Shown in pieces: positions 1 through 64,000 of a stretch of DNA of 64,000 bases. Under the pieces are notes generated by a model that worked only from the letters and a program-made list of their open reading frames with translations, did no database searches and was not told the DNA's origin. The translations under genes were made by a program, and so were the position numbers. Source of the stretch: Agromyces sp. S2-1-8 (GTDB lineage: Bacteria > Actinomycetota > Actinomycetes > Actinomycetales > Microbacteriaceae); NCBI RefSeq assembly GCF_021129215.1, contig NZ_JAJOLP010000001.1, positions 1-64,000 of the forward strand, in the 5' to 3' direction. Within the stretch, counting starts at the first letter, position 1, and each line of letters opens with the position of its first letter.

Positions 1-292
1 CCTCGCGCTGCCGAACCTCTACATCGCGACGACCCGCAAGTCGGCGCTCGACCCGTCGCTGCCCGCGTACGCGCCCGAGTTCGCGCTGCCGCTCGCCGAG
101 GCCCTCGGCCACGCGACGCGCGACGCCGCCGCGTCGATCCGCGAGGAGGACGAACGCGGCCGGCTCGCCGCAGGGCTCGCCGCCGACTTCGCCGTGCTCG
201 ACCTCGACCCGTTCGAGGCCGGCGCGCCCGCGCTGCTCGACGCCCGAGTCATCCGCACCGTCGTCGCCGGCCGCACCGCCTACGAGGCGTAG
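1..292 (+). CDS. Amidohydrolase family 3 (YtcJ-like), C-terminal part
   Basis: Only the last 96 codons are present; the gene enters from the left edge in the frame beginning at base 2 and stops with TAG at 290-292. The visible protein has the usual C-terminal end of YtcJ/amidohydrolase-3 enzymes: a segment like 'LGHATRDAAASI' followed by 'ADFAVLDLDP' and a final short strand ending 'VIRTVVAGRTAY', which closes the composite metal-dependent hydrolase beta-sandwich. The metal ligands lie upstream, outside the window, so substrate cannot be judged. The gene converges on the permease gene and shares a hairpin terminator with it. Family assignment is good; specific activity is unknown. Confidence 0.75.
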   Translation, partial: LALPNLYIATTRKSALDPSLPAYAPEFALPLAEALGHATRDAAASIREEDERGRLAAGLAADFAVLDLDPFEAGAPALLDARVIRTVVAGRTAYEA

Positions 293-302
293 GGCGAACA
301 GA

Positions 303-340
303 ACGAGGCCGCACCCTGGTGTCGCAGGGTGCGGCCTCGT
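303..340. terminator. Bidirectional hairpin terminator
   Basis: A perfect 15-bp stem (303-317 with 326-340) closes an 8-nt loop between two convergent genes. It starts 11 bases after the amidohydrolase stop and lies 38 bases beyond the permease stop on the other strand. There is no clear T-tract, as is common in very GC-rich actinobacteria. Confidence 0.8.
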
Positions 341-377
341 CGTGCGCTCGGAGGAACCGGCTCGAGGGCGAGTCGAG

Positions 378-2015
378 TCAGTCCTCCGCGACCGCGCGCG
401 AGAGCGTCTCGCCGCGGAAGTAGGCCGGGCGCTTCCAGCGCTGCCAGAACATGACGACGACGCCCGACAGCAGGATCACCATGCCGAGCACGAACACGAG
501 GCCGAGGCCGAAGATGTTCGAGCCCGAGCCGTAGGCCGGGTCCATGCTGTCGATGAGCGTCGTGAAGAAGAGCACCGCGAGGATCGTGCCGCCGACGAGC
601 GGGGCGATCAGCCGGAAGAACACGTTGCGCGCACTCGCGAAGAGCGTCCTGCGGAAGAACCACACGCACGCGAACGCCGTGATGCCGTAGTAGAAGCAGA
701 TCATCATGCCGAGCGTCTGGATCGTGTCCCACAGCACCTCGTCGCTGACGAACCGCATGATCGTGTAGAACACCGCCGCGACGATCGCCGCGACCACGGT
801 CGCGTAGCCGGGTGTGAAGAAGCGGGGGCTGACGGTCGCGAACTTCTGCGGCAGTGCGCCGTAGTGGCCCATCGCGAGCAGCGTGCGCGCGGGCGAAACG
901 AAGGTCGACTGCAGTGAGGCCGCCGAGCTCGACAGCACGGCGATCGACATGAAGATCGCGAGCGGTCCGAGGACGGGCCCCGCGAGGTAGAAGAACGCGT
1001 TCTCCTGGATCGCCTCGTTGCCGAGGCCGACGCCCGAGGTGCCGACACCGGCGAACGCGAGCGCGCCCATCGCGACGAACAGATAGATCGCGACGACGAT
1101 CGAGACCGTGAGGGTCGCCGCCTTGCCCGGCGTCGTTCGCGAGCCCTTCGTCTCCTCGTTCATCGTGAGCGTGACGTCCCAGCCCCAGAACACGAACAGC
1201 GAGACCGAGAGGCCCGCGACGACGGCCGAGAACGACCCGACCTCGAACGGGTTGAACCAGCTGAGCTCGACCGGGGTCGCATCGAACGCGGTGCCGTTCG
1301 CGACATGCCAGAACGCGGCGACGCCGAAGGCGATCATCACGAGCAGCTGGAAGCCGACGAGCCAGTACTGCACCTTCTGCGTCGTCTGCATGTCGCGGTA
1401 CGAGATGAGCGTGGCGCCGAGGATGAACACGAGGCAGGTCGCGACGTTGACGAACGGGTTGCCGACGAGGTCGGCGACCGCCGCGGCGTCCCCGCCGAAG
1501 AAGCCGACCACCTGCGAGACCGCGAGGTAGAAGAACTCGACCGCGATGCCCGCGAGGTTCGAGAGCACCACCACCGTTGCGGCGATGAGGCCCCAGCCGC
1601 CCATCCAGCCGAGCCACGGCCCGAAGGCCCGGGTCGCCCAGGTGAACGAGGTGCCCGAGTCGGGCATCGCGCTGTTGAGCTCGCGGTAGCCGAACGCGAC
1701 GAGCAGCATCGGGATGAACCCGAGCAGGAAGATCGCGGGCAGCTGCGTGCCGACCTCCGCGACGGTCGGACCGAGCGCGCCGGTCAGCGTGTACGCCGGG
1801 GCGATGCACGAGATGCCGATGACGATCGCGCCGATGAGGCCCACCGAGCCGGCCGACAGGCCCTTCTTCGTGAGGCCCGGGTCGGTGCCGTCGACCATCG
1901 CGCTCGCGGTCGTGAGCGGCGCGTGCGGTTCGGTATGGTGCTCGTGCGGGTGGGTGCTCGCGTGTGCGGGCGTGGCCGCCTGCGCTGCGCGCTCGTGCTG
2001 TTGGTGTTGCGACAT
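378..2015 (-). CDS. APC-superfamily amino acid/polyamine permease
   Basis: A 545-residue integral membrane protein with about 12 hydrophobic segments. The first segment carries the APC signature 'GISCIAPAYTLTGALGP' (near residues 65-85), followed by 'GYRELNSAMPDSGTSF', the consensus loop of amino-acid/polyamine/organocation transporters. The cytoplasmic N-terminus (about 40 residues) is rich in His, Gln and Ala and is not part of the fold. It is the last gene of the putrescine/GABA operon, 10 bases after the universal stress gene, so uptake of putrescine, GABA or a related amine is the natural inference. Sequence alone cannot separate these substrates. Confidence 0.85.
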   Translation of the reverse strand: MSQHQQHERAAQAATPAHASTHPHEHHTEPHAPLTTASAMVDGTDPGLTKKGLSAGSVGLIGAIVIGISCIAPAYTLTGALGPTVAEVGTQLPAIFLLGFIPMLLVAFGYRELNSAMPDSGTSFTWATRAFGPWLGWMGGWGLIAATVVVLSNLAGIAVEFFYLAVSQVVGFFGGDAAAVADLVGNPFVNVATCLVFILGATLISYRDMQTTQKVQYWLVGFQLLVMIAFGVAAFWHVANGTAFDATPVELSWFNPFEVGSFSAVVAGLSVSLFVFWGWDVTLTMNEETKGSRTTPGKAATLTVSIVVAIYLFVAMGALAFAGVGTSGVGLGNEAIQENAFFYLAGPVLGPLAIFMSIAVLSSSAASLQSTFVSPARTLLAMGHYGALPQKFATVSPRFFTPGYATVVAAIVAAVFYTIMRFVSDEVLWDTIQTLGMMICFYYGITAFACVWFFRRTLFASARNVFFRLIAPLVGGTILAVLFFTTLIDSMDPAYGSGSNIFGLGLVFVLGMVILLSGVVVMFWQRWKRPAYFRGETLSRAVAED

Positions 2016-2025
2016 ACGGGGTCTC

Positions 2026-2901
2026 TCAGTCGGTGGGGCGCGGCACGACGATCATCGGCACCGGCAGTTCGCGGAGCATCTTCGAGCCGGTCGACCCGAG
2101 GAAGAGGCGGCTCGGGGTCGCGAGCCGGCTCGATCCGACGAGCACGATCTCGCCGGCGTGCCACTCGAGCGCGCGCACCGACTCCTCGATGCTCGAGCCC
2201 GTCGCGGTCGAGACGGTCGCGTCGACGCCGGCGGGCAGCGCCCGCTTCGCGGCGAGCAGCACCTCCTCGGCGTGGGCGGTCGACGTGAGGTCGGCGAGCT
2301 CCTCGTCCATGCCCGAGGGCAGGTCGATCGGCACGAGCGACACGAGGCGCAGCGGCGCGTGCGCGGCACGGCCCAGGCGAACGGATGCCTCGAGCACGGC
2401 GCTCGCCCCGGCGCGCAGTCCGATCGCGGCGGTGATGCGGGTGATGCCCTGGGCGGTCGCGACCTCGCGCGAGCCCGAGGGTGCGAGCGCGACGGGCACG
2501 TCGGAGGAGTGCAGCAGGGCGCTCGCGACCGAGCCGATGCGCGAGCGGCCGAGGAGGCCCCCGCGCGCGGCCCCGACGACGATGAGCGCCGCGCCGAACT
2601 CGTGCGCCGCGGCGAGCAGGCCCTCGGCGAACGAGTCCGCGTAGCGGATGTGCAGCGACTGGGCGATGTCGTCGCCGAGCCGCGCACTCGCCTCGGCGAG
2701 CCAGCCCTGCGACCGCTCCTTGACGTGGCGCTCGTAGCCGGGGTCGCGGGGCACGACGCCGCCGCGGGCCTCGATCGGCAGCACCATGACGACCTCGAGG
2801 AACGCCTCGGTCGCCGCGGCGATGCGTGCGCCGAGCGCGAGCGCGTCGGCGCCCGAGTCGTCGGCGGTGTAGCCGACGACGATGCGCAGGGATTCGGTCA
2901 T
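2026..2901 (-). CDS. Tandem-domain universal stress protein
   Basis: 291 residues with two UspA folds in tandem (about 1-145 and 150-291). The first starts 'LRIVVGYTADDSGADAL' and contains 'LIVVGAARGGLLGRSRIGSVA', a G-2x-G-9x-G(S/T)-type ATP-binding loop; the second ends 'LVGSSRLATPSRLFLGSTGSKML' followed by 'PVPMIVVP'. The start at 2901 is preceded by GGAGACC; an in-frame ATG further upstream (2955) would overlap a hairpin and is less likely. It sits between the amine oxidase and permease genes, so it may be co-expressed with polyamine catabolism. UspA proteins bind nucleotides and have no defined enzymatic step here. Confidence 0.85.
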   Translation of the reverse strand: MTESLRIVVGYTADDSGADALALGARIAAATEAFLEVVMVLPIEARGGVVPRDPGYERHVKERSQGWLAEASARLGDDIAQSLHIRYADSFAEGLLAAAHEFGAALIVVGAARGGLLGRSRIGSVASALLHSSDVPVALAPSGSREVATAQGITRITAAIGLRAGASAVLEASVRLGRAAHAPLRLVSLVPIDLPSGMDEELADLTSTAHAEEVLLAAKRALPAGVDATVSTATGSSIEESVRALEWHAGEIVLVGSSRLATPSRLFLGSTGSKMLRELPVPMIVVPRPTD

Positions 2902-2927
2902 GCGGGTCTCCGCTTCAGTGTTGCTGC

Positions 2928-2953
2928 GCTCCGGGGCCTCGCGGCCCCGGAGC
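2928..2953 (-). terminator. Hairpin after putrescine oxidase gene
   Basis: A perfect 11-bp stem (2928-2938 with 2943-2953) with a TCGC loop lies 17 bases downstream of the amine oxidase stop and 26 bases before the stress-protein start. It is either a partial terminator within the operon or an mRNA-stabilising hairpin that tunes expression of the last two genes. Confidence 0.6.
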
Positions 2954-2970
2954 ACGGGACGGCTCGGCGC

Positions 2971-4332
2971 TCAGGCCGCGAGGATCTGCTCGGCGACGAG
3001 GCGGCCCATGCGGATCGCGCCGTCGACGTGCTGGTAGCCCTTGCCGGCCAGGTCGGAGCACGCGAAGTGGATCGGCCCGACGTTCTTGCGGAGGTCGGCG
3101 CCGTAGCGGGCGAGACCGCCCATGTCGAAGCTCGCCGCGTAGGCGCCGCGGGTCCACTCCTCGCTGCCCCAGTCGCTCTCGTAGTAGACGACGGGGTTCA
3201 GGGCCTCTGGGCCGTAGTAGTGCGACAGCGACTCGAGGATCGCGGCCTTGCGCTCGTCGGCGCCGAGCTTGAACACGGCGTCGGCCTCCTCGTCGGAGAC
3301 GAAGCCGACGAGCGTGCCGCGTGGGTCGCCGTGGTTCGTGTTGTCGTACGCCTCGTGGCACAGCTCGTAGGGGCTGAACGCGGTGCCCGACAGGCCCTGC
3401 TCGCGCCAGAACGGGCGGTCGTAGACGGCGTGCACCTTGATGACGAAGCCCATCGAGATGTGCTGGTGCAGCTGGTGCTGGCGACGGGGCAGCGGCGGCT
3501 CGTACGAGATGCGGCTGTAGAGGATCGGCGGCACGGCGAGGATGACGCGCTTCGCGTGCACCTCGAGCGAGTCGGTCACGGCGACGACGCCCTGGTCGGG
3601 GTGCTCGGGGTTCCAGCGCAGCGTGCGCACGGCCTGGTTCAGGCGAACCCGGTCGCCGAGCTTCGCGGCGAGGCCGATCGGCACCTGCTGCAGGCCGCCC
3701 ACGACGCGCTGGTCGAGGATGAAGTCGGCGTCGACGAGGTGCGAGAACGAGCCGGCCGAGGCGGCCATGAGGAGGGCCTGGAGCGCGGAGAACGCGTGCG
3801 CGGGCTTCGTGAGCATCGCACCGGCGATGAACATGCCGATGTTGAGCTTCGCCTCCTCGTCGTCGGTCTGGGTGCCGAGCCACTCGGCGAACGAGACCTC
3901 GTCGAGCTCCTTGGCGCGCGGGTGCGCCCACGGGGCGTCGGGGTCGATCTCGGCGACGAGCTCGTCGAGCTTCTCGATGAGGCCGACGATCTCGCCCTCG
4001 GTCTTCGCCGGCACGGGGAAGATCTCGCCCTCGAAGAGGCGGCGCTCGCCGTCCTCCGCGATGTAGACGTTCTCACCCTCGCGGTAGCGCGAGTAGGTCT
4101 CGAGGCCGAGTTCCTCGATCGTCTCGATCAGGGCGTCCTGGTCGGGCGAGACCCACTGGCCGCCGATCTCGAGCATGGCGCCGTCGATGTCGTCGGTCCA
4201 GAGGCGGCCGCCGATGCGATCGCGGGCCTCGAGCACGACGACCGACTCGCCGGCGTCCTTGAGCCTGTTCGCGGCGGTGAGGCCGGCCGCGCCGGCGCCC
4301 ACGATGACCACGTCGGTATCGATGCGTTCCAT
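2971..4332 (-). CDS. puo: Putrescine oxidase (FAD monoamine-oxidase family)
   Basis: 453 residues. The N-terminus has the FAD dinucleotide-binding fingerprint 'VVIVGAGAAGLTAANRL' (residues 8-24) and 'VLEARDRIGGRLWT', followed by 'IGGQWVSPDQD', typical of flavin monoamine oxidases. The length is near that of the characterised Rhodococcus and Kocuria putrescine oxidases. The expected reaction is oxidative deamination of putrescine to 4-aminobutanal with H2O2 and ammonia in the cytoplasm. The neighbours gabT, gabD and glutamate dehydrogenase fit the following steps. Other primary-amine substrates, such as cadaverine or tyramine, are possible. Confidence 0.82.
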   Translation of the reverse strand: MERIDTDVVIVGAGAAGLTAANRLKDAGESVVVLEARDRIGGRLWTDDIDGAMLEIGGQWVSPDQDALIETIEELGLETYSRYREGENVYIAEDGERRLFEGEIFPVPAKTEGEIVGLIEKLDELVAEIDPDAPWAHPRAKELDEVSFAEWLGTQTDDEEAKLNIGMFIAGAMLTKPAHAFSALQALLMAASAGSFSHLVDADFILDQRVVGGLQQVPIGLAAKLGDRVRLNQAVRTLRWNPEHPDQGVVAVTDSLEVHAKRVILAVPPILYSRISYEPPLPRRQHQLHQHISMGFVIKVHAVYDRPFWREQGLSGTAFSPYELCHEAYDNTNHGDPRGTLVGFVSDEEADAVFKLGADERKAAILESLSHYYGPEALNPVVYYESDWGSEEWTRGAYAASFDMGGLARYGADLRKNVGPIHFACSDLAGKGYQHVDGAIRMGRLVAEQILAA

Positions 4333-4479
4333 GATGCTTCTTTCTTGCTCGCGCGAGACTCGCGCTGTGATCGCTGTTCAGAAGGAGGTGCGGGCACGCA
4401 GGGGCGGAGACGCCCGTTTCCGGGCGCGGCTACGCCCACCTTCCCACACACGTCGCTGAAAAGTGAGGAAAGTACGAAG

Positions 4480-4512
4480 GCGGATGCCGCAGCGCGAGGC
4501 CGCGGCATCCGC
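4480..4512 (-). terminator. Hairpin downstream of gabD
   Basis: An 11-bp perfect stem (4480-4490 with 4502-4512) around an 11-nt loop lies 10 bases after the gabD stop, inside the 189-base gap before putrescine oxidase. Each arm contains the GGATGCC core that recurs throughout this window. It may attenuate the downstream three genes; the rest of the gap shows no other clear signal. Confidence 0.6.
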
Positions 4513-4521
4513 CCGCGTCGC

Positions 4522-5991
4522 TCAGCCCACCGGGATGAGCGTGTACTTCGTGTCGAGGTACTCGTGGATGCCCTCGAGGCCGCCCTCGCGGCCGATGCCC
4601 GACTGCTTGATGCCGCCGAAGGGGGCGGCCGCGTTCGACACGAGGCCCGTGTTGAGGCCCATCATGCCGGTCGCCAGGCGGTCGATCATGCGGTGGCCGC
4701 GTGCGAGGTCCTGCGTGAACACGTAGGAGACGAGGCCGTACTCGGTGTTGTTGGCGAGGTGCACCGCCTCGTCCTCGGTCGAGAACGTGGTGATGCCGAG
4801 CACCGGACCGAAGATCTCCTCGCGCAGCAGTCGCGCGTCGGCCGACACGTCGCCGAGCACGGTGGGCGCGTAGAACGAGCCCGCACCGTCGATGACGGTG
4901 CCGCCGGTGAGGACCTTCGCGCCCTTGCCGACCGCGTCCTGGACGAGCTCGTCGGTCGAGGCGACCGCCTTGTCGTCGATGAGCGGGCCGATGCCCACGC
5001 CGTCCTCGGTGCCGCGGCCGACCTTGAAGGCGGCCACGCGCTCGGCGACGCGCTTCGAGAACTCGGCGGCGACCGACTCGTGCACGATGAAGCGGTTCGC
5101 CGCGGTGCAGGCCTGGCCGATGTTGCGGAACTTCGCGAGCATCGCGCCGTCGACCGCCTTGTCGAGGTCGGCGTCCTCGAAGACGACGAACGGCGCGTTG
5201 CCGCCGAGCTCCATCGAGGTGCGGAGGATGCCCTGGGCGGCCTCCTTCATGAGGCTGCGGCCGACCTCGGTCGACCCCGTGAAGGAGAGCTTGCGCAGGC
5301 GCGGGTCGGCGATGATCGGGCCCGAGACCTTCGACGAGGTCGACGTCGCGATGACGTTGACGACGCCGGCCGGCAGGCCGACCTCTTCGAGCAGTTGCAC
5401 GAACGCGATGGTCGTGAGCGGCGTGAGTGCCGGGGGCTTGATCACGACGGTGCAGCCGGCCGCGAGCGCGGGCGCGATCTTGCGGGTCGCCATCGCGAGC
5501 GGGAAGTTCCACGGCGTGATGAAGAACGACGGTCCGACCGGGCGCTGCGAGACGATCATGCGACCGGTGCCCTCGGGGTTCAGGCCGTAGCGGCCCGAGA
5601 TGCGCACGGCCTCCTCGCTGAACCAGCGGAGGAACTCGCCGCCGTAGGCGACCTCGCCGCGCGCCTCGGCGAGCGGCTTGCCCATCTCGAGCGTCATGAG
5701 GAGCGCGAACTCCTCCTTGCGCTCCTGGAGCAGGTCGAAGGCGCGGCGCAGCAGTTCGCCGCGCTCGCGGGGGGCGGTCGCCGCCCACGCGTCCTGCGCG
5801 GCGACGGCCGCGTCGAGGGCCTTCTTGCCGTCGGCGACCGAGGCGTCGGCGATCTCCTTGATGGTCTCACCGGTGGCCGGGTCGGCGACCGCGAGGGTCT
5901 TGCCGCCCTCGGCCTCGACCCACTGGCCGCCGATGAAGAGCCGGGCCTCGACCTTGTCGAGCACCGAGGCTTCGAGCGTTGCGTTCGTCAT
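4522..5991 (-). CDS. gabD: NAD(P)-dependent succinate-semialdehyde dehydrogenase
   Basis: 489 residues, the usual length for GabD. Features in order: substrate/cofactor region 'FFITPWNFPLAM', 'KPPALTPLT', the glycine loop 'SFTGSTEVG', general-base Glu261 in 'MELGG', catalytic Cys295 in 'NIGQACTAANRF' (34 residues after the Glu, as expected), and the C-terminal 'GGIKQSGIGREGG'. It oxidises succinic semialdehyde to succinate, and may also take 4-aminobutanal from the putrescine oxidase, because no second aldehyde dehydrogenase is present in the operon. The start at 5991 is chosen over an upstream ATG because similarity begins here and GGAAAG lies upstream. It is 47 bases after the glutamate dehydrogenase stop. 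Confidence 0.9.
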   Translation of the reverse strand: MTNATLEASVLDKVEARLFIGGQWVEAEGGKTLAVADPATGETIKEIADASVADGKKALDAAVAAQDAWAATAPRERGELLRRAFDLLQERKEEFALLMTLEMGKPLAEARGEVAYGGEFLRWFSEEAVRISGRYGLNPEGTGRMIVSQRPVGPSFFITPWNFPLAMATRKIAPALAAGCTVVIKPPALTPLTTIAFVQLLEEVGLPAGVVNVIATSTSSKVSGPIIADPRLRKLSFTGSTEVGRSLMKEAAQGILRTSMELGGNAPFVVFEDADLDKAVDGAMLAKFRNIGQACTAANRFIVHESVAAEFSKRVAERVAAFKVGRGTEDGVGIGPLIDDKAVASTDELVQDAVGKGAKVLTGGTVIDGAGSFYAPTVLGDVSADARLLREEIFGPVLGITTFSTEDEAVHLANNTEYGLVSYVFTQDLARGHRMIDRLATGMMGLNTGLVSNAAAPFGGIKQSGIGREGGLEGIHEYLDTKYTLIPVG

Positions 5992-6038
5992 GTGTGTGCT
6001 TTCCGTTCGATGATTGCGTGGCGTGGGCGACGCATCGA

Positions 6039-7340
6039 TCAGGGGTAGAGGCCGCGCAGCTTGTGCGCTTCGGCGACGCGCTCGACCGCGAGGGCGGTGG
6101 CGGCGGTGCGAAGCGACAGGCCCCGCGAGGTCGCGTAGCCGAGCACGTGCTGCCACGCGCTGAGCATCCGCTCCTCCAGTCTGGCCTCGACCTCGTCGAC
6201 GCGCCACCAGTACGCCTGGTTGGCCTGCACCCACTCGAAGTACGAGACGATGACACCGCCCGCGTTCGCGAGGATGTCGGGGACGACGAGGATGCCGCGC
6301 TCACGCATGATGCGGTCGGCCGCCGGGGTGGTGGGGCCGTTGGCGCCCTCGACGATGACCTTCGCCCGGACGTCGGCGGCGTTGTTCTCGTGCAGCACGC
6401 CCTCGACCGCGGCGGGCACGAGCAGGTCGACCTCGAGCTGCAGCAGCACCGAGCCGTCGAGCTCCTCTGCGCCGGCGAAGCCGACGACCGCACCGGTCTC
6501 GCGCACGTGGGCGCTGAGCGCCTCGATGTCGAGGCCGGCCGCGTTGAAGACCGCGCCGTACTGGTCGCTCACGGCCTGCACCTTGACGCCCGCCTCGGCG
6601 AGGAAGCGCGCCGCGTCGGCGCCGACCTTGCCGAAGCCCTGCACGGCGCCGGTCGCCTGCGACGGCGTGATGCCGGCGTGACGGAGGGCGGCGAGCGCGA
6701 TGTGCGTGACACCACGGCTGGTCGCGCTCGCACGCCCCTGGGAACCGCCGAGCGCGATGGGCTTGCCGGTCACGATGCCGGGCACCGTGTAGCCGCTGTT
6801 CACGGAGTAGGTGTCCATGATCCAGGCCATCGTCTGCTCGTCGGTTCCGATGTCGGGCGCGGGGATGTCGCGCTCCGGGCCGATGATCGGCAGGATCTCG
6901 CTCGTGTAGCGACGGGTCACGCGCTCGAGCTCGGCCTTGGAGTGCTCGCGGGGGTCGATCGCGATGCCGCCCTTCGCGCCGCCGTACGGCACGTCGAGCA
7001 GGGCGCACTTCCAGGTCATCCACATGGCGAGCGCGCGCACCTCGTCGATGTCGACGTTCGGCGCGTAGCGCAGGCCGCCCTTGGCGGGGCCGCGGCTGAA
7101 GTTGTGCTGCACGCGGTAGCCCGTGAAGAGCACGGTCTCGCCCGAGTCGCGGCGCAGCGGCACGCTCACCGTGAGCTCGCGACGCGGGGTCGCGAGCATC
7201 TGGTGGGTGCCTTCCGAGAACCCGAGCAGCGCGATGGCCTCGGCCAGCTGCGAGCGCGCGTCGGTGAGGGGCGTCGCGATGGGGGCGGATGCCTCGTGCG
7301 AGACGGGGTGGGCGACGGCGCTGTCGATCAAGGTGCTCAT
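6039..7340 (-). CDS. Glu/Leu/Phe/Val dehydrogenase family, probable glutamate dehydrogenase
   Basis: 433 residues. The substrate-binding region reads 'RGPAKGGLRYAPNVD' and 'PYGGAKGGI', the latter holding the catalytic lysine, followed by 'DIPAPDIGTDEQTMAWIMDTYS' split here only by family consensus and a Rossmann 'GFGKVGADAARFL'. Length and motifs fit hexameric NAD-linked glutamate dehydrogenase. In this operon it can deaminate the glutamate produced by GABA transamination, regenerating 2-oxoglutarate and releasing ammonium. The start overlaps the gabT stop by 4 nt (ATGA), showing translational coupling. Leucine or phenylalanine dehydrogenase activity cannot be excluded, but the context favours glutamate. 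Confidence 0.85.
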   Translation of the reverse strand: MSTLIDSAVAHPVSHEASAPIATPLTDARSQLAEAIALLGFSEGTHQMLATPRRELTVSVPLRRDSGETVLFTGYRVQHNFSRGPAKGGLRYAPNVDIDEVRALAMWMTWKCALLDVPYGGAKGGIAIDPREHSKAELERVTRRYTSEILPIIGPERDIPAPDIGTDEQTMAWIMDTYSVNSGYTVPGIVTGKPIALGGSQGRASATSRGVTHIALAALRHAGITPSQATGAVQGFGKVGADAARFLAEAGVKVQAVSDQYGAVFNAAGLDIEALSAHVRETGAVVGFAGAEELDGSVLLQLEVDLLVPAAVEGVLHENNAADVRAKVIVEGANGPTTPAADRIMRERGILVVPDILANAGGVIVSYFEWVQANQAYWWRVDEVEARLEERMLSAWQHVLGYATSRGLSLRTAATALAVERVAEAHKLRGLYP

Positions 7341-8695
7341 GCCTGCTTGAGCCCCTCGGCCACGACGCCCAGGCCCTCGACGAGCAGCTCGTCGGAGATG
7401 GTGAGCGGCGGCAGGAAGCGGATCACGTTGCCGTAGGTGCCGCACGTGAGCAGGATGACGCCCTGCTCGTGCGCGAACTTCGCGACCTTGTTCGTGAGCG
7501 CGGCGTCGGGGGCGCCGGTGGCGGGGTCGACGAGCTCGATCGCGACCATCGCGCCGCGGCCGCGGACGTCGCCGATGCGCGGGTCGGCCGTGCGCAGCGC
7601 GTTGAGGCGGCCGATGAGCACCGAGCCGATCTCCTTCGCGCGCTCGACGAGGCCGTCCTGCTCGTAGGTCTCGATCGTCGCGAGTGCGGCGGCGCAGGCG
7701 ATGGGCGAGCCGGCGTAGGTGCCACCGAGGCCGCCCGCCATGGCGGAGTCCATGATCTCGGCGCGGCCGGTGACGGCCGAGAGCGGCAGGCCGCCCGCGA
7801 TGCCCTTGGCGGTGACGATGACGTCGGGCACGATGCCCTCGTGCTCGCTCGCGAACCAGGCGCCGGTGCGGGCGAAGCCCGTCTGCACCTCGTCGGCGAT
7901 GAAGACGACGTCGTTCGCCGTCGCCCACTCGACGAGCGCGGGGAGGAACCCGGCGGCGGGCACGATGAAGCCGCCCTCGCCCTGGATGGGCTCGATGATG
8001 ATCGCGGCGAGGTTCTCGGCGCCGATCTGCTTCTCGATCATGGTGATCGCGCGGGCCGCGGCCTCTCGGCCGTCGAGGCCGCCGTCGCGGAAGGGGTAGC
8101 TGAGCGGGGCGCGGTACACCTCGGGGGCGAACGGGCCGAAGCCGTTCTTGTACGGGATGTTCTTCGCGGTGAGCCCCATGGTGAGGTTCGTGCGGCCGTG
8201 GTAGGCGTGGTCGAAGGCGACGACGGCCTGCTTCTTCGTGTAGTGGCGCGCGATCTTGATCGCGTTCTCGACGGCCTCGGCGCCCGAGTTGAAGAGGGCC
8301 GAGCGCTTCTCGTGGTCGCCGGGGGTGAGCTCGTTGAGCTTCTCGGCGACGGCGACGTAGCCCTCGTACGGCGAGACGGTGAAGCAGGTGTGCGTGAAGG
8401 CGCCCAGCTGCGCGCTCACGGCCTCGACGACGCGGGGGGCCGAGTTGCCGACGCCGGTCACGGCGATGCCCGAGCCGAGGTCGATGAGCGAGTTGCCGTC
8501 GGCGTCGACGACGACGCCGCCGCCCGCGGCGACGACCGAGATCGGCAGGGTGTGGCCCACGCCCGCGGCGACGGCCGCGGCCTTGCGGTTCATCAGCTCC
8601 TGCGAGCGGGGTCCGGGGATGGCGGTGACGAGGCGGCGCTCCTGGGTGAGGGCGGGGCCTCCGGTCGTGGTGGCCGGGGTGTCGACGAGGGTCAT
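7337..8695 (-). CDS. gabT: 4-aminobutyrate (GABA) aminotransferase
   Basis: 452 residues, class III PLP aminotransferase. It shows 'FNSGAEAVENAIKIAR' (phosphate-binding cup), 'YHGRTNLTMGLTAK', 'EPIQGEGGF', 'DEVQTGFARTG' and the Schiff-base lysine Lys297 in 'TAKGIAGGLPLSA'. It converts GABA and 2-oxoglutarate to succinic semialdehyde and glutamate. It is the first gene of the operon; the next gene overlaps by 4 nt. A paired GTAC-palindrome element about 80-120 bases upstream is shared with the pucR promoter, suggesting PucR control. Beta-alanine or 5-aminovalerate transamination are possible side activities. Confidence 0.92.
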   Translation of the reverse strand: MTLVDTPATTTGGPALTQERRLVTAIPGPRSQELMNRKAAAVAAGVGHTLPISVVAAGGGVVVDADGNSLIDLGSGIAVTGVGNSAPRVVEAVSAQLGAFTHTCFTVSPYEGYVAVAEKLNELTPGDHEKRSALFNSGAEAVENAIKIARHYTKKQAVVAFDHAYHGRTNLTMGLTAKNIPYKNGFGPFAPEVYRAPLSYPFRDGGLDGREAAARAITMIEKQIGAENLAAIIIEPIQGEGGFIVPAAGFLPALVEWATANDVVFIADEVQTGFARTGAWFASEHEGIVPDVIVTAKGIAGGLPLSAVTGRAEIMDSAMAGGLGGTYAGSPIACAAALATIETYEQDGLVERAKEIGSVLIGRLNALRTADPRIGDVRGRGAMVAIELVDPATGAPDAALTNKVAKFAHEQGVILLTCGTYGNVIRFLPPLTISDELLVEGLGVVAEGLKQA

Positions 8696-8773
8696 GTCTG
8701 CTCCGATGCAAGTGACGACGGTGGCGTGATGCGTCGATGCTAGGTCGAGAGCCGTGGATGCCTCAGGGCCGCG

Positions 8774-8812
8774 GTGTACGGTCAGGGGCACCTTCTTCGC
8801 CACGACGTACAA
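8774..8812 (-). promoter_or_regulatory. Paired GTAC-palindrome element upstream of gabT
   Basis: GTGTAC at 8774-8779 and GTACAA at 8807-8812 have centres 31 bp apart. Between them lie TCAGGG (8782-8787) and TTCGCC (8796-8801). The same parts in the same order, with centres 30 bp apart, occur upstream of pucR (26417-26454). This is probably the binding site of a dimer-of-dimers regulator; PucR itself is the best candidate. Seen directly as a repeat; regulator identity is inferred. Confidence 0.65.
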
Positions 8813-8947
8813 GTGAGCGACCTCACGCAGAGGCATCCGCCTGAATCCGGAATGCAGGAACTTCCGGGCGCCGTGCGGCGCGCCGAGCCCCGACACGCCG
8901 CCGCGCCCCCGAAAGCTCCTGCACACTCGTCCGGGGCCTCGCCGAAC

Positions 8948-8983
8948 GTGCCCTCGCAGCCCGTTGACGGGCGGGGAGGGCAC
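8948..8983 (-). terminator. Hairpin downstream of ABC permease
   Basis: An outer 8-bp stem (8948-8955 with 8976-8983) encloses an inner 5-bp stem (8959-8963 with 8968-8972). It is 27 bases beyond the permease stop. The left flank 'CGAACGTGC' resembles that of the hairpin after kynureninase at 26331, so it may belong to a repeated hairpin family. Confidence 0.6.
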
Positions 8984-9009
8984 TCTCGACTGGGGCGGCG
9001 AACGCCTCG

Positions 9010-10908
9010 CTACTCGGCGACGGAGGCGAGCTCGCGCTGCTCCTCGAGGCCCTGCGCGGCGACCGCGCGGGTCGCGGGCGCCGGCGGGTCGTTCGGCACC
9101 GCCGCGGTGGCGCGCGTGCCGAGGCCGGGGATCGTCAGGCGACGCCGGGCGCGCCCGATCGCCCGCAGCGACACCGCCCACTGCAGTCCGTAGCCGATCG
9201 CGAACACGAGCAGCGTGAAGATGAGCGCCATCGCCGCGCCCTGGTCGGGTTGGTAGAGCTGCGCCGACCGCGGGCTGATCATGGCGTACATGTAGACCGA
9301 GAGCGGGCGCGACTCGGGCGTCGCGAGGAACGCCGGCAGCGTGAACTCGTTGGTGCCGAGGATGAACATCTGGATCCACACCGCGAAGACCGTCGGCAGC
9401 AGCAGCGGCACGACCACCCGGCGGAAGCCCTCGAGCGGGCTCGCGCCGCTCACGAGCGCGGCCTCCTCGAGCTCCTTGCGGATCTGCAGGGTCGCGCTGT
9501 AGCCCGAGCGGTACGCGATCGAGACCCGGTACGAATAGGCGATCACGAGCGCCACGATGGTGCCGGCCAGCGGGATCACCGGGTTGATCACGAGGAAGGT
9601 GAGGAACATCGCGAAGCCCGCGATGACCGCCGGGATCGCGACCGACGACGAGGCGAAGAGGTCCATGCCCTTCGACCAGCCGGTGCGACGGCCCCGCGCG
9701 ATGCCGTAGGCGAGCACGGTCGCGGCGACGCACGCGATCGTGGCGCTCGCGCCCGCGATGAGGAGCGTGCGGCCGAGCGACGCCCAGAACTCGGGGTCGG
9801 CGAGCACCTCGCCGAAGGCGCCCCACTGCGTCTGCGACGCGAGCGCCTCGAACGAGAACGCGATCGGGTACGGCGTGATCGCCGACCAGAGCAGCGCGAA
9901 CATCGGCAGGATCGCGGTGAGCAGCACGAAGACGAAGACGGCGACGAGCACCGGGACCTTCCACGCGCCGAGCTTCATGATCGTCGGCCGGAAGCCCTTG
10001 CCCGAGATCGAGGCGCGCCGTTCGGCACTGCGGGTGGCGCGGAGGTAGATCACGAAGGCGATCGTCGTGATGACGAGGAACACGCAGCCCCATGCCGCGG
10101 CGAGTCCGTACTGCGGCAGCTCGCCGGCACCCGCGCTGATGAGGTTCCAGAGCTTGAGGGCGAAGATGTTCTTGCCCGCCTCCTGGCCGAACAGCAGCGG
10201 GATCTCGAGGCTGCCGAGGCCGAGGATTCCGGTCAGCACCGCGACGCCGAGCAGGCCCGGCCAGAGCATCGGCAGGGTGACGCGCCTGAGGGTCTGGCCC
10301 CACGACGCTCCCGAGACCCGCGCCGACTCCTCGAGCGAGCCGTCCATCGACGTGAGGATCGGCACGATCATGAGGAACGGGAACGTCACGTTCGTGAGCG
10401 ACTGCACGACGGTCATCGTCGCGAACGAGTACGGGTCGATGACGAGGTCGCCCGGCAGCAATCGCAGCAGCTGGTTCAGCACGCCCGACTCGGGCGAGAG
10501 CATCAGCTGGTACGCCTGCGCCTTCACGATGGGCGGGATGATGAACGGCACGACGACGAGCACCGAGATCACCCGCCGGAACGGCACGTCGGTGCGCACC
10601 GTCACCCAGGCGAGGCCGAAGGCCAGCAGCAGCGAGATGATCGTCGAGCCGCCGACGAAGACGGCGGTCGAGCCGAGCACGGCCCAGAAGTCCTCGCGCA
10701 GCTCCCACAGGGTGACGAAGTTGTCGGCCGACCACTTCGCCGTCGACACGCCGAACGGCAGGAACGGACCGCGGAACGCCGTGATCACCTGCACGGCCAG
10801 CGGGATCGCGAGGAGGAGGAAGATCACCGCTCCCGCGATGACCGTCGCGATCTTCATTCCGGTCGGCCGGGTGCGCCCGACCTCCGTGGTCCGTCCTGCC
10901 GTCGACAT
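9010..10908 (-). CDS. ABC transporter permease, two fused inner-membrane domains (Fe3+/polyamine type)
   Basis: 632 residues with about 12 membrane segments forming two consecutive binding-protein-dependent permease domains (about 15-300 and 330-600). Each has an EAA-type coupling loop: 'LEESARVSGASWGQTLRRVTLP' in the first half and 'ELEEAALVSGASPLEGFRRVV' in the second (given here only as landmarks). This duplicated arrangement is typical of FbpB/AfuB and some phosphonate and polyamine systems. It starts 4 bases after the binding-protein stop. Because it neighbours the putrescine operon, a nitrogen-containing ligand is possible, but iron or another small anion complex fits the family equally well. 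Confidence 0.85.
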   Translation of the reverse strand: MSTAGRTTEVGRTRPTGMKIATVIAGAVIFLLLAIPLAVQVITAFRGPFLPFGVSTAKWSADNFVTLWELREDFWAVLGSTAVFVGGSTIISLLLAFGLAWVTVRTDVPFRRVISVLVVVPFIIPPIVKAQAYQLMLSPESGVLNQLLRLLPGDLVIDPYSFATMTVVQSLTNVTFPFLMIVPILTSMDGSLEESARVSGASWGQTLRRVTLPMLWPGLLGVAVLTGILGLGSLEIPLLFGQEAGKNIFALKLWNLISAGAGELPQYGLAAAWGCVFLVITTIAFVIYLRATRSAERRASISGKGFRPTIMKLGAWKVPVLVAVFVFVLLTAILPMFALLWSAITPYPIAFSFEALASQTQWGAFGEVLADPEFWASLGRTLLIAGASATIACVAATVLAYGIARGRRTGWSKGMDLFASSSVAIPAVIAGFAMFLTFLVINPVIPLAGTIVALVIAYSYRVSIAYRSGYSATLQIRKELEEAALVSGASPLEGFRRVVVPLLLPTVFAVWIQMFILGTNEFTLPAFLATPESRPLSVYMYAMISPRSAQLYQPDQGAAMALIFTLLVFAIGYGLQWAVSLRAIGRARRRLTIPGLGTRATAAVPNDPPAPATRAVAAQGLEEQRELASVAE

Positions 10909-10912
10909 GTCC

Positions 10913-12079
10913 TTACCCGTTCAGTGCCGCGTCGGCGGCGTTGATCATCGCGATCCACTCGTCGCGGTTGTCGGGCGACTCGATGTTCGTCGTGCCGTCG
11001 AGTCCCTCGAGCAGTGCGTCGGCGTTCGTCTTCATGAGGCCGGTCGCCTCGTCGAAGACCGTCGACGGCAGGCCCGCGTAGGGCACCTGCATCGTCGAGA
11101 ACTGCTCGTCGGTCATGCGCAGGTGCAGCCAGTCGGGGTTGTACGCGTTCCAGAGCACCCAGAGCATCGCACCGGCCTGGTTCTTCGCGTCGACGTTCAC
11201 GCCCGAGAACTGCGCGAAGACGGGTCCGTCCTCGTAGGGCTGCACCGTGAGGCTCGGGTTCGGGTTGAAGAGGGTCTGACCGAGCGCGATCGGCACGTCG
11301 CCGTTCGAGAGCGGCGAGTCCTGGTCTTCGAGCACCTGCAGGGTGCCCGACGACTTCAGCTCGTCGATGAGGTCGACCATCGCGTCTTCGCCGTCGGCCA
11401 TGCCGACGCCCGAGAACACGTTCGCGTTGTAGCTCGCGACCGAGACCTTGCCCTCGTACTCGGGGGCGAGCAGGCCCTCGAGCGTGGGCGGCGCCTCGAC
11501 CTTGTCGGTGTTGACCTGCATGAGCGAGCCGTTGATGCTGTCGGGCAGCATGCCGGTCGAGCCGAGCGTCAGGAACTCCTCGGGCACGCCGAACTTCGTC
11601 CAGTCCACGTCGGCCCAGTAGCCTTCGTCGGTCATCGCGGCCGACGAGACGATCGACCCCGAGATGACGTCGGTGTTGCGGGCGCCGGTGGCCTTCGCCG
11701 AGATGATCGCCGACGACAGGTTGTAGGTGAGGCCCTGCGTCTCGATCGTGAGGTCGGGGTACTTCTTGTTGAACTCCGCGATGACCTCGGGCGAGAGCTC
11801 GTACCAGTCCCAGATGACGAGGCGACCCCCGTCGGTCTCCTTCGCCTGCTCGTAGAGCGCGTCCATCTGCTCGTCGATCGCGGGCCAGATGTCGTCGTAG
11901 AAGTTCTCGCAGCGGGTGACGGGGCCGACCTCGACCGACTCGCACGCGCCGGCCTTCGCGGCGTCGCCGGAGGGCTCGATGGCCTGGGGGGTCGACGACG
12001 GCGTGCTGCACGAGCTGAGCAGCAGCATGCCGGTCGCGGCGAGGGCGATGAGTCCGCCTCGTGCTGTGGGTGTTCTCAT
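10913..12079 (-). CDS. ABC transporter substrate-binding lipoprotein
   Basis: 388 residues. The signal peptide ends in a lipobox 'LLLSSC', giving lipidated Cys24. The mature protein has the family 1/6-type solute-binding pattern: 'GRLVIWDWYELSPEVIAEF', 'KYPDLTIETQG', 'NTDVISG'. It is encoded between the ATPase and fused permease genes of the same operon and should deliver the ligand at the outer membrane-facing side of the cell membrane. The residues that would coordinate Fe3+ (paired tyrosines) cannot be assigned by eye, so the ligand is open. Confidence 0.82.
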   Translation of the reverse strand: MRTPTARGGLIALAATGMLLLSSCSTPSSTPQAIEPSGDAAKAGACESVEVGPVTRCENFYDDIWPAIDEQMDALYEQAKETDGGRLVIWDWYELSPEVIAEFNKKYPDLTIETQGLTYNLSSAIISAKATGARNTDVISGSIVSSAAMTDEGYWADVDWTKFGVPEEFLTLGSTGMLPDSINGSLMQVNTDKVEAPPTLEGLLAPEYEGKVSVASYNANVFSGVGMADGEDAMVDLIDELKSSGTLQVLEDQDSPLSNGDVPIALGQTLFNPNPSLTVQPYEDGPVFAQFSGVNVDAKNQAGAMLWVLWNAYNPDWLHLRMTDEQFSTMQVPYAGLPSTVFDEATGLMKTNADALLEGLDGTTNIESPDNRDEWIAMINAADAALNG

Positions 12080-12137
12080 GATCCGGATGTCCTCTCTGAC
12101 GTGGATCTCGGTGGGTGGGGTGAATCGGGTGGAACTC

Positions 12138-13280
12138 CTAGTCGGCGAGCACGCGGCACGCCGGGGGCGCGAGCTCGATGAACACCGAGCTCCCGTTCGC
12201 GGGCGAGTCGAGGGGCGCGCCGCGCGCGACGAGCGTGCCGGCGACGGCCCGCCCGTCGAGCACCTCGACTTCGACCTCGACGATCTCGCCGAGGAACTCG
12301 ACGCGCACGACCCTGGCGGGCAGCACGTTCGGCCGGTCGGGCGCGGTCTCGTGCCAGCGCACGCTCTCGGGCCGGAAGGTGACGGTGACCTCGCTGCCCG
12401 TGCCGAGCTCGGCCGGGCAGGGGGTCACGAGCTTCGTGCCGAACGCCGAGACGATCGCGTCGCCGTTCGCGTCGCGCCCCTGCACGACCGCGGGGATCAT
12501 GTTGACCCGTCCCACGAAGTCGGCGACGAAGCGGTCGGCCGGCTGGTAGTAGAGCTCGCGCGGCGTCGCCTCCTGCACGATGCGGCCCCCGTTCATGACC
12601 GCGACCCGGTCCGACATCGACAGCGCCTCCGACTGGTCGTGCGTGACGTAGAGCGCGGTGATGCCGAGCTGCTGCTGCAGCCGGCGCAGCTCGTTGCGCA
12701 TGGTGTCGCGGAGCTTCGCGTCGAGGTTCGAGAGCGGCTCGTCGAGCAGCAGCAGCTTGGGCCGGTGGGCGAGCGCGCGGGCGAGCGCGAGGCGCTGCTG
12801 CTGCCCGCCCGAGAGGGCGGTCGCGGGCCGGTGCGCGTAGCCGTCGAGCTGCACGAGCTCGAGCGCCTCCATCGCGCGTTTCCTCGCCTCCTGCTTCGGC
12901 AGCCGGCTGCCCGACACCTGCAGCGGGAACACCGCGTTGGCGAAGACGCTCATGTGCGGCCAGATCGCGTAGTTCTGGAAGACCATGCCGACGTCGCGCT
13001 TGTCGGGCGAGACGTGCGACGACGCGGTCGAGAGCACCCTGCCGTCGAGCGAGATGGTTCCGCCGTTGCTCGTCTCGAGCCCGGCGACGCACCGCAGCGT
13101 GGTCGTCTTGCCGCAGCCCGAGGGGCCGAGCAGCGACGTGAACGTGCCGGGCTCGATCGTGAAGGTCACGCCCTTGACGACGGGCACGTCGGCACCGTCG
13201 AGCGAGTAGTGCTTCTCGAGGCCGTCGACGATCAGGCGTCCGCCTCCGTCTGCTGCGGTCGTGGGGTGCGGCGTCGTCAC
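12138..13280 (-). CDS. ABC transporter ATP-binding protein (FbpC/PotA type, with TOBE domain)
   Basis: 380 residues. Walker A 'GPSGCGKTT' (about residue 52), Q-loop 'VFQNYAIWPHMSV', signature 'LSGGQQQRLALARAL', Walker B 'LLLLDEPLSNLD' and H-loop 'YVTHDQSEAL'. After residue 240 comes the 'DFVGRVNMIPA' start of a C-terminal TOBE-like regulatory domain. This arrangement is shared by iron, polyamine, thiamine and phosphonate importers. It is the first gene of the three-gene transporter unit; binding-protein and permease genes follow 58 and 4 bases later. Confidence 0.88.
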   Translation of the reverse strand: MTTPHPTTAADGGGRLIVDGLEKHYSLDGADVPVVKGVTFTIEPGTFTSLLGPSGCGKTTTLRCVAGLETSNGGTISLDGRVLSTASSHVSPDKRDVGMVFQNYAIWPHMSVFANAVFPLQVSGSRLPKQEARKRAMEALELVQLDGYAHRPATALSGGQQQRLALARALAHRPKLLLLDEPLSNLDAKLRDTMRNELRRLQQQLGITALYVTHDQSEALSMSDRVAVMNGGRIVQEATPRELYYQPADRFVADFVGRVNMIPAVVQGRDANGDAIVSAFGTKLVTPCPAELGTGSEVTVTFRPESVRWHETAPDRPNVLPARVVRVEFLGEIVEVEVEVLDGRAVAGTLVARGAPLDSPANGSSVFIELAPPACRVLAD

Positions 13281-13356
13281 TGACGGCCTCCTTCGGTTTC
13301 GTATTCAGGATCCAGAAGAACGGTGCGGATGCCTCGGCGAGGCGTTGCGACGGCCA

Positions 13357-14895
13357 TCAGTGCTCGGCGCCCGAGGTCGAGACGGCGGTGCTGCCGGATG
13401 TCGTGGTCGCCGATGTCGCCGACTGCGACGCCGACGTTCGCTCGCCCCATCCGACGGTGACCTTCGGCTTCGCGAAGAACGCCACGACCCCGGCGCACAC
13501 CACGAACCCGGCGACCGCGAGCAGCAGCGACTGCGACATCGCGGCCGAGAACCCGCCCGCGAGCCCGGCCGGCAGCGCTCCCCCGCCCGCCCGGGCCGCG
13601 TCGGCGTCGAAGCCCGGCAGCTGCGCCGCGAGCGTGAGGCTCATGAGCGCGGCGATCGCGGCCGAGCCGAGCACCGACCCGACCTGGCGGGTCATCGTGT
13701 ACACGCCGGACCCGGCACCCGCCTGGTCGCGCGGCAGGTTGCGGGTCGCCGTCGACGCGAGCGGGGCGAAGACCCCCGAGATGCCGAGCCCGAGCACGGC
13801 CGACGGCAGGAGCAGCAGCCAGAGCGAGACATCCGGGCCCATGAGGGCGCTGTACCAGGACAGCGCGAGCGCCGATGTCGAGAGCCCGGCGAGCGACACC
13901 CACTTCGGGTCCACCCGATCGCTGAGCCGGCCGACGAGCGGCGCGAGCACGCCCGAGATCACGGCCATCGGGATGAGCATGAGCGCCGCCTGCGTCGGCG
14001 TGAGCCCGCGCGCCACCTGGAAGTAGAACGCGAGCGGCAGCGGCATGGCCGTCATCGCGAGCCCGACGAGCGAGATCGCGACGTTCGAGAGCGAGAAGTT
14101 GCGGTCGCGGAAGAGCCCGAGCGGCAGCAGCGGCTCGGCCCGGTTGAACGCCTGCCAGACCACGAACCCGGCGAGCACCACGATGCCGGCGACGATCATG
14201 CCCCACACGGTGACCGGGCCCGCGATCGTGCCCCAGTCGTACGTCTGCCCCTCCTGGATGCCGAAGACGACGAGGAACATGCCGACGGCGCTCAGCACGA
14301 CGCCCAGCCAGTCGAAGCGGTGCGCCCGCGTCTCGAGGTCGGGCACGAGTCGCCACGCGGCGACGAAGGCGACGATGCCGACCGGCACGTTGACGAAGAA
14401 CACCCACTGCCAGCCGAGGGAGTCGACGAGCACGCCGCCGAGGATCGGGCCGACGAGCGTCGCGACCCCCGCGACCGAGCCCCAGAGGCCCATCGCCGCG
14501 CCGCGCTGCCGGGGCGGGAAGACGCGCGTGATCACGGCCATCGTCTGCGGGGTCATGAGGGCGGCGCCGAATCCCTGCAGGGCGCGCGCCGCGATCAGCA
14601 GCGCGATCTCGCCCGAGAGCCCGCACCACAGCGAGGCGAGCGTGAACACGACCAGCCCCACGAGGTAGACCCGCTTGGGGCCGAACCGGTCGCCGAGGCG
14701 GCCCGTGATCAGCAGCGGAACGGCGTAGGCGAGCAGGTACGCGCTCGTCACCCAGATCACCGAGGTCAGGTCGGCGTCGAGGTCCTCGAGGATCGCCGGG
14801 TTCGCGATCGACACGATCGTCGTGTCGACGAGGATCATGAAGAACCCGATGACGAGCGCCCACAGGGCGGGCCACGGCCTGGCGGTCTGGTTCAT
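13357..14895 (-). CDS. MFS drug/metabolite exporter, DHA2 (EmrB/QacA) family
   Basis: 512 residues with about 14 membrane segments. Motif A appears as 'GRLGDRFGPKRVYL', motif C region as 'LVGPILGGVLVD', and the N-terminus shows 'FFMILVDTTIVSIANPAI', typical of proton-driven DHA2 exporters. The last 30 residues are Ser/Thr/Ala-rich and cytoplasmic. The gene follows the LVIVD-repeat gene by 50 bases on the same strand, so both may be one transcript. Substrate unknown; the proximity to an aromatic degradation operon allows export of an aromatic acid, but this is inference. Confidence 0.85.
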   Translation of the reverse strand: MNQTARPWPALWALVIGFFMILVDTTIVSIANPAILEDLDADLTSVIWVTSAYLLAYAVPLLITGRLGDRFGPKRVYLVGLVVFTLASLWCGLSGEIALLIAARALQGFGAALMTPQTMAVITRVFPPRQRGAAMGLWGSVAGVATLVGPILGGVLVDSLGWQWVFFVNVPVGIVAFVAAWRLVPDLETRAHRFDWLGVVLSAVGMFLVVFGIQEGQTYDWGTIAGPVTVWGMIVAGIVVLAGFVVWQAFNRAEPLLPLGLFRDRNFSLSNVAISLVGLAMTAMPLPLAFYFQVARGLTPTQAALMLIPMAVISGVLAPLVGRLSDRVDPKWVSLAGLSTSALALSWYSALMGPDVSLWLLLLPSAVLGLGISGVFAPLASTATRNLPRDQAGAGSGVYTMTRQVGSVLGSAAIAALMSLTLAAQLPGFDADAARAGGGALPAGLAGGFSAAMSQSLLLAVAGFVVCAGVVAFFAKPKVTVGWGERTSASQSATSATTTSGSTAVSTSGAEH

Positions 14896-14945
14896 GGTCG
14901 GCTTTCGCACGGGTCGGCTCTCACAGGGGGATGTCTCTGAGCCGA

Positions 14946-16571
14946 CTAGCTCGCGGCGGCGGCGCCCGCGTCGGGCAGGCCGGTGACGGGCTCGCCCAGC
15001 AGGGGCGTCGACACGGCGTAGATGCCGTGGTTCGCGAAGAGCCAGATCAGGTTGCGGTCCCACTCGACGAAGATGCCGTGCACCGGCGCTGCGAGGTCGT
15101 CGTCGTCCTTGAGGCCCATCGGCGGCACGAAGTAGGCGCCGACCTTCGGGTCCTCGGGGTCGCGGACGTCGAAGATCTGCAGCCCCGCCGCGTAGAACGC
15201 GTAGGGGATCACGCCGCCGTGCGGGGTGCCGGTGTTCGTGAAGTAGCCCGAGCGCTTCGGCCCGAACGACCCTCGGCGCTGCGCCCAGTCGGTGAAGGCG
15301 GCCTCGGCCGGCGGAAGCGGCCGGGGCAGGGTGCGCACGACCCGCGGGTTGGTCGGGTCGCTGACGTCGACCTGGTAGATCTCCTTCGCCGGCTCGTAGC
15401 AGTCGGTGTTCATCGGGTAGCCCGAGACGTAGACGTAGCCGGTCTCCTCGACCTGCGTCGTGTCGACGTTGTCGCCCTCCGTGCCGGCGACGCTCGTGGG
15501 CAGCTCGCACCATCCGACGTGGTGGATGTTCGCCGGGTCCGAGACGTCGAGCACGAAGAAGCCCTGGCCGCCCTGGGCGGCGTAGCCGTACTTCCAGCCC
15601 GACTCGACCGAGCGCGGCATGAACACGCCCATGCGCGAGCCGAACCAGCTCGTCTTGTTGTTCCACCGGTCGTTGCCGGCGAGGACCTCGGAGTCGTCCT
15701 CCTCACCCGCGCGGGTGCCGGGCACCCACCACTGCGAGAGCAGCTCGGGGTTCGCCGGGTCGGAGACGTCGTAGGCGGCGTGGCCGGCGGCCCACAGCGT
15801 CGTCCTGTACGGCTGGTTCGTGAAGGTGTTGTCGGGGGCCGTCGCGACGAAGAGGTACTTGTCGCCGTAGTAGACGGGCAGGTCGAGTACGCCGTTGCCC
15901 TCCTGGATCTCGTCCGGCCCATGGTTCGGGTCCGTCGAGATCTCGGTGAGCAGCGTCCAGTCGCGCGGGCTCGGCCCGTTCATCTCCCAGGTGCGGAAGC
16001 CGCGCAGGCCCTCCCACTCCAGCAGCTGCCCCTCGACGGTGTCGTCGGTCCACTTGTTGGCGACGCGCCCCTTGAGGAAGTAGCGCGGGGTCTCGCTGGC
16101 CTGGATGGCGATGTGCTTGCCGAGCTGCTCGTTCCACTGCACGGTGGTCGCGCCGAACTGCGGGCGGGGGTCGGTCCAGCCCCACTGCTCCTCGTCGACG
16201 ATCTTCAGGTCGCGCGGGTCGGTGATGTCGTAGAGCTTCCAGTGGTTGCCGCCGCCGTAGTGCAGCATGTACCGGGTGCCGTCGACGTCGTAGATGCACT
16301 GCCACGAGTGGCTCGTGTTGACGACGATCGGGTAGAACGCCTCGGCCTGCGCGTTGAGGGCGTAGGTCTCGGGGTCGCGGTAGTCGAGCTGGCCGGGCCA
16401 GTCGACGAACACGTCGCGCGGGACCGAGGGGGTCGAGGCCGGCGGCAGGAAGGTGCCGTCGGGCTGCATGCCCCAGCTCGCGGGGTCGGGGTCCGCCGGC
16501 TCGCCGGCCACCCGCTCGAAGTCCTCGGGGCGGTACTTCTTCGCGTCGGGAACGTAGGGAGAGCCGGCCAT
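14946..16571 (-). CDS. LVIVD-repeat, beta-propeller-like protein of unknown function
   Basis: 541 residues with no signal peptide or membrane segment. It contains recurring short units of the form 'YDVSDPANPELL', 'LDVSDPANIHHVG', 'VDVSDPTNPRVVR' and 'FDVRDPEDPKVGAY', which are LVIVD repeats and should form propeller blades. Many Trp, His and Tyr residues surround them. The start at 16571 has a good TGGAGG ribosome site. It lies between the DHA2 exporter and the LysR gene, whose other side faces the 3-hydroxyanthranilate operon. No catalytic motif was recognised; a ligand-binding or metal-dependent role is possible. Confidence 0.7.
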   Translation of the reverse strand: MAGSPYVPDAKKYRPEDFERVAGEPADPDPASWGMQPDGTFLPPASTPSVPRDVFVDWPGQLDYRDPETYALNAQAEAFYPIVVNTSHSWQCIYDVDGTRYMLHYGGGNHWKLYDITDPRDLKIVDEEQWGWTDPRPQFGATTVQWNEQLGKHIAIQASETPRYFLKGRVANKWTDDTVEGQLLEWEGLRGFRTWEMNGPSPRDWTLLTEISTDPNHGPDEIQEGNGVLDLPVYYGDKYLFVATAPDNTFTNQPYRTTLWAAGHAAYDVSDPANPELLSQWWVPGTRAGEEDDSEVLAGNDRWNNKTSWFGSRMGVFMPRSVESGWKYGYAAQGGQGFFVLDVSDPANIHHVGWCELPTSVAGTEGDNVDTTQVEETGYVYVSGYPMNTDCYEPAKEIYQVDVSDPTNPRVVRTLPRPLPPAEAAFTDWAQRRGSFGPKRSGYFTNTGTPHGGVIPYAFYAAGLQIFDVRDPEDPKVGAYFVPPMGLKDDDDLAAPVHGIFVEWDRNLIWLFANHGIYAVSTPLLGEPVTGLPDAGAAAAS

Positions 16572-16659
16572 GTCGCCTCCATTGGCAGCAGGTGAGTGGG
16601 ATCGTGACGACGCGGGGGCGCCGTAGATTCAGCGTCATCCGATCCAGCGATGCTGTCCA

Positions 16660-16688
16660 ATATCAATACGGCTCGGAGCCATGACCAA
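16660..16688 (-). promoter_or_regulatory. Candidate promoter/operator of the LVIVD gene
   Basis: On the minus strand, TTGGTC (16683-16688) and TGATAT (16660-16665) are 17 bp apart in an otherwise GC-rich gap. The spacer contains the perfect 11-bp palindrome GGCTCGGAGCC (16670-16680). The position in a rare A/T-rich island supports a promoter; the palindrome could be the LysR or another regulator site. Confidence 0.4.
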
Positions 16689-16711
16689 TCGGGCATATCG
16701 CCCAGCGTTCA

Positions 16712-17662
16712 TCAACCCGCGGAGTGCGCGTGCTCGCGCTCGAACTCGGCGAGCCGGGCACCCTCCTCCCGCAGGTGGGCGAGCAGCGCCGCCGCGGCGG
16801 CCGACGGCGCGCGGTCCTTCGGCATCGTGACCCCGACGGACCGCCGGATCGAGCTCAGCGCCGTCGGCAGGAGGCGCAGCTCCTTGTCGTCGACCGCGAC
16901 GAACATCGGCAGCGCCGCGATGACGTCGGTCGTCACGAGCAGGTTCCGCAGCGTCAGCATCGAGGTGCACTCGACGCGGTCGGCGGGCAGCGGCAGCCCC
17001 TCGTGGAAGAACACGGCCTCGAGCTCGGCGCGCAGCGCCGTCTGGGCGACGGGGAAGATCCACGGGTACGCGACGAGGTCGGCGAGCGCGGTCGAACGAT
17101 GGTGCACGGGATGCCCCGCCCTCGCGACGAGCCGGATCGGCTCCTGGTGCAGCCGCTCCTGCTCGAGCCTGACCGGCACGCTCGACGAGAGCCGGCCGAC
17201 GGTGAGGTCGAGGTCGCCCGCGAGCAGCAGCTGCTGCAGGGTGTCGGGCGTGCCCTCGCGCACGACGACGGTGAGTCGCGGGTGCTCCCGCTTGAGCCCG
17301 GCGATCGCCCTCGGCAGCAGCAGGTTCGAGCCCGCGAGGTGCGTGCCGACCGTCACGGTGCCGAGCTGGCCCGACTGCAGCAGCCGCACCTCCTCGCCCG
17401 CGACGCGGAGCTCGGCGAGCACCGACCTGGCGCGCTCGATGAACGGACGGCCGTACTCGGTCGGCGTCACACCCCGCGGCAACCGCTCGAACAACGGCAC
17501 CCCGAGGATCTCCTCGGCCTCGCGGAGCCCGCGGGTCACGACGGGCTGGGTGATGTGCAGCGCCTCGGCGGCGCGCACGAGCGTGCCCTCGTCGGCGATG
17601 GTGGTGACGAGCACGAGATGCCGGATCTTGAGCCGGCCGTCCAGGAGTCGATCGGTGGCCAT
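16712..17662 (-). CDS. LysR-family transcriptional regulator (GbpR/PcaQ-like)
   Basis: 316 residues. The winged HTH is at 13-72 ('EGTLVRAAEALHITQPVVTRGLREAEEILGVPLFER' is the recognisable stretch, seen as 'ALHITQPVVTRGL' at its core), followed by a LysR substrate-binding domain starting 'GTVTVGTHLAG'. It is transcribed divergently from the 3-hydroxyanthranilate operon with only 83 bases between starts, the classic layout for a LysR activator responding to a pathway intermediate. Its -10 (TATAGT, 17671-17676 on the minus strand) is 8 nt before the ATG, so the mRNA is probably leaderless. Confidence 0.88.
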   Translation of the reverse strand: MATDRLLDGRLKIRHLVLVTTIADEGTLVRAAEALHITQPVVTRGLREAEEILGVPLFERLPRGVTPTEYGRPFIERARSVLAELRVAGEEVRLLQSGQLGTVTVGTHLAGSNLLLPRAIAGLKREHPRLTVVVREGTPDTLQQLLLAGDLDLTVGRLSSSVPVRLEQERLHQEPIRLVARAGHPVHHRSTALADLVAYPWIFPVAQTALRAELEAVFFHEGLPLPADRVECTSMLTLRNLLVTTDVIAALPMFVAVDDKELRLLPTALSSIRRSVGVTMPKDRAPSAAAAALLAHLREEGARLAEFEREHAHSAG

Positions 17663-17670
17663 GCCGCAGG

Positions 17671-17739
17671 ACTATAGCCGAAAGGGCATGGCAGTGCAGC
17701 AAGAGAGTATTTGTCGGCATCCCTCCGCCTTCCTAGCCT
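17671..17739. promoter_or_regulatory. Divergent promoters between lysR and the 3-hydroxyanthranilate operon
   Basis: Plus strand: TTGTCG (17711-17716), 17-bp spacer, TAGCCT (17734-17739), then 6 nt to the ATG at 17746, so the start site falls at or near the first base of the start codon. Minus strand: TATAGT (complement of 17671-17676), then 8 nt to the lysR ATG. Both transcripts would be leaderless. The LysR site should lie in the roughly 35 bases between them, but no unambiguous T-N11-A palindrome stands out. Confidence 0.6.
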
Positions 17740-17745
17740 GAAGCC

Positions 17746-19254
17746 ATGCCAACGCAGACGACGACGTCGGCGGTGACGGCGACCGCCGCCCCGCCCGCCC
17801 CGAACCGGCTCCGCAACTTCATCGGGGGCGAACCCGTCGACGGCGTGCGCGGCTTCGACAAGACGAACCCGGTCGACGGCTCGCTCGTCGCGATCGTGCA
17901 CGAGGCGGGCGCCGACGAGGTCGACCGTGCGGTCGCCGCGGCGCGGGCCGCGCTCGAGGGCCCGTGGGGCCGCATGACGGTCGCCGACCGCACCCGCCTG
18001 CTGCGCCGGGTCGCCGACGTCATCGACCGCCGGGCCGACGAGCTCGTCGCGGCCGAGGTCGGCGACACCGGCAAGCCCGAGACCCTCGCCCGCGACCTCG
18101 ACGTCGCCCGGGCGTCGGCGAACTTCCGCGCCGCGGCCGACACGGTCTCGTCGGCCGGCCTCGACTCGTACCTCACCGAGATGCCCGACGGGCGCCGCGC
18201 GCTGAACTACGCCGTGCGCAAGCCGCTCGGCGTCGTCGCGGTGATCGTGCCGTGGAACCTGCCGCTGCTGCTGCTGACGTGGAAGCTCGCCCCCGCCCTC
18301 ACCGCGGGCAACACCGTCGTCGTGAAGCCCTCCGAGGAGACGCCCTCGTCGGCCACGCTCCTCGCCGAGATCCTCGTGGAGGCGGGCGTGCCCGCCGGCG
18401 TCGTGAACGTCGTGCACGGATTCGGCACCCGCTCGGCGGGCGAACTGCTGACGAGGCATCCCGGCATCGACGGGGTCACGTTCACGGGCGAGTCGTCGAC
18501 CGGGTCGGCGATCATGCGAGCGGTCGCCCCGCGGGTGCGGCCGGTCTCGTTCGAGCTCGGCGGCAAGAACGCCGCCGTCGTCTTCGCCGACGCCGACCTC
18601 GATGCCGCGATCGCCGGACTCGCCCGCTCGACCTACCTCAACACGGGCCAGGTCTGCCTCTGCACCGAGCGCATCTACGTCGAGCGCTCGATCTTCGCCG
18701 ATGTCGCGGCCGGGCTCGCCGAGCAGGCGTCGCGCCTGCGGCTCGGTCGCCCCGAGGACCCGGCGACGACGACCGGCCCGCTCATCTCGCAGGCGCACCG
18801 CGACAAGGTGCTCGGATACTTCGAGCTCGCCCGCGAGGAGGGCGCGACGGTGCTCGCGGGCGGCGGCGTGCCCGCCCTCGGCGGCGACCTCGACGGCGGG
18901 TCGTGGATCGAGCCGACCCTCTGGACGGGCCTCGACAACTCCCACCGCACGATGCGCGAGGAGGTCTTCGGACCGGTCGCCGCGATCGTGCCCTTCGACA
19001 CCGAGGAGGAGGCGATCGCCCTCGCGAACGACACCGACTACGGGCTCGCCGCCGTGACGTGGACGAGCGACCTCACCCGCGGCCACCGCGTCGCCCAGCG
19101 GATGCGGGTCGGCATGTCGTGGGTGAACACCTGGTACCTGCGCGACCTGCGCAGCCCGTTCGGCGGTGTCGGGCTCTCCGGCGTGGGCCGCGAGGGCGGC
19201 CGGCACTCGCTCGAGTTCTACACCGAGCCGACGAACGTGTGCGTGCAGCTGTGA
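17746..19254 (+). CDS. nbaE: 2-aminomuconate 6-semialdehyde dehydrogenase
   Basis: 502 residues of the aldehyde dehydrogenase superfamily: '[20 protein letters not shown]', 'KPSEETP', '[10 protein letters not shown]', general-base Glu270 in 'FELGGKN', catalytic Cys304 in '[11 protein letters not shown]', C-terminal '[16 protein letters not shown]'. The closest type is the hydroxymuconic/aminomuconic semialdehyde dehydrogenases. With the dioxygenase and decarboxylase genes downstream in the same operon, the expected reaction is NAD-dependent oxidation of 2-aminomuconate 6-semialdehyde to 2-aminomuconate. A 2-hydroxymuconic semialdehyde activity is the main alternative. It is the first gene of the operon. 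Confidence 0.85.
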
Positions 19255-20138
19255 GCGGGCAGAGCGCGCCGGCCTGGTCTGGCGAGCACGAGGTGACGGA
19301 TGCCTCGGGCGCGACGACCTCGACGATCGGGGCCCCGGACGCGGATGCCTCGTGGCGCGACGCCGACGAACGGCTGCGCGCCGCCGCCCGCACCGGCGTG
19401 GCGTGCGCCCCCGTGCGCGAGCTCATCGGCGAGACCGACGAGCGCGCGGCCTACGCCGTGCAGTCGCTCGGCGTCGAGCGGCGCCTCGCCGAGGGCCGCC
19501 GCATCGTCGGCCGCAAGATCGGGCTCACCTCGCCCGCCGTGCAGGCGCAGTTCGGCGTCTACACGCCCGACTACGGGGTGCTGCTCGACGACATGGTCTT
19601 CGCCGACCGCGAGCCGATCGACCTCGGCCGCTTCCTGCAGCCCCGCGCCGAGGCCGAGGTCGCGTTCGTGCTCGGCCGCGACCTCGACTCCCCCACGGCG
19701 CACGTCGCCGACGTGATCCGCGCGACCGAGTTCGTGCTGCCCGCGATCGAGGTCGTCGACTCCCGCATCGCGGGCTGGGACATCCGCATCACCGACACGA
19801 TCGCCGACAACGCCTCGAGCGGGGCGGTCGTGCTCGGCACCACCCCGCACCGCCTCGACGGGCTCGACCTCGCGGGGGTGGGCATGCGGCTCGACCACGG
19901 CGGCGAACCCGTGTCGACCGGGTCGGGTGCCGCGTGCCTCGGCAACCCGGTGATCGCCGTCGCGTGGCTCGCCCGTGCCGTCGCGCGGCACGGCCGGCCG
20001 CTCCGTGCGGGCGAGGTCATCCTCTCGGGCGCCCTCGGCCCGATGGTCGCCGCCGCCGAGGGCGTGTTCCACGCCCGGCTCGACGGCCTCGGCGAGGTGC
20101 GGGCCGACTTCACGACCACGGAAGGAGCCGCGGCATGA
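19251..20138 (+). CDS. 2-oxopent-4-enoate hydratase (MhpD/DmpE family)
   Basis: 295 residues from a GTG start that overlaps the preceding TGA by 4 nt. The fumarylacetoacetase-like fold is marked by '[19 protein letters not shown]', '[12 protein letters not shown]', '[17 protein letters not shown]' (metal-binding acidic residues) and '[12 protein letters not shown]'. It hydrates 2-oxopent-4-enoate to 4-hydroxy-2-oxovalerate. The first 40 residues are extra relative to the family; another in-frame GTG at 19293 gives a more typical length, but translational coupling favours 19251. The extra segment has two copies of the window's GGATGCCTCG 10-mer. Confidence 0.85.
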
Positions 20139-21091
20139 CGACCGGCGTCGCCATCATCGGATCCGGCAACATCGGCACCGACCTGCTCATCAAGGTCAAG
20201 CGCCTCTCGTCGACCCTGCGGGTCGTCGCGATGGCCGGCATCGACCCCGACTCCGACGGGCTCGCCCGCGCGCGCCGGCTGGGCGTCGCGACGACGCACG
20301 AGGGCGTCGACGGCCTCGTCGCCATGCCCGAGTTCGAGGACGTCGAGCTCGTCTTCGACGCGACGAGTGCGGGCGCGCACGCCCGGAACGACGCGCTGGT
20401 CCGCGACGCCGGCCGCGTCATGGTCGACCTCACCCCCGCCGCGATCGGCCCCTACGTCGTGCCCGTCGTGAACCTCGGCGAGCACCTCGGCGCGACGAAC
20501 GTCAACATGGTGACGTGCGGCGGCCAGGCGACGGTGCCGATGGTGGCGGCGGTCTCGCGCGTCGCGCCCGTCGCCTACGCCGAGATCGTCGCCTCGATCT
20601 CATCGCGCTCGGCGGGCCCCGGCACGCGCGCGAACATCGACGAGTTCACGCAGACCACGGCACGCGCGCTCGAGGTCATCGGCGGCGCCGAGCGCGGCAA
20701 GGCGATCATCGTGCTGAACCCGGCCGAGCCGCCGCTCATCATGCGCGACACGGTCTACTGCCTCGTCGAGCACGACGACGGGGCCCCGCTCGACGAGGCC
20801 GCCGTGCGCGCCTCGGTCGACGCGATGGTCGCCGACGTGCAGGGCTACGTCGGCGGCTACCGGCTCAAGCAGCGGGTGCAGTTCGACCCGGTCGACGAGC
20901 CCTGCGTGCCCGCGCTCGACCGGCCGTTCCGCGGTACGCGCGTGACCCTCCTGCTCGAGGTCGCCGGCGCCGGCCACTACCTTCCCGAGTACGCGGGCAA
21001 CCTCGACATCATGACCTCGGCGGCGCTGCGCACCGCCGAGCGCCTCGTCGCCGAACGCGCGACCGCCGAACCGCAGGGAGCGAGCGCATGA
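20135..21091 (+). CDS. Acetaldehyde dehydrogenase, acylating (MhpF/DmpF family)
   Basis: 318 residues. Rossmann start '[17 protein letters not shown]', then catalytic Cys128 in '[15 protein letters not shown]', and the domain-swapped '[22 protein letters not shown]'. It converts acetaldehyde and CoA to acetyl-CoA with NAD+. The partner aldolase is the next gene, overlapping by 4 nt, and these two proteins normally form a heterotetramer with a tunnel for acetaldehyde. Start ATG overlaps the preceding stop (ATGA). Confidence 0.93.
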
Positions 21092-22155
21092 CCGAGATCA
21101 CCCCCGACGCGACATCCCCCGACGGCCCGAAGGCCTACGTGCAGGACGTCACCCTGCGCGACGGCATGCACGCCATGGCCCACCGCTACACGCTCGACCA
21201 GGTCCGCGACATCTCGCGCGCCCTCGAGGCCGCGGGCGTCGACGCGATCGAGGTCGCCCACGGCGACGGCCTCGGCGGTTCGAGCGTCGCCTACGGCCAG
21301 GGCGCGCACACCGACTGGCAGTGGATCGAGGCGGCCGCCTCGGTGCTCGAGCGTGCGAAGCTCACGACGCTGATCCTGCCCGGCATCGGCACGATCGACG
21401 ACCTCGCCCGTGCCCGCGACCTCGGCGTCGCGAGCGTGCGCGTCGCCACCCACTGCACCGAGGCCGACGTCGCCGCGCAGCACATCGGCTGGGCGCGCGA
21501 GCACGGCATGGACGTCTCGGGCTTCCTCATGATGAGCCACATGAACGACCCGCGCGGCCTCGCCGAGCAGGCCCGGCTCATGGAGTCGTACGGCGCCCAC
21601 TGCGTCTACGTCACCGACTCGGGCGGGCGGCTCACGATGCGGGATGTCGCCGACCGGGTCGACGCGTACCGCGAGGTGCTCGCCCCCGAGACCCAGATCG
21701 GCATCCACGCGCACGAGAACCTCTCGCTCAGCGTCGCGAACAGCGTGACCGCCGTCGAGCACGGCGCCTTCCGCGTCGACGCCTCGCTCGCGGGGCAGGG
21801 CGCGGGCGCCGGCAACTGCCCCATCGAGGCGTTCGTCGCCGTCGCCGACCTCGTCGGCTTCGAGCACGGCTGCGACCTGTTCGCCCTGCAGGATGCCGCG
21901 GAGGAACTCGTCCGTCCCCTCCAGCGCCGGCCCGTCCGGGTCGACCGCGAGACCCTCACGCTCGGCTACGCGGGCGTGTACTCGAGCTTCCTCCTGCATG
22001 CCGAGCGGGCCGCCGAGCGGCACGGGCTCGACGCCCGCGACATCCTCGTCGAACTCGGCAGCCGCCGCATGGTCGGCGGCCAGGAGGACATGATCGTCGA
22101 CGTCGCGCTCGACCTCGTCGAGGCGCGGTCCGCGGCCGCCGGAGGTGCGGCGTGA
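21088..22155 (+). CDS. 4-hydroxy-2-oxovalerate aldolase (MhpE/DmpG family)
   Basis: 355 residues. The HMGL-like TIM barrel begins '[13 protein letters not shown]' (metal-binding Asp and catalytic residues), continues with '[12 protein letters not shown]', and has the metal-binding '[15 protein letters not shown]' segment and the C-terminal communication domain that contacts the dehydrogenase. It cleaves 4-hydroxy-2-oxovalerate into pyruvate and acetaldehyde. Its start overlaps the dehydrogenase stop by 4 nt, consistent with the stoichiometric complex. Confidence 0.93.
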
Positions 22156-22943
22156 CCGCCGCCTCGGCCTTCGCGGCGGCCCTCGACCGCGCCCAGCGCA
22201 CCGCATCGCCGACGACCCAGCTCGCCGCCGACGCGGCGATCGGCCTCGACGCCGCCTACGCGACCCAGCACGCCCTCCTCGCCCGCCGGGTCGCCCGCGG
22301 CGAACGCATCGCGGGCTTGAAGCTCGGCTTCACCTCGCGCGCCAAGGCGCAGCAGATGGGCGTCGACGACGTCATCATCGGCACCGTCACCGACGCCATG
22401 CGACTCGAGAACGGCGGGGTGTTCGACGTCTCGACGGCGATCCACCCCCGCATCGAACCCGAGGTCGCCTACCTGCTCGGCGACGACCTCGACGACCCCG
22501 CGCTCGCCGCGTCCGACGCGGTCGGCGCCGTCGCCGGGGTCGCGCCCGCGCTCGAGGTCATCGACTCGCGCTACCGCGACTTCACGTTCAGCCTCGACGA
22601 CGTCGTGGCCGACAACGCCTCGGCCGCGGCGTTCGCGATCGGACCGTGGCGGTCGCCCGAGGCGGTCTGGCCGCTCGACAACCGGGCCGTCCGACTCGAG
22701 ATCGACGGCCGGCTGTCGCAGGCCGGCTCGACCGCCGCGATCCTCGGCGACCCGGTGCGGGCGCTCGACGCCGCGCTCCGTCTCGCCCGCCGGCACGGCT
22801 TCGCGCTGCGCGCCGGCATGGTGCTGCTCGCGGGGGCGGCGACCGTCGCGGTGCCGCTGCCGGCCCGCGGCGTCGTCACGGCGCACGTCGCCGGGCTCGG
22901 CGAGGTCTCGGTGCGCGCGAACGGCGACGGGGGTGCGCGATGA
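22152..22943 (+). CDS. 4-oxalocrotonate decarboxylase (DmpH/NbaG family)
   Basis: 263 residues from a GTG start overlapping the aldolase stop. It is a paralogue of the hydratase with the decarboxylase-type variants '[19 protein letters not shown]' and '[17 protein letters not shown]'. It removes CO2 from 2-oxo-3-hexenedioate to give 2-oxopent-4-enoate, the substrate of the hydratase encoded three genes earlier; the two enzymes usually form a complex. In the aminomuconate route no tautomerase is required before this step, matching the absence of a tautomerase gene here. Confidence 0.85.
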
Positions 22944-23404
22944 CCGACGCCCGAGGCATCCTCGTCACCGGCAAGGCGACGCCGCGCGGCCGGTTCCCGC
23001 ACGCCCGGGTCTCGGGCGACCTCGTGTTCGTGTCGGGCACCTCGAGCAGGCGCCCCGACAACACGATCGCGGGCGCGGAGGCCGACGAGTTCGGCGCGAC
23101 GCGGCTCGACATCGCCGTGCAGACGCGCGCCGTCATCGAGAACATCCGCGAGATCCTGTCCGAGGCGGGCTGCACGCTCGACGACCTCGTGCAGGCGACG
23201 AGCTACCTCGTCGACATGAACGACTTCGCCGGCTACAACGCGGTCTGGGCCGAGTACTTCGACGAGCGCGGGCCCGCCCGCACGACCGTCGCCGTGCACC
23301 AGCTGCCGCACCCGCACCTGCGCATCGAGATCCAGGCGATCGCGCGACGCCCCGACGCATCCCACGACCCCAGCGCCACAACTCTCGAGGAGGAGAACCA
23401 ATGA
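22940..23404 (+). CDS. nbaF: 2-aminomuconate deaminase (RidA/YjgF family)
   Basis: 154 residues, a single RidA-type domain: '[25 protein letters not shown]' reduced here to its landmark 'VFVSGTSS', then '[19 protein letters not shown]' and '[18 protein letters not shown]'. The longer N- and C-termini match the aminomuconate deaminase subgroup rather than short generic RidA. In this operon it should hydrolyse 2-aminomuconate to 4-oxalocrotonate and ammonia. Start overlaps the preceding stop by 4 nt. Confidence 0.82.
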
Positions 23405-23925
23405 GCACCATCCCACCCGTCATCGATTTCGCCGCGTGGATCAAGGAGCACGAGCACCTGCTCCAGCCCCCGGTGAACAACAAGCAGGCGTTCATCCCGA
23501 TGAACGACTTCATCGTGCAGGTCGTCGGCGGCCCGAACCAGCGCACCGACTTCCACTTCGACCCGTACGAGGAGTGGTTCTACCAGTACCGGGGCAACAT
23601 GCACGTCAACATCCAGACCGAGGACGGCCCGCAGCGCATCGACATCCGCGAGGGCGAGATGTGGCTGCTGCCCGGCAACGTGTACCACTCGCCCCAGCGC
23701 CCCGAGGCCGGCTCGATCGGCATCGTCATCGAGCGCATCCGCGAGGAGGGCACCCTCGAGAAGTTCGCCTGGTTCTGCCCGAACTGCAACGAGAAGGTGC
23801 ACGAGGTCGAGCTGCAGGTGCGCGACATCGTCGAGGACCTGCCGCCCGTCTTCCGCGAGTTCTACGAGAGCGAAGAGGGTCGGACGTGCCCGAAGTGCGG
23901 CACCGTCCACCCCGGCAAGGGCTGA
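23401..23925 (+). CDS. nbaC: 3-hydroxyanthranilate 3,4-dioxygenase
   Basis: 174 residues, cupin fold. The active-site set known from the bacterial enzyme is complete: Arg48, His52, Glu58, His96, Arg100 and Glu111 (each one residue later than in the Cupriavidus enzyme). Two CxxC pairs, Cys126/Cys129 and Cys163/Cys166, form the second, rubredoxin-like metal site typical of bacterial homologues. It opens the ring of 3-hydroxyanthranilate to 2-amino-3-carboxymuconate 6-semialdehyde using Fe(II) and O2. It overlaps its neighbour upstream by 4 nt and is 5 nt before the decarboxylase. Confidence 0.95.
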
Positions 23926-23930
23926 ACCCG

Positions 23931-24923
23931 TTGGGCACGATCGACGTCCACACGCACTTCGTGCCGCACGCCTGGCCCGACCTCGCCGCCGAGGTCGGGC
24001 CCGGCGTCTGGCCGACGCTGCGGGTGGACTCCGAGCGCGAGGCGATGATCATGCTCGGCTCGAGCGAGTTCCGGCGCATCGACGACCGCTGCTGGAACGC
24101 CGAGGCGCGCCTCGCCGACATGGACGCCGACGGCGTCGAACTGCAGGTCGTCTCGCCGACCCCGCTCTTCTTCTCGTACACGGCGGCGGCCGACGAGGGC
24201 GCGAAGGTCGCACGCATCTTCAACGACCTCGCGCTCGAGCTGTGCGAGCAGGCGCCCGACCGGCTCGTGCCGTTCGCACAGGTGCCGTTGCAGAGCACCG
24301 ACGCCGCGTGCGCCGAGGCGTCGCGCGCGATCGCCTCGGGCCACGCCGGCGTCGAGATCGGCAACCACGTCGGCGATCGCGACCTCGACGACGAGGGCGT
24401 CGTCACCTTCCTGCAGCACTGTGCGGCCGAGGGCATCCCCGTGTTCGTGCACCCGTGGGACATGGCGAACTCGCCCCGCCTCGACCGCTGGATGGCGCGC
24501 TGGCTCGCGGGCATGCCCGCCGAGACCCACCTGTCGATCATCTCGATGATCCTCGGCGGCGTCTTCGACCGGGTGCCCGCGTCGCTCCGCATCGCGTTCG
24601 CGCACGGCGGCGGGTCGTTCGCGTTCTGGCTCGGCCGCTTCGAGAACGCCTGGCACCAGCGGCGCGATCTCATCGGCGTCAGCGAGCGGCCGCCCTCGGA
24701 CTACCTCGACCGGTTCAGCGTCGACTCCGTCGTGTTCGACCCGCCTGCGCTGCGGCTGCTCGTCGACACGCTCGGCGCCGAGCAGGTCATGGTCGGCAGC
24801 GACTACCCGTACCCGCTCGGTGAACGCCCCGTCGGATCGGTCGTCGACCGCGCCGAGTTCCTCAGCCCCGCCCAGTGCGAGGCGATCCGCCGCGGAAACG
24901 CGCTGCGGTTCCTGGGGCGGTAG
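23931..24923 (+). CDS. nbaD: 2-amino-3-carboxymuconate 6-semialdehyde decarboxylase (ACMSD)
   Basis: 330 residues of the amidohydrolase superfamily. Zinc ligands: His7 and His9 in 'IDVHTHF', His174 in 'FVHPWDM', His225 in 'FAHGGG' and Asp291 in 'GSDYPYPLG', all at family spacing. It decarboxylates the unstable dioxygenase product to 2-aminomuconate 6-semialdehyde, preventing spontaneous closure to quinolinate. The start is TTG at 23931: it gives the family N-terminus directly, and no ATG or GTG exists between the preceding stop and the HxH motif. Confidence 0.92.
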   Translation: MGTIDVHTHFVPHAWPDLAAEVGPGVWPTLRVDSEREAMIMLGSSEFRRIDDRCWNAEARLADMDADGVELQVVSPTPLFFSYTAAADEGAKVARIFNDLALELCEQAPDRLVPFAQVPLQSTDAACAEASRAIASGHAGVEIGNHVGDRDLDDEGVVTFLQHCAAEGIPVFVHPWDMANSPRLDRWMARWLAGMPAETHLSIISMILGGVFDRVPASLRIAFAHGGGSFAFWLGRFENAWHQRRDLIGVSERPPSDYLDRFSVDSVVFDPPALRLLVDTLGAEQVMVGSDYPYPLGERPVGSVVDRAEFLSPAQCEAIRRGNALRFLGR

Positions 24924-24978
24924 CGCCCCTCGGCCACCCCTTTGGCCTCGCCTCGACCCACGATCCGGAGAACCGCAC

Positions 24979-26295
24979 ATGAGCCTCGCGACATCCCCCC
25001 AGCTCACGATCGACCGCGCGACGTGCGCCGCCCTCGACGCGGCCGACCCGCTCGCCGGGTTCCGCGAGCGATTCGACCTTCCCGCGGGCGTCGTCTACCT
25101 CGACGGCAACTCGCTCGGAGCGCTGCCGAGGGCGACGCCCGCGCATGTCGAGCGGGTCATCCGCGAGGAGTGGGGCACCGGGCTGATCCGCAGCTGGAAC
25201 GACGCCGGCTGGTTCGACAAGCCGCGCGCGCTGGGCGACCGCATCGCCCCGCTCATCGGTGCCGCCCAGGGCGAGGTCGTGCTCGGCGACTCCACGTCGT
25301 CGAGCCTGTTCCAGGTCGCGGTCGCGGCGACCAGGCTGCGACCCGGCCGACGGGTGATCGTGTCGGAGCGCGGCAGCTTCCCGACCGACCTGTACATCCT
25401 CGAGGGCGTCCAGGAGCTCGCGGGCGCCGACGCCGGCGGGCCGCTCGAGCGACGGCTCATCGACGACGAGGCCGACCTCGACGACGTTCTCGGCGACGAC
25501 GTCGCGGTCGTCGTGCTCACTCACGTGAACTACCGCACGGGGCGCATGTACGACCTGGCCGACGTCACCCGGCGGGTGCACGAGGCCGGCGCGCTCATGG
25601 TGTGGGACCTCTGCCACTCGGTCGGCGCCGTGCCGGTCGACCTGGCCGGCGCCGGCGCCGACTTCGCGATCGGGTGCACGTACAAGTACCTCAACGGCGG
25701 ACCGGGCTCGCCCTCGTTCATCTGGGTCGCGGAGCGGCACCATGCCGAGGCGCGCCCCGCGCTCACCGGGTGGCACGGGCACGCGAGGCCGTTCGACTTC
25801 GGCCTCGACTACGCGCCGGCCGACGGGGTCGCCCGGTTCCGGGTGGGCACCCCGCAGCTGCTCTCGGTCGCGGGGCTCGAGGCGAGCCTCGACGTGTGGG
25901 CCGACGTCGATCTCGAAGCGCTGCGCGAGAAGAGCCTGCGCCTCACCGAGCTGTTCATCTCGCTCGTCGACACCCGGCTCGCGCGGTGGGACGTCGAGGT
26001 GGTCTCGCCCCGTCAGTCCGCGCGCCGCGGCAGCCAGGTCGCGCTGCGGTTCGGCGGCGACGACGGCGTGCGCGACGGGCTGCCCGAGACGGCCGACGGC
26101 TACGCGGTCATGCAGGCGATCATCGGGCGCGGCGTCATCGGCGACTTCCGCGCGCCCGACCTCATGCGTTTCGGCTTCGCCCCGCTCTACGTCTCGCACA
26201 CCGATGTCTGGGACGCGGTCGCGGTGCTCGAGGACGTGCTCGCGACCGAGACCTGGCGCGAGCCGCGCTTCGCACGCCGCGGCGCCGTCACCTGA
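24979..26295 (+). CDS. kynU: Kynureninase
   Basis: 438 residues, fold-type I PLP enzyme. It begins with the kynureninase hallmark 'VVYLDGNSLGALPRATP', then 'SWNDAGWFDKP', 'VLGDSTSSSLFQV', 'HVNYRTGRMYD', 'WDLCHSVGAVPVDL' and the PLP lysine Lys236 in 'CTYKYLNGGPGSP'. It hydrolyses kynurenine to anthranilate and 3-hydroxykynurenine to 3-hydroxyanthranilate, plus alanine. The latter feeds the dioxygenase encoded upstream. ATG at 24979 has CCGGAG upstream; a 55-base gap separates it from the ACMSD gene. Tryptophan dioxygenase, formamidase and kynurenine monooxygenase genes are not in the window. Confidence 0.93.
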   Translation: MSLATSPQLTIDRATCAALDAADPLAGFRERFDLPAGVVYLDGNSLGALPRATPAHVERVIREEWGTGLIRSWNDAGWFDKPRALGDRIAPLIGAAQGEVVLGDSTSSSLFQVAVAATRLRPGRRVIVSERGSFPTDLYILEGVQELAGADAGGPLERRLIDDEADLDDVLGDDVAVVVLTHVNYRTGRMYDLADVTRRVHEAGALMVWDLCHSVGAVPVDLAGAGADFAIGCTYKYLNGGPGSPSFIWVAERHHAEARPALTGWHGHARPFDFGLDYAPADGVARFRVGTPQLLSVAGLEASLDVWADVDLEALREKSLRLTELFISLVDTRLARWDVEVVSPRQSARRGSQVALRFGGDDGVRDGLPETADGYAVMQAIIGRGVIGDFRAPDLMRFGFAPLYVSHTDVWDAVAVLEDVLATETWREPRFARRGAVT

Positions 26296-26330
26296 GGGGC
26301 GCTCCGGCGCTCGGCGGCGGCGCGCCTCCC

Positions 26331-26376
26331 CGAACGTGCACTCGCCGCCCGAGAACCGGCGACGAATGCACGCTCG
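26331..26376 (+). terminator. Imperfect hairpin after kynU
   Basis: Arms at 26331-26347 and 26357-26376 pair with a 3-nt bulge and two mismatches. It is 35 bases beyond the kynureninase stop and should end the nine-gene transcript. The left arm starts with the same CGAACGTGC as the hairpin near 8943. Confidence 0.5.
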
Positions 26377-26416
26377 AGTGCGGTCGCGCAACACAGCTGG
26401 ATGCCTCGGCGCCGAT

Positions 26417-26454
26417 GTGTACACTCAGGGCATGATGTTCGCCGGCGTGTACAC
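26417..26454 (+). promoter_or_regulatory. Paired GTGTACAC palindromes upstream of pucR
   Basis: Two copies of the 8-bp palindrome GTGTACAC (26417-26424 and 26447-26454) have centres exactly 30 bp apart, with TCAGGG (26425-26430) and TTCGCC (26438-26443) between. They end 73 bases before the pucR ATG. The arrangement matches the element upstream of gabT. A GGATGCCTCG copy lies just upstream (26399). Confidence 0.65.
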
Positions 26455-26527
26455 CAGCGTCGGCCGGGCAACCCCGACGGTCGAGTAGGCCGGCCGGGGC
26501 CGAGTCGAGACACCGAGGCACCCCCGC

Positions 26528-28087
26528 ATGAAGCCCACCGTGCAGACACTGCTCGCCCGCCCCGAGCTGGGCCTCGGCCTCCTCACGCCCATCGAGTCGC
26601 TGTCGGCCGGCGCACTCGACGCGCCCGTCGTGTGGGCGCACAGCTCCGACCTCGCCGACCCGACGCCGTTCCTCGACGCCGGGCACGTGCTACTCACGAC
26701 CGGCACCCAGTTCGCCGAGGGCGTCGTCGGCGACGATGCGGGCGAAGCCGGGTTCGCCGACGCGTACGTCGCCCGCCTGCGCGCGACCGGCATCGCGGCG
26801 CTCGGCTTCGGCACCGAGGTCATCCGCGCCGGCACGCCCGAGGCGCTCGTGGCCGCCTGCACCGCGCAGGGCCTCCCGCTCTTCGAGGTGCCGTACCGGG
26901 TGCCGTTCATCGCCATCGCCCGCACGGTCGCCGACCTCATCGCCGAAGACGCGTACGCCCGTCAGGCGTGGGCGCTCGCGGCGCAGCGCGCGATCTCGCT
27001 CGCCGCCCTCCGGCCCGACGGCCTCTCGGCCACCCTCGCCGAGCTCTCGAACCGGCTCGGCACCTGGGTCGGGCTCATCGACGCGACCGGCACGCTCGAC
27101 CGCGAGGCGCCGGCCGACGGACTGCCGCAGCCCGCGCTCGGCGAGGTCGTGGGCGAGGCCCGCTCGATGATCCGGCGCGGCCAGCGCGCGAGCCGCACCC
27201 TCGTCGCCGGCGAGTCGACCGGGGCTCCGCAGCGCATGACCCTCCAGACCCTCGGCGGCGGCGGGGCCCTGCGCGGAGTGCTCGCGATCGGCGACTCCGC
27301 CGAGCTCGACGCCGCCGGCCGGGAGGTCGTGAACGCGGTGATCGCCCTCGCCGGGCTCGCGCTCGAGCAGAACCGCGACCTCGACCGCGCCCGCGGTCAC
27401 CTGCGATCGGGGCTGCTCCGCGGCATCCTCGACGGCGACACGGCGCTCGCCGAGCGCGTGTCGGCCGAGATGTGGGGGCCGCTTCCCGAGGCACCCGTGC
27501 GCGTCATGGTCACGGATGCCCCGGCCCAGGTCGACCGACTGACCGAACTGCTCGAACTGCGCGTCGAGGAGCGCGGCGGGCGACTGTTCTTCGGGCGGGA
27601 CGACGAACGGTTCGTGCTCATCGTCGAGGAGGGCGACGCCCCGCTGGCCGAGGAGCTCGCGACCGAGTTCGAGCTTCCGGTCGGCGTCTCCGACCCGGTC
27701 GCCGACGCGGGCGTTCCGCAGGCGCACGAGCAGGCGCTGCGCGCCCTCGACCGGGCGCGCGAGAGCGGCGCCGGCGTCGTCAACTTCGACGAGATCAGCC
27801 GGCAGGGCGTGCTCGCCTTCCTCGCGCGCACCGACGCACGCGCCGTCGCGCTCGCGACGCTGGCCCCGCTCACCGAGCACGATGCCGCGAACGGCACGAC
27901 GCTCGTCGAGACCACGCGGACCTGGCTCGAGCACGGCGGCCAGTTCGACGCCACCGCGCAGGAGCTCGGCGTGCACCGGCACACGGTGCGCAGCCGCATC
28001 GCCCTCGCCGAGCGGCTGCTCGGGCGCGACCTCTCGGGCTTCCACGCGCGCGCCGACCTGTGGGCGGCACTGCTCGCGGTCGAGTAG
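26528..28087 (+). CDS. PucR-family transcriptional regulator
   Basis: 519 residues. An N-terminal PucR sensory domain (about 5-125, with 'VVWAHSSDLADPTPFLDAGHVLLTTG' condensed to 'GHVLLTTGTQF'), a middle GGDEF-like/CdaR domain, and a C-terminal PucR HTH (about 455-515) containing 'ATAQELGVHRHTVRSRI'-like sequence ('LGVHRHTVRSRIALAE' visible). It senses a small metabolite and controls nitrogen-compound catabolism in known relatives, including GABA use. The paired GTAC palindromes before this gene and before gabT suggest it regulates itself and the gab/putrescine operon 18 kb away rather than the kynurenine genes next door. Confidence 0.85.
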   Translation: MKPTVQTLLARPELGLGLLTPIESLSAGALDAPVVWAHSSDLADPTPFLDAGHVLLTTGTQFAEGVVGDDAGEAGFADAYVARLRATGIAALGFGTEVIRAGTPEALVAACTAQGLPLFEVPYRVPFIAIARTVADLIAEDAYARQAWALAAQRAISLAALRPDGLSATLAELSNRLGTWVGLIDATGTLDREAPADGLPQPALGEVVGEARSMIRRGQRASRTLVAGESTGAPQRMTLQTLGGGGALRGVLAIGDSAELDAAGREVVNAVIALAGLALEQNRDLDRARGHLRSGLLRGILDGDTALAERVSAEMWGPLPEAPVRVMVTDAPAQVDRLTELLELRVEERGGRLFFGRDDERFVLIVEEGDAPLAEELATEFELPVGVSDPVADAGVPQAHEQALRALDRARESGAGVVNFDEISRQGVLAFLARTDARAVALATLAPLTEHDAANGTTLVETTRTWLEHGGQFDATAQELGVHRHTVRSRIALAERLLGRDLSGFHARADLWAALLAVE

Positions 28088-28127
28088 CGCGGCGCTCGGC
28101 GCGCACCCCGCTCGGGAGGTCCCCGCG

Positions 28128-28154
28128 GCCGGGCGGCAGGTCACCGGGCCCGGC
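28128..28154 (+). terminator. Weak hairpin after pucR
   Basis: A 7-bp stem GCCGGGC (28128-28134) with GCCCGGC (28148-28154), extendable by a wobble pair, lies 41 bases after the pucR stop. The long loop and lack of T-tract make it a weak candidate. Confidence 0.3.
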
Positions 28155-28263
28155 TGCGATGCCGCTCCGGCGCCATTGCGCGCGGGCACTCCGTCCACCC
28201 CGAGCCACTGACGCATCCTGCTCGAAGAGCAGTCTTCACATTCAGAAATCGTCAGGTCAACCC

Positions 28264-28292
28264 TTGCCGCTGACGCAGAGAATCGCTACGGT
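28264..28292 (+). promoter_or_regulatory. Candidate promoter of the GH20-GH29 gene
   Basis: TTGCCG (28264-28269) and TACGGT (28287-28292) are separated by 17 bp in a locally A/T-richer stretch; a short leader with AAGGAG (from 28312) precedes the ATG at 28324. No clear operator palindrome was seen. Confidence 0.45.
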
Positions 28293-28323
28293 CATCCTAT
28301 CTTTCCCTACGAAGGAGCCCGCA

Positions 28324-31300
28324 ATGATGCGAATCTGGCCAGTGAAGACGCTGATTTCCACCTCAATCATCGGAGCAATGATCGGCGCGGCGGCGATCGT
28401 CGCCGCACCGGCGAACGCGGCTCCTGATGTTCGAACGATCACTCCGGCGTCGGCGGGGCCGACCGGCATCGACGCTGTCATCCCCCGCCCGACCGACTGG
28501 ACCGCGGGTGACGGGACCGTCGGCCTCACCCGCGCCTCACGGCTGCTCGTCGACGGGCCGTCGCGCGACCTCGCACTGCTGCCCGGGGGCGAGGCCGCCT
28601 TCCCCGGCCCGGTCGCCGAGGTCACCCAGGATCTCGCGAAGCGCGTCGCGGCCGAGCTGCGAGACCTCACGGGGCTGCCGCTCAAGACCACGGGCGAGGT
28701 CGGCAAGGCCGCCGAGGGCGACATCGTGCTGCGGCTCGTCGACGACGAGGCGCTCGGCGCCGAGGGCTATCGCTGGTCGAGCGACGGCCCGATCGTCATC
28801 GAGGCGTCGACGACGAACGGCCTCTTCTACGGCACGCGCACCCTCGTGCAGCTGCTCGAAGCCGACGACGACCACCGCGACGTGCCGCGGGCGACGTCGA
28901 CCGATGTGCCGACGCAGGCCGTGCGCATGATCCAGCTCGACGCCGGCCGCAAGTACTGGTCGATGGAGTCCCTCGAGAACCTGCTGCGCCGCATGGGGCA
29001 GCTCAGGCTCAACACGCTCTTCCTCCACCTGTCCGACTCGGAGGGCTTCCGCCTGTACAGCGAGAAGTTCCCCGGGCTCGCCGACCCCGAGCACTCGTAC
29101 AGCCGGGAGGACATCGACCGGCTCAAGGCCCTCGCCGCCGAGCAGCACGTGCAGCTCATGGGCGGCATCGACGTGCCCGGGCATGCGACGGTCATCAGCG
29201 ACGCGTTCGGCATCGGCTTCGGCTCGGGCGATGGCGCCTGCACGCAGGCGCACACCCACTCGCACCTCACCCCCGACTGGATCATCGACATGACCCGCGA
29301 GGACGCGGTCGCGAAGACCGCCGAGATCGTCGACGAGTTCTCGTCGTGGTTCGACGCCCCGCTCTTCTCGATCGGCGCCGACGAGCTGCCCGGCCAGCTC
29401 GCGAACTGCCCCCGTGTGGCGCAGGCGATCGCCGACGATCCCGAGATCGACACCCTCGGCGACCTGCTCACGAGATACATCAACACCCTCGACGCGGTCA
29501 TCACCGAGAACGGGGCGCGCACCGCGATCTACAACGGCGTCGAGCACATGTCGACGCCGAAGCAGGATCTCAACGCCTCGGTGGTCGACCTCACCTGGGA
29601 GGGCACGGGCGCAGGCCCGGCCATCCCGGGGCACGACGAGATCGCGATCGGTCCCTTCTACCTGACGCCGAACAACTACCACAACCTCTACCCCGACGTC
29701 GCCTGGATGTACGACGAGTGGGCGCCGAACACGGAGGCGGACCTGCTCGGCTCGGGCATGCCGCACTGGGCCGACTACAACTTCTGGTCGGAGGACGCGT
29801 ACTGGGAGCAGCTGAGCGCGCTGCCCCGGGCGGTGCTCGCCGACCGCTCGTGGAACGGCTCGGCGACGCCCGACGACCTCGCTGCGTTCACCGCGCGCTT
29901 CGACGCCCTCGCCGCTCCGGCCGGCCTCACGACGCCCGATCGGCCGAAGCGGGTCGACGACGGCGAGCCGTCGCACCGCTGGACGTTCGACGAGGCCGAG
30001 TACCCCTCGGGCTGGACGTGGGCCGGCAGCCCGGGAAACACGATCTTCGCCGAGGACGCGGCGGGCGACCTGCCGGGCTCGACCTACATCATCAACAACC
30101 CGACCCTCGTCGACGGCGGGGTGAAGGGCGAGACGTTCCGGTTCGACCACAACCGCGACGGCGTCGGGTTCGGCGGGGTCGACGTCGCCGAGCCGTGGAC
30201 GGTCTCGACGTGGGTCAAGCTCTCGTCCGACGCGGGCGAGCAGGTGCTGCTGACCTCGAAGGCGGGCGCGCTCAAGCTGCGCCAGACCGGCACCGGCAAG
30301 GTCGGATTCACCGAGTACGGCGTCGCCGACCACTCGTTCGAGTTCACCCTTCCGGCCGGGCGGTGGGTGCAGCTGACCTGGGTCGCGACGGAGGGCGAGA
30401 CGACGCTCTACGCCGACGGCGCACGCGTGGGTCGGATCGCCGCGTCGATCCCGCTGCCCCTGCGCTCGGTCGGCACCCCGTCGGCGAGCCTGCGCGGCGA
30501 CCTCGACGAGCTGACCACGTGGGACGAGGCGCTCGACGGCGACCAGGTCGCCGGCTGGTTCGACGGGTACGACGTACCGGCGTGGGACTACACCGCGTCG
30601 ACCGCCTCGCTCAACTCGCACGAGAGCCCCGAATGGTTCGACGACGACAAGTTCGGCATCTTCGTCCACTGGGGCCCGTACTCGGTGCCCGCCTGGGGGC
30701 CGCGCGGCTCGTACGCCGAGTGGTACTGGAACTACATGAACTCGAACGGCTCGGCGACGAACCAGTATCACCGGGCGACGTACGGCGCCGACTACCCGTA
30801 CGACCGGTTCATCGACGAGTGGAAGGCCGAGGAGTTCGACCCCGAGGCCTGGGTCGACCTCTTCAAGGACGCGGGTGCGAAGTACTTCGTGCTCACCTCG
30901 AAGCACCATGACGGCACCGCCCTCTGGGACAGCGATGTGAGCGGACGCGACACGGTCGACCTCGGCCCGAAGCGCGATCTCGCCGGTGAACTGTTCTCGG
31001 CCGCCCGCGACGACGGCGAGCTCAAGGCGGGCTTCTACTACTCGCTCTACGAGTGGTACAACCCGGCCTACACGGGCAAGCCGGCCCGCAATCCGTACAC
31101 CGGTGCCGAGGTGCCGTACACGGGCGCCCCGACGGGGGTGGACTACGTCGACGACTACATGCTTCCGCAGATGCGCGAGCTCATCGACAAGTACGACCCC
31201 GACATCCTGTGGTGCGACGGGCAGTGGGAGAAGCCCGCCTCGTACTGGAAGACGGCGGGCGTCATCGCCGAGTACTACAACCGGGCGAAGAACGGCGAGG

Positions 31301-32718
31301 AGCCGCACGAGGTCGCCGTCGCGAACCGGTGCAAGATCGACTCCGGATCGCTCGACTCGACGGAGCTCGACTTCCAGACGCCCGAGTACACGGTCAAGCC
31401 CGACATCGACACGAACAAGTGGGAGTCGAGCCGCGGCATCGCGCACTCGTACGGCTACAACCAGAACGAGCCGATCGAGGACTACCTCACGAGCGACCAG
31501 CTCGTGGAGTCGCTCGTCGACATCGTGAGCAAGAACGGCAATCTGCTGCTCGATGTCGGACCGAAGGCCGACGGCACCATCCCCGAGCTGCAGGCCGAGC
31601 GACTGCGCGACATCGGCGCATGGCTCGACGTCAACGGCGAGGCGATCTACGGCACGACCTATTGGAACCGGGCCGACGAGCCCGCGTCCGACGTCCCGGT
31701 TCGGTACACCCAGCGCGACGGATCGCTCTACGCGACGGCCCTCGACTGGCCGGGCGAGCACCTCACGCTCGGCGGCGACCTGCCGTTCGGGGACGACACC
31801 TCGGTGAAGCTGCTCGGCTCCGACGGGACGGCGCTCGACTGGGCGCGCAACTCGGCCGGTGAGGTCGAGGTCGAGATGCCCGCCGACGGTGCCGACGCCA
31901 CGACGTCGACCCACGCGTTCACCTTCGAGATCTCGAACCCGGGCGCCGACAGCCTCCTGCGCACGACCGTCCGGGTGCCCGAGGCGGTGCAGCGCGGAAA
32001 GACGGTCGTCGGGTCGGCCGTCATCGCCAACCCCTCGTCGAAGGCGTCAGCGAAGGCGGAGCTCGAGATCGCCGGACCGAAGGGATGGACCGTGCAGGCG
32101 GGCGGCGCCTCGGTGCCCGCACTCGGCCCGGGCGAGTCCTACGTTGTGCCGATCACGATCTCGGTGCCGGCGGGCGCCGATGCCGCGAGCGGCCGCATCG
32201 TCGTGACGACCACGACGGACGGTGTGTCGACATCGGCCGCCGCGACCGTGAAGATCGCACTGCCCAACCTCGCGAAGGGCAAGCCGGCGACGCAGTCGAG
32301 CATCGCGTGGGACGGCGTGCCCGCGCGCGCGGTCGACGGCGACCGCAACGGCGCCTTCTCCGGCAACTCGGTGACCCACACCTCGGAGCCGTCGAAGGAA
32401 GCCTGGTGGCAGGTCGACCTCGGCGAGAGCGCCGAACTCGACCGCGTGGAGATCTACAACCGCACGGACTGCTGCGGCGAACGTCTCTCGAACTACTGGG
32501 TCATGACTTCTGACGTGCCGTTCACGGCGAGCACGCTCGCCGATGCGCGGGCAGAGGCCGACACGGCGATCCGCGTCGCCGAACAGGCCGGTCGACCGTC
32601 GGTCATCGACCTGCCCGACGGGGCGACCGGGCGCTACGTGCGCATCCAGCTCGAGTCCGCCACCCTGCCGCTCTCGCTCGCCGAGGTCGAGGTGCTCGGG
32701 ACACCGGCGGGCGGCTGA
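28324..32718 (+). CDS. Secreted multidomain glycosidase: GH20 hexosaminidase fused to GH29 alpha-L-fucosidase
   Basis: 1464 residues in one uninterrupted frame. Signal peptide 1-32 (cut after 'PANA'). About 50-195: GH20b domain. About 200-520: GH20 TIM barrel starting 'MIQLDAGRKYWS', with the Asp353-Glu354 catalytic pair in 'SIGADELPG'. About 545-740: LamG/concanavalin-like beta-sandwich. About 765-1175: GH29 fucosidase, 'DKFGIFVHWGPYSVPAWG', 'SKHHDGTALWDS' and nucleophile candidate Asp965 in 'DILWCDGQW'. About 1200-1310: NEW3-like Ig domain. About 1315-1464: F5/8-type C lectin module ('NLAKGKPATQSS', 'NRTDCCGERL'). It should remove terminal fucose and beta-GlcNAc/GalNAc from complex glycans outside the cell. 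No LPXTG or surface anchor. Confidence 0.88.
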   Translation: MMRIWPVKTLISTSIIGAMIGAAAIVAAPANAAPDVRTITPASAGPTGIDAVIPRPTDWTAGDGTVGLTRASRLLVDGPSRDLALLPGGEAAFPGPVAEVTQDLAKRVAAELRDLTGLPLKTTGEVGKAAEGDIVLRLVDDEALGAEGYRWSSDGPIVIEASTTNGLFYGTRTLVQLLEADDDHRDVPRATSTDVPTQAVRMIQLDAGRKYWSMESLENLLRRMGQLRLNTLFLHLSDSEGFRLYSEKFPGLADPEHSYSREDIDRLKALAAEQHVQLMGGIDVPGHATVISDAFGIGFGSGDGACTQAHTHSHLTPDWIIDMTREDAVAKTAEIVDEFSSWFDAPLFSIGADELPGQLANCPRVAQAIADDPEIDTLGDLLTRYINTLDAVITENGARTAIYNGVEHMSTPKQDLNASVVDLTWEGTGAGPAIPGHDEIAIGPFYLTPNNYHNLYPDVAWMYDEWAPNTEADLLGSGMPHWADYNFWSEDAYWEQLSALPRAVLADRSWNGSATPDDLAAFTARFDALAAPAGLTTPDRPKRVDDGEPSHRWTFDEAEYPSGWTWAGSPGNTIFAEDAAGDLPGSTYIINNPTLVDGGVKGETFRFDHNRDGVGFGGVDVAEPWTVSTWVKLSSDAGEQVLLTSKAGALKLRQTGTGKVGFTEYGVADHSFEFTLPAGRWVQLTWVATEGETTLYADGARVGRIAASIPLPLRSVGTPSASLRGDLDELTTWDEALDGDQVAGWFDGYDVPAWDYTASTASLNSHESPEWFDDDKFGIFVHWGPYSVPAWGPRGSYAEWYWNYMNSNGSATNQYHRATYGADYPYDRFIDEWKAEEFDPEAWVDLFKDAGAKYFVLTSKHHDGTALWDSDVSGRDTVDLGPKRDLAGELFSAARDDGELKAGFYYSLYEWYNPAYTGKPARNPYTGAEVPYTGAPTGVDYVDDYMLPQMRELIDKYDPDILWCDGQWEKPASYWKTAGVIAEYYNRAKNGEEPHEVAVANRCKIDSGSLDSTELDFQTPEYTVKPDIDTNKWESSRGIAHSYGYNQNEPIEDYLTSDQLVESLVDIVSKNGNLLLDVGPKADGTIPELQAERLRDIGAWLDVNGEAIYGTTYWNRADEPASDVPVRYTQRDGSLYATALDWPGEHLTLGGDLPFGDDTSVKLLGSDGTALDWARNSAGEVEVEMPADGADATTSTHAFTFEISNPGADSLLRTTVRVPEAVQRGKTVVGSAVIANPSSKASAKAELEIAGPKGWTVQAGGASVPALGPGESYVVPITISVPAGADAASGRIVVTTTTDGVSTSAAATVKIALPNLAKGKPATQSSIAWDGVPARAVDGDRNGAFSGNSVTHTSEPSKEAWWQVDLGESAELDRVEIYNRTDCCGERLSNYWVMTSDVPFTASTLADARAEADTAIRVAEQAGRPSVIDLPDGATGRYVRIQLESATLPLSLAEVEVLGTPAGG

Positions 32719-32728
32719 GGCCGCCCGT

Positions 32729-32770
32729 GGGCCGGGGCCGGGGACGCGTCGAGCGTCCCCGGCCCCGGCC
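32729..32770. terminator. Strong bidirectional terminator hairpin
   Basis: An 18-19-bp GC stem (about 32729-32747 with 32753-32770) closes a 5-nt loop between the convergent glycosidase and GH1 genes. It begins 11 bases after the upstream stop and ends 10 bases before the GH1 stop. Confidence 0.8.
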
Positions 32771-32779
32771 CCGGCCGCG

Positions 32780-34213
32780 TCAGCGCTGCGCCGCGATCAG
32801 GTCGCGATACCAGGCGAACGAGTCCTTGCGGGTGCGCTCCCCCGTCTCGAAGTCGACGTGCACGAGTCCGAACCGCTGCGTGTAGCCCTGCGCCCACTCG
32901 AAGTTGTCCATGAGCGACCACACGAAGTAGCCGCGCACGTCGACGCCGTGCTCGATCGCGTCGGCGACGGCGCGGAGGTGCCCGTCGAGGTAGGCGATGC
33001 GCTCGTCGTCGTGCACGGCCCGGCCGTCGTCTCCGGCGCCGTCGGCCGCAGGCACGACCTCGTCGGGGTACGACGCACCGTTCTCGGTGATCACGACGGG
33101 CGGCAGCGCGTCGCCGTAGTCGCGCTGCAGGCCGACGAGCAGCTCGCCGAACGCCGCCGGCACGACGGGCCAGTCGAATCCGGTGACCGGTGTGCCCTCG
33201 GGCGGCACGACCGGTTCGAACGGCAGCCCGGCCGCGGCGAACTCCGAGCCCTCGGCGGGCGCGGCGACGTACGTCGGGTTGTACGAGTTGACGCCGTAGA
33301 AGTCGAGCGGCGCCGAGATCGTCTCGAGGTCGCCGTCTTCGAGCCCCGGAAACGCGTCGAGCCCGAACGCGGACAGGTCGGGGTAGGCGCCCGTGAGCAC
33401 TGGGTCGACGAAGATGCGGTTGTAGACCAGGTCGAACGCGCCCGCGGCCATGAGATCGGCCGGATCCGACGAGGCGGGCACGACGAGCGTGTGGTTGTTC
33501 GTGATGCCCACTTCGACCGAGCCCGACCGCGAACCCGAACCCGACGCCGCGCCGGCACGGATCGCCGCGACCGCGAGCCCGTGGCCGAGCAGCTGGTGGT
33601 GCACGGTCGGCAGCGCGCCGAGCATGAGCTGCCGTCCAGGCGCCTGGGTCCCGAGCGCGTAGCCCTCAAGCGTCGTCATCGCCGGCTCGTTGAGCGTGAT
33701 CCACCGGCCGACCCGGTCGCCGAGCCGGTCGAGCACGAGGCCGACGTAGTCGGCGTACCGCGAGGCGGTGTCGCGCACGAGCCATCCCCCGGCGTCCTCG
33801 AGCGGCTGCGGCAGGTCCCAGTGGTAGAGCGTCGCGAGCGGGGCGATGCCGGCCTCGGCGAGCGCGTCGACGAACCGTTCGTAGTGGTCGAGCCCCGCGG
33901 CGTTCGCAGGTCCCGTGCCGCCGGGCTGCACGCGCGGCCACGAGATGGAGAACCGGTAGTCGGTCGCGCCGAGCTCGGCGAGCAGGGCGATGTCGTCGCG
34001 GTAGCGCCGATAGCTGTCGGCCGCGACGAGCGCGTTCGACCCGTCGATGACCCGCCCCGGCTCGGCGGTGAAGGTGTCCCAGATGCTCGGTCCGCGCCCG
34101 TCGGCCGTCGTCGACCCCTCGATCTGGAAGGCCGCCGTCGCCGCGCCCCACCGGAAGCCGCGCGGGAAGGTCGGCGGCGCGGCCGCCGCCCGGTCGTCCA
34201 GGGGTGCGTTCAT
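32780..34213 (-). CDS. GH1 beta-glucosidase/beta-galactosidase
   Basis: 477 residues, full-length cytoplasmic GH1 enzyme without signal peptide. N-terminal 'FRWGAATAAFQIEG', acid/base Glu176 in 'TLNEPA', nucleophile Glu377 in 'VITENGAS', and C-terminal 'WSLMDNFEWAQGY' forming the aglycone site. It hydrolyses imported beta-glucosides or related disaccharides. The start at 34213 follows a spaced 87-base gap from padR on the same strand, which contains a near-perfect 18-bp palindrome (34272-34289), so it likely has its own regulated promoter. Confidence 0.92.
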   Translation of the reverse strand: MNAPLDDRAAAAPPTFPRGFRWGAATAAFQIEGSTTADGRGPSIWDTFTAEPGRVIDGSNALVAADSYRRYRDDIALLAELGATDYRFSISWPRVQPGGTGPANAAGLDHYERFVDALAEAGIAPLATLYHWDLPQPLEDAGGWLVRDTASRYADYVGLVLDRLGDRVGRWITLNEPAMTTLEGYALGTQAPGRQLMLGALPTVHHQLLGHGLAVAAIRAGAASGSGSRSGSVEVGITNNHTLVVPASSDPADLMAAGAFDLVYNRIFVDPVLTGAYPDLSAFGLDAFPGLEDGDLETISAPLDFYGVNSYNPTYVAAPAEGSEFAAAGLPFEPVVPPEGTPVTGFDWPVVPAAFGELLVGLQRDYGDALPPVVITENGASYPDEVVPAADGAGDDGRAVHDDERIAYLDGHLRAVADAIEHGVDVRGYFVWSLMDNFEWAQGYTQRFGLVHVDFETGERTRKDSFAWYRDLIAAQR

Positions 34214-34271
34214 GTCGGGTTCCGCCGTCTCTGCGTCGTCGCGAGGCGAGCGCCCGAGGCATCCCCGCCTT

Positions 34272-34289
34272 GTGGGTCAGATGACCCAC
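34272..34289 (-). promoter_or_regulatory. Palindromic operator upstream of the GH1 gene
   Basis: GTGGGTCA (34272-34279) and TGACCCAC (34282-34289) form an inverted repeat with a 2-bp centre. It lies 59 bases before the GH1 start. No linked LacI gene is adjacent, so the cognate regulator is unknown; its sequence differs from the PadR operator nearby. Confidence 0.5.
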
Positions 34290-34300
34290 TTCGGACGAGC

Positions 34301-34984
34301 CTAGCGATCCCGCCCTCGACGGGGAAGCCCCACCGGGGATTCCGACGCCGACGCGTCCGCCGCCGATTCCCCCGGCAGCGGCATGGTCGCGACATCGGGC
34401 CAGTCGAGTTCGCCCGACTCGAACTCGCCGGCGAGCGCGGCCATCCAGTCGCGCTCGGACGAAAGGCGCGCCCGCTCGAACTCGGTCTCGATGAGCAGGA
34501 TGCGCGGCACGCCCCGTGCTTCGGCGAGATCCGCCGCGATCCGGGCGAGCGCCAGGTCGATCGCCGCGACCCGTGCCCGCAGCGCGGCGATCGCCTCGTC
34601 GCGACCGAGCACGCCCATGAACGAGAGCGCCGCGTACGCGAGCACGGCGTCGGGGTCGGGCGACGCGAGCAGCAGGGCGACCCGCCGGCGCAGCTCGGCG
34701 CGCCCGGGCTCGGTGATGGCGTACCGGACGCGCTCCGGACGCCCGGTGGGCTGCTCGGTGCCCGCCTCGACGACGAGTCCGGCTGCCTCGAGCTTCGCGA
34801 CCGCGTGATAGAGGCTGCGGGGCAGTCCGCCGATGAAGTCCTTGCGCGTGTCGACGATGAACCGGTGCATGTCGTACGTGTGCCGGGGCCCCTGGCTCAG
34901 GAGCGCGAGCACCGCGAGGGCGGGAAGGTCGCGGTCTGATCGCTGCAGTCGGTCGCGGCTCGTCACCGCCCCAGCGTAATCCAT
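34301..34984 (-). CDS. PadR-family transcriptional regulator
   Basis: 227 residues. N-terminal winged HTH typical of PadR: 'ALAVLALLSQGPRHTYDMHR' landmarks, 'LPRSLYHAVAKLEAAGLV' and 'RPERVRYAITEPGRAEL', followed by a C-terminal helical dimerisation domain ('LERDWMAALAGEF'-like; actual 'SSERDWMAALAGEFE'). The start codon abuts an 18+3+18 perfect inverted repeat that also overlaps the promoter of the divergent SnoaL-like gene. This strongly suggests autorepression and control of the neighbour. Confidence 0.88.
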   Translation of the reverse strand: MDYAGAVTSRDRLQRSDRDLPALAVLALLSQGPRHTYDMHRFIVDTRKDFIGGLPRSLYHAVAKLEAAGLVVEAGTEQPTGRPERVRYAITEPGRAELRRRVALLLASPDPDAVLAYAALSFMGVLGRDEAIAALRARVAAIDLALARIAADLAEARGVPRILLIETEFERARLSSERDWMAALAGEFESGELDWPDVATMPLPGESAADASASESPVGLPRRGRDR

Positions 34985-34989
34985 TCAGC

Positions 34990-35028
34990 GCATTCTGCAT
35001 TAGTGCATGTTGCACTAATGCAGAATGC
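34990..35028. promoter_or_regulatory. Long perfect palindrome between padR and the SnoaL-like gene
   Basis: Arms of 18 bp (34990-35007 and 35011-35028) are perfectly complementary, separated by TGT. The left arm reads GCATTCTGCATTAGTGCA. TAATGC in each arm can serve as -10 for one direction. It ends 5 bases from the padR start and 16 bases from the plus-strand gene start. Best explained as the PadR operator. Confidence 0.85.
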
Positions 35029-35044
35029 ATGCGATGCTGTCGGC

Positions 35045-35494
35045 ATGAACGAGACGCAGACACCCATCGACTCCGACGCCGACCGCACCGCCGTGCTCGA
35101 CGCACTCGAGCGCATCCGCTCCGCATGGGACTCGGGCGACGCGAGCGCGTACGCCGCCGAGTTCACCGACGACGCGAGCTACGTGATCTTCGCCGGCCTG
35201 GCGAGCCTCGGCCGCGAAGCCATCCGACGCGACCACGTCCCCGTCTTCGAGCAGTGGCAGCGGGGTTCGCGCATGGCCATGCGCGTGCTGGACCTGCGCC
35301 TCGTCGGCCCCGACGTCGCGATCGCGGTGACCGAGGGCGGCATCGGCAAGCGCGCACGAATCCGCCTCGACAAGATGCAGACCTTCGTCATGGTGCGCGA
35401 GGCCGACGCCTGGCGGTGCGCCGCGTTCCAGAACACCAGGAAGAACCGGCTCTTCATCACGATGAACCGGCTCGCGGCGCCGCGCGATCGCTGA
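35045..35494 (+). CDS. SnoaL/NTF2-like protein (SgcJ/EcaC, DUF4440-like family)
   Basis: 149 residues with a single alpha+beta barrel of the NTF2-like superfamily: 'VLDALERIRSAWDSGDASAYAAEF' compressed as 'IRSAWDSGDASAYAAEFTDD', then 'YVIFAGLASLGREAIRRDH' and 'TFVMVREADAWRCAAFQNTRKN'. Such proteins bind small hydrophobic ligands or act as hydrolases or isomerases; no catalytic residues can be named here. An earlier in-frame ATG at 35003 lies within the operator, so 35045 is preferred. Regulated by the divergent PadR by inference. Confidence 0.75.
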   Translation: MNETQTPIDSDADRTAVLDALERIRSAWDSGDASAYAAEFTDDASYVIFAGLASLGREAIRRDHVPVFEQWQRGSRMAMRVLDLRLVGPDVAIAVTEGGIGKRARIRLDKMQTFVMVREADAWRCAAFQNTRKNRLFITMNRLAAPRDR

Positions 35495-35598
35495 GCGGGA
35501 GGTCCGCGATCGGCACCGGCCCGGCCGCGCCCGCGCGACGCACCACTTCTCCGCGCCCCCACCCCCGGCGTACGCTGTAACCGTCGGAGGGGGTTGCA

Positions 35599-35787
35599 AT
35601 GCAGGCCACGGTGGGCGAACGCCTCTTCATCCACGGAAAGCAGGTCGGCCAGCCCGGCCGGCACGGCGAGATCCTCGAGGTCCGCGGCGAGGACGGCGGT
35701 CCGCCGTACCTCGTGCGCTTCGACGACGGACACGAGACGCTGCTCTACCCGGGCGCCGACTGCGAGCTCGAACCCGCCGCCGAGTGA
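35599..35787 (+). CDS. DUF1918 small protein
   Basis: 62 residues: 'VGERLFIHGKQVGQPGRHGEIL' condensed to 'GKQVGQPGRHGEILEV', then 'YLVRFDDGHETLLYPGAD'. This is the DUF1918 SH3-like barrel common in actinobacteria, function unknown. The start has GGAGG 9 nt upstream. It stands alone, 104 bases after the SnoaL-like gene; that gap shows nothing notable. Confidence 0.8.
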   Translation: MQATVGERLFIHGKQVGQPGRHGEILEVRGEDGGPPYLVRFDDGHETLLYPGADCELEPAAE

Positions 35788-35855
35788 ACCTGTGCCGCGG
35801 CATTCCAGCGCCGGTCACGGTTCGGCCGACGGGATGGCTCGCGCTCGCGCCGCGC

Positions 35856-35861
35856 TAGCGT
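35856..35861 (+). promoter_or_regulatory. -10 box of a leaderless transcript (SGNH hydrolase)
   Basis: TAGCGT lies 7 nt before the ATG at 35869, so transcription should begin on the start codon. No convincing -35 is visible. The same hexamer drives the FMN reductase gene. Confidence 0.45.
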
Positions 35862-35868
35862 GGAAGGC

Positions 35869-36630
35869 ATGTACCACTCCTATGCGGCGATCGGCGACAG
35901 CTTCACGGAGGGCGTCGGCGACGAGTTGCCCGACGGCAGCGTGCGCGGCTGGGCCGACTTCGTGGCGCTCGGCCTCGCACAGCACGCGCGCGAGCCGATC
36001 GGCTACGCGAACCTCGCGATCCGCGGGCGCAAGCTCGGCCCCATCATCGACGAGCAGCTCGGCGCCGCGATCGCGCTGAAGCCCGAGCTCCTGAGCTTCA
36101 ACGGCGGCGGCAACGACATGCTGCGCCCCCGCATGGACGAGCAGGTGACGGCGACTCGCTTCCGCGACGCGATCCACCGCATTCGCGACGCCGGCATCCA
36201 CGTGCTCATGCTGAGCGGGGCGAACCCGACCGAGCACCTGCCGATGGGCAAGGTCTTCGACGCCCGCGGCGCCCGGCTCACGGCCGCGCTCGTCGACCTC
36301 GGCACGCTCGAGGGCGTGACCTTCGTCGACAACTTCAACGACCGCGGGCTCCGCGACATCCGCTACTGGTCGCCCGACAAGCTGCACCTCAACGCCCTCG
36401 GTCACGCGCGCGTCGCCTCGAACGTGCTCACCGCGCTCGACGTGCCCGTGCCGCCCGAGTGGGGCGTCGAAGAGGTCGCAGCCGCCCCGCCCGGGCCGCG
36501 AAGCCGCAACACCGCCGCGTACTACCGCGAGTTCGTGCTGCCCTGGATCGGGCGCCGGCTCACCGGCCGCTCGTCGGGCGACGGCCGGGTCGCGAAACGC
36601 GCGACGCTCGAGGCGGTCGAGCCGGGCTGA
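35869..36630 (+). CDS. SGNH/GDSL-type hydrolase
   Basis: 253 residues. The four SGNH blocks are present: 'AIGDSFTEGVGD' (nucleophile Ser), a Gly in 'ANLAIRGRKL', 'FNGGGNDMLRP' (Asn) and 'SPDKLHLNALGHARVA' (Asp and His). No signal peptide, so probably a cytoplasmic esterase or acyl hydrolase. The start at 35869 is chosen over GTG 35860 because the -10 box TAGCGT would make the ATG the first transcribed codon. The C-terminal 70 residues are charged and specific to actinobacterial members. Confidence 0.85.
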   Translation: MYHSYAAIGDSFTEGVGDELPDGSVRGWADFVALGLAQHAREPIGYANLAIRGRKLGPIIDEQLGAAIALKPELLSFNGGGNDMLRPRMDEQVTATRFRDAIHRIRDAGIHVLMLSGANPTEHLPMGKVFDARGARLTAALVDLGTLEGVTFVDNFNDRGLRDIRYWSPDKLHLNALGHARVASNVLTALDVPVPPEWGVEEVAAAPPGPRSRNTAAYYREFVLPWIGRRLTGRSSGDGRVAKRATLEAVEPG

Positions 36631-36682
36631 GTGCGGGCGGGCGCCGGCGGCCGAGTGGGCGTCGCGTTCGGCGGCGCGCGGC

Positions 36683-36877
36683 TCAGGGCTCCAGCGCCTC
36701 CGAGACCGCGAGGCGATCCTCGAAGATCCGCTCACCGGTCCGCTCGAGCACTTCGACCACGTGGTCGGGGGCGCCCGACCTCCTGATGTGGTCGACCAGC
36801 ACCGAGGTCGTCACCGGGAACTGCAGCCCGTCCAGATGGGACTGCACTCGCACCTCGTGCACCAGCACGCTCATCAC
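36683..36877 (-). CDS. DUF2795-like small protein
   Basis: 64 residues: 'LQFPVTTSVLVDHIRRSGAPDHVVEVLERTG' shortened to its core 'VDHIRRSGAPDHVVEVLER', which follows the DUF2795 pattern of a small helical protein. It lies 79 bases downstream of hsp20 on the same strand and probably shares its stress-regulated transcript. Function unknown. Two adjacent ATG codons (36877, 36874) could start it. Confidence 0.7.
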   Translation of the reverse strand: MMSVLVHEVRVQSHLDGLQFPVTTSVLVDHIRRSGAPDHVVEVLERTGERIFEDRLAVSEALEP

Positions 36878-36956
36878 CTCTCTCGTCGCTCAGGTTCTTC
36901 GTGGGAGGCGACGCGGGCGCTGCGGCATCGGCCGGGCGCCCGCGTCGCCGTGGGGA

Positions 36957-37385
36957 TCAGGCGGTCACCGACTTGCGCCCGACCTCACCGGCCGACTCGA
37001 TCGCGACCTTGCGCGGCTTGGCACGCTCGGCGATCGGGATAAGAACGCTGAGCACGCCGTTGTCGTAGCTGGCGCTGATGCCGTCGGGATCGACGTCGTC
37101 GCCGATCGTGAACTGCCGCATGTAGCTGCCGAACGGGCGCTCCTGCAGCATCCACCTGCTGTTCTCACCCGCGGCAGCCGACCGCTGGGCGCGGATCGTC
37201 AGCAGGTGCCCATCGACGTCGATGTCGATCGACCCGGGATCGATGCCCGGGAGGTCGGCATTGAGGAGGTAGCGGTCGCCCTCTCGGAAGAGGTCGACCG
37301 GCATCATCCTCGGCTGGCGACTGGTGTCGAAGATCGTCTGCGCGATCCGGTCGAGTTGGCTGAAGGGATCGAATGACATGGCCAC
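36957..37385 (-). CDS. Hsp20/alpha-crystallin small heat shock protein
   Basis: 142 residues. N-terminal arm 'SFDPFSQLDRIAQTIF', then the alpha-crystallin domain from 'MMPVDLFREGDRYLLNADLPG' ('LLNADLPGIDPGSIDIDV') to 'YDNGVLSVLIPIAE', whose 'GVLSVLIP' is the conserved dimer/core motif. It binds unfolding proteins in an ATP-independent way. A GTG start at 37385 is chosen because AAAGGAG is 6 nt upstream; the ATG at 37379 is the alternative. The reading frame continues upstream without a stop for another 111 codons. Confidence 0.88.
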   Translation of the reverse strand: MAMSFDPFSQLDRIAQTIFDTSRQPRMMPVDLFREGDRYLLNADLPGIDPGSIDIDVDGHLLTIRAQRSAAAGENSRWMLQERPFGSYMRQFTIGDDVDPDGISASYDNGVLSVLIPIAERAKPRKVAIESAGEVGRKSVTA

Positions 37386-37718
37386 GGTGAACTCCTTTCG
37401 TCGATGGTGGGATCTCTCGTCTGCGCGCCCGTCGCGCGGGGGATCGCGAGCCCTCCCGCCGACGTGCGCCGGGCGTGTCGGCGGCTGCGTCGAGGTCAGC
37501 GCCCGGCCGCGAGCGGCACGAGCGGGCGATCGGCCGGCCGTGAGCGCCGTCGTCGTCGACGACGTGCGCAGTCGCGCGACGATCGCCTCGAACTCGACGT
37601 CGACCCACGCCTGGTCGGCGAGCACCAGCTCGACGAACCCGGCCGTCGACGTCGCCGACATCTGCATCAACCCGGCCACCCCCGACCTCGACGGGCCGAC
37701 CGATGGGTTACCCGTCAT
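37386..37718 (-). other. In-frame open segment upstream of hsp20, possible small ORF or extension
   Basis: From an ATG at 37718 this frame runs without a stop into hsp20. The first 50 codons look protein-like ('GFVELVLADQAWVDVEFEAIVARL'; landmark 'WVDVEFEAIVARL') and resemble a short actinobacterial hypothetical family; the next 60 are low-complexity Arg/Pro/Ala. Together with a strong promoter just upstream, this could be a separate small gene whose stop has been lost, an Hsp20 extension, or leader sequence. The rest of the 421-base gap to the HspR-like gene is promoter region. Confidence 0.35.
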
Positions 37719-37754
37719 CGCTGATTGAGATTACCTACAGTGTTTGCAATAGAT

Positions 37755-37799
37755 TTAATACACCAACTGCTTGACTTGTTTCAAGTCCCCGAGCAGACT
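37755..37799. promoter_or_regulatory. Overlapping divergent promoters with HAIR-like palindrome (hsp20 / hspR-like)
   Basis: GACTTG-TTT-CAAGTC (37773-37787) is a perfect inverted repeat in an A/T-rich island. It overlaps the -35 of both promoters: minus TTGAAA (37779-37784) with TATTAA (37755-37760), 18 bp apart; plus TTGACT (37771-37776) with CAGACT (37794-37799), 17 bp apart and 7 nt before the ATG at 37807. It resembles, but is not identical to, the HspR HAIR consensus. Confidence 0.65.
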
Positions 37800-37806
37800 T
37801 CCGAAG

Positions 37807-38094
37807 ATGAACGATCGGGCGGGCGGCATGCCGCTGTACAGCATCGCGGTGGCGGCTCAACTCGTCGAGTTGCAGCCGGCCACCCTCCGCCTCTACGAGG
37901 AGAAGGGGCTGCTGACACCCGCCCGCACCGAGGGCGGCACCCGCCGGTACAGCGAAGACGACCTCGCGCTCGTGCGCCAGGTCGTGCGGCTCCAGGGCGA
38001 CGGCATCAACCTCGCGGGCATCGGTCGCGTCCTCGCCCTCGAGCAGGAGAACGACGAGTTGCGCCGTCGGCTCGGGCGACGCCCCCGGCGCTGA
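37807..38094 (+). CDS. HspR-like MerR-family repressor
   Basis: 95 residues. MerR HTH with the HspR pattern: 'PLYSIAVAAQLVELQPATLRLYEEKGLL' (landmark 'LQPATLRLYEEKGLL'), 'GGTRRYSEDDLALVRQV' and 'GINLAGIGRVLALE', followed by a short Arg-rich tail. HspR represses heat-shock genes, usually together with DnaK as co-repressor. It is transcribed divergently from hsp20 across a shared palindrome, so it probably represses hsp20 and itself. No dnaK gene is linked here. Confidence 0.85.
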   Translation: MNDRAGGMPLYSIAVAAQLVELQPATLRLYEEKGLLTPARTEGGTRRYSEDDLALVRQVVRLQGDGINLAGIGRVLALEQENDELRRRLGRRPRR

Positions 38095-38206
38095 CGATCC
38101 CGCCCATCAGCGTGACGAGGCGACGGCGACGCCGCGCTCGATCGGGGGCATCCGTCGGTCGTGCCGATGACAATGCCCGGTGCGGATGCTGCTTCAGAAG
38201 CCGCGC

Positions 38207-38701
38207 CTACGCCCCGAGCACGTCGGCCACGAACGCGCGGGTGCGTCGCGCGAGCCCCTCGATGCGCTCGAGCTCGTGGGCGCTCGGCAGTACCTCCGAC
38301 GGCGCGGCGGGCCGGCCGAGCCGCACCGTCTCCTGGCAGGCGAGGTCGCTGCAGATGTACGTGCCGATGCTGTCGCCGCGTTCGCCCGCCTCGCCCGCGC
38401 GCCGGGCGGAGAACAGCGCGACCTGGTCGCCGGGCTGGTGGGTGTGGCAGAGGTTGCACACGGCGGCGCGGTGCCGGGAGCCGGTGCGTTCCGACGCGCG
38501 CAGCACGACGCCGGCGGGCGAACCGTCGAGCTCGGTGACGAGGTAGCCCCGCTCGGCGATGCGCGGGTCGCGCCAGGCGAACGCGTCGAGGTGCGCCCAC
38601 TCGGTGACGAAGAACTTGACCGGCAGCGACAGCTGGGCGATCTCCGCCTGGCTGGCGTTGCCGAGCGCGGACTTGACGTCGGACTCGACCAGTGGCTGCA
38701 T
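38207..38701 (-). CDS. FBP domain protein (EF-G-binding, FusB-like, treble-clef zinc finger)
   Basis: 164 residues. The N-terminal half is helical; the C-terminal half has the zinc-binding set 'CNLCHTHQPGDQVALFSARRAG' (landmark 'CNLCHTHQPGD') and 'YICSDLACQETV'. This matches the FBP family, whose staphylococcal relatives FusB/FusC bind elongation factor G and free it from fusidic-acid-stalled ribosomes; actinobacterial members have no proven role. The start at 38701 has GGGGAG upstream. Convergent with the HspR-like gene; the 112-base gap between shows no clear hairpin. Confidence 0.78.
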   Translation of the reverse strand: MQPLVESDVKSALGNASQAEIAQLSLPVKFFVTEWAHLDAFAWRDPRIAERGYLVTELDGSPAGVVLRASERTGSRHRAAVCNLCHTHQPGDQVALFSARRAGEAGERGDSIGTYICSDLACQETVRLGRPAAPSEVLPSAHELERIEGLARRTRAFVADVLGA

Positions 38702-38744
38702 CGGTCTCCCCTCGTGCGACTCCCCCAGTCTACGAACGGCGCAT

Positions 38745-39554
38745 TCAGTCGACGAACGCCTCATCCTCGCGACCCGACGACCACTCACCGTAGGTCATCC
38801 GATCGTTCCCGGGCGGGTCGATCATCACGAGCTCCCACTCGACGCCCTCGGCGTCGGGCAGCCAGGAGACGACGATCACGTCGCGCTCACCCGATCCGCG
38901 CGGTCGGCGGGCGCCGAGCTCGGTCGCCGCGTACTGCACGACGATGCCGTGCTCGGCGAACCGCTCGCGCGAGGCGCACTCGCCGCGCTCGACGAGGTTC
39001 GTGCCGCCGATCGGAATCACCGAGAGGCAGACCTGGTCGGCGCCGTTGAGGTACACCCAGAACCCGCGGCCGAACAGCTCGTCGAGCTTGCGCACGGTGT
39101 CGGCCTGGGCGCCGAGGGCCACGACGAGGCTCTCGTCCTCCGGCTGCTGCGGCCGATCGAACACCGCGAGTCCGCGCGGCGGCGCGAGCGCCGCGTCGAG
39201 CGCGACGGCTCCGACCGCCGCGAACACGCCGAGCACTCCTGCGATCGCGAGCACGCCGGGCCACCGGCGAGGACGCAACGCCGCCGCCGCTGGCGGGTTC
39301 GGAGATTCGTCGCGCCGCGCGGCGACGGGGGCATCCGCGCCCGGCGCATCGCCGGATTCCCCGGATCCGGCATCAGGGGCGGGTGCCGCCGTGCGGGATG
39401 CCGCGGCCCGGCGCTGCTCCGACCGCCGGGCGAGTTCGGCCTCGACGCGTTCGAGCTCGATCGCGGCATCCGTCTCGTAACCGTCGGGGGTTCCGTAGAC
39501 GACGCGCCGCAGCGCGTCGGCACGCGCCTCGAGTTCAGCATCGTCGCCCGTCAC
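38745..39554 (-). CDS. Membrane-anchored protein of unknown function
   Basis: 269 residues. A charged cytoplasmic N-terminus (about 1-95, with a helical 'IELERVEAELARR' segment and a Pro/Ala linker), one membrane span ('WPGVLAIAGVLGVFAAVGAVA', about 98-120), and an extracytoplasmic domain of about 145 residues with two cysteines ('DQVCLSVIPIGG', 'ERGECASRERFAEHG') that may form a disulfide. The same architecture is common in Microbacteriaceae hypothetical proteins. No enzymatic motif recognised. Confidence 0.7.
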   Translation of the reverse strand: MTGDDAELEARADALRRVVYGTPDGYETDAAIELERVEAELARRSEQRRAAASRTAAPAPDAGSGESGDAPGADAPVAARRDESPNPPAAAALRPRRWPGVLAIAGVLGVFAAVGAVALDAALAPPRGLAVFDRPQQPEDESLVVALGAQADTVRKLDELFGRGFWVYLNGADQVCLSVIPIGGTNLVERGECASRERFAEHGIVVQYAATELGARRPRGSGERDVIVVSWLPDAEGVEWELVMIDPPGNDRMTYGEWSSGREDEAFVD

Positions 39555-39621
39555 TGGGAGCCTCCGCTCCCGACGCTAGTCCGCGGCGATCGTCGCGGCC
39601 AGCCCCCGTTCGGCGGGCGTC

Positions 39622-40989
39622 TCAGGCGAAGTCGAACGCGGCCCGGGGGCGGTCGTCGACGAGCGGGTGCCAGCCCTCGGGACCGCGGTCGTACGCGTGC
39701 GCCGGTCCGTCGGCGACGAGCTTCGCGAGGGCGGCGAGGAAGCGGTCGACGTCGTCGGTCGTGGAGCCCGCGCCGAGGCTCGCGCGCAAGCCGTTCGAGC
39801 GGCTGCCGACTCGGTCGAAGAAGGGGTGGGCGCAGAACCGGCCGGCGCGCACCGAGATGCCGTGCTCGGCCCCGAGCGCGGCGGCCAGCAACCCGACCGA
39901 ACCCTGCTCGAGCTCGATCGTCGCGATGCCGAGGCGGTCATCCGCGTCGCTGAACCCGCGCACGACCCGGATGCCGCGCTGCGACGCGAGCCCCGCGTGC
40001 AGCCGCTCGGTCAGCGCCCGCTCGTGCGCTTCGCGGGCGGGTTCGCCGAGGTGCTCGAACTCGGTGAGCGCGCGGGCGATCGCGACGATGCCGACGACGT
40101 TCGGCGTGCCGGCCTCGTGGCGGGCGGCGCCGTGCTTCCATTCGACGCGGTCGAGGCGAACGTGCTCGACGGCGCCGCCGCCGGCGAGGTGGGCGGGCGC
40201 CGCGTCGAGCCAATCGGCGCGGCCCACGAGCGCACCGGCCCCGAACGGCGCGTAGGCCTTGTGACCCGAGAAGGCGAGGTAGTCGATGCCCGATGCCTCG
40301 AGCGAGACCCGACGGTGCGGCAGCAGTTGCGCGGCGTCGACGGCGATGCGGGCGCCGTGCGCGTGGGCGATCCGCGCGAGCCGGTCGATCGGCAGCACCT
40401 CGCCGGTGACGTTGGACGCGCCCGTGACGGTGAGGAGCGCCGCGGGACATCGGGCGAGCTCGGCGTCGAGCGCATCGATGGTCTCGGCGATCGTCGGCCG
40501 TGCGACGACGACGCGGCGGGCGCCGTCGCGCCAGGGCAGCAGGTTCGCGTGGTGCTCGAGGTCGAGCACGACGGTGTCGCCCGGCACCGCGGCCGCGAGC
40601 AGGTTGAGCGCGTCGGTCGTGTTGCGGGTGAACACGACGAGGTCGTCATCGCGGGCGCCGACATGGCGGGCGACGGTCGCACGGGCGCCCTCGACGAGCG
40701 CCGTGGTCTGCTGCGACGGGTACCCGGTGCCGCGGTGCACGCTCGCGTAGTACGGCAGCACCCGGGCGACCTGCTCGGCGACGACGGTGAACGCCGGCGC
40801 CGAAGCGGCCACATCGAGGTTGACGTGGCAGACGGTGCGGCCGCCGAGCACCGGCACCTCGAGCCCGGCGTCGGCGAGCGGGGCGAGCGGTGCGGATCCG
40901 TCGGGGAGCGAGGGCACCGCACCGGCCGTCATGCTCGCCGCCTCCGACGTGCGCGCGGGGCGGACGGCGGCCTGTTCGGTGGCGATCAC
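39622..40989 (-). CDS. Class V aminotransferase / cysteine desulfurase-like protein
   Basis: 455 residues, PLP fold-type I. 'CHVNLDVAASAPAF' start of the domain, 'VHRGTGYPSQQTTALVEGAR' (landmark 'VHRGTGYPSQQTT'), 'DLEHHANLLPW', 'VTGASNVTGEVLPI', 'VDAAQLLPHRRV', and the PLP lysine in 'LAFSGHKAYAPFGAGALVG'. SufS-like overall; a Cys in 'RAGRFCAHPFFDR' lies where desulfurases carry their catalytic cysteine. GTG at 40989 with GAGGAG is chosen. It follows the CMD-domain genes and has its own promoter (TTGAGG/TAGCCT). It may release sulfur or act as a lyase in that pathway; substrate unknown. Confidence 0.8.
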   Translation of the reverse strand: MIATEQAAVRPARTSEAASMTAGAVPSLPDGSAPLAPLADAGLEVPVLGGRTVCHVNLDVAASAPAFTVVAEQVARVLPYYASVHRGTGYPSQQTTALVEGARATVARHVGARDDDLVVFTRNTTDALNLLAAAVPGDTVVLDLEHHANLLPWRDGARRVVVARPTIAETIDALDAELARCPAALLTVTGASNVTGEVLPIDRLARIAHAHGARIAVDAAQLLPHRRVSLEASGIDYLAFSGHKAYAPFGAGALVGRADWLDAAPAHLAGGGAVEHVRLDRVEWKHGAARHEAGTPNVVGIVAIARALTEFEHLGEPAREAHERALTERLHAGLASQRGIRVVRGFSDADDRLGIATIELEQGSVGLLAAALGAEHGISVRAGRFCAHPFFDRVGSRSNGLRASLGAGSTTDDVDRFLAALAKLVADGPAHAYDRGPEGWHPLVDDRPRAAFDFA

Positions 40990-41017
40990 GGAAGTCTCCT
41001 CGGTGCGTGGTGGGTCG

Positions 41018-41046
41018 AGGCTACGAGCCGCCCGTGACCGCCTCAA
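41018..41046 (-). promoter_or_regulatory. Promoter of the class V aminotransferase gene
   Basis: Minus strand TTGAGG (41041-41046), 17-bp spacer, TAGCCT (41018-41023), 28 bases before the GTG start. GTC(G/A)CGC copies at 41055 and 41065 begin exactly as far from the -10 as the repeats in the two flavin-gene promoters, but match them only weakly. Confidence 0.55.
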
Positions 41047-41096
41047 CCCTTGCCGTCGCGCACCGTCACGCCGCGCAACATTCGGACACAATCGGC

Positions 41097-41732
41097 TCAG
41101 GCCGCGGGCGGGGTGGGCTCGCCGAGCGAGAGCATGAGCCGATTCGCCCAGTTGAAGAACGCCGCGGAATGGATGACGTCGGAGACGGCCTGCTCATCGA
41201 GGCCGACCTCGCGGAGCGCGTCGAGATGGCGCCGCTCGAGCCGCGGCGGCGTGGCCGCGAGCGCGACCGCGGCGTCGATGACGGCCCGCCATGCGGCATC
41301 CTGCTCGCCGCCCGTGCCCTCGTCGAGCAGCCGCTGCACGTCGTCGTGGCGCTTGGAATGGTGCGTCGCGAAGCGCGCGTGCACCGAGGCGCAGAAGATG
41401 CAGCCGTTGAACCGGCTCGTCGCGGCGGCGGCGAGCTCGCGCTCGGCGCGCGGCAGGCCGTCCTTCGCGTTGTAGAAGATGTCCTTGTCGGTGAGGGTGC
41501 GCGCCCTCAGGATGTCGGGGTCGCGCGCGAGCAGCCTGAAGTAGTCGCTCTTCGCACGGGCGCGGTCGACGAGCCCCTCGTACTGGCGTTCGGTGAGACC
41601 CGCCTCGTCGGCCGGTTCGAGCCACGGCGTCCAGCCGAGCTCGTCCTGGGTGAAGCGATCAGGGGTGGATGCCTCGGGGTGGGCGACGACCGCGTCGTCG
41701 ACGGCCTGGTCGGTGATGGTCTGGTCGGTCAT
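41097..41732 (-). CDS. Alkylhydroperoxidase-domain protein, Avi_7169 family
   Basis: 211 residues with an AhpD/carboxymuconolactone-decarboxylase fold. The redox motif is complete: Cys111-x2-Cys114-x3-His118 in 'NGCIFCASVHARF'. An N-terminal extension carries 'WTPWLEPADEAGLTERQ'. As I recall, this subfamily co-occurs with a CMD-domain partner, a luciferase-like monooxygenase and a dedicated binding protein, all of which are present here. It could detoxify a peroxide or sulfenate produced by the monooxygenase. Its ATG overlaps the stop of the upstream CMD gene. Confidence 0.85.
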   Translation of the reverse strand: MTDQTITDQAVDDAVVAHPEASTPDRFTQDELGWTPWLEPADEAGLTERQYEGLVDRARAKSDYFRLLARDPDILRARTLTDKDIFYNAKDGLPRAERELAAAATSRFNGCIFCASVHARFATHHSKRHDDVQRLLDEGTGGEQDAAWRAVIDAAVALAATPPRLERRHLDALREVGLDEQAVSDVIHSAAFFNWANRLMLSLGEPTPPAA

Positions 41733-42328
41733 GCTGCGTCCTCCGTGTCGAGCAGGCGGAGCCCGGCCGCGACGCGCAACTGGAACGCGAGGAACGACAC
41801 GAGCTGGGAGAGGGTGACGATGCCGTCGGTCGACCAGCCGGCCGCGGCGAGCGCGCCGAGCGCCCCGGGCGACGACTCCCGCGGGCGGAACACGAGCAGG
41901 TGCGCGTGCTCGAGCGCCGCGGTGAGCCGGGTGCCGAGCACCGTGCGGGCGGGGTCGTCGGCCGCGACCCCGAGGCGCAGGCCGTCGCGGTCCTCGGCGG
42001 TGAGCGGGCCTGCCGGGTACGCGCCGTACGGACCGGTCGTGCGCACCGAGGCGGCGAGGTCGGTCGTCGCGTCGACGAGGGCGTCGCCGCCCGCGTCGCG
42101 GGCGAGTGCGGCGTAGTGCGCGGCCGCGACCTCGTCGTCGTGCAGGATCGAGACGAACTGGGCGACCGCGGCGCGTTCGGCGAGACTCGCGTGCGTCTCG
42201 TCGATCGCGGTGAAGAGGGCGTCGTAGCTCGCCTGGGCGTTGTCGCGGGTCGCGGGGCGGTGCCGGCGCAGCGCGTCGACGGCGCTGCCGGGCGTCACCC
42301 CCGCGAGCCGGTCGATGAGGTCGGTCAT
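41729..42328 (-). CDS. CMD-domain protein, Avi_7170 family
   Basis: 199 residues: 'VDALRRHRPATRDNAQASYDALF' (landmark 'RPATRDNAQASYDALF') and the C-terminal 'GWSTDGIVTLSQLVSFLAFQLRVAAGL'. It belongs to the AhpD-like fold but lacks the CxxC redox pair, so it is probably a non-catalytic partner of the Avi_7169-type protein whose gene overlaps it by 4 nt. AAAGG lies before the ATG at 42328. Confidence 0.8.
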   Translation of the reverse strand: MTDLIDRLAGVTPGSAVDALRRHRPATRDNAQASYDALFTAIDETHASLAERAAVAQFVSILHDDEVAAAHYAALARDAGGDALVDATTDLAASVRTTGPYGAYPAGPLTAEDRDGLRLGVAADDPARTVLGTRLTAALEHAHLLVFRPRESSPGALGALAAAGWSTDGIVTLSQLVSFLAFQLRVAAGLRLLDTEDAA

Positions 42329-42347
42329 GTCGGTGCCTTTCTGTCGT

Positions 42348-42405
42348 AGTCGTTCGTTGCCGGTCTTGGTCGGTCGTTGCCGACCTGGTCGTTCGCTGCC
42401 GACGG
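42348..42405. repeat. Three tandem ~19-bp repeats
   Basis: Three imperfect copies of GTCGTTCGTTGCCG-type sequence with about 19-bp periodicity lie in the 192-base gap between the luciferase-like monooxygenase and CMD genes. They may be a binding array or simple tandem duplication; the rest of the gap has no clear signal. Confidence 0.5.
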
Positions 42406-42520
42406 AAGGATCCCGCTCCTCAGCGGGTTCGGTCATGTGGTCGCCCTCTCCCGAGTGAGGCGCGGGGCCGAATGGCGAACGGCCGGCCGGCCCGTTCCTC
42501 GCCCGCGCGAGTGGGTGCGT

Positions 42521-43534
42521 TCAACCGGCGAGGGCGTGCGAGCGTGCGCCCCAGCCGAGCGCGGGCGCGACCTCGCGGGCGATGAGCTCGATCGAGCGCA
42601 GCACGAGCTCGTGCGGTGGGTCGACCGAGTGCACCTGGAACGCGACCTCGGTCGCCTGCGCGGCGACCGTGTCGCGCGAGAGCGACTCGATCACCTCGTC
42701 GACCGTGCCGACGTGGGTGTCGTACGCGGCGATGAGGTCGTCGAGGGTGTCGCCGAGGGGCGGCTGGCCCATGCGGGTGAAGCCCACGGCGGCGCGACGC
42801 AAGCCGATCTCGGCGTGGCGCCTCGCCTCGTCGCGCGAGTCGGCGACGAAGAGCGTGCGCGACGCGAGGATGCGCGGCGGCACCCCGTGCGGCAGCGCCT
42901 CGAGGTACGCGTCGATCACGGGCTGCTGCACCTGCGAGAGGCTCGCACCCGGGGCATCCGCAGACCGGGGCTGGGTGCGGGAGAGCATGAGGCCGTGCCC
43001 CGCGCGCCCGGCTCGGGTGCCGCCGAACGCCGAGAACGTGGCCTGCCAGACCCGGCCGAGCAGGTCGCGACCCGGCGGTTGCAGACGGTTCGCGTCGTCG
43101 CCGAGCGCGCCGCCGGCGAGGGCCGCGACGAGCGCATCGATCTTCTCGCCGAAGACCCGGCCGCGATCCTCCGAGCGCTCGCCGAAGGCGAGGAACGACG
43201 CGGGCGTCGAACCCGACCCGAGCCCCAGCTCGGCGCGGCCGCCCGACAGGAGGTCGAGCACGACCGCGTCTTCGGCGACCCGCACGGGGTCTTCGAGCGG
43301 CAGCGTCACGACCCCCGTGCCGAGCCGGATGCGCGAGGTCTGCGCCGCGACGTGGGCGAGGAAGACGAACGGCGACGGCAGCCCGCCCTCCGCGGCGTGG
43401 AAGTGGTGCTGCGCCACCCATGCCGAGTCGAAGCCGTGCCGCTCCGCGGCGACGACCTGCTCGGTCGCGATGCGGTAGCGCTCGGCCGCGCCGGCGTCGT
43501 CGAGGAGCCTGGTGAAGAATCCGATGCGGGTCAT
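42521..43534 (-). CDS. FMN-dependent luciferase-like monooxygenase, KPN_01858 family
   Basis: 337 residues, bacterial luciferase TIM barrel. 'IGFFTRLLDDAG' start, 'AERHGFDSAWVAQHHFHAAEGGLPSPF' (landmark 'SAWVAQHHF'), 'RIRLGTGVVTLPLEDPVRVAED' (landmark 'IRLGTGVVTLPL') and 'LGLGSGSTPASFLAFG'. It needs reduced FMN, which the FMN reductase encoded at 52.5-53.1 kb could supply. Its 3' neighbours are the two CMD-type genes; its 5' neighbour, overlapping by 4 nt, is the ABC ATPase. The substrate, presumably imported by that transporter, is unknown. Confidence 0.88.
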   Translation of the reverse strand: MTRIGFFTRLLDDAGAAERYRIATEQVVAAERHGFDSAWVAQHHFHAAEGGLPSPFVFLAHVAAQTSRIRLGTGVVTLPLEDPVRVAEDAVVLDLLSGGRAELGLGSGSTPASFLAFGERSEDRGRVFGEKIDALVAALAGGALGDDANRLQPPGRDLLGRVWQATFSAFGGTRAGRAGHGLMLSRTQPRSADAPGASLSQVQQPVIDAYLEALPHGVPPRILASRTLFVADSRDEARRHAEIGLRRAAVGFTRMGQPPLGDTLDDLIAAYDTHVGTVDEVIESLSRDTVAAQATEVAFQVHSVDPPHELVLRSIELIAREVAPALGWGARSHALAG

Positions 43535-45243
43535 GCGAGGGCCTTTCCGGTCGGGACGGCGGGAGGGACGGCGGGAGCGGATGGAGCGGGCGTCGCGACG
43601 GCAGCGACCGCCGCGCGTCGGGGCACCGCGTCGAGCAGCTCCCGGGTGTAGGCGTGCTGCGGCGCTCGGAAGACCTGCTCGGTGGCGCCCTGCTCGACGA
43701 TGCGCCCGCGGCGCATCACCGACACCGAGTGGCTGATGCGGGCGACGACCGCGAGGTCGTGCGAGATGAAGAGGTAGCTGAGCCCGAGCTCGTCCTGCAG
43801 CTGCTCGAGCAGCTCCAGGATGCGGGCCTGCACGGTGACGTCGAGCGCCGAGACGGCCTCGTCGAGGATGACGAGTTCGGGCTCGGGCGCGAGCGCACGG
43901 GCGATCGCGACGCGCTGCCGTTGCCCGCCCGACAGCTCGGCCGGGCGACGTCCGGCGACGTCGGCCGGAAGGGCGACGCGGTCGATGAGCCGGCGCGCGG
44001 TCGCGGCGCGGGTGGCGCGATCGCCGACGCCGAAGTTGCGCAGCGGCTCCGAGATGATCTCGGCGACCGTCTGGCGCGGGTCGAGCGACGCGAACGGGTT
44101 CTGGTAGACGAGTTGCACTCGGCGGCGGAACTCCCGCTTCGCGGACCCGGCGAGCGCCGTCGCGTCGGCGCCGCCGAGCGACACCGCGCCCGCGTCGGGC
44201 GCCGCGAACCGGGCGATGATGCGGGCCGTCGTGGTCTTGCCCGAGCCGGACTCCCCCACGATCGCGTGCGTCGTGCCGCGCAGCACCTGGAACGACACGT
44301 CGTCGACGGCGCGGAACGCCGGCCGCCGGCGCCCGAGCGAGAACTCCTTCACGAGACCGGATGCCTCGAGGACGAACGGGTTCTCGGCGGCGGCGACGCC
44401 CGGGTCGCGGAGGAAGAGCGGCGGCCTCGGGTGCCGGAACGCGTGCTCGGCGAGCCCCGGCGCGTCGGCGAGCAGCCGGCGCGTGTACGACTCGCCGGGC
44501 GCATCGAGCACGGCTTCGGTCGCGCCCTGCTCGACGATGCGACCGTGCTGCATGACCACGATGCGTTCGGCGCGCTCGGCGGCGACGCCGAGGTCGTGCG
44601 TCACGAGCAGCACCGCCGTGCCGTGCTCGCGGCGCAGCTCGTCGATGAGGTCGAGGATGCGCCGCTGCACGGTCACGTCGAGCGCGCTCGTCGGCTCGTC
44701 GGCGATCACGAGCTCGGGCGAGAGCGCGACCGCGTTGGCGATGAGCACCCGCTGCCGCATGCCGCCCGACAGCTCGTGCGGGTACTGCTTCGCCCGCAGC
44801 GCCGGGTCGTCGAGGCCGACGCGTTCGAGCAGCTCGAGCACGCGCCCGCGGATGCTACGACGGTCGCCCCGCCCGTGGATGCGGAACGTCTCTGCGAGCT
44901 GCACGCCGATCGGCCGCACGGGGTTGAGCGACGAAACCGGGTCCTGCGGGATGTAGCCGATGCGCGCGCCGCGCACCGACTCGAGGCGGCGGTCGCTCCA
45001 GCCTGCGATGTCGGTACCCGACAGCCGGATCGCACCGCCGAGGGCGCGGCCTCCCTCGGGCAGCAGGCCGAGCACGGCGCTCGAGGTCGTCGTCTTGCCC
45101 GAGCCCGATTCGCCGACGAGGGCGACGACCTCGCCCGGCTGCACGTCCAACGACACGTCGTGCACGACGGGTCGCACGCCGTCGCGGGTGCGGTAGCCGA
45201 CGTCGAGGTGCTCGATCGAGAGCAGCGGGGCGGTGGCGGTCAT
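43531..45243 (-). CDS. Fused DppD/DppF-type oligopeptide ABC ATP-binding protein
   Basis: 570 residues with two complete ATPase domains. First (1-260): Walker A 'GESGSGKTT', 'GYIPQDPVSSLNPV', 'LSGGMRQRVLIA', 'ADEPTSALDVTVQ'. Second (about 290-540): Walker A 'GESGSGKTT', 'LVYQNPFASLDPR', 'LSGGQRQRVAIARAL', 'LDEAVSALDVTVQ'. Both end with the peptide-transporter C-terminal motif 'YTR(R/E)LL'. The Pro/Ala/Val tail is variable. Genes on both sides overlap it by 4 nt, so the importer and monooxygenase are translated together. Confidence 0.92.
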   Translation of the reverse strand: MTATAPLLSIEHLDVGYRTRDGVRPVVHDVSLDVQPGEVVALVGESGSGKTTTSSAVLGLLPEGGRALGGAIRLSGTDIAGWSDRRLESVRGARIGYIPQDPVSSLNPVRPIGVQLAETFRIHGRGDRRSIRGRVLELLERVGLDDPALRAKQYPHELSGGMRQRVLIANAVALSPELVIADEPTSALDVTVQRRILDLIDELRREHGTAVLLVTHDLGVAAERAERIVVMQHGRIVEQGATEAVLDAPGESYTRRLLADAPGLAEHAFRHPRPPLFLRDPGVAAAENPFVLEASGLVKEFSLGRRRPAFRAVDDVSFQVLRGTTHAIVGESGSGKTTTARIIARFAAPDAGAVSLGGADATALAGSAKREFRRRVQLVYQNPFASLDPRQTVAEIISEPLRNFGVGDRATRAATARRLIDRVALPADVAGRRPAELSGGQRQRVAIARALAPEPELVILDEAVSALDVTVQARILELLEQLQDELGLSYLFISHDLAVVARISHSVSVMRRGRIVEQGATEQVFRAPQHAYTRELLDAVPRRAAVAAVATPAPSAPAVPPAVPTGKALA

Positions 45244-46229
45244 CGGGTCCTCCCGAGGGCGTGGCTGATGCGGTTGGCGCTGAGCACGACCGCGACGACG
45301 ACGAGGCCGGGCAGCACGGTGAGCCACCACGAGGTCGCGACGTAGTTGCGCCCCTCCGCGATGAGCAGGCCCCACTCGGGCGTCGGCGGCGGCGCGCCGT
45401 AGCCGAGGAAGCCGAGCGTCGAGATCGCGAGGATCGCGGTGCCGAACTGCAGCGCTGCGAGGCCGACGACGGCGGTCAGCGAATTCGGCAGCACATGGCG
45501 GAAGAGCACCGCGTGCAGTCGGGCGCCCGAGCCGAACGCCGCCTCGACGTAGTCGGCCTGGCGCACTCGCACCACTTCCGAGCGCGACAGCCGGGCGAAC
45601 GCGGCGACCGAGCCGACGCCGACGGCGATCGCGGCGTTCACGGTGCCGAAGCCGAGCAGGATGATGATGCTGAGCGCGAGCAGCAGCCCGGGGATCGCGA
45701 GCAGCACGTCGACGAGACGCATGACGACCGCGTCGACCGCGCCGCCGAGCGAGCCCGCGAGCACGCCGAGCAGGGTGCCGCCGACGAGGCCGACGGTGAC
45801 GGCGACGAAGGCGCCCGAGAGCGAGTGCACCGCGCCGTGCACGACCCGCGTGAAGAGGTCGCGGCCGATGGCGTCGGTGCCGAACAGGTGGGCGCCGCTC
45901 GGCGCCTGCAGCTTCTCGGCGGGCACGCCCGCGAGCGGGTCCTGCCCGGTGAACAGCCATGGCACGATCGCCCACGCGATCACGACGGCGATCACGGTCC
46001 ACGCCACCACGAGCCCAGGCCGGATGCCCCGGAGCCGGCGCCGCACGTCGGCCGCTCGGGGAGCGCCCGACGGAGGAGGCCCCGCTGCCGCCGGTCGAGG
46101 AGCGTCCGGCGACGGAGGCCGCGCCTCGAGAACCTCCGACCGGGGCCCGGTCGTGACGGGGCTCGGCGCGCTCGCCACGCTCCCACCTCTGCCGCCGGCC
46201 TCGACCGACTCGCGCACGTCGACGCTCAT
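45240..46229 (-). CDS. ABC transporter permease, DppC-like
   Basis: 329 residues. A long proline-rich cytoplasmic N-terminus (about 1-65) precedes the six-span permease domain with 'LFGTDAIGRDLFTRVVHGA' (the DppC signature loop) and the coupling sequence 'VRQADYVEAAFGSGARLHAVLFRHVLPN' (landmark 'DYVEAAFGSGA'). The ATG at 46229 overlaps the stop of the DppB-like gene by 4 nt. Confidence 0.9.
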   Translation of the reverse strand: MSVDVRESVEAGGRGGSVASAPSPVTTGPRSEVLEARPPSPDAPRPAAAGPPPSGAPRAADVRRRLRGIRPGLVVAWTVIAVVIAWAIVPWLFTGQDPLAGVPAEKLQAPSGAHLFGTDAIGRDLFTRVVHGAVHSLSGAFVAVTVGLVGGTLLGVLAGSLGGAVDAVVMRLVDVLLAIPGLLLALSIIILLGFGTVNAAIAVGVGSVAAFARLSRSEVVRVRQADYVEAAFGSGARLHAVLFRHVLPNSLTAVVGLAALQFGTAILAISTLGFLGYGAPPPTPEWGLLIAEGRNYVATSWWLTVLPGLVVVAVVLSANRISHALGRTR

Positions 46230-47164
46230 GCCGCCACCGCCTTCCGCTTGAGTCGCGGATCGAGCACCGGGTACACCAGGTCGACCGCGAGGTTGACGAC
46301 GACGAACACGAGGGCGGCCAGCACGACGATCGCCTGCAGCACCGCGACATCCTGATTGGCGACCGCCTGTTCGGTGAGCCGGCCGATGCCGGCGCGGCCG
46401 AACACGGTCTCGGTGACGACCGCGCCGCCGATGAGTTCGCCGATGAGCACGCCCGCGATCGTGATCGCGGGCAGGGTCGCGTTGCGGGCGACGTCGCGCC
46501 AGAGCACCCGCGCGGGGCTCGCGCCCTTCGCCCGGACGACGGCGACGAACGGCGAGAGCTGCACCTCGTCGATCGATCGGGCGAGGATCTGCGCGAGCGG
46601 CGCCGAGATCGGCACCGCGAGCGTGAGCACCGGGAGGATGAGTCCCTGCACGGGGTCGGCCCCGATCACCGGCACGAGCCGCAACTGGAACGAGAAGACC
46701 TGGATGAGCACGATGCCGAGCCAGAACACGGGCACCGAGACGAAGACGCCGGGCAACGCTCGCAGCCCCTGGCGCAGCCAGCCGAACGGGGCGAGCGTCG
46801 AGAGGAACGCGAGCGCGACCGCGAGGACCACCGCGACGACGAACCCGAGGCCCGCGAGCACGAGCGTCTCGGGCAGCGCGGTGCCGATGAGCTCGTGCAC
46901 GGGCGTGCCGTACTGCACCGAGTACCCGAAGTCGCCGACGACGAACCCCGAGATCGTGTGCAGGAACTGCTGCCACGCGGGCACGTCGGCGCCGTAGCTC
47001 GCCCGGATGTCGGCGATCTGCTCGGGCGAGAGCCCGAGCTCGGGACTCTCGAACTTGATGAGGATCGCGTCACCGGGCAGCGCCTGCAGCAGCACGAACG
47101 TCGCGGTGAACGCGATCGCGAGCACGATGAGCGCCTGTCCGGTGCGGCGTGCGAGGTAGGGCAT
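46226..47164 (-). CDS. ABC transporter permease, DppB-like
   Basis: 312 residues with six membrane spans: 'LARRTGQALIVLAIAFTATFVLL' start region, 'FGYSVQYGTPVHELIGTALPETL' (landmark 'FGYSVQYGTPV'), and the coupling loop 'VVRAKGASPARVLWRDVARN'. It pairs with the DppC-like protein. The gene follows the binding-protein gene after 136 bases that contain a large inverted repeat, which may reduce read-through. Confidence 0.9.
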   Translation of the reverse strand: MPYLARRTGQALIVLAIAFTATFVLLQALPGDAILIKFESPELGLSPEQIADIRASYGADVPAWQQFLHTISGFVVGDFGYSVQYGTPVHELIGTALPETLVLAGLGFVVAVVLAVALAFLSTLAPFGWLRQGLRALPGVFVSVPVFWLGIVLIQVFSFQLRLVPVIGADPVQGLILPVLTLAVPISAPLAQILARSIDEVQLSPFVAVVRAKGASPARVLWRDVARNATLPAITIAGVLIGELIGGAVVTETVFGRAGIGRLTEQAVANQDVAVLQAIVVLAALVFVVVNLAVDLVYPVLDPRLKRKAVAA

Positions 47165-47194
47165 CGTTCTCTCCTTTCGAGGGGTTGCGGTTGC

Positions 47195-47290
47195 GGGTCG
47201 AGGAGGAGCGGAGCGGCGTCTCGAAACCCGCGACGTGCGGGCCCGGGTTTCGAAACGGTCGCCGACGCTCCCTCCTCGACCTGCTCGACC
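47195..47290. repeat. Inverted pair of an intergenic repeat (GGTCGAGnAG…CTCGAAACCC type)
   Basis: A copy at 47195-47229 and an inverted copy at 47245-47290 form a long imperfect hairpin; the inner perfect part is CGAAACCCG (47222-47230) with CGGGTTTCG (47244-47252). Further members occur near 50582 and 55346. Position just after the binding-protein stop suggests transcription attenuation before the permease genes. Confidence 0.65.
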
Positions 47291-47300
47291 GACCGAGCGG

Positions 47301-48935
47301 CTACTGCTTCTCGACCCAGGTGTCGTAGAACTGCGGACGGGCCACGGCCTCGGTCGTGAAGCCGTGCACGTACGGCGCAGCGCCGTAGACCTGCGGCTCC
47401 TCGAACAGCGGGATCACGTAGGCCTGCTCGGTCAGGTAGTCCTGCACGGCGGCCGAGGCCTCGTCGCGCTTCGCGGGGTCGGGCTCGGAGGCCACGGACT
47501 CGAGCAGCTCGTCGAGCTTCGCGTCGTCCGACAGCAGCGTGTTGCGGTTCTGCGTGTGGTACTGGCTCTTGATCACGTCGTTGTCGGCGCGTCCGACCAT
47601 CGAGTGGTAGACCGGGGTCTTCAGCGGGTCGAGGATGTCCTCGGCGTAGCTGCCCGCGTCGGCGGCCTTGACGTTGAGCTCGACGCCGATCTTCGCGAGC
47701 TGCTGGCTCACGAGCTCGAGCGTCTGCTTCGAGAGCGGCTGGGGCTTCGCCTCGTAGACGGTGAGCGAGAGCCGCTCGCCGCCCTTCTCGCGGATGCCGT
47801 CGTCGCCGACCTTCCAGCCGGCCTCGTCGAGCAGCTGCTCGGACTGCTCGGGATCGTAGGCGAGCTTCGCCGACTCGTCGGTGTACCCGGCGGCCGTCGC
47901 CGCGAGCTCGCTCGTCGCGACCGGGTAGTTCGCGGTGAAGATCGTGTCGACGACCTCTTGGGCGTCGACGCCGTGCACGAGCGCCTGGCGCACGCGCAGA
48001 TCGCTCAGCAGCGGATTGGTGAACCGCAGCCCGAGCGAGTTGTTGACGCCCCGGGTGGGGGCGGCGACGATCTCGAAGCCGGCGTCGGCGACCTGCTGCT
48101 CGTCGAACGCCTGCACGTAGCGGATGACGTCGGCCTGCCCGGCGAGCAGCGAGCCGATGCGCACGCTGTCCTCGGGCGTGACGACGAGGTCGATGCCGTC
48201 GAGGTAGGCCCGGCCCTGATGCTCGAACGAGGCCGGGGCCCAGTCGTAGTCCTCACGCGCCGCGAGGTGCAGCGAGGTGCCGATCTCCTCCTCGGTGATC
48301 GTGAACGGACCCGAGCCGATGATCTCGGTCGCCGAGCCGGCGCCCCAGTCCTCGAGCTTGCGGTCGAGGGTGTCGGGCGAGACGAGGCCCGAGTTGATCG
48401 TCGAGGTCGCCTGCAGGAAGCCCGGCGCCGGCGCCGAGAACCGGAACGTCACGGTGTCGTCGTCGACGACCTCGCTCGAGGCGTAGTTGTTGATCGCCTC
48501 GGAGACGGTGAGTCCGAGCTCCTCGTCGCCGAGCCCGTACGTGTCGAAGTTCTCGGCCACCGCGGCCGCGTCGAGCGGGGTGCCGTCGGAGAAGGTCACG
48601 TCGTCGCGAAGGTCGAACGTGTACTCCGTGGCATCCGCGTTGACGGCCCAGTCGGTCGCGACCCACGGCTGGATCTCGAGCGTCTCCGGGTCCTGCCAGG
48701 TGAGGCGGGCGGTGAGGTTGTTGACGAGCCCGCCGTTCGGGTAGAAACCGGCCTGCGGCGGGTAGAGCGTCGTGTACGGCTGGTGCTCGAGGTACGTGAG
48801 CGTGCCGCCCTCGACCGGCTCGCCGGCGGCGCCGGCCGAGCCTGCGGCGCCCTGCCCGGCGCAGCCGGCGAGGAGCCCGACTGCGGCGAGCGCGGCGGCG
48901 CCGGCGGCGATGAGTCGCGTGTGCTTCGTGGACAT
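47301..48935 (-). CDS. ABC substrate-binding lipoprotein, KPN_01854 family (family 5, peptide-type)
   Basis: 544 residues. Lipobox 'GLLAGC' with lipidated Cys25. The mature protein has the family 5 fold: 'GGTLTYLEHQPYTTLYPP' start, 'TYTFDLRDDVTFSDGTPLDA'-type segment ('FDLRDDVTFSDGTPL'), and 'SLGLRFTNPLLSDLRVRQAL' (landmark 'PLLSDLRVRQALVHG'). It should capture the substrate of the linked monooxygenase at the cell surface. It is the first gene of the importer unit and has a good promoter (TTGAGA/TAGCTT). Confidence 0.88.
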   Translation of the reverse strand: MSTKHTRLIAAGAAALAAVGLLAGCAGQGAAGSAGAAGEPVEGGTLTYLEHQPYTTLYPPQAGFYPNGGLVNNLTARLTWQDPETLEIQPWVATDWAVNADATEYTFDLRDDVTFSDGTPLDAAAVAENFDTYGLGDEELGLTVSEAINNYASSEVVDDDTVTFRFSAPAPGFLQATSTINSGLVSPDTLDRKLEDWGAGSATEIIGSGPFTITEEEIGTSLHLAAREDYDWAPASFEHQGRAYLDGIDLVVTPEDSVRIGSLLAGQADVIRYVQAFDEQQVADAGFEIVAAPTRGVNNSLGLRFTNPLLSDLRVRQALVHGVDAQEVVDTIFTANYPVATSELAATAAGYTDESAKLAYDPEQSEQLLDEAGWKVGDDGIREKGGERLSLTVYEAKPQPLSKQTLELVSQQLAKIGVELNVKAADAGSYAEDILDPLKTPVYHSMVGRADNDVIKSQYHTQNRNTLLSDDAKLDELLESVASEPDPAKRDEASAAVQDYLTEQAYVIPLFEEPQVYGAAPYVHGFTTEAVARPQFYDTWVEKQ

Positions 48936-49001
48936 GTGCGTGGAGTTCCTTCGATTCGGAAGTGCGATCAGGTCACCCAGTGGTGCGGGGTGTGATCGTC
49001 G

Positions 49002-49030
49002 AAGCTACGGATGCCTCGCCGGCGTCTCAA
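49002..49030 (-). promoter_or_regulatory. Promoter of the KPN_01854-type binding-protein gene
   Basis: Minus strand TTGAGA (49025-49030), 17-bp spacer, TAGCTT (49002-49007). It lies across the 3' end of the NtaA-type gene; the leader is about 60 bases. GTCACCG with GGGAAACC at 49050 resembles the repeats in the two flavin-gene promoters, but stands at a different distance. Confidence 0.55.
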
Positions 49031-50459
49031 CCGCCCCACGACGCCCGCCGTCACCGCGGGAAACCGGCGGCAACGGGGCGTCATGCCGCGTCACGTGGAC
49101 GTTGTCGGGGCGGGCCAGGCCGAGGTGCTCGCGCAGGGTCTCGCCCTCGTACTCGGTCGGGAAGACGCCCCGCCGCTGCAGCTCCGGCACGACCTCGAGG
49201 GCGAACGCGTCGAACTGCGCGGGCTGGATCGCGGAGAGCACGTTGAAGCCGTCGACGGCGCCGGCATCACCCCACGCCTCGAACTCCGTGGCGATGTCGT
49301 CGGCCGTGCCCACGATCATCGAGGCGTTCACCGAGGCGGCGACGACGAGGTGCCTGAGCGTCGGCGGGCGTTCGCCCGCGGGGCTGCGACCGGTGCGCTC
49401 GGCCACGATCTCGACGAGCTCCTGACCGGGCGCGCTGAACTCGGCCACGAGCGCCGGCGTGACCGCGCGGTCGGGCGACAGCCCCGACACGTCGACGCCG
49501 AGCAGGGTCGACAGCTGCGCGAGCGATCGGTTCGCGGGGAACGCGGGCGGCGGGCCGTCTGGCCAGTCCTCGGCGATCTGCACGAGCTCGCTCAGCTCGT
49601 CGGCGATCGCCTGGGCGTGCGCTCGCGTCTCGCCGACGATGGGCAGCACGGGTGCGATGACCTTGAGCGTGCGATCGTCGCGGCCCGACTCGAAGGCGAG
49701 CGCTCGCAGCTCCTCGCGCACTTGCACCGCGTGCTCGAGGTCGCCGACGGCGACGAGTGCGAGGTCGGCGTTCTGCGCGGCGAACAGGCGCGAGCGCGGC
49801 GAGGTGCCCGCGTGCACGATCGGCAGGTGGCCCTGCACCGGGCGCGCGACGTTGAGCGGACCCGTGACGTCGAGGTGCTGGCCGTTGAAGTCGGTGGCGT
49901 GCAGCTTCGACGGATCGATGAAGACCCCCGCCGCGGCATCCGCGACGATCGCGTCGTCCTCGAACGAGTCCCACAGCCGGCGCAGCACGTGCTCGAACTC
50001 GACCGCGCGGTCGTAGCGGGTCTCGTTCGCCGCGTGGAAGTCGCGGCCGTGGTTGCCGGCCGCGCGCGGCTCGGCTCCCGTGACGAGGTTGAGCCCGGCG
50101 CGGCCTCCGCTCAGCAGGTCGACCGAGGCGGTCGCACGGGCGAGCGTGTACGGGTCGGAGTAGCTCGTGTTCGCGGTCGCGATGAGCCCGATGCGCTCGG
50201 TGACGCCCGCGAGGTACGTGATCGCCGAGAGCGGGTCGATGCGGGCGACGAGGTAGGGGTCGCGGAACTCGAGGTCGTGCCCCGTCGCGAGCCAGTCGCC
50301 GAAGAACAGGTAGTCGAGGCGCGCCCGTTCGGCGACCTCGGCCGCGCGGCGCAGCACCGCGGCATCCCCCCTCGGATCCCGGTGCGCCCCCGGATACCGC
50401 CAGCCCGACGGGTAGGCCCCGATCGCCCGGACCATTGCGCCGATGATGAGTCGTGTCAT
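49005..50459 (-). CDS. NtaA/SnaA/DszA/SoxA-family FMN-dependent monooxygenase
   Basis: 484 residues, luciferase superfamily. 'RLDYLFFGDWLA', 'VARIDPLSAITYLAGVTERIGLIATANTSYSDPYTLAR' (landmarks 'IDPLSAITYLAG' and 'TANTSYSDPY'), 'VDLLSGGRAGLNLVTG', and 'GNHGRDFHAANETRYDRAVEF' (landmark 'RYDRAVEFEHVL'). It needs FMNH2 from a separate reductase. Relatives attack nitrilotriacetate, dibenzothiophene sulfone or other sulfur/nitrogen compounds; the substrate here is unknown. GGGAGG precedes the ATG. Its promoter is almost a copy of the FMN reductase promoter. Confidence 0.88.
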   Translation of the reverse strand: MTRLIIGAMVRAIGAYPSGWRYPGAHRDPRGDAAVLRRAAEVAERARLDYLFFGDWLATGHDLEFRDPYLVARIDPLSAITYLAGVTERIGLIATANTSYSDPYTLARATASVDLLSGGRAGLNLVTGAEPRAAGNHGRDFHAANETRYDRAVEFEHVLRRLWDSFEDDAIVADAAAGVFIDPSKLHATDFNGQHLDVTGPLNVARPVQGHLPIVHAGTSPRSRLFAAQNADLALVAVGDLEHAVQVREELRALAFESGRDDRTLKVIAPVLPIVGETRAHAQAIADELSELVQIAEDWPDGPPPAFPANRSLAQLSTLLGVDVSGLSPDRAVTPALVAEFSAPGQELVEIVAERTGRSPAGERPPTLRHLVVAASVNASMIVGTADDIATEFEAWGDAGAVDGFNVLSAIQPAQFDAFALEVVPELQRRGVFPTEYEGETLREHLGLARPDNVHVTRHDAPLPPVSRGDGGRRGAVETPARHP

Positions 50460-50480
50460 GTGTCGACCTCCCGGGCTCCG

Positions 50481-50572
50481 ACGCTAGGGAGGGCGGCAGC
50501 GGGCCGCGAGCCCGCCTGTCACACGGGGGAACCGGGTGTCACACGAGGTCACCCGAACGTCACATGACGACG
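50481..50572 (-). promoter_or_regulatory. Promoter with three phased GTCAC repeats (NtaA-type gene)
   Basis: Minus strand: TCGCGG (50504-50509), 17-bp spacer, TAGCGT (50481-50486). Upstream, after 8 nt, direct repeats on the plus strand begin at 50518, 50538 and 50559: GTCACACG+GGGAACC, GTCACACGAGGTCACCCG, and GTCACATGACGACGG. The -35 is poor, so activation by a protein bound to the 20-bp-spaced repeats is likely. Confidence 0.75.
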
Positions 50573-50590
50573 GGCCCCGGATGGTCGAGC

Positions 50591-50644
50591 AGCGAGCGCA
50601 GCGAGCGCAGCGAGCGCAGCGAGCGCAGCGAGCGCAGCGAGCGC
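50591..50644. repeat. Six perfect tandem copies of AGCGAGCGC
   Basis: A 54-base stretch of six identical 9-bp units follows GGTCGAGC (50583-50590). The flank is the start of the intergenic repeat family also seen at 47195 and 55346, so this looks like an expanded member. It lies upstream of the NtaA-type promoter and 18 bases past the desaturase stop. Confidence 0.9.
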
Positions 50645-50662
50645 GTCCAGGCCGCCCGCGCC

Positions 50663-51751
50663 TCAGATGCTCGCCCGCTGCGCCACGAGCGGGCACTCGA
50701 ACGGATCGCGCTCACCGAGCCCCACCCGGTTGATGTAGTGGAAGACGATCGCGTACGACCGCCACAGCGTCGTCTGCGTGTACGGGACGTCGTGCTCGCG
50801 CAGGTAGGCGGCGATCAGCGGGGCCGCCCGCCGCAGGTGCGGGCGCGGCATCGACGGGAAGAGGTGGTGCTCGATCTGGTAGTTGAGCCCGCCCATCGCG
50901 AAGTCGAGCACCCGGTTGCCGCGGATGTTGCGACTCATGAGCGCCTGCCGGCGCAGGAAGTCGAGCTTCATGCCCTTGGGAACGAGCGGCATGCCCTTGT
51001 GGTTCGGAGCGAACGACATGCCCATGTAGAAGCCGAACAGGCCGAGCTGGATCGCGAGGAACACGGCCGCCTTGTCGGGCGAGAGCACGAGCAGGACGAG
51101 CGCGAGGTAGCCGATGATGCGCACGGCGAGGAACGCGATCTCGACGGGTCGGTGCGCGAGGTGCTCGCGGGCGAGCACCCGGTGCACGCTCGAGGCGTGC
51201 AGCGAGAGCCCCTCGAGCAGCAGGATCGGGAAGAAGAACACCCCCTGATGCGCGATGACCCAGCGGAAGAACGCCGCGCGCTCGCGGGCCGCCTGCTCGG
51301 GCGTGAACGCGACGACGGGCAGTTCGATGTCGGGGTCCGCGCCGAGCTGGTTCGGGTTCGCGTGGTGCCGCGTGTGCTTGTGCTGCCACCAGCCGTAGCT
51401 CATGCCGACGATGCCGCCGAGCACGAGGCTCGTCCAGTCGTTCCACTTGCCCGATCGGAAGATCTGGCGGTGGGCGGCGTCGTGGCCGAGGAACGCGGTC
51501 TGGGTGAACAGGAACGCGAAGACGGCGGCCGTGAACATCTGCCACCAGCTGTCGCCGATCCAGATGAAGACGGCGATCGCCGCGGCGACCGCCATCGGCA
51601 CGGCGATGAGCTTCGTCCAGTAGTAGCCGTAGCGCCGGCGCATGAGCCCGGCGGACTTCACGAGCCTCGCGAGGTCGGTGAAGTCGCTGTTGGGATTGGG
51701 GCGGGCGACCGGCGCGGCCGCCTTCACCTGAGTAGCGGATGCCTCGTCCAT
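50663..51751 (-). CDS. Membrane fatty acid desaturase (acyl-lipid/front-end type)
   Basis: 362 residues with four or more membrane spans. The three di-iron histidine boxes are intact: 'GHDAAH', 'HKHTRHHANPNQLG' and 'QIEHHLFPSMPRPHL', the last with Gln replacing the first His as in front-end desaturases. No cytochrome b5 domain, so an external ferredoxin or flavodoxin is needed. It introduces a double bond into membrane fatty acyl chains. It lies 47 bases after the two-gene hypothetical unit on the same strand. Confidence 0.92.
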   Translation of the reverse strand: MDEASATQVKAAAPVARPNPNSDFTDLARLVKSAGLMRRRYGYYWTKLIAVPMAVAAAIAVFIWIGDSWWQMFTAAVFAFLFTQTAFLGHDAAHRQIFRSGKWNDWTSLVLGGIVGMSYGWWQHKHTRHHANPNQLGADPDIELPVVAFTPEQAARERAAFFRWVIAHQGVFFFPILLLEGLSLHASSVHRVLAREHLAHRPVEIAFLAVRIIGYLALVLLVLSPDKAAVFLAIQLGLFGFYMGMSFAPNHKGMPLVPKGMKLDFLRRQALMSRNIRGNRVLDFAMGGLNYQIEHHLFPSMPRPHLRRAAPLIAAYLREHDVPYTQTTLWRSYAIVFHYINRVGLGERDPFECPLVAQRASI

Positions 51752-51798
51752 GAGGTCTGCTCCCAGCCCGCGCCGCCCGACGGGCGGCGCGAATCAGG

Positions 51799-52257
51799 TC
51801 ATCGGTACGTCGAGCTGTGAGGGTCGAAGCTGATGCGGTTCGCCAGCTTCACGACCGCGGCGGCGCGATCGGACTCCTCCTCGGCGAGCTTCACGCGCTC
51901 GAGATCGCGAGACTTGCGGAGCGTCGCGACCTGGGTCCCGATGTCGGCGAGGATCTCCCCGATGCGCTGCGCGAGCCCGGCCTCGAGTTCGTGCAGGTTC
52001 GTGTTGCCGATGAGCAACCGGCGGTCGGCGGTCATGAGCGTGATGCCCTTGTAGCCGGCTGCAGCCAGTTGGTCGGTGACGCTCGCCGCGGCGAGCAGTT
52101 CGAGTTCGAGCGGGTCGGGACGCCTCGAGAAGACGGCGGTCACGACGTACCGTTCGGGGGCCTCGGCGGTGCCGAGCGTGGCGGGCAGTTCGCTCGCCAG
52201 GATGTGATCGAGCGCGAACGGCCCGAGCGTCGAGACATCCATGTCGGCGGTGATCAT
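51799..52257 (-). CDS. Unrecognised 152-residue protein
   Basis: ATG at 52257 overlaps the stop of the preceding small gene by 4 nt. The protein has an acidic N-terminus ('DMDVSTLGPFALDHILASE'), a central alpha/beta-looking part ('YVVTAVFSRRPDPLELELL', 'GITLMTADRRLLIGNTNL'), and a long charged helix ('IGTQVATLRKSRDLERVKLAEEE', landmark 'LRKSRDLERVKLAEEE') that may be a coiled coil. No signal peptide, no membrane span, no known domain recognised. Its expression should follow the palindrome-controlled promoter at 52449-52479. Confidence 0.65.
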   Translation of the reverse strand: MITADMDVSTLGPFALDHILASELPATLGTAEAPERYVVTAVFSRRPDPLELELLAAASVTDQLAAAGYKGITLMTADRRLLIGNTNLHELEAGLAQRIGEILADIGTQVATLRKSRDLERVKLAEEESDRAAAVVKLANRISFDPHSSTYR

Positions 52258-52442
52258 GATGCGATCACCTCGGCGGCCGGTCGCCAGTAGGCGGCCGCGC
52301 TGTCGACCCAGCGGTTCGGGTTCGAGACGTTCGCCTCGAAGTGCGACCAGAAGGCTGCGGTCCGGCGGTGTTCTGCGGCTTGCGCGGTGACTCGCATGTC
52401 GTCGGCCGGGGGCGGGCGGATTGCTCCTCGTATTGCGTTCAT
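52254..52442 (-). CDS. Unrecognised 62-residue protein
   Basis: Short gene that looks real because its stop overlaps the next start (ATGA), and because its ATG is 6 nt after a -10 box within a promoter carrying a perfect 14-bp palindrome. The protein has an aromatic-rich C-terminal half ('AAFWSHFEANVSNPNRWVD', 'AAAYWRPAAEVI'). It may partner the 152-residue protein encoded downstream. No family recognised. Confidence 0.6.
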   Translation of the reverse strand: MNAIRGAIRPPPADDMRVTAQAAEHRRTAAFWSHFEANVSNPNRWVDSAAAYWRPAAEVIAS

Positions 52443-52448
52443 GATCGG

Positions 52449-52479
52449 ACGTTACGCCTCGAACATGTGTACGTACACA
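52449..52479 (-). promoter_or_regulatory. Leaderless promoter with perfect palindrome TGTGTACGTACACA
   Basis: The 14-bp palindrome (52466-52479) is flanked by GAAC and GTTC, which extend the symmetry. On the minus strand TAACGT (52449-52454) is 6 nt before the ATG at 52442, placing the palindrome over the -35. A repressor covering it would block the promoter. It is 17 bases past the FMN reductase stop. The GTAC core resembles the gabT/pucR elements. Confidence 0.7.
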
Positions 52480-52495
52480 GGTTCGACGCGAGGCC

Positions 52496-53089
52496 TCACC
52501 ACGTCGCGACGTACTCCGACACCCGGTCGGGGAGCGTGCCGCGCACGACCGGCACGCCGCGCTGCACGGCCTGCGAGATGCGGTCGCGCAGCTGCGCCGA
52601 CTCGAGGCGGTAGTCGACGAAGTCGACGTCGCTCGCGTACACCCCGATCGGCAGCGTGAGCGCCTGGAAGAAGGCGAACAACGGCCGGAACTGGTGTTCG
52701 ATGATGAGCGCATGACGGTCGCTGCCGCCGGTCGCGGCGAGCAGCACGGGCTTGTCGATGAGCACGTACTGCCCGACGAAGTCGAACACGTGCTTGAACA
52801 GCCCCGTGAAGCTCGCCCGGTAGACGGGGCTCGCGACGATGAGCAGGGTCGCCGACTCGATGCGCCGGATCGCCGCCTCGGCGACGGGGCTCAGCTCGTC
52901 GCGCCGCAGCGCGCCGCTGAACTCGCGCCCGATCGCGCCGAGCTCGATGAGCTCGGTCTCGACCTCGACCCCGGGTTGCGCGGCGAGGGCGACCGCGAAC
53001 TCCTCGAGGATCTCGCGCACCAGCACGGTGGTCTTCGAGGGGGCGTGCAGGCTGCCCGAGACGGCGACGAGTGAGACACGGTGCGACAT
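52496..53089 (-). CDS. NAD(P)H-dependent FMN reductase (MsuE/SfnF type)
   Basis: 197 residues, flavodoxin-like fold. 'VAVSGSLHAPSKTTVLV' is the FMN phosphate loop; 'LLIVASPVYRASFTGLFKHVFD' (landmark 'ASPVYRASFTGLFKHVFD') and 'PVLLAATGGSDRHALIIEHQ' (landmark 'LAATGGSDRHAL') are typical of reductases serving alkanesulfonate and related FMNH2-dependent monooxygenases. It likely feeds the NtaA-type and KPN_01858-type enzymes encoded nearby. Its ATG is 7 nt from the -10 box, so the mRNA is leaderless. Confidence 0.9.
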   Translation of the reverse strand: MSHRVSLVAVSGSLHAPSKTTVLVREILEEFAVALAAQPGVEVETELIELGAIGREFSGALRRDELSPVAEAAIRRIESATLLIVASPVYRASFTGLFKHVFDFVGQYVLIDKPVLLAATGGSDRHALIIEHQFRPLFAFFQALTLPIGVYASDVDFVDYRLESAQLRDRISQAVQRGVPVVRGTLPDRVSEYVATW

Positions 53090-53096
53090 GCTCCCG

Positions 53097-53191
53097 ACGC
53101 TAGGCAGCCGCCCCGGATGCCGCGACCGACCGGGTCACACGACGGAACCCGCCGTCATCCGGCGGAACGGCCGGTCACACGAGGTCATCCG
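53097..53191 (-). promoter_or_regulatory. Promoter with three phased GTCAC repeats (FMN reductase gene)
   Basis: Minus strand: TCGCGG (53120-53125), 17-bp spacer, TAGCGT (53097-53102). After the same 8-nt gap as in the NtaA-type promoter, plus-strand repeats begin at 53134, 53154 and 53174: GTCACACGACGGAACC, GTCATCCGGCGGAAC and GTCACACGAGGTCATCCG, exactly 20 bp apart. Confidence 0.75.
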
Positions 53192-53279
53192 CGCCTCGAC
53201 GATCGACGAGACGCTCGAGTTCCTCAGTTCCTCTCGGAGGTCACCGGCTGCGGCGGGGCGCTTCGTTCGCGCGCGTCAA

Positions 53280-53329
53280 CAGGATGAGCGGTCGGGCACC
53301 CGCCGCCACGGCGGTGCCGGCTCATCCTG
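53280..53329 (-). terminator. Large hairpin downstream of the DEAD-box helicase
   Basis: CAGGATGAGC (53280-53289) pairs perfectly with GCTCATCCTG (53320-53329), and the interior adds a second stem of GC(A)CC-CGCCG type. It is 26 bases past the helicase stop. The symmetry extends imperfectly outward into GTTCG/CGAAC. Confidence 0.75.
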
Positions 53330-53355
53330 TCGAACGCGAGCGGATGCCTCGTCGC

Positions 53356-55257
53356 TCAGTCGCGCGACGAACCGTGCCGCGGCTTCCTCGCCGGGCGGTC
53401 GTCGCCCTCGGGCGCACGCCCGCCCTCGCGGTCGTAGCCGCCGCGCGATCCCCGGTCGCGGTCGTAGCCGCGTCCACCGCGGTCGCCGTCGTACCCGCCG
53501 CCCGACCCGCCCCGCGACGATCCGCCGCGGTCGGGGCGCAGGTCGATGAGCTCGCCCGAGATCCGCGTGCCGGCGAGCCGGTCGAACACGTCCCGGGGCA
53601 GGTCGGCGGGCAGCTCGACGAGCGAGAAGTCGCCGCGGATCTGGATGCGACCGAAGTCCTCGCGACGGAGGCCTCCCTCGTTCGCGAGCGCGCCGACGAT
53701 CTGGCGCGGCTCGACGTGCTGGCGGCGTCCGACCGAGATGCGGTAGTTCTGCAACGACGCGCCGCCGCCGCGACGACGGTCGGAGCCGTCGCGCTCGTAC
53801 CGGTCGCCTCCGCGGTCACCGCGGTCGAAGCGGTCGCCGCGCGAGTCGCGCGACCCGCGATCCCGATCGCGGTCGAACCGCGCGGGCCGCTCGGGCTCGG
53901 GCTCGAGCAGCAGGGGCGACTCGCCCTGCGCGACCACGGCGAGCGCGGCGGCCACGTCGGTCTCGGGCACGTCGTTGTGGCGCACGTAGTGCGCGATGAT
54001 GTCGCGGAATCCGGCGATGCGGTCGGTCTCGCCGAGCGCCGCCGTGATGCGGTCGTCGAAGCGCGCGAGGCGGGTGACGTTGATGTCCTCCACGGTCGGC
54101 AGCTGCATCTGGGTCAGCGGCTGCTTCGTCGTCTTCTCGATGCGGTTGAGCAGGCCACGCTCACGCGGCGTGACGAAGCTGATCGCGTCGCCCGAGCGCC
54201 CCGCGCGACCGGTGCGGCCGATGCGGTGCACGTACGGCTCGGGGTCGGTCGGGATGTCGTAGTTGACCACGTGCGAGATGCGCTCGACGTCGAGGCCTCG
54301 CGCCGCGACATCCGTCGCCACCAGGATGTCGAGCTTTCCGCTCTTCAACTGGTCGACGGTGCGCTCGCGCTGGGCCTGCGCGACATCGCCGTTGATGGCG
54401 GCGGCCGAGTAGCCGCGGGCACGCAGCTTCTCGGCGACCTCCTCGGTGGCGTTCTTCGTGCGGACGAAGATGATCATGCCCTCGAAGTTCTCGACCTCGA
54501 GGATGCGGGTGAGCGCGTCGATCTTCTGCGCGTGCGCGACGAGCAGGTAGCGCTGGGCGATGTTCGCCGACGTCTGCGTCTTCGTCTTGACGGTGATCTC
54601 TTCGGGGTCGTGCAGGTACTGCTTCGACATGCGGCGGATCGCAGCCGGCATGGTCGCCGAGAACAGCGCGACCTGCTTGTCGTCGGGGGTGTCGGCGAGG
54701 ATCGTCTCGACGTCTTCGGCGAAGCCCATCTTGAGCATCTCGTCGGCCTCGTCGAGCACGAGGTACTTGAGCTCCGAGAGGTCGAGGGTGCCCTTGTCGA
54801 GATGGTCCATGATGCGTCCGGGCGTGCCGACGACGATGTGCACGCCGCGGCGCAGCGCCGAGAGCTGCACGCCGTAGCCCTGGCCGCCGTAGACGGGCAG
54901 GATGTGCACGCCGCGCAGGTGCGCCGCGTACTTCTCGAACGCCTCGCAGACCTGCAGGGCGAGCTCGCGCGTCGGCGCGAGCACGAGCGCCTGCGGCGTC
55001 TTCTGGTCGACGTCGAGCCGGTCGAGGACGGGCAGCGCGAAGGCCGCCGTCTTGCCGGTGCCGGTCTGCGCGAGGCCCACGACATCGCGCCCGGCGAGCA
55101 GCGTCGGAATCGTCGCCGCCTGGATCGCCGAGGGCGTCTCGTACCCGACGTCGTCGAGTGCGCGGAGCACGGCGTCGCCGAGCCCGAGGTCCGCGAAGGT
55201 GGTCGTGGCGGGCTCCTCCGGAGCCGCGGCCTCGACGGGGGCGTCGCCTGTAGTCAC
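53356..55257 (-). CDS. DEAD-box ATP-dependent RNA helicase (DeaD/CsdA type)
   Basis: 633 residues. Q motif region 'TTFADLGLGDAVLRALDDVGY' (landmark 'ALDDVGYETPSAIQ'), Walker A 'AQTGTGKT', 'PTRELALQV', DEAD box Asp169-Asp172 in 'VLDEADEML', 'SAT' motif, 'ATDVAARGLDVE' and 'HRIGRTGRAG'. A linker rich in Arg, Asp and Gly repeats leads to a DbpA-type RNA-binding domain ('LQNYRISVGRRQHVEPRQIVGAL', landmark 'VGRRQHVEPRQIVGAL'), then a second RGG-like tail. It remodels structured RNA in ribosome assembly and cold adaptation. The RGG/RD tails may drive condensate formation. Confidence 0.93.
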   Translation of the reverse strand: MTTGDAPVEAAAPEEPATTTFADLGLGDAVLRALDDVGYETPSAIQAATIPTLLAGRDVVGLAQTGTGKTAAFALPVLDRLDVDQKTPQALVLAPTRELALQVCEAFEKYAAHLRGVHILPVYGGQGYGVQLSALRRGVHIVVGTPGRIMDHLDKGTLDLSELKYLVLDEADEMLKMGFAEDVETILADTPDDKQVALFSATMPAAIRRMSKQYLHDPEEITVKTKTQTSANIAQRYLLVAHAQKIDALTRILEVENFEGMIIFVRTKNATEEVAEKLRARGYSAAAINGDVAQAQRERTVDQLKSGKLDILVATDVAARGLDVERISHVVNYDIPTDPEPYVHRIGRTGRAGRSGDAISFVTPRERGLLNRIEKTTKQPLTQMQLPTVEDINVTRLARFDDRITAALGETDRIAGFRDIIAHYVRHNDVPETDVAAALAVVAQGESPLLLEPEPERPARFDRDRDRGSRDSRGDRFDRGDRGGDRYERDGSDRRRGGGASLQNYRISVGRRQHVEPRQIVGALANEGGLRREDFGRIQIRGDFSLVELPADLPRDVFDRLAGTRISGELIDLRPDRGGSSRGGSGGGYDGDRGGRGYDRDRGSRGGYDREGGRAPEGDDRPARKPRHGSSRD

Positions 55258-55345
55258 CCTTCAGGGTACCGCCCGCCCCCTGCGCGATACCTGAGTCGGG
55301 CTCGGGATGCCTCACGGCCGGCGCCGCGCGGATCGAGACCCGCCG

Positions 55346-55379
55346 GGTGGTCGAGCAGCGCGACGCGTAGCGAGACCCC
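55346..55379. repeat. Intergenic repeat, GGTCGAGCAGCG type
   Basis: GGTGGTCGAGCAGCG followed by an imperfect inverted half ending TAGCGAGACCCC lies just past the stop of the proline-rich membrane protein. Same family as the copies at 47195 and 50583. Confidence 0.5.
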
Positions 55380-55382
55380 GCC

Positions 55383-55988
55383 TCAGCCCTTCGGCTTCTT
55401 CGGGCCCTGGCCTCGGCCCGGGTGGTCGTCTTCGGGCTCGGGGGTCGGTTCGGGCGTGGGCTCGGCCGTCTCGGGCGCAGGCTCGGGCTCGACGGTCGGC
55501 TCGGTGCCGGGATCGTCGGCGGCACCATCGTCGGGCTCGGTCGTCGGCATCTCGTCGGCGGGCGGGGTCGCGCTCGGCAGGATCGGCGGGTACGCGCGCG
55601 TCGGCGTCGTCGTGCCCGGCGTCGGACGCGGCGACTCGACGGCGGGGCCGGCCTCGTCGACCTGCCCGGCGGTCGACCCGATGACGGCGACGGCGCCGCC
55701 GAGCATGGCCACGGCGACGAGTCCTGCGCCGGCGATGACGACCGCCGGACGGTGCCCGCGCGCCCAGAGCACGGCCGGGGCGAGCGCACGACCGACGGGT
55801 GCGAGGCGGGAACGAGCCCACGTGACCGCTCGGCCGAGCTGCGGGACTCGGCCGGGCAGGGCGCCGGACCAGGCGGCGATCACCGTCAGCGGCGCGAGCA
55901 GCACGGCACCGCGCGCGGGCTTCGGCGCGGCTCGTCGGCCACGCGGACGCCGCAGCGGCTCGTCGTCGTGGGGGTACTCGTCGGTCAC
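55383..55988 (-). CDS. Single-span membrane protein with proline-rich outer tail
   Basis: 201 residues from a GTG at 55988 ('TDEYPHDDEPLRRPRGRR' start). A basic N-terminal region with a weakly hydrophobic stretch, one clear membrane span ('VVIAGAGLVAVAMLGGAVAVIG', about 100-122), then about 75 residues rich in Pro, Thr, Glu and Asp ending 'GRGQGPKKPKG'. Such tails are usual in actinobacterial cell-envelope proteins with no enzymatic domain. A longer start upstream is possible, but that segment is Arg-rich and shadow-like. Confidence 0.6.
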   Translation of the reverse strand: MTDEYPHDDEPLRRPRGRRAAPKPARGAVLLAPLTVIAAWSGALPGRVPQLGRAVTWARSRLAPVGRALAPAVLWARGHRPAVVIAGAGLVAVAMLGGAVAVIGSTAGQVDEAGPAVESPRPTPGTTTPTRAYPPILPSATPPADEMPTTEPDDGAADDPGTEPTVEPEPAPETAEPTPEPTPEPEDDHPGRGQGPKKPKG

Positions 55989-56297
55989 GATGCCTCGGGA
56001 GGTGCTCGGGTCGGTCGCCGTCGGGTCGATCACCGGGCTCCGCGATGCGGGATCGGGAGCGCGACCCGCGAACGGGGGACGTTCCCATCGAGGATAGGCG
56101 GTGACCGCCGCCGCCGCATCCCGAGCGGGCGTGGATGACCGAACCGAATGTCGGAAGAACCGGCCGACACGCCGAGCCGATGCCGGCGACACGCCGCACG
56201 GGCACCCGAAGTTCCTCCAGAAGCGCGCGGTGCGCAGGCGCACAGGGTCGAGCGAGGCTCGGCGAGGCTCGGCGAGGCCGCTGGCTTGCAACCCGAC

Positions 56298-56699
56298 TCA
56301 GGCGCCGACGATGAGTCCGTAGATGAGCGATCCGAACTGCTGGATGAGCGCCATCGCGCCGATCGTCGCGCCGATCGCGCCGTACACGCGCGTGGCGCCG
56401 CCCCGCACGAAGGCGACGACGCCCACCGAGATCGCGGCGAGCGCGAGCACGACCATGACGGCCGCCGACACGAGCGAGACCGTCGAGTACGCGGCGAAGT
56501 CGGCCGAGCGGATGATCGAAGCGGTCACGAAGATCATGACGAAGTCGAGCACGACGATGAAGACGCCGAACACGAGCGCCACGACGCCGACGGGTTCGCT
56601 CCGTCGCGAGTCGGCCGGCGGCTTGCGCTGAGCGGGCGCGTGGCCGGCGGAACCGTAGCCGGGCGCGGGCGTACCGGGAGCTGGTTCGGGGCTGGTCAT
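56298..56699 (-). CDS. Small multi-span membrane protein (DUF4190-like)
   Basis: 133 residues. A Pro/Gly/Ala cytoplasmic N-terminus (1-35) is followed by three to four hydrophobic segments: 'VGVVALVFGVFIVVLDFVMI', 'VSLVSAAVMVVLALAAISVG' and 'GAIGATIGAMALIQQFG'. Proteins of this type occur widely in actinobacteria without known role. Divergent from the LacI-controlled MFS gene. Confidence 0.7.
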   Translation of the reverse strand: MTSPEPAPGTPAPGYGSAGHAPAQRKPPADSRRSEPVGVVALVFGVFIVVLDFVMIFVTASIIRSADFAAYSTVSLVSAAVMVVLALAAISVGVVAFVRGGATRVYGAIGATIGAMALIQQFGSLIYGLIVGA

Positions 56700-56752
56700 G
56701 CCGCCACCCTATCGGCCGGCGCGCGACGGCGGCAGCGGCGCGGCGCACCTGC

Positions 56753-56783
56753 TACTGTGCATCGTGGTTTCAACGTTGAAACC
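56753..56783 (+). promoter_or_regulatory. LacI-type operator in the MFS-GH2 operon promoter
   Basis: The perfect 18-bp palindrome GGTTTCAACGTTGAAACC (56766-56783) has the central CG of LacI-family operators. TACTGT (56753-56758) just upstream is a likely -10, so the palindrome begins at the start site and ends 18 bases before the MFS ATG. The operon's own last gene encodes a LacI regulator. Confidence 0.8.
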
Positions 56784-56801
56784 CTGACCCGACCGAGGAC
56801 G

Positions 56802-58163
56802 ATGACGACTCGAACCGACACCCCCACGGCACGCACCGCACGCGCCTCCCATCCGCTCGGCGCCCGCACCTGGGCCGCCGTCATCCTCGTGGGTCTCGTC
56901 GGCCAGCTCGCGTGGGTGATCGAGAACATGTACCTCAACGTGTTCGTCTACGACACGATCTCGACCGACCCCGCCGTGCTCGCCGTGATGGTGGCGGCGA
57001 GCGCCGTCGCCGCCACGGTCGCGACCCTCGTGGTCGGCGCATGGTCCGACCGGCTCGGTCGCCGCCGGGAACTCATCGCGGCCGGGTACGTCGCCTGGGG
57101 CGCCGTCACCGCCGCCTTCGGCCTCGTCGGCGCACCGGATGCCGCGGCCGAGGCCGCACCGGCGGTGATCGCCGCCGTCGTGGCCATCGTCGCGCTCGAC
57201 TGCATCATGAGCTTCATCGGCTCGGGTGCGAACGACGCGGCCTTCGCCGCGTGGGTGACCGACTCGACGGTGCCGGCGAACCGCGGCCGGGTCGACGGCT
57301 GGCTCGCGACGATGCCGCTCGTCGCGATGCTGATCGTGTTCGGCCTGCTCGATCCGATGACGCAGGCCGGGCAATGGCCCGCCTTCTTCGCGATCGTCGG
57401 GGGCGCGACCGCGGCGACCGGCGCGGCGGCGTGGTTCCTCGTGCGCGACCGGGGCGTCGCGCCGCGGCCGTCCGGGGTCTGGCGATCGGTCGTCGACGGG
57501 CTTCGCCCCTCGACCGTGCGCCGCGAGCCGGCGCTGTTCATCACCCTGGCGATCTGGTGCGTCATCGGCGTGAGCTCGCAGGTGTTCATCCCCTTCGTGC
57601 TCATCTACCTGCGCTACTCGCTGCAGCTCGACGACTCGGCGATCGTGCTGGGCGTCGTGCTCATCCTCGCGTCGGCGCTGAGCGTGGTCGGCGGTCGCAT
57701 CATGGACCGGGTCGGCAAGGAGCGCTACCTGCTGCCCGCGGTCGCCGTGTTCGCGGTCGGGCTCGTCGCGATGTCGTTCGCCCGCGACTTCACCTGGGTC
57801 GTCGTCGCGGCGACGCTCATGATGGCCGGCATGATGAGCTCGATCGCGGCGGTCTCGGCCATGACGCGCGACTGCACCCCCGCCGACCGCGCGGGTGGCG
57901 TGCAGGGTGCTCGCATGATCATGGCCGTGATGCTGCCGATGGTGATCGGCCCGGCGATCGGGGCTGCGATCATCTCGGGAACGGCCCACACGTACGTCGA
58001 GCTCGGCCGGGAGCAACCCGTGCCCGGACCCGAGATCTTCCCGGTCGCGGCGGCCGTGCTGCTCGTCGTGCCCGTGCTCGCGGTGCTGCGGCGGCGGATG
58101 CTGCGGCGGTCGGGTTCCGGGACGACAGCTCCGCTCCCTCCCGCTCCGGAGGACGCCGGATGA
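56802..58163 (+). CDS. MFS transporter, probable glycoside importer
   Basis: 453 residues with 12 membrane spans. Motif A 'GAWSDRLGRRRELIAAG' in the loop between spans 2 and 3, and 'GGRIMDRVGKERYLL' in the mid-protein equivalent. GAGG precedes the ATG at 56802. It is the first gene of an operon with a GH2 enzyme, whose start overlaps its stop by 4 nt, so it likely imports an oligosaccharide or glycoside that the GH2 enzyme cleaves inside the cell. Confidence 0.85.
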   Translation: MTTRTDTPTARTARASHPLGARTWAAVILVGLVGQLAWVIENMYLNVFVYDTISTDPAVLAVMVAASAVAATVATLVVGAWSDRLGRRRELIAAGYVAWGAVTAAFGLVGAPDAAAEAAPAVIAAVVAIVALDCIMSFIGSGANDAAFAAWVTDSTVPANRGRVDGWLATMPLVAMLIVFGLLDPMTQAGQWPAFFAIVGGATAATGAAAWFLVRDRGVAPRPSGVWRSVVDGLRPSTVRREPALFITLAIWCVIGVSSQVFIPFVLIYLRYSLQLDDSAIVLGVVLILASALSVVGGRIMDRVGKERYLLPAVAVFAVGLVAMSFARDFTWVVVAATLMMAGMMSSIAAVSAMTRDCTPADRAGGVQGARMIMAVMLPMVIGPAIGAAIISGTAHTYVELGREQPVPGPEIFPVAAAVLLVVPVLAVLRRRMLRRSGSGTTAPLPPAPEDAG

Positions 58164-60058
58164 GTCGCCGCACGCCCTGGGCCGACGCGATCGATCCCGC
58201 CGCGGTCCTCCCCGAGTACCCCCGCCCGCAGCTCGCGCGCGACAGCCACCTCAGCCTCAACGGCTGGTGGGAGCACGCCTTCACGGTCGACGATCGCCGA
58301 CCGCGGGCGTGGGCCGGAGCCATCCTCGTGCCCTTCTCCCCCGAGGCCGAGCTCTCGGGCGTCGGCCGGCAGCTGCAGCCCGGGGAGCACCTCTGGTACC
58401 GCCGCACGGTGCGCCTGCCCGAGGGGTTCCTCGTCGACCGCGTCGTCCTGCACTTCGGAGCGGTCGACCAGCGCTGCCGCGTCTTCGTCGACGACGTGCT
58501 CGTCGGTGCGCACGCGGGCGGTTACCTGCCGTTCTCGCTCGACGTCACCGACGCACTCGCCGCCGGCGAGGAGCACGAGCTCGTGGTCGACGTGGTCGAC
58601 CCGAGCGACACGTCGTACCACTCGCGCGGCAAGCAGTCGCTGAAGCGCGGCGGCATCTGGTACACGGCGCAGTCGGGCATCTGGCAGAGCGTCTGGATCG
58701 AGTCGGTGCCGGCGCTGCACGTCGCGGGCCTCGACCTGCGCCCGAGGCTCGACGACGAGACGGTCGAGGTCGTCGTCGAGGCATCCACCCCGCACGAACC
58801 GCCGACGGGCGGCGCGACCGAACCGGCGACCGGCCCGGCCGGGCCGCCCGTCGCGACGGTCGTGCTGCTCGCCGACGGCCTCGAGGTCGCGCGCGCCGAG
58901 GGCGCGGCCGGCGCGACCCTCACCCTGGCGGTGCCGCAGGCGCGGCGCTGGAGCCCCGACGACCCCTACCTCTACGACGTCGAGGTACGACTCGGCGACG
59001 ACCTGGTGCGGAGCTACGTCGGCATGCGCTCGGTCGGCGTCGCCCCCGATGCGTTCGGGCGGCCACGGCTCGTGCTGAACGGCGAGCCGGTGTTCCACGC
59101 GGCCGTCCTCGACCAGGGCTACTGGCCCGACGGGCTCTACACGCCGCCGTCCGACGAGGCGATGGTGCACGACCTGACGTCGATGAAGGCGCTCGGCTTC
59201 AACGCCGTGCGCAAGCACATCAAGATCGAGCCGCTGCGGTGGTACCACCACTGCGACCGCCTCGGCCTGCTCGTCTGGCAGGACATGGTGAACGGCGGCC
59301 GGCGCTACAACCCGGCGGTGATCACGGCGCCGGTCAAGCTCCCGGTGCGGCTCGACGACAGCAGGCATCGGCGGTTCGGCCGACAGGATGCCTCGGGGCG
59401 GGCCGAGTTCACCGCCGAGCTCGAGTCGACCGTGCGACTGCTGAAGAACGCGCCGAGCGTCGTCGTGTGGGTGCCGTTCAACGAGGGCTGGGGGCAGTTC
59501 GATGCGCTCGACGCCGTGGAGCGGGTGCGTGAGATCGACCCGTCGCGGGTCGTCGATCACGCGAGCGGCTGGCACGACCAGGGGGGCGGCGACCTCCTGA
59601 GCCTTCACGTGTACTTCCGGCGGCTGAAGCCCGGACGCGACTGGGGGCGCGACGGCCGCGCGGTCGTCGTGTCGGAGTACGGCGGCTACAGCCTGCGCCT
59701 GCCCGGTCACGAGTTCTCGCCGAGGGAGTTCGGCTACCGCCGCTACCGCTCGGTCGACGCCCTGACCGACGGCTTCGTCGAGCTGCACCGGCGCGAGGTG
59801 CTGCCGGCGATCGCGGCCGGGCTCTCGGGCATCGTGTACACGCAGCTCTCCGACGTCGAAGACGAGCTCAACGGGCTGCTCACCGCCGACCGCACCGTGG
59901 TGAAGGTCGACGCCGACCGGGTGCGCGACGTGCTCGGCGAGCTGTTCGCGGAGTTCGCCGCGGCGACGACGCCGGAGGTCGCCGAACCCGCCCGCCGGGC
60001 CTCGGCACCCCGAGAACCTCAGGTGCGTCCCGCCCCGCATGAGGCAGAACCCGCATGA
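58160..60058 (+). CDS. GH2 family glycosidase
   Basis: 632 residues, cytoplasmic. N-terminal sugar-binding sandwich ('LNGWWEHAFTVDDRRPRAW', 'LWYRRTVRLP'), an Ig-like domain, then the TIM barrel with 'FNAVRKHIKIEPLRWYHHCD' (landmark 'VRKHIKIEPLRWY'), acid/base Glu442 in 'VPFNEGWGQ' and nucleophile Glu506 in 'VVSEYGGY'. Shorter than LacZ, closer to the compact GH2 beta-galactosidase/beta-glucuronidase-like group. The substrate cannot be fixed; the linked MFS supplies it. Stop followed by a hairpin at 60083-60112. Confidence 0.9.
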   Translation: MSRRTPWADAIDPAAVLPEYPRPQLARDSHLSLNGWWEHAFTVDDRRPRAWAGAILVPFSPEAELSGVGRQLQPGEHLWYRRTVRLPEGFLVDRVVLHFGAVDQRCRVFVDDVLVGAHAGGYLPFSLDVTDALAAGEEHELVVDVVDPSDTSYHSRGKQSLKRGGIWYTAQSGIWQSVWIESVPALHVAGLDLRPRLDDETVEVVVEASTPHEPPTGGATEPATGPAGPPVATVVLLADGLEVARAEGAAGATLTLAVPQARRWSPDDPYLYDVEVRLGDDLVRSYVGMRSVGVAPDAFGRPRLVLNGEPVFHAAVLDQGYWPDGLYTPPSDEAMVHDLTSMKALGFNAVRKHIKIEPLRWYHHCDRLGLLVWQDMVNGGRRYNPAVITAPVKLPVRLDDSRHRRFGRQDASGRAEFTAELESTVRLLKNAPSVVVWVPFNEGWGQFDALDAVERVREIDPSRVVDHASGWHDQGGGDLLSLHVYFRRLKPGRDWGRDGRAVVVSEYGGYSLRLPGHEFSPREFGYRRYRSVDALTDGFVELHRREVLPAIAAGLSGIVYTQLSDVEDELNGLLTADRTVVKVDADRVRDVLGELFAEFAAATTPEVAEPARRASAPREPQVRPAPHEAEPA

Positions 60059-60082
60059 CGACACGGCACGGCGTCGCCCCTG

Positions 60083-60112
60083 TGAGGCTCGCCCCGCGTG
60101 GGGCGAGCCTCA
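60083..60112 (+). terminator. Hairpin between GH2 and DUF2804 genes
   Basis: A perfect 13-bp stem (60083-60095 with 60100-60112) with a GCGT loop begins 24 bases after the GH2 stop. It should partly terminate the operon or protect the upstream mRNA; the DUF2804 and LacI genes downstream may be expressed at lower level. Confidence 0.7.
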
Positions 60113-60181
60113 GGTGAGGATTCGAGACACGCCGCCCCGCCACGCCCCCCACCACCGCACCGAACCCGAGATCGGAACCCC

Positions 60182-61216
60182 ATGCCCCGCACCATCGTCG
60201 AGCGCGAACTCACGACACCCGTCGCCCTCTGCGGGCCCGACGGCCGGCTGAACCGCGATGCCGTCGGCTGGACCCGCACCCCGCTGCACGACACGTCGGG
60301 CATCGACGGCCGCCGTGTCTGGGGCCGCAACAAGCGGTGGGAGTACTGGGCCGTCACGACGCCGACCCACATCATCGCCCTCACCGTCTCGTCGATCGAC
60401 TACGCCGCGGTGCACGCCGTCCTCGTGCACGACCGACGCGACGGGTCGACCGTCGACCGCGCGGCGATCGCACCGCTCGGCTCGAGCGCGACGCTGCCCG
60501 CATCGCTCGGCGGCGGGCCGGCGCGAGCGCGCACGAAGGCGATCGAGATCGACATCGAGGAGCGCGCCGACGGCTCGGGAACGCTGCTGCGCGGCTCGGC
60601 CCAGGGCGTGCGCTTCGAGATCGACGCGCACCGGCCGACTGGGCACGAGTGCCTCGGCGTGGTCGTGCCGTGGTCCGACCGCCGGTTCCAGTACACGGTG
60701 AAGGATGTCGCGCGACCCGCGACCGGCTGGCTCGAGCTCGGCGGCGAGGGCGATCGGCCCGTCGACCGCATCGCCCTGCCCGAGGGCGAGAGCTGGGCGG
60801 TGCTCGACCACGGCCGCGGCCGCTGGCCGTACCGCATGGTCTGGAACTGGGGCGCCGCGTCCGGCGAGGTCGACGGCCGCACGATCGGCCTGCAGCTCGG
60901 CGGCAAGTGGACCGACGGCACCGGCTCGGCCGAGAACGCCGTCGTCGTCGACGGCCGTCTGCACAAGATCAGCGAGGAGCTCGACTGGGACTACGACATC
61001 CACGACTGGCTCGCGCCGTGGCACATCCGCGGCGAGCACGCCGACCTGTGGTTCGAGCCGTTCTGGGACCGGGTGAGCGCGACCGAGCTCGTCGTGTTCG
61101 GCTCGCACGGGCACCAGTGCTTCGGTCACTACTCGGGCTGGGTCGATGCGGGCGGCGAGCGCATCGCCGTCGACGGGCTGCTCGGCTGGGCCGAGGACGT
61201 ACGGAACCGCTGGTGA
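60182..61216 (+). CDS. DUF2804 protein
   Basis: 344 residues: 'GRNKRWEYWAVTTPTHIIALTV' (landmark 'RNKRWEYWAVTTP'), 'HECLGVVVPWSDRRFQYTVKD' (landmark 'VVPWSDRRFQYT') and 'WNWGAASGEVDGRTIGLQLGGKW' (landmark 'NWGAASGEVDGR'). This Trp-rich beta-structure is the DUF2804 family, function unknown, often near carbohydrate genes in actinobacteria. Its TGA overlaps the GTG of the LacI gene. Confidence 0.82.
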   Translation: MPRTIVERELTTPVALCGPDGRLNRDAVGWTRTPLHDTSGIDGRRVWGRNKRWEYWAVTTPTHIIALTVSSIDYAAVHAVLVHDRRDGSTVDRAAIAPLGSSATLPASLGGGPARARTKAIEIDIEERADGSGTLLRGSAQGVRFEIDAHRPTGHECLGVVVPWSDRRFQYTVKDVARPATGWLELGGEGDRPVDRIALPEGESWAVLDHGRGRWPYRMVWNWGAASGEVDGRTIGLQLGGKWTDGTGSAENAVVVDGRLHKISEELDWDYDIHDWLAPWHIRGEHADLWFEPFWDRVSATELVVFGSHGHQCFGHYSGWVDAGGERIAVDGLLGWAEDVRNRW

Positions 61217-62298
61217 GCGAACGCGATCCGAAGGCCGTCGGCGGCCGCCGCTCAGCTGGGCCGACCCTGAAGGATGTCGCGGCCATCGCCGGCGTCTCGT
61301 ACCGCACGGTCTCCAACGTCATCAACGGCGGCGCCCCCGTGAGCGACTCGACGAAGCGACGGGTCGAGGCCGCGATCGCCGAGGTAGGCTACCGCCCGCA
61401 GCTCGCGGCGCGCCAGCTGCGGATGGGCCGCAGCAACCTGCTCACCCTCTCGGTGCCGTTCCTCTCGCTGCCGTACTTCGCGCAGCTCGCGCACGCCGTC
61501 GTGGGCGCGGCCGAGCGGGTCGGCTACGACGTCGTCGTCGACGAGACGCACGGCGATCCCGAGCGCGAGCTGCGGGCGGCGCGCGGCTTCGGCACGATGC
61601 TCACCGACGGCATCGTGCTGAGTCCGATGTCGCTGAGCGACGCGCAGCTCGAGGCCGCGCGCGGCAGCACTCCGCTCGTCGTCCTCGGCGAGCGCATCCG
61701 CGGCGCCCGCGTCGACCGGGTCGTCGTCGACAGCGTGGTCTCGTCGCGCGATGCCACCTCACACCTGATCGTGTCGGGTCGCCGTGCGCTCGGCTTCCTC
61801 GGCACGGTTCCGGATGCCTCGTCAGGAGCCGCCGCGGCCGACCTGCGGCTCGAGGGGTTCCGAGAGGCGCTTCGCACGGCCGAGCTCGAAGCCGACCCGC
61901 GGCACGTGCTCGAGGTCTCGCCGTGGGACCCGGCCTCGCCCGACGGCGACTACTCGCGGGAGGAGGGCTACGCGCGCGTGCGGGCGCTGCTCGCGGAGCC
62001 CGAGGGGCTCGCCGGCCTCGACGGGCTCGTCTGCGCGAACGACCTGCTCGCGATCGGCGCACTGCGTGCGTTCCGCGAGGCGGAGGTCGACGTGCCGGGG
62101 CAGGTCGCCGTCGTCGGCTGGGACGACTCCCCAGAGTCGGCGTACGCCGCCCCGGCCCTGACGAGCATCGCGCCCGACCTCGCCGAGATCGCCCGCCTCG
62201 CAGTCGCCTCGGTGCTGCGCCTCGTCGACGACCCGCACGCGCCGCCCCGCGTCGAGCAGGCGCCGTACCGGCTCGTCGTGCGCGAGTCGGCGCCGTAG
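61213..62298 (+). CDS. LacI-family repressor of the MFS-GH2 operon
   Basis: 361 residues from GTG 61213, overlapping the DUF2804 stop by 4 nt. N-terminal HTH 'LKDVAAIAGVSYRTVSNVING' with hinge helix 'RPQLAARQLRMGRS', then a periplasmic-binding-type sugar sensor ending 'GWDDSPESAYAAPALTSI'. Location in the operon and the LacI-type palindrome in its promoter indicate autoregulation, with the glycoside or its product as inducer. Confidence 0.9.
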   Translation: MSERDPKAVGGRRSAGPTLKDVAAIAGVSYRTVSNVINGGAPVSDSTKRRVEAAIAEVGYRPQLAARQLRMGRSNLLTLSVPFLSLPYFAQLAHAVVGAAERVGYDVVVDETHGDPERELRAARGFGTMLTDGIVLSPMSLSDAQLEAARGSTPLVVLGERIRGARVDRVVVDSVVSSRDATSHLIVSGRRALGFLGTVPDASSGAAAADLRLEGFREALRTAELEADPRHVLEVSPWDPASPDGDYSREEGYARVRALLAEPEGLAGLDGLVCANDLLAIGALRAFREAEVDVPGQVAVVGWDDSPESAYAAPALTSIAPDLAEIARLAVASVLRLVDDPHAPPRVEQAPYRLVVRESAP

Positions 62299-62362
62299 CC
62301 GCAGCCGGTGAAGAGCACCGACGCGCAGCTCGTCGTCGTCACGGTGCGCGAACTGCTGCCCC

Positions 62363-62380
62363 GGCGCGCCGCGGCGCGCC
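62363..62380. terminator. Short GC hairpin between convergent LacI genes
   Basis: A 7-bp stem (62363-62369 with 62374-62380) with a 4-nt loop lies in the 88-base gap between the two convergent lacI genes. Small but suitably placed for bidirectional termination. Confidence 0.45.
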
Positions 62381-62386
62381 CTGCCC

Positions 62387-63394
62387 TCACCCGGCGGTCG
62401 AGGCCCGCACCACGAGTTCGGGCTGGAACACCACCTGCTCGGGCGTGAAGTCGTCGTCGGCGTCGGCCTCGCGCAGCAGCAGGTCGACGGCGGTGTGCCC
62501 GATGAGGGCGGCGGGCTGCCGGATCGACGAGAGCGGCACGACCGCGGCGGCCGCGAAGTCGATGTCGTCGTAGCCGATGAGCGCGATGTCGCCGGGCACC
62601 TTCGCGTCGCCGCGCATCACGAGGGCCTGCAGCACGCCCATCGCGAGCAGGTCGTTCGCGGCGAACACGGCGTCGGGCCGCTCGGCCGCGGGGCGCGCGC
62701 GCAGCACCTCGCCCGCGGCACGCCCCTGCAGCACGGTGAGGTTCTCGGTGGGCACGACCTCGAGCGAGGCATCCGGCACCTCGGCGACGGCTCGCCGGGC
62801 GCCCTCGAGGCGGTCGGCGACCTGGCGGATGCTCTCGGGTCCGCCGACGAACGCGATGCGCCGCCGGCCGAGCCCGAGCAGGTGCTCGGCGGCGAGCCGG
62901 CCACCGGCGATGTCGTCGACCGCGACCGACGAGAAGCTGCGGTCGTGGGCCTGCCGGTCGACGAGCACGACCGGGGTGCCGCGGTCGCGGAGACGCTGCA
63001 GCCTCGGCAGGTCGTCGGCGAGCGGCGAGATGAGCACGCCGTGCACGCGCTGCTCCTCGAAGAGGTCGACGTAGACGCGTTCGCGTTCGATGTCCTCGTC
63101 GCTCGTGCCGAGCAGCACCGTTAGTCCGGCGTCGGCGGCGCGGGTCTCGGCGCCGCGGGCGACCTCCGTGAAGAACGGGTTGCGCACGTCGAGCACGACG
63201 AAGCCGATCGACCGGCTGCGTCCGGCTCGCAGCTGGCGGGCGGCGTCGTTGCGCACGAAGCCGAGCTCCTCGATCGCGGCGAGCACCCGCTCGACGGTCG
63301 CGGGGGCCACCTTGTCGGGGCGGTTGAGCACGTTCGAGACGGTGCCGACCGAGACCGACGCGGCGGCCGCGACGTCGCGAACACTGACTGCCAT
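62387..63394 (-). CDS. LacI-family regulator of the sugar ABC operon
   Basis: 335 residues. HTH 'VRDVAAAASVSVGTVSNVLNR', hinge 'RNDAARQLRAGRS', and sugar-binding domain with 'RNPFFTEVARGAE' and 'GYDDIDFAAAAVVPLSSIRQP' (landmark 'LSSIRQPAALIG'). It is divergent from a sugar ABC ATPase gene, with several CG-centred palindromes between them, so it should repress that transporter and itself until an aldose binds. Confidence 0.92.
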   Translation of the reverse strand: MAVSVRDVAAAASVSVGTVSNVLNRPDKVAPATVERVLAAIEELGFVRNDAARQLRAGRSRSIGFVVLDVRNPFFTEVARGAETRAADAGLTVLLGTSDEDIERERVYVDLFEEQRVHGVLISPLADDLPRLQRLRDRGTPVVLVDRQAHDRSFSSVAVDDIAGGRLAAEHLLGLGRRRIAFVGGPESIRQVADRLEGARRAVAEVPDASLEVVPTENLTVLQGRAAGEVLRARPAAERPDAVFAANDLLAMGVLQALVMRGDAKVPGDIALIGYDDIDFAAAAVVPLSSIRQPAALIGHTAVDLLLREADADDDFTPEQVVFQPELVVRASTAG

Positions 63395-63441
63395 GGCCGT
63401 TCCTCCTCGTTTCGCACCGGCCCCGTCGGGTCGCTCGGCGT

Positions 63442-63573
63442 TGAACCGATTCGATCATGACATCGAATCCGGACCGTGAGCGGCGCGCGATATTGATTCG
63501 TTTCAATATCGTGACTTGACCACTCGTGCGACCTGACCTTACAGTAACCATGCATCGATTTTGAATCGATTCA
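63442..63573. promoter_or_regulatory. Array of LacI-type operators between lacI and the sugar ABC genes
   Basis: TGAACCGATTCG (63442-63453), TGATTCGTTTCA (63494-63505, inside a 22-bp inverted repeat at 63489-63510) and the perfect TGAATCGATTCA (63562-63573) share the pattern TGA-NNCGNN-TCA. A further inverted repeat pairs GATTCGAT (63448-63455) with ATCGAATC (63462-63469). This stretch is also the main A/T-rich promoter area of the divergent genes. Confidence 0.75.
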
Positions 63574-63628
63574 TAGCAGATTCACTGCAGAGCGATCCCC
63601 CCGCTCCCACCTCGACGAGGAGGCCCCC

Positions 63629-64000
63629 GTGTCGGACACCCCGCGCATGACGGCGGACACCCCGCCCGCCCCCGCGGCGACCCCGCCCATGCTCGAACTC
63701 GAGAACGTCGCGAAGTCGTTCGGCGCCGTCGTCGCGCTGCGCTCCGGAAGCCTGCGGCTCGAGCGCGGCTCGATCCACGCGCTCATCGGCGAGAACGGCG
63801 CCGGCAAGTCGACGCTCGTGAAGATCGTCGCCGGGCTCTACCGCCGCGACGCCGGCGACTTCCGCCTCAACGGCGAGTCGGTCGACTTCGGCTCGACCGC
63901 CCAGTCGAAGGCCGCGGGCATCGCGGTCATCTACCAGGAGCCGACGCTCTTCCCCGACCTCACGGTCACCGAGAACGTCTTCATGGGCCGCCAGCCCGTC
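63629..64000 (+). CDS. Sugar ABC transporter ATP-binding protein, N-terminal part (RbsA/RhaT type)
   Basis: 124 codons are present; the gene runs off the right edge. A GTG start at 63629 has GAGGAGG 5 nt upstream. Walker A is 'GENGAGKSTLVKI', Q-loop 'VIYQEPTLFPDLTVTENVFMG' (landmark 'YQEPTLFPDLTV'). The 'GENGAGKST' form and the following 'GLYRRDAGDFRLNGE' are typical of the first domain of duplicated pentose/rhamnose/AI-2-type ATPases. Controlled by the divergent LacI protein. Confidence 0.9.
   Translation, partial: MSDTPRMTADTPPAPAATPPMLELENVAKSFGAVVALRSGSLRLERGSIHALIGENGAGKSTLVKIVAGLYRRDAGDFRLNGESVDFGSTAQSKAAGIAVIYQEPTLFPDLTVTENVFMGRQPV

Follow-up and report, generated by a model that had tools for sequence, protein, structure and literature searches.

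A 3-hydroxyanthranilate operon in Agromyces with a kynureninase of kynurenine-type pocket, a divergent LVIVD-repeat gene and no detectable kynurenine 3-monooxygenase

What supplies 3-hydroxyanthranilate (3-HAA) to an operon that joins 3-HAA catabolism to a kynureninase, in a genome where no kynurenine 3-monooxygenase (KMO) is detected? The locus raising this question lies in the soil actinobacterium Agromyces sp. S2-1-8, within the 64,000-nt stretch analyzed here (NZ_JAJOLP010000001.1, positions 1 to 64,000; hereafter the window).

The operon and its divergent partner genes

A preliminary description had placed nine genes, a route from 3-HAA to pyruvate and acetyl-CoA plus a kynureninase, at 17746-26295, and family matches confirmed all nine, which are co-directional. 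Eight are linked, as described, by six 4-nt overlaps and one 5-nt gap (before the ACMSD gene), and 55 nt separate the ACMSD and kynureninase genes. Because the gene order repeats in named relatives, the arrangement is not due to chance. On the forward strand the operon opens with a 2-aminomuconate 6-semialdehyde dehydrogenase (AMSDH; 17746..19254; TIGR03216, 783 bits), which passes NCBIfam as a 2-hydroxymuconic semialdehyde dehydrogenase and is closest in the PDB to 2-aminomuconate semialdehyde dehydrogenases (7bzv, 4i1w). There follow an FAH-fold protein resembling 2-oxopent-4-enoate hydratase (19251..20138; PRK11342, 308 bits, cut-off 350), an acylating acetaldehyde dehydrogenase (20135..21091; TIGR03215, 455 bits), a 4-hydroxy-2-oxovalerate aldolase with a DmpG communication domain (21088..22155; TIGR03217, 557 bits; PF07836), a second FAH-fold protein resembling 2-oxo-3-hexenedioate (4-oxalocrotonate) decarboxylase (22152..22943; TIGR03218, 185 bits, cut-off 351), a RidA-family protein presumed to be the 2-aminomuconate deaminase (22940..23404; PF01042; TIGR00004, 84 bits, cut-off 106), 3-hydroxyanthranilate 3,4-dioxygenase (HAO; 23401..23925; TIGR03037, PRK13264; PF06052), 2-amino-3-carboxymuconate 6-semialdehyde decarboxylase (ACMSD; 23931..24923, TTG start), and kynureninase KynU1 (24979..26295; TIGR01814, 314 bits; PDB 1qz9, E 4e-134). 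HAO, the aldolase, the acylating dehydrogenase, and KynU1 pass curated NCBIfam cut-offs; for ACMSD, NCBIfam gave nothing at E ≤ 0.001, and the PDB gave solved ACMSDs (2hbv, E 3.2e-103, residues 4-328). Judged from these matches, the enzyme set of the 3-HAA lower pathway appears complete, with both FAH-fold proteins and RidA assigned under curated cut-offs, so that the hydratase and decarboxylase labels express a relative ranking only.

The operon enzymes are ordinary and of the nba/onb type, and the pathway itself is already known. The nba cluster of Pseudomonas serves 2-nitrobenzoate degradation. In Burkholderia, tryptophan is reportedly catabolized through 3-HAA, with kynureninase feeding the 3-HAA pathway (Colabroy and Begley, 2005); Agromyces differs in lacking a detected KMO and in carrying its tryptophan dioxygenase (TDO) cluster away from the operon. 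The onb cluster of Cupriavidus sp. ST-14 degrades 2-nitrobenzoate via a 3-HAA lower pathway encoded by onbC-J (PMC5817917). The Agromyces operon shares with nba and onb a lower pathway of dioxygenase, decarboxylase, dehydrogenase, deaminase, and steps to acetyl-CoA; against this background it stands out by its kynureninase and a divergent LysR-LVIVD-DHA2 unit, and no nitroreductase or hydroxylaminobenzoate mutase was seen among its nine genes or in the divergent unit.

That unit, on the reverse strand, comprises a LysR-type regulator of conserved position (16712..17662; best NCBIfam model PcaQ, under cut-off), a 541-aa LVIVD-repeat β-propeller protein that is a candidate for the feeding step (14946..16571), and a DHA2-family (EmrB-type) MFS transporter (13357..14895; TIGR00711, 313 bits, above cut-off). 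The 83-bp divergent intergenic region (17663..17745), presumed to hold the LysR operator and promoters, is by eye kept in 18 Agromyces and Microbacterium loci besides the window, and a 53-bp stretch at a Leifsonia locus (L037) matches it in part. The transporter gene adjoins the LVIVD gene in 15 of the 19 Microbacteriaceae loci that have the latter; two ORFs on the same side as the transporter (12076-13092 and 10913-12079) gave no family matches. This conserved divergent half went unmentioned in the preliminary description.

Kynureninase type and the search for KMO

The pocket of KynU1 contains W73 and G290-T291, as in the Pseudomonas fluorescens-like, kynurenine-type enzyme 1qz9, and lacks the His and Ser-Asn residues of eukaryote-like kynureninases, for which we take H102, S332, and N333 of the human enzyme to mark the 3-hydroxykynurenine-type pocket. 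These residues are present in all three KMO-linked kynureninases, from Nocardioides, and in none of the LVIVD-linked copies, showing that the LVIVD propeller goes with kynurenine-type kynureninase rather than with KMO-bearing operons. Of the two substrates first suggested for KynU1, 3-hydroxykynurenine or kynurenine, these residues fit the second and would argue against 3-hydroxykynurenine as the preferred one; P. fluorescens-type kynureninases do still take 3-hydroxykynurenine.

The early statement that TDO, formamidase, and KMO are absent from the window is true as far as the window was inspected, and a search of the remaining genome recovered part of the set. One cluster elsewhere encodes TDO (TIGR03036, 402 bits, cut-off 391), an amidohydrolase that is a candidate formamidase, and a second kynureninase (KynU2). 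Two KynB-type (PF04199) proteins, L024 and L025, are also encoded, neither adjoining TDO, and L024 reaches 66 bits against a cut-off of 223 for TIGR03035. With this cluster the proposed feed from tryptophan or kynurenine is plausible and partly supported, but no KMO was found, so known enzymes leave the stretch between kynurenine and 3-HAA uncovered.

NCBIfam cannot name KMO (a verified KMO passes no listed cut-off, the best model being VioC, under cut-off). A KMO verified against the PDB served as query. It gave no match at E ≤ 0.001 in the Agromyces genome, matched all three Nocardioides at 81-100%, and returned no close KMO from 22 named operon-bearing genomes of Agromyces, Microbacterium, and Leifsonia. 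At E ≤ 0.001, 32 of 33 genomes show some match, the best in any searched Microbacteriaceae genome having E 5.6e-17 and 30% identity; in a further set of 19 records, with the limit at 1e-15, five match: the Nocardioides control, a KMO homologue at 45%, and three others at 30-32%. The 45% homologue belongs to one of 13 LVIVD-positive Streptomycetaceae genomes, and none of five plasmid records (plasmid sequence only) matched. Among the 33 genomes, we read the matches outside Nocardioides and Amycolatopsis (best E 5.6e-17) as probable generic FAD hydroxylases.

FAD_binding_3 (PF01494) matches 20 places in the Agromyces genome, and five proteins span most of the model (L004 to L007, and L008/L010 in two pieces), other places being short N-terminal or partial. 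None of the five looks like a KMO. The PDB matches listed contain no KMO for L004 (polyketide- and rifampin-type oxygenases), L006 (rifampin monooxygenase-like), or L007 (tetracycline destructases and 6-hydroxynicotinate 3-monooxygenase); L005 belongs with PRK08294 phenol 2-monooxygenase (BLAST to KMO, E 0.016), and L008 with PRK07538 (519 bits, cut-off 400), its BLAST match to KMO (E 3e-05) covering the FAD motif only. By these searches the genome is without a detectable KMO, and a very distant one could still be present. KMO, 3-hydroxyanthranilate, and kynureninase were not reported together with Microbacterium under the literature terms used.

The LVIVD propeller and its distribution

The Agromyces LVIVD protein exceeds the PF08309 gathering cut-off (27.5 versus 20.2 bits), a repeat membership silent on reaction; an Ensifer homologue has no PF08309 match at E ≤ 0.001. 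By eye it has no signal peptide, and homologues outside Microbacteriaceae apparently do. Across 29 sequences 104 residues are invariant, many of them charged, and because H88 is the sole invariant His there is no obvious metal or redox center. The AlphaFold model is poor (mean pLDDT 52.7, from 20 close sequences only). Its top Foldseek match, 5hrm (E 9.9e-12, TM 0.44), the Sphingobium TCM1 phosphotriesterase, a β-propeller hydrolase, has only 14% identity, is missing from the best 50 rows of VIA-align, which gave generic propellers, and is non-significant by sequence (E 0.48 single, 0.042 profile). Mpf2Ba1, matched over a short stretch in the profile search (E 0.0018), was taken as chance. Neither the structure searches nor the profile search names a reaction, and LVIVD with dioxygenase, or propeller with kynureninase and 3-hydroxyanthranilate, went unreported together under the literature terms used.

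Within the 22 named Microbacteriaceae loci KynU1 is always retained, and the LVIVD gene is present in 19 (88-94% identity); in the other three the sequence begins ≤1.4 kb from HAO. Homologues at 40-48% occur in Streptomycetaceae and proteobacteria, most beside kynU: of 13 Streptomycetaceae loci, nine have kynU next to LVIVD, and each of these nine also has HAO; of 12 plasmid loci examined, nine have kynU next to LVIVD, HAO lying within the fetched stretch in five of them and not being seen there in four. No kynU lay in the fetched stretch beside LVIVD in the remaining four Streptomycetaceae loci, in Salinivibrio, or in Burkholderia. Importers are linked in relatives' loci (amino acid permease, ABC and TRAP/TTT systems, porins).

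In a sample of 239 family genomes, true HAO occurs in six and the LVIVD orthologue in four, all among those six, a co-occurrence whose chance would be 1e-7 under independence of the genomes, an assumption that does not hold. Eleven genomes match PF06052; six were kept (E 7e-48 or better) and five weak partial matches left out (E 1.6e-5 to 5.3e-4, with G044 slightly over the Pfam cut-off). Ten match LVIVD; four were kept (88-100%) and six partial matches (25-35%) left out. The pairs G165/G250 and G235/G251, which match identically, are taken as the same genomes. In the two HAO-positive genomes without LVIVD, G017 and G139, TDO is missing too, and their HAO loci showed no kynureninase.

Two operons outside the family invite comparison. 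In all three Nocardioides (L048-L050) the order is amidohydrolase-kynU-KMO-ALDH-FAH-RidA-HAO-ACMSD, with KMO inside and a human-type kynureninase, unlike Agromyces, and no LVIVD, LysR, aldolase, or acylating dehydrogenase homologue was detected in the fetched stretch. The Streptomyces cyaneofuscatus plasmid NZ_CP108862 (L139) carries the same nine enzymes with LysR and LVIVD; there the LVIVD gene follows kynU in the same direction, its product seems to bear a signal peptide, and an amino acid permease gene is present as well, whereas in Agromyces LVIVD is divergent. (G372 has LVIVD and permease genes 100% identical to those of this plasmid; the two could belong to one strain or species.) Identity to the Agromyces proteins is higher for Nocardioides L049 than for Streptomyces L139 in ALDH (78 versus 58%), HAO (75 versus 52%), and ACMSD (71 versus 49%); for KynU1 it is reversed (36 versus 49%), and LVIVD, not found at L049, reaches 44% in L139. 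The resulting two-history picture is not clean: Agromyces shares the acylating dehydrogenase, aldolase, and hydratase-like genes with Streptomyces, and also with G017, which has no LVIVD and no KynU1 at the locus, whereas searches of the loci in Nocardioides and Amycolatopsis did not reveal them. The ALDH tree used 16 of 18 rows, Strep_L153 and Nive_L140 being omitted because their sequence ends inside the gene.

What may feed the operon

Our tentative preference, held at a little under even confidence, is for a LysR-controlled, KMO-less variant of the 3-HAA module in which the LVIVD propeller acts at a feeding step upstream of KynU1. LysR would control the module; HAO would open the ring, followed by decarboxylation by ACMSD, oxidation by AMSDH, and deamination by RidA; decarboxylation and hydration would fall to the two FAH-fold enzymes, and the aldolase with the acylating dehydrogenase would release pyruvate and acetyl-CoA, as their families suggest. 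KynU1 would supply 3-HAA by cleaving a 3-hydroxylated kynurenine for which no known KMO is responsible; the propeller would convert or release some compound of kynurenine type and thereby allow KynU1 to deliver 3-HAA. The propeller would be cytosolic in Microbacteriaceae and apparently exported in other relatives, and this seeming export rules out hydroxylation in the cytosol as a general step. Also weighing against this reading are the kynurenine-type pocket of KynU1, the single invariant His of the propeller, the LVIVD loci where kynU or HAO was not seen in the fetched stretch, and the 45% KMO homologue in one LVIVD-positive genome.

That no hydroxylase is needed at all, because 3-hydroxykynurenine or 3-HAA comes from animals, plants, fungi, or other bacteria and the propeller is an accessory (binding, oxidation protection, transport), is possible though doubtful: the undetected KMO, the importers and apparently exported propellers of relatives, and the activity of P. 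fluorescens-type kynureninases on 3-hydroxykynurenine fit external supply, but the 104 invariant residues would suggest an enzyme rather than a scaffold, the Agromyces propeller shows no signal peptide by eye, and its neighboring transporter is of an efflux family. Tryptophan as the true source, with a non-KMO hydroxylase elsewhere making 3-hydroxykynurenine, or 3-HAA from anthranilate released by KynU2, seems improbable. TDO accompanies the operon in all 22 named Microbacteriaceae genomes and in Agromyces, which also encodes FAD hydroxylases, including the phenol 2-monooxygenase relative and the PRK07538-family protein; yet TDO is widespread among family genomes (81 of 239, 77 of those without true HAO) and need not be tied to the operon, for which reason we dropped it as strong proof of this route. 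Nor was a hydroxylase seen linked to the operon or the TDO locus, and KynU1 would be superfluous were anthranilate hydroxylated. Least credible is a 2-nitrobenzoate route, in which a nitroreductase and mutase make 3-HAA as in nba/onb and the kynureninase is a bystander. The lower pathway has the same step set as onbC-J (PMC5817917), but the operon showed neither a reductase nor a mutase gene, all 22 named Microbacteriaceae loci keep KynU1, and 9 of 9 Streptomycetaceae operons keep a kynureninase.

Returning to the propeller as a feeding-step protein, a broader version, which we consider unlikely, would make the LVIVD family an unrecognized enzyme of kynurenine metabolism, used by actinobacteria and proteobacteria. 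In the absence of KMO it would provide kynureninase with its 3-hydroxylated substrate, through a new kind of hydroxylation or by release of 3-hydroxykynurenine from an environmental conjugate or pigment, and in Microbacteriaceae it would have moved to the cytosol. For the locus itself we infer that a known pathway runs here in a form lacking KMO. The missing KMO, together with a partner protein that is conserved across two phyla and lacks annotation, points to a definite gap in how bacteria break down kynurenine, and if the propeller is an enzyme, it would add a step to a pathway whose intermediates matter in animals.

An operon for 3-hydroxyanthranilate breakdown

All nine genes of the 3-hydroxyanthranilate (3-HAA) operon that the preliminary description placed at 17746–26295 were found there, all on the plus strand, and the tight linkage described for eight of them is borne out by six 4-nt overlaps and one 5-nt gap, with a 55-nt gap preceding the kynureninase gene (KynU1, 24979–26295). 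The 3-HAA 3,4-dioxygenase (HAO), aldolase, acylating dehydrogenase, and kynureninase match above curated NCBIfam cut-offs, and the best-matching solved structures for the operon dehydrogenase and amidohydrolase are 2-aminomuconate semialdehyde dehydrogenases and ACMSDs, respectively. Neither FAH-fold protein reaches its NCBIfam cut-off, nor does the RidA protein; the exact roles of these three are therefore deduced from the pathway. Assignment of the lower pathway, 3-HAA breakdown, is secure. The PucR-family regulator gene after the kynureninase (26528–28087, plus strand) is present in Agromyces loci and was not found in Microbacterium or Leifsonia loci with the operon.

The opposite strand carries LysR, a 541-aa LVIVD-repeat β-propeller protein (14946–16571, minus strand), and a DHA2-type transporter. 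The 83 bp that separate LysR from the operon are, as judged by eye, conserved in 18 loci from Agromyces and Microbacterium in addition to the window, which fits a single regulator probably serving both sides. Similar MFS transporters lie beside the propeller gene (13357–14895, the one checked as DHA2) and this genome's tryptophan 2,3-dioxygenase (TDO) cluster (L003:3992–6253).

Agromyces, Microbacterium, and Leifsonia provide 22 other named loci with the operon (L026–L046, L051), the closest being those of Agromyces, with HAO 98% identical in A. lapidis. All nine genes and LysR are visible in 19; the remaining three (L033, L038, L040) lie on truncated contigs that show the downstream part only. 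The propeller protein is present at 88–94% identity in 19 of the 22, the contig starting 0.6 to 1.4 kb before HAO in the other three, and the DHA2-type transporter adjoins its gene in 15/19. One propeller orthologue (G235:C16:6135–7739) contains two in-frame TGA codons and is possibly a pseudogene or a sequencing error.

Across an even sample of the family, true HAO was found in 6/239 genomes, the present one counted. Two sampled genomes, G017 and G139, have the HAO operon with LysR (L105, L106), no kynureninase at that locus, and no propeller or TDO in a genome search; their 3-HAA source must differ. By eye, a TPP-dependent enzyme lies near the HAO operon in G139 and transporters in G017.

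Tryptophan enzymes and the supply of 3-HAA

The preliminary description suggested searching the rest of the genome for the upstream enzymes, and this search yielded TDO, a second kynureninase (KynU2), and a candidate formamidase, but not kynurenine 3-monooxygenase (KMO). In this genome (4.10 Mb, 2 contigs, completeness given as 99.99%), TDO, an amidohydrolase, and KynU2 form one cluster with overlapping genes (C1:1127452–1130623). TDO exceeds the TIGR03036 cut-off, and KynU2 falls just below that for kynureninase (229 versus 246 bits). No specific model in a family-model search names the amidohydrolase (L003:8209–9234, minus strand), which adjoins TDO in 24/24 fetched Microbacteriaceae TDO loci; KynU2 does so in 23, the remaining locus (L093) ending at a contig end. 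Homologues (47–55%) lie upstream of kynU in three Nocardioides operons (L049:3681–4583, plus strand, in one), and the protein is a candidate non-canonical N-formylkynurenine formamidase. TDO is present in 31 of 33 genomes chosen for having HAO and also in 81/239 of the family sample.

In the three Nocardioides operons, the gene between the kynureninase and the 2-aminomuconate semialdehyde dehydrogenase (ALDH) encodes KMO; all 10 PDB sequences matched by the L049 protein at E ≤ 1e-20 are KMOs. As a query, it gave no match in the present genome at E ≤ 0.001 and only weak matches in named Microbacteriaceae (top E 5.6e-17, 30%). This genome's five FAD_binding_3 proteins that span most of the model were rejected as not KMO-like. 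Amycolatopsis has a 36% KMO homologue ~8 kb from a TDO-like gene containing an internal stop, and a sequence search found no kynureninase at its HAO locus.

KynU1 and KynU2 carry Trp and Gly-Thr at the compared pocket positions, as in the P. fluorescens enzyme 1qz9, and the three Nocardioides kynureninases carry His and Ser-Asn, as in the human enzyme; we take these positions to be those governing substrate preference. According to a review (PMC7461572), kynurenine is the preferred substrate of bacterial kynureninases and 3-hydroxykynurenine that of the eukaryotic enzymes, and the governing residues are known. The pocket residues would thus count against a simple 3-hydroxykynurenine reading of KynU1. 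The central difficulty is that HAO requires 3-HAA, yet the searches turned up no KMO and no kynureninase of the 3-hydroxykynurenine type.

The propeller protein and its kynureninase

Full-length propeller homologues (40–48%) occur in 13/394 Streptomycetaceae genomes and on 40/72,556 plasmid records, 23 of the 40 from Phaeobacter. Nine of the 13 Streptomycetaceae loci show, within the fetched stretch, the order LysR, ALDH, FAH, FAH, RidA, HAO, ACMSD, acylating dehydrogenase, aldolase, kynU, LVIVD, followed directly by an amino acid permease in six; the other four have LysR and no kynU beside LVIVD. Twelve of the 40 plasmid neighborhoods were examined. Nine contain kynU in the fetched stretch (Streptomyces, two Ensifer, Shinella, Niveispirillum, Cupriavidus, Diaphorobacter, Tritonibacter, and Phaeobacter porticola), five of them with HAO (Streptomyces, both Ensifer, Shinella, and Cupriavidus). 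The gene kynU was not found in the stretches from Salinivibrio, Burkholderia, and P. gallaeciensis, the last of which stops 9.8 kb upstream of LVIVD; kynU of P. porticola ends 10.3 kb upstream. Outside Microbacteriaceae, 13/18 propeller-linked kynureninases carry W/GT; W/ST occurs in three from Streptomycetaceae and H/GT in those from Phaeobacter and Tritonibacter.

Propeller genes on Ensifer, Shinella, Phaeobacter, and Tritonibacter plasmids (L141:1–5791, L143:1–5823, L142, L147, L149) accompany a DHDPS-family gene and aspartate dehydrogenase, with HAO and succinate-semialdehyde dehydrogenase added in Ensifer and Shinella. ACMSD was not seen in these fetched stretches, and the plasmids possibly encode another 3-HAA breakdown route. 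Immediately 3′ of the propeller gene on the megaplasmid of Cupriavidus metallidurans lies a gene for a protein with a cytochrome c domain (PF00034, L145:13563–13979).

By eye, 25 non-Microbacteriaceae homologues, at least two of them identical, have an apparent N-terminal signal peptide, and the Microbacteriaceae proteins have none. Of the Cys pair in eight displayed non-Microbacteriaceae rows, the window protein keeps C391 and has Ala430 at the other position, a loss that would agree with relocation to the cytosol in Microbacteriaceae.

Histories of the locus and a possible role for the propeller

The ALDH tree places the operon of Microbacteriaceae together with Nocardioides, Amycolatopsis, and the two Microbacteriaceae lacking kynU at the locus (support 100/99), and Streptomyces and Cupriavidus fall outside; HAO and ACMSD identities, where the genes are present, agree. 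KynU1, in contrast, shares 36% identity with the Nocardioides kynureninase versus 49–53% with propeller-adjacent copies from Streptomyces, Ensifer, and Cupriavidus, and searches of the Nocardioides, Amycolatopsis, G139, and G017 loci found no propeller. Kynureninase and propeller therefore look like a unit with its own history, which related cores acquired independently of one another or which has disappeared from some of them. This picture is not clean: the Nocardioides and Amycolatopsis loci yielded no aldolase, acylating dehydrogenase, or hydratase-like gene (for the last, a 37% paralogue match only), but Streptomyces and kynU-less G017 have these genes at 59–77%.

Because the propeller tracks KynU1-type kynureninase from one phylum to another and did not turn up where the feed is handled by KMO and a human-type kynureninase, the favored reading gives it a role before or at the kynureninase step, in the feed of the lower pathway, where it might act by hydroxylation, by hydrolysis of a conjugate, or by binding alone. 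The top fold match of its model, a poor one, is a β-propeller phosphotriesterase, a likeness that may serve as a lead only. The locus is confirmed as a catabolic operon of a largely ordinary kind, with a conserved partner protein and an unexpected, testable gap in the feed to 3-HAA.
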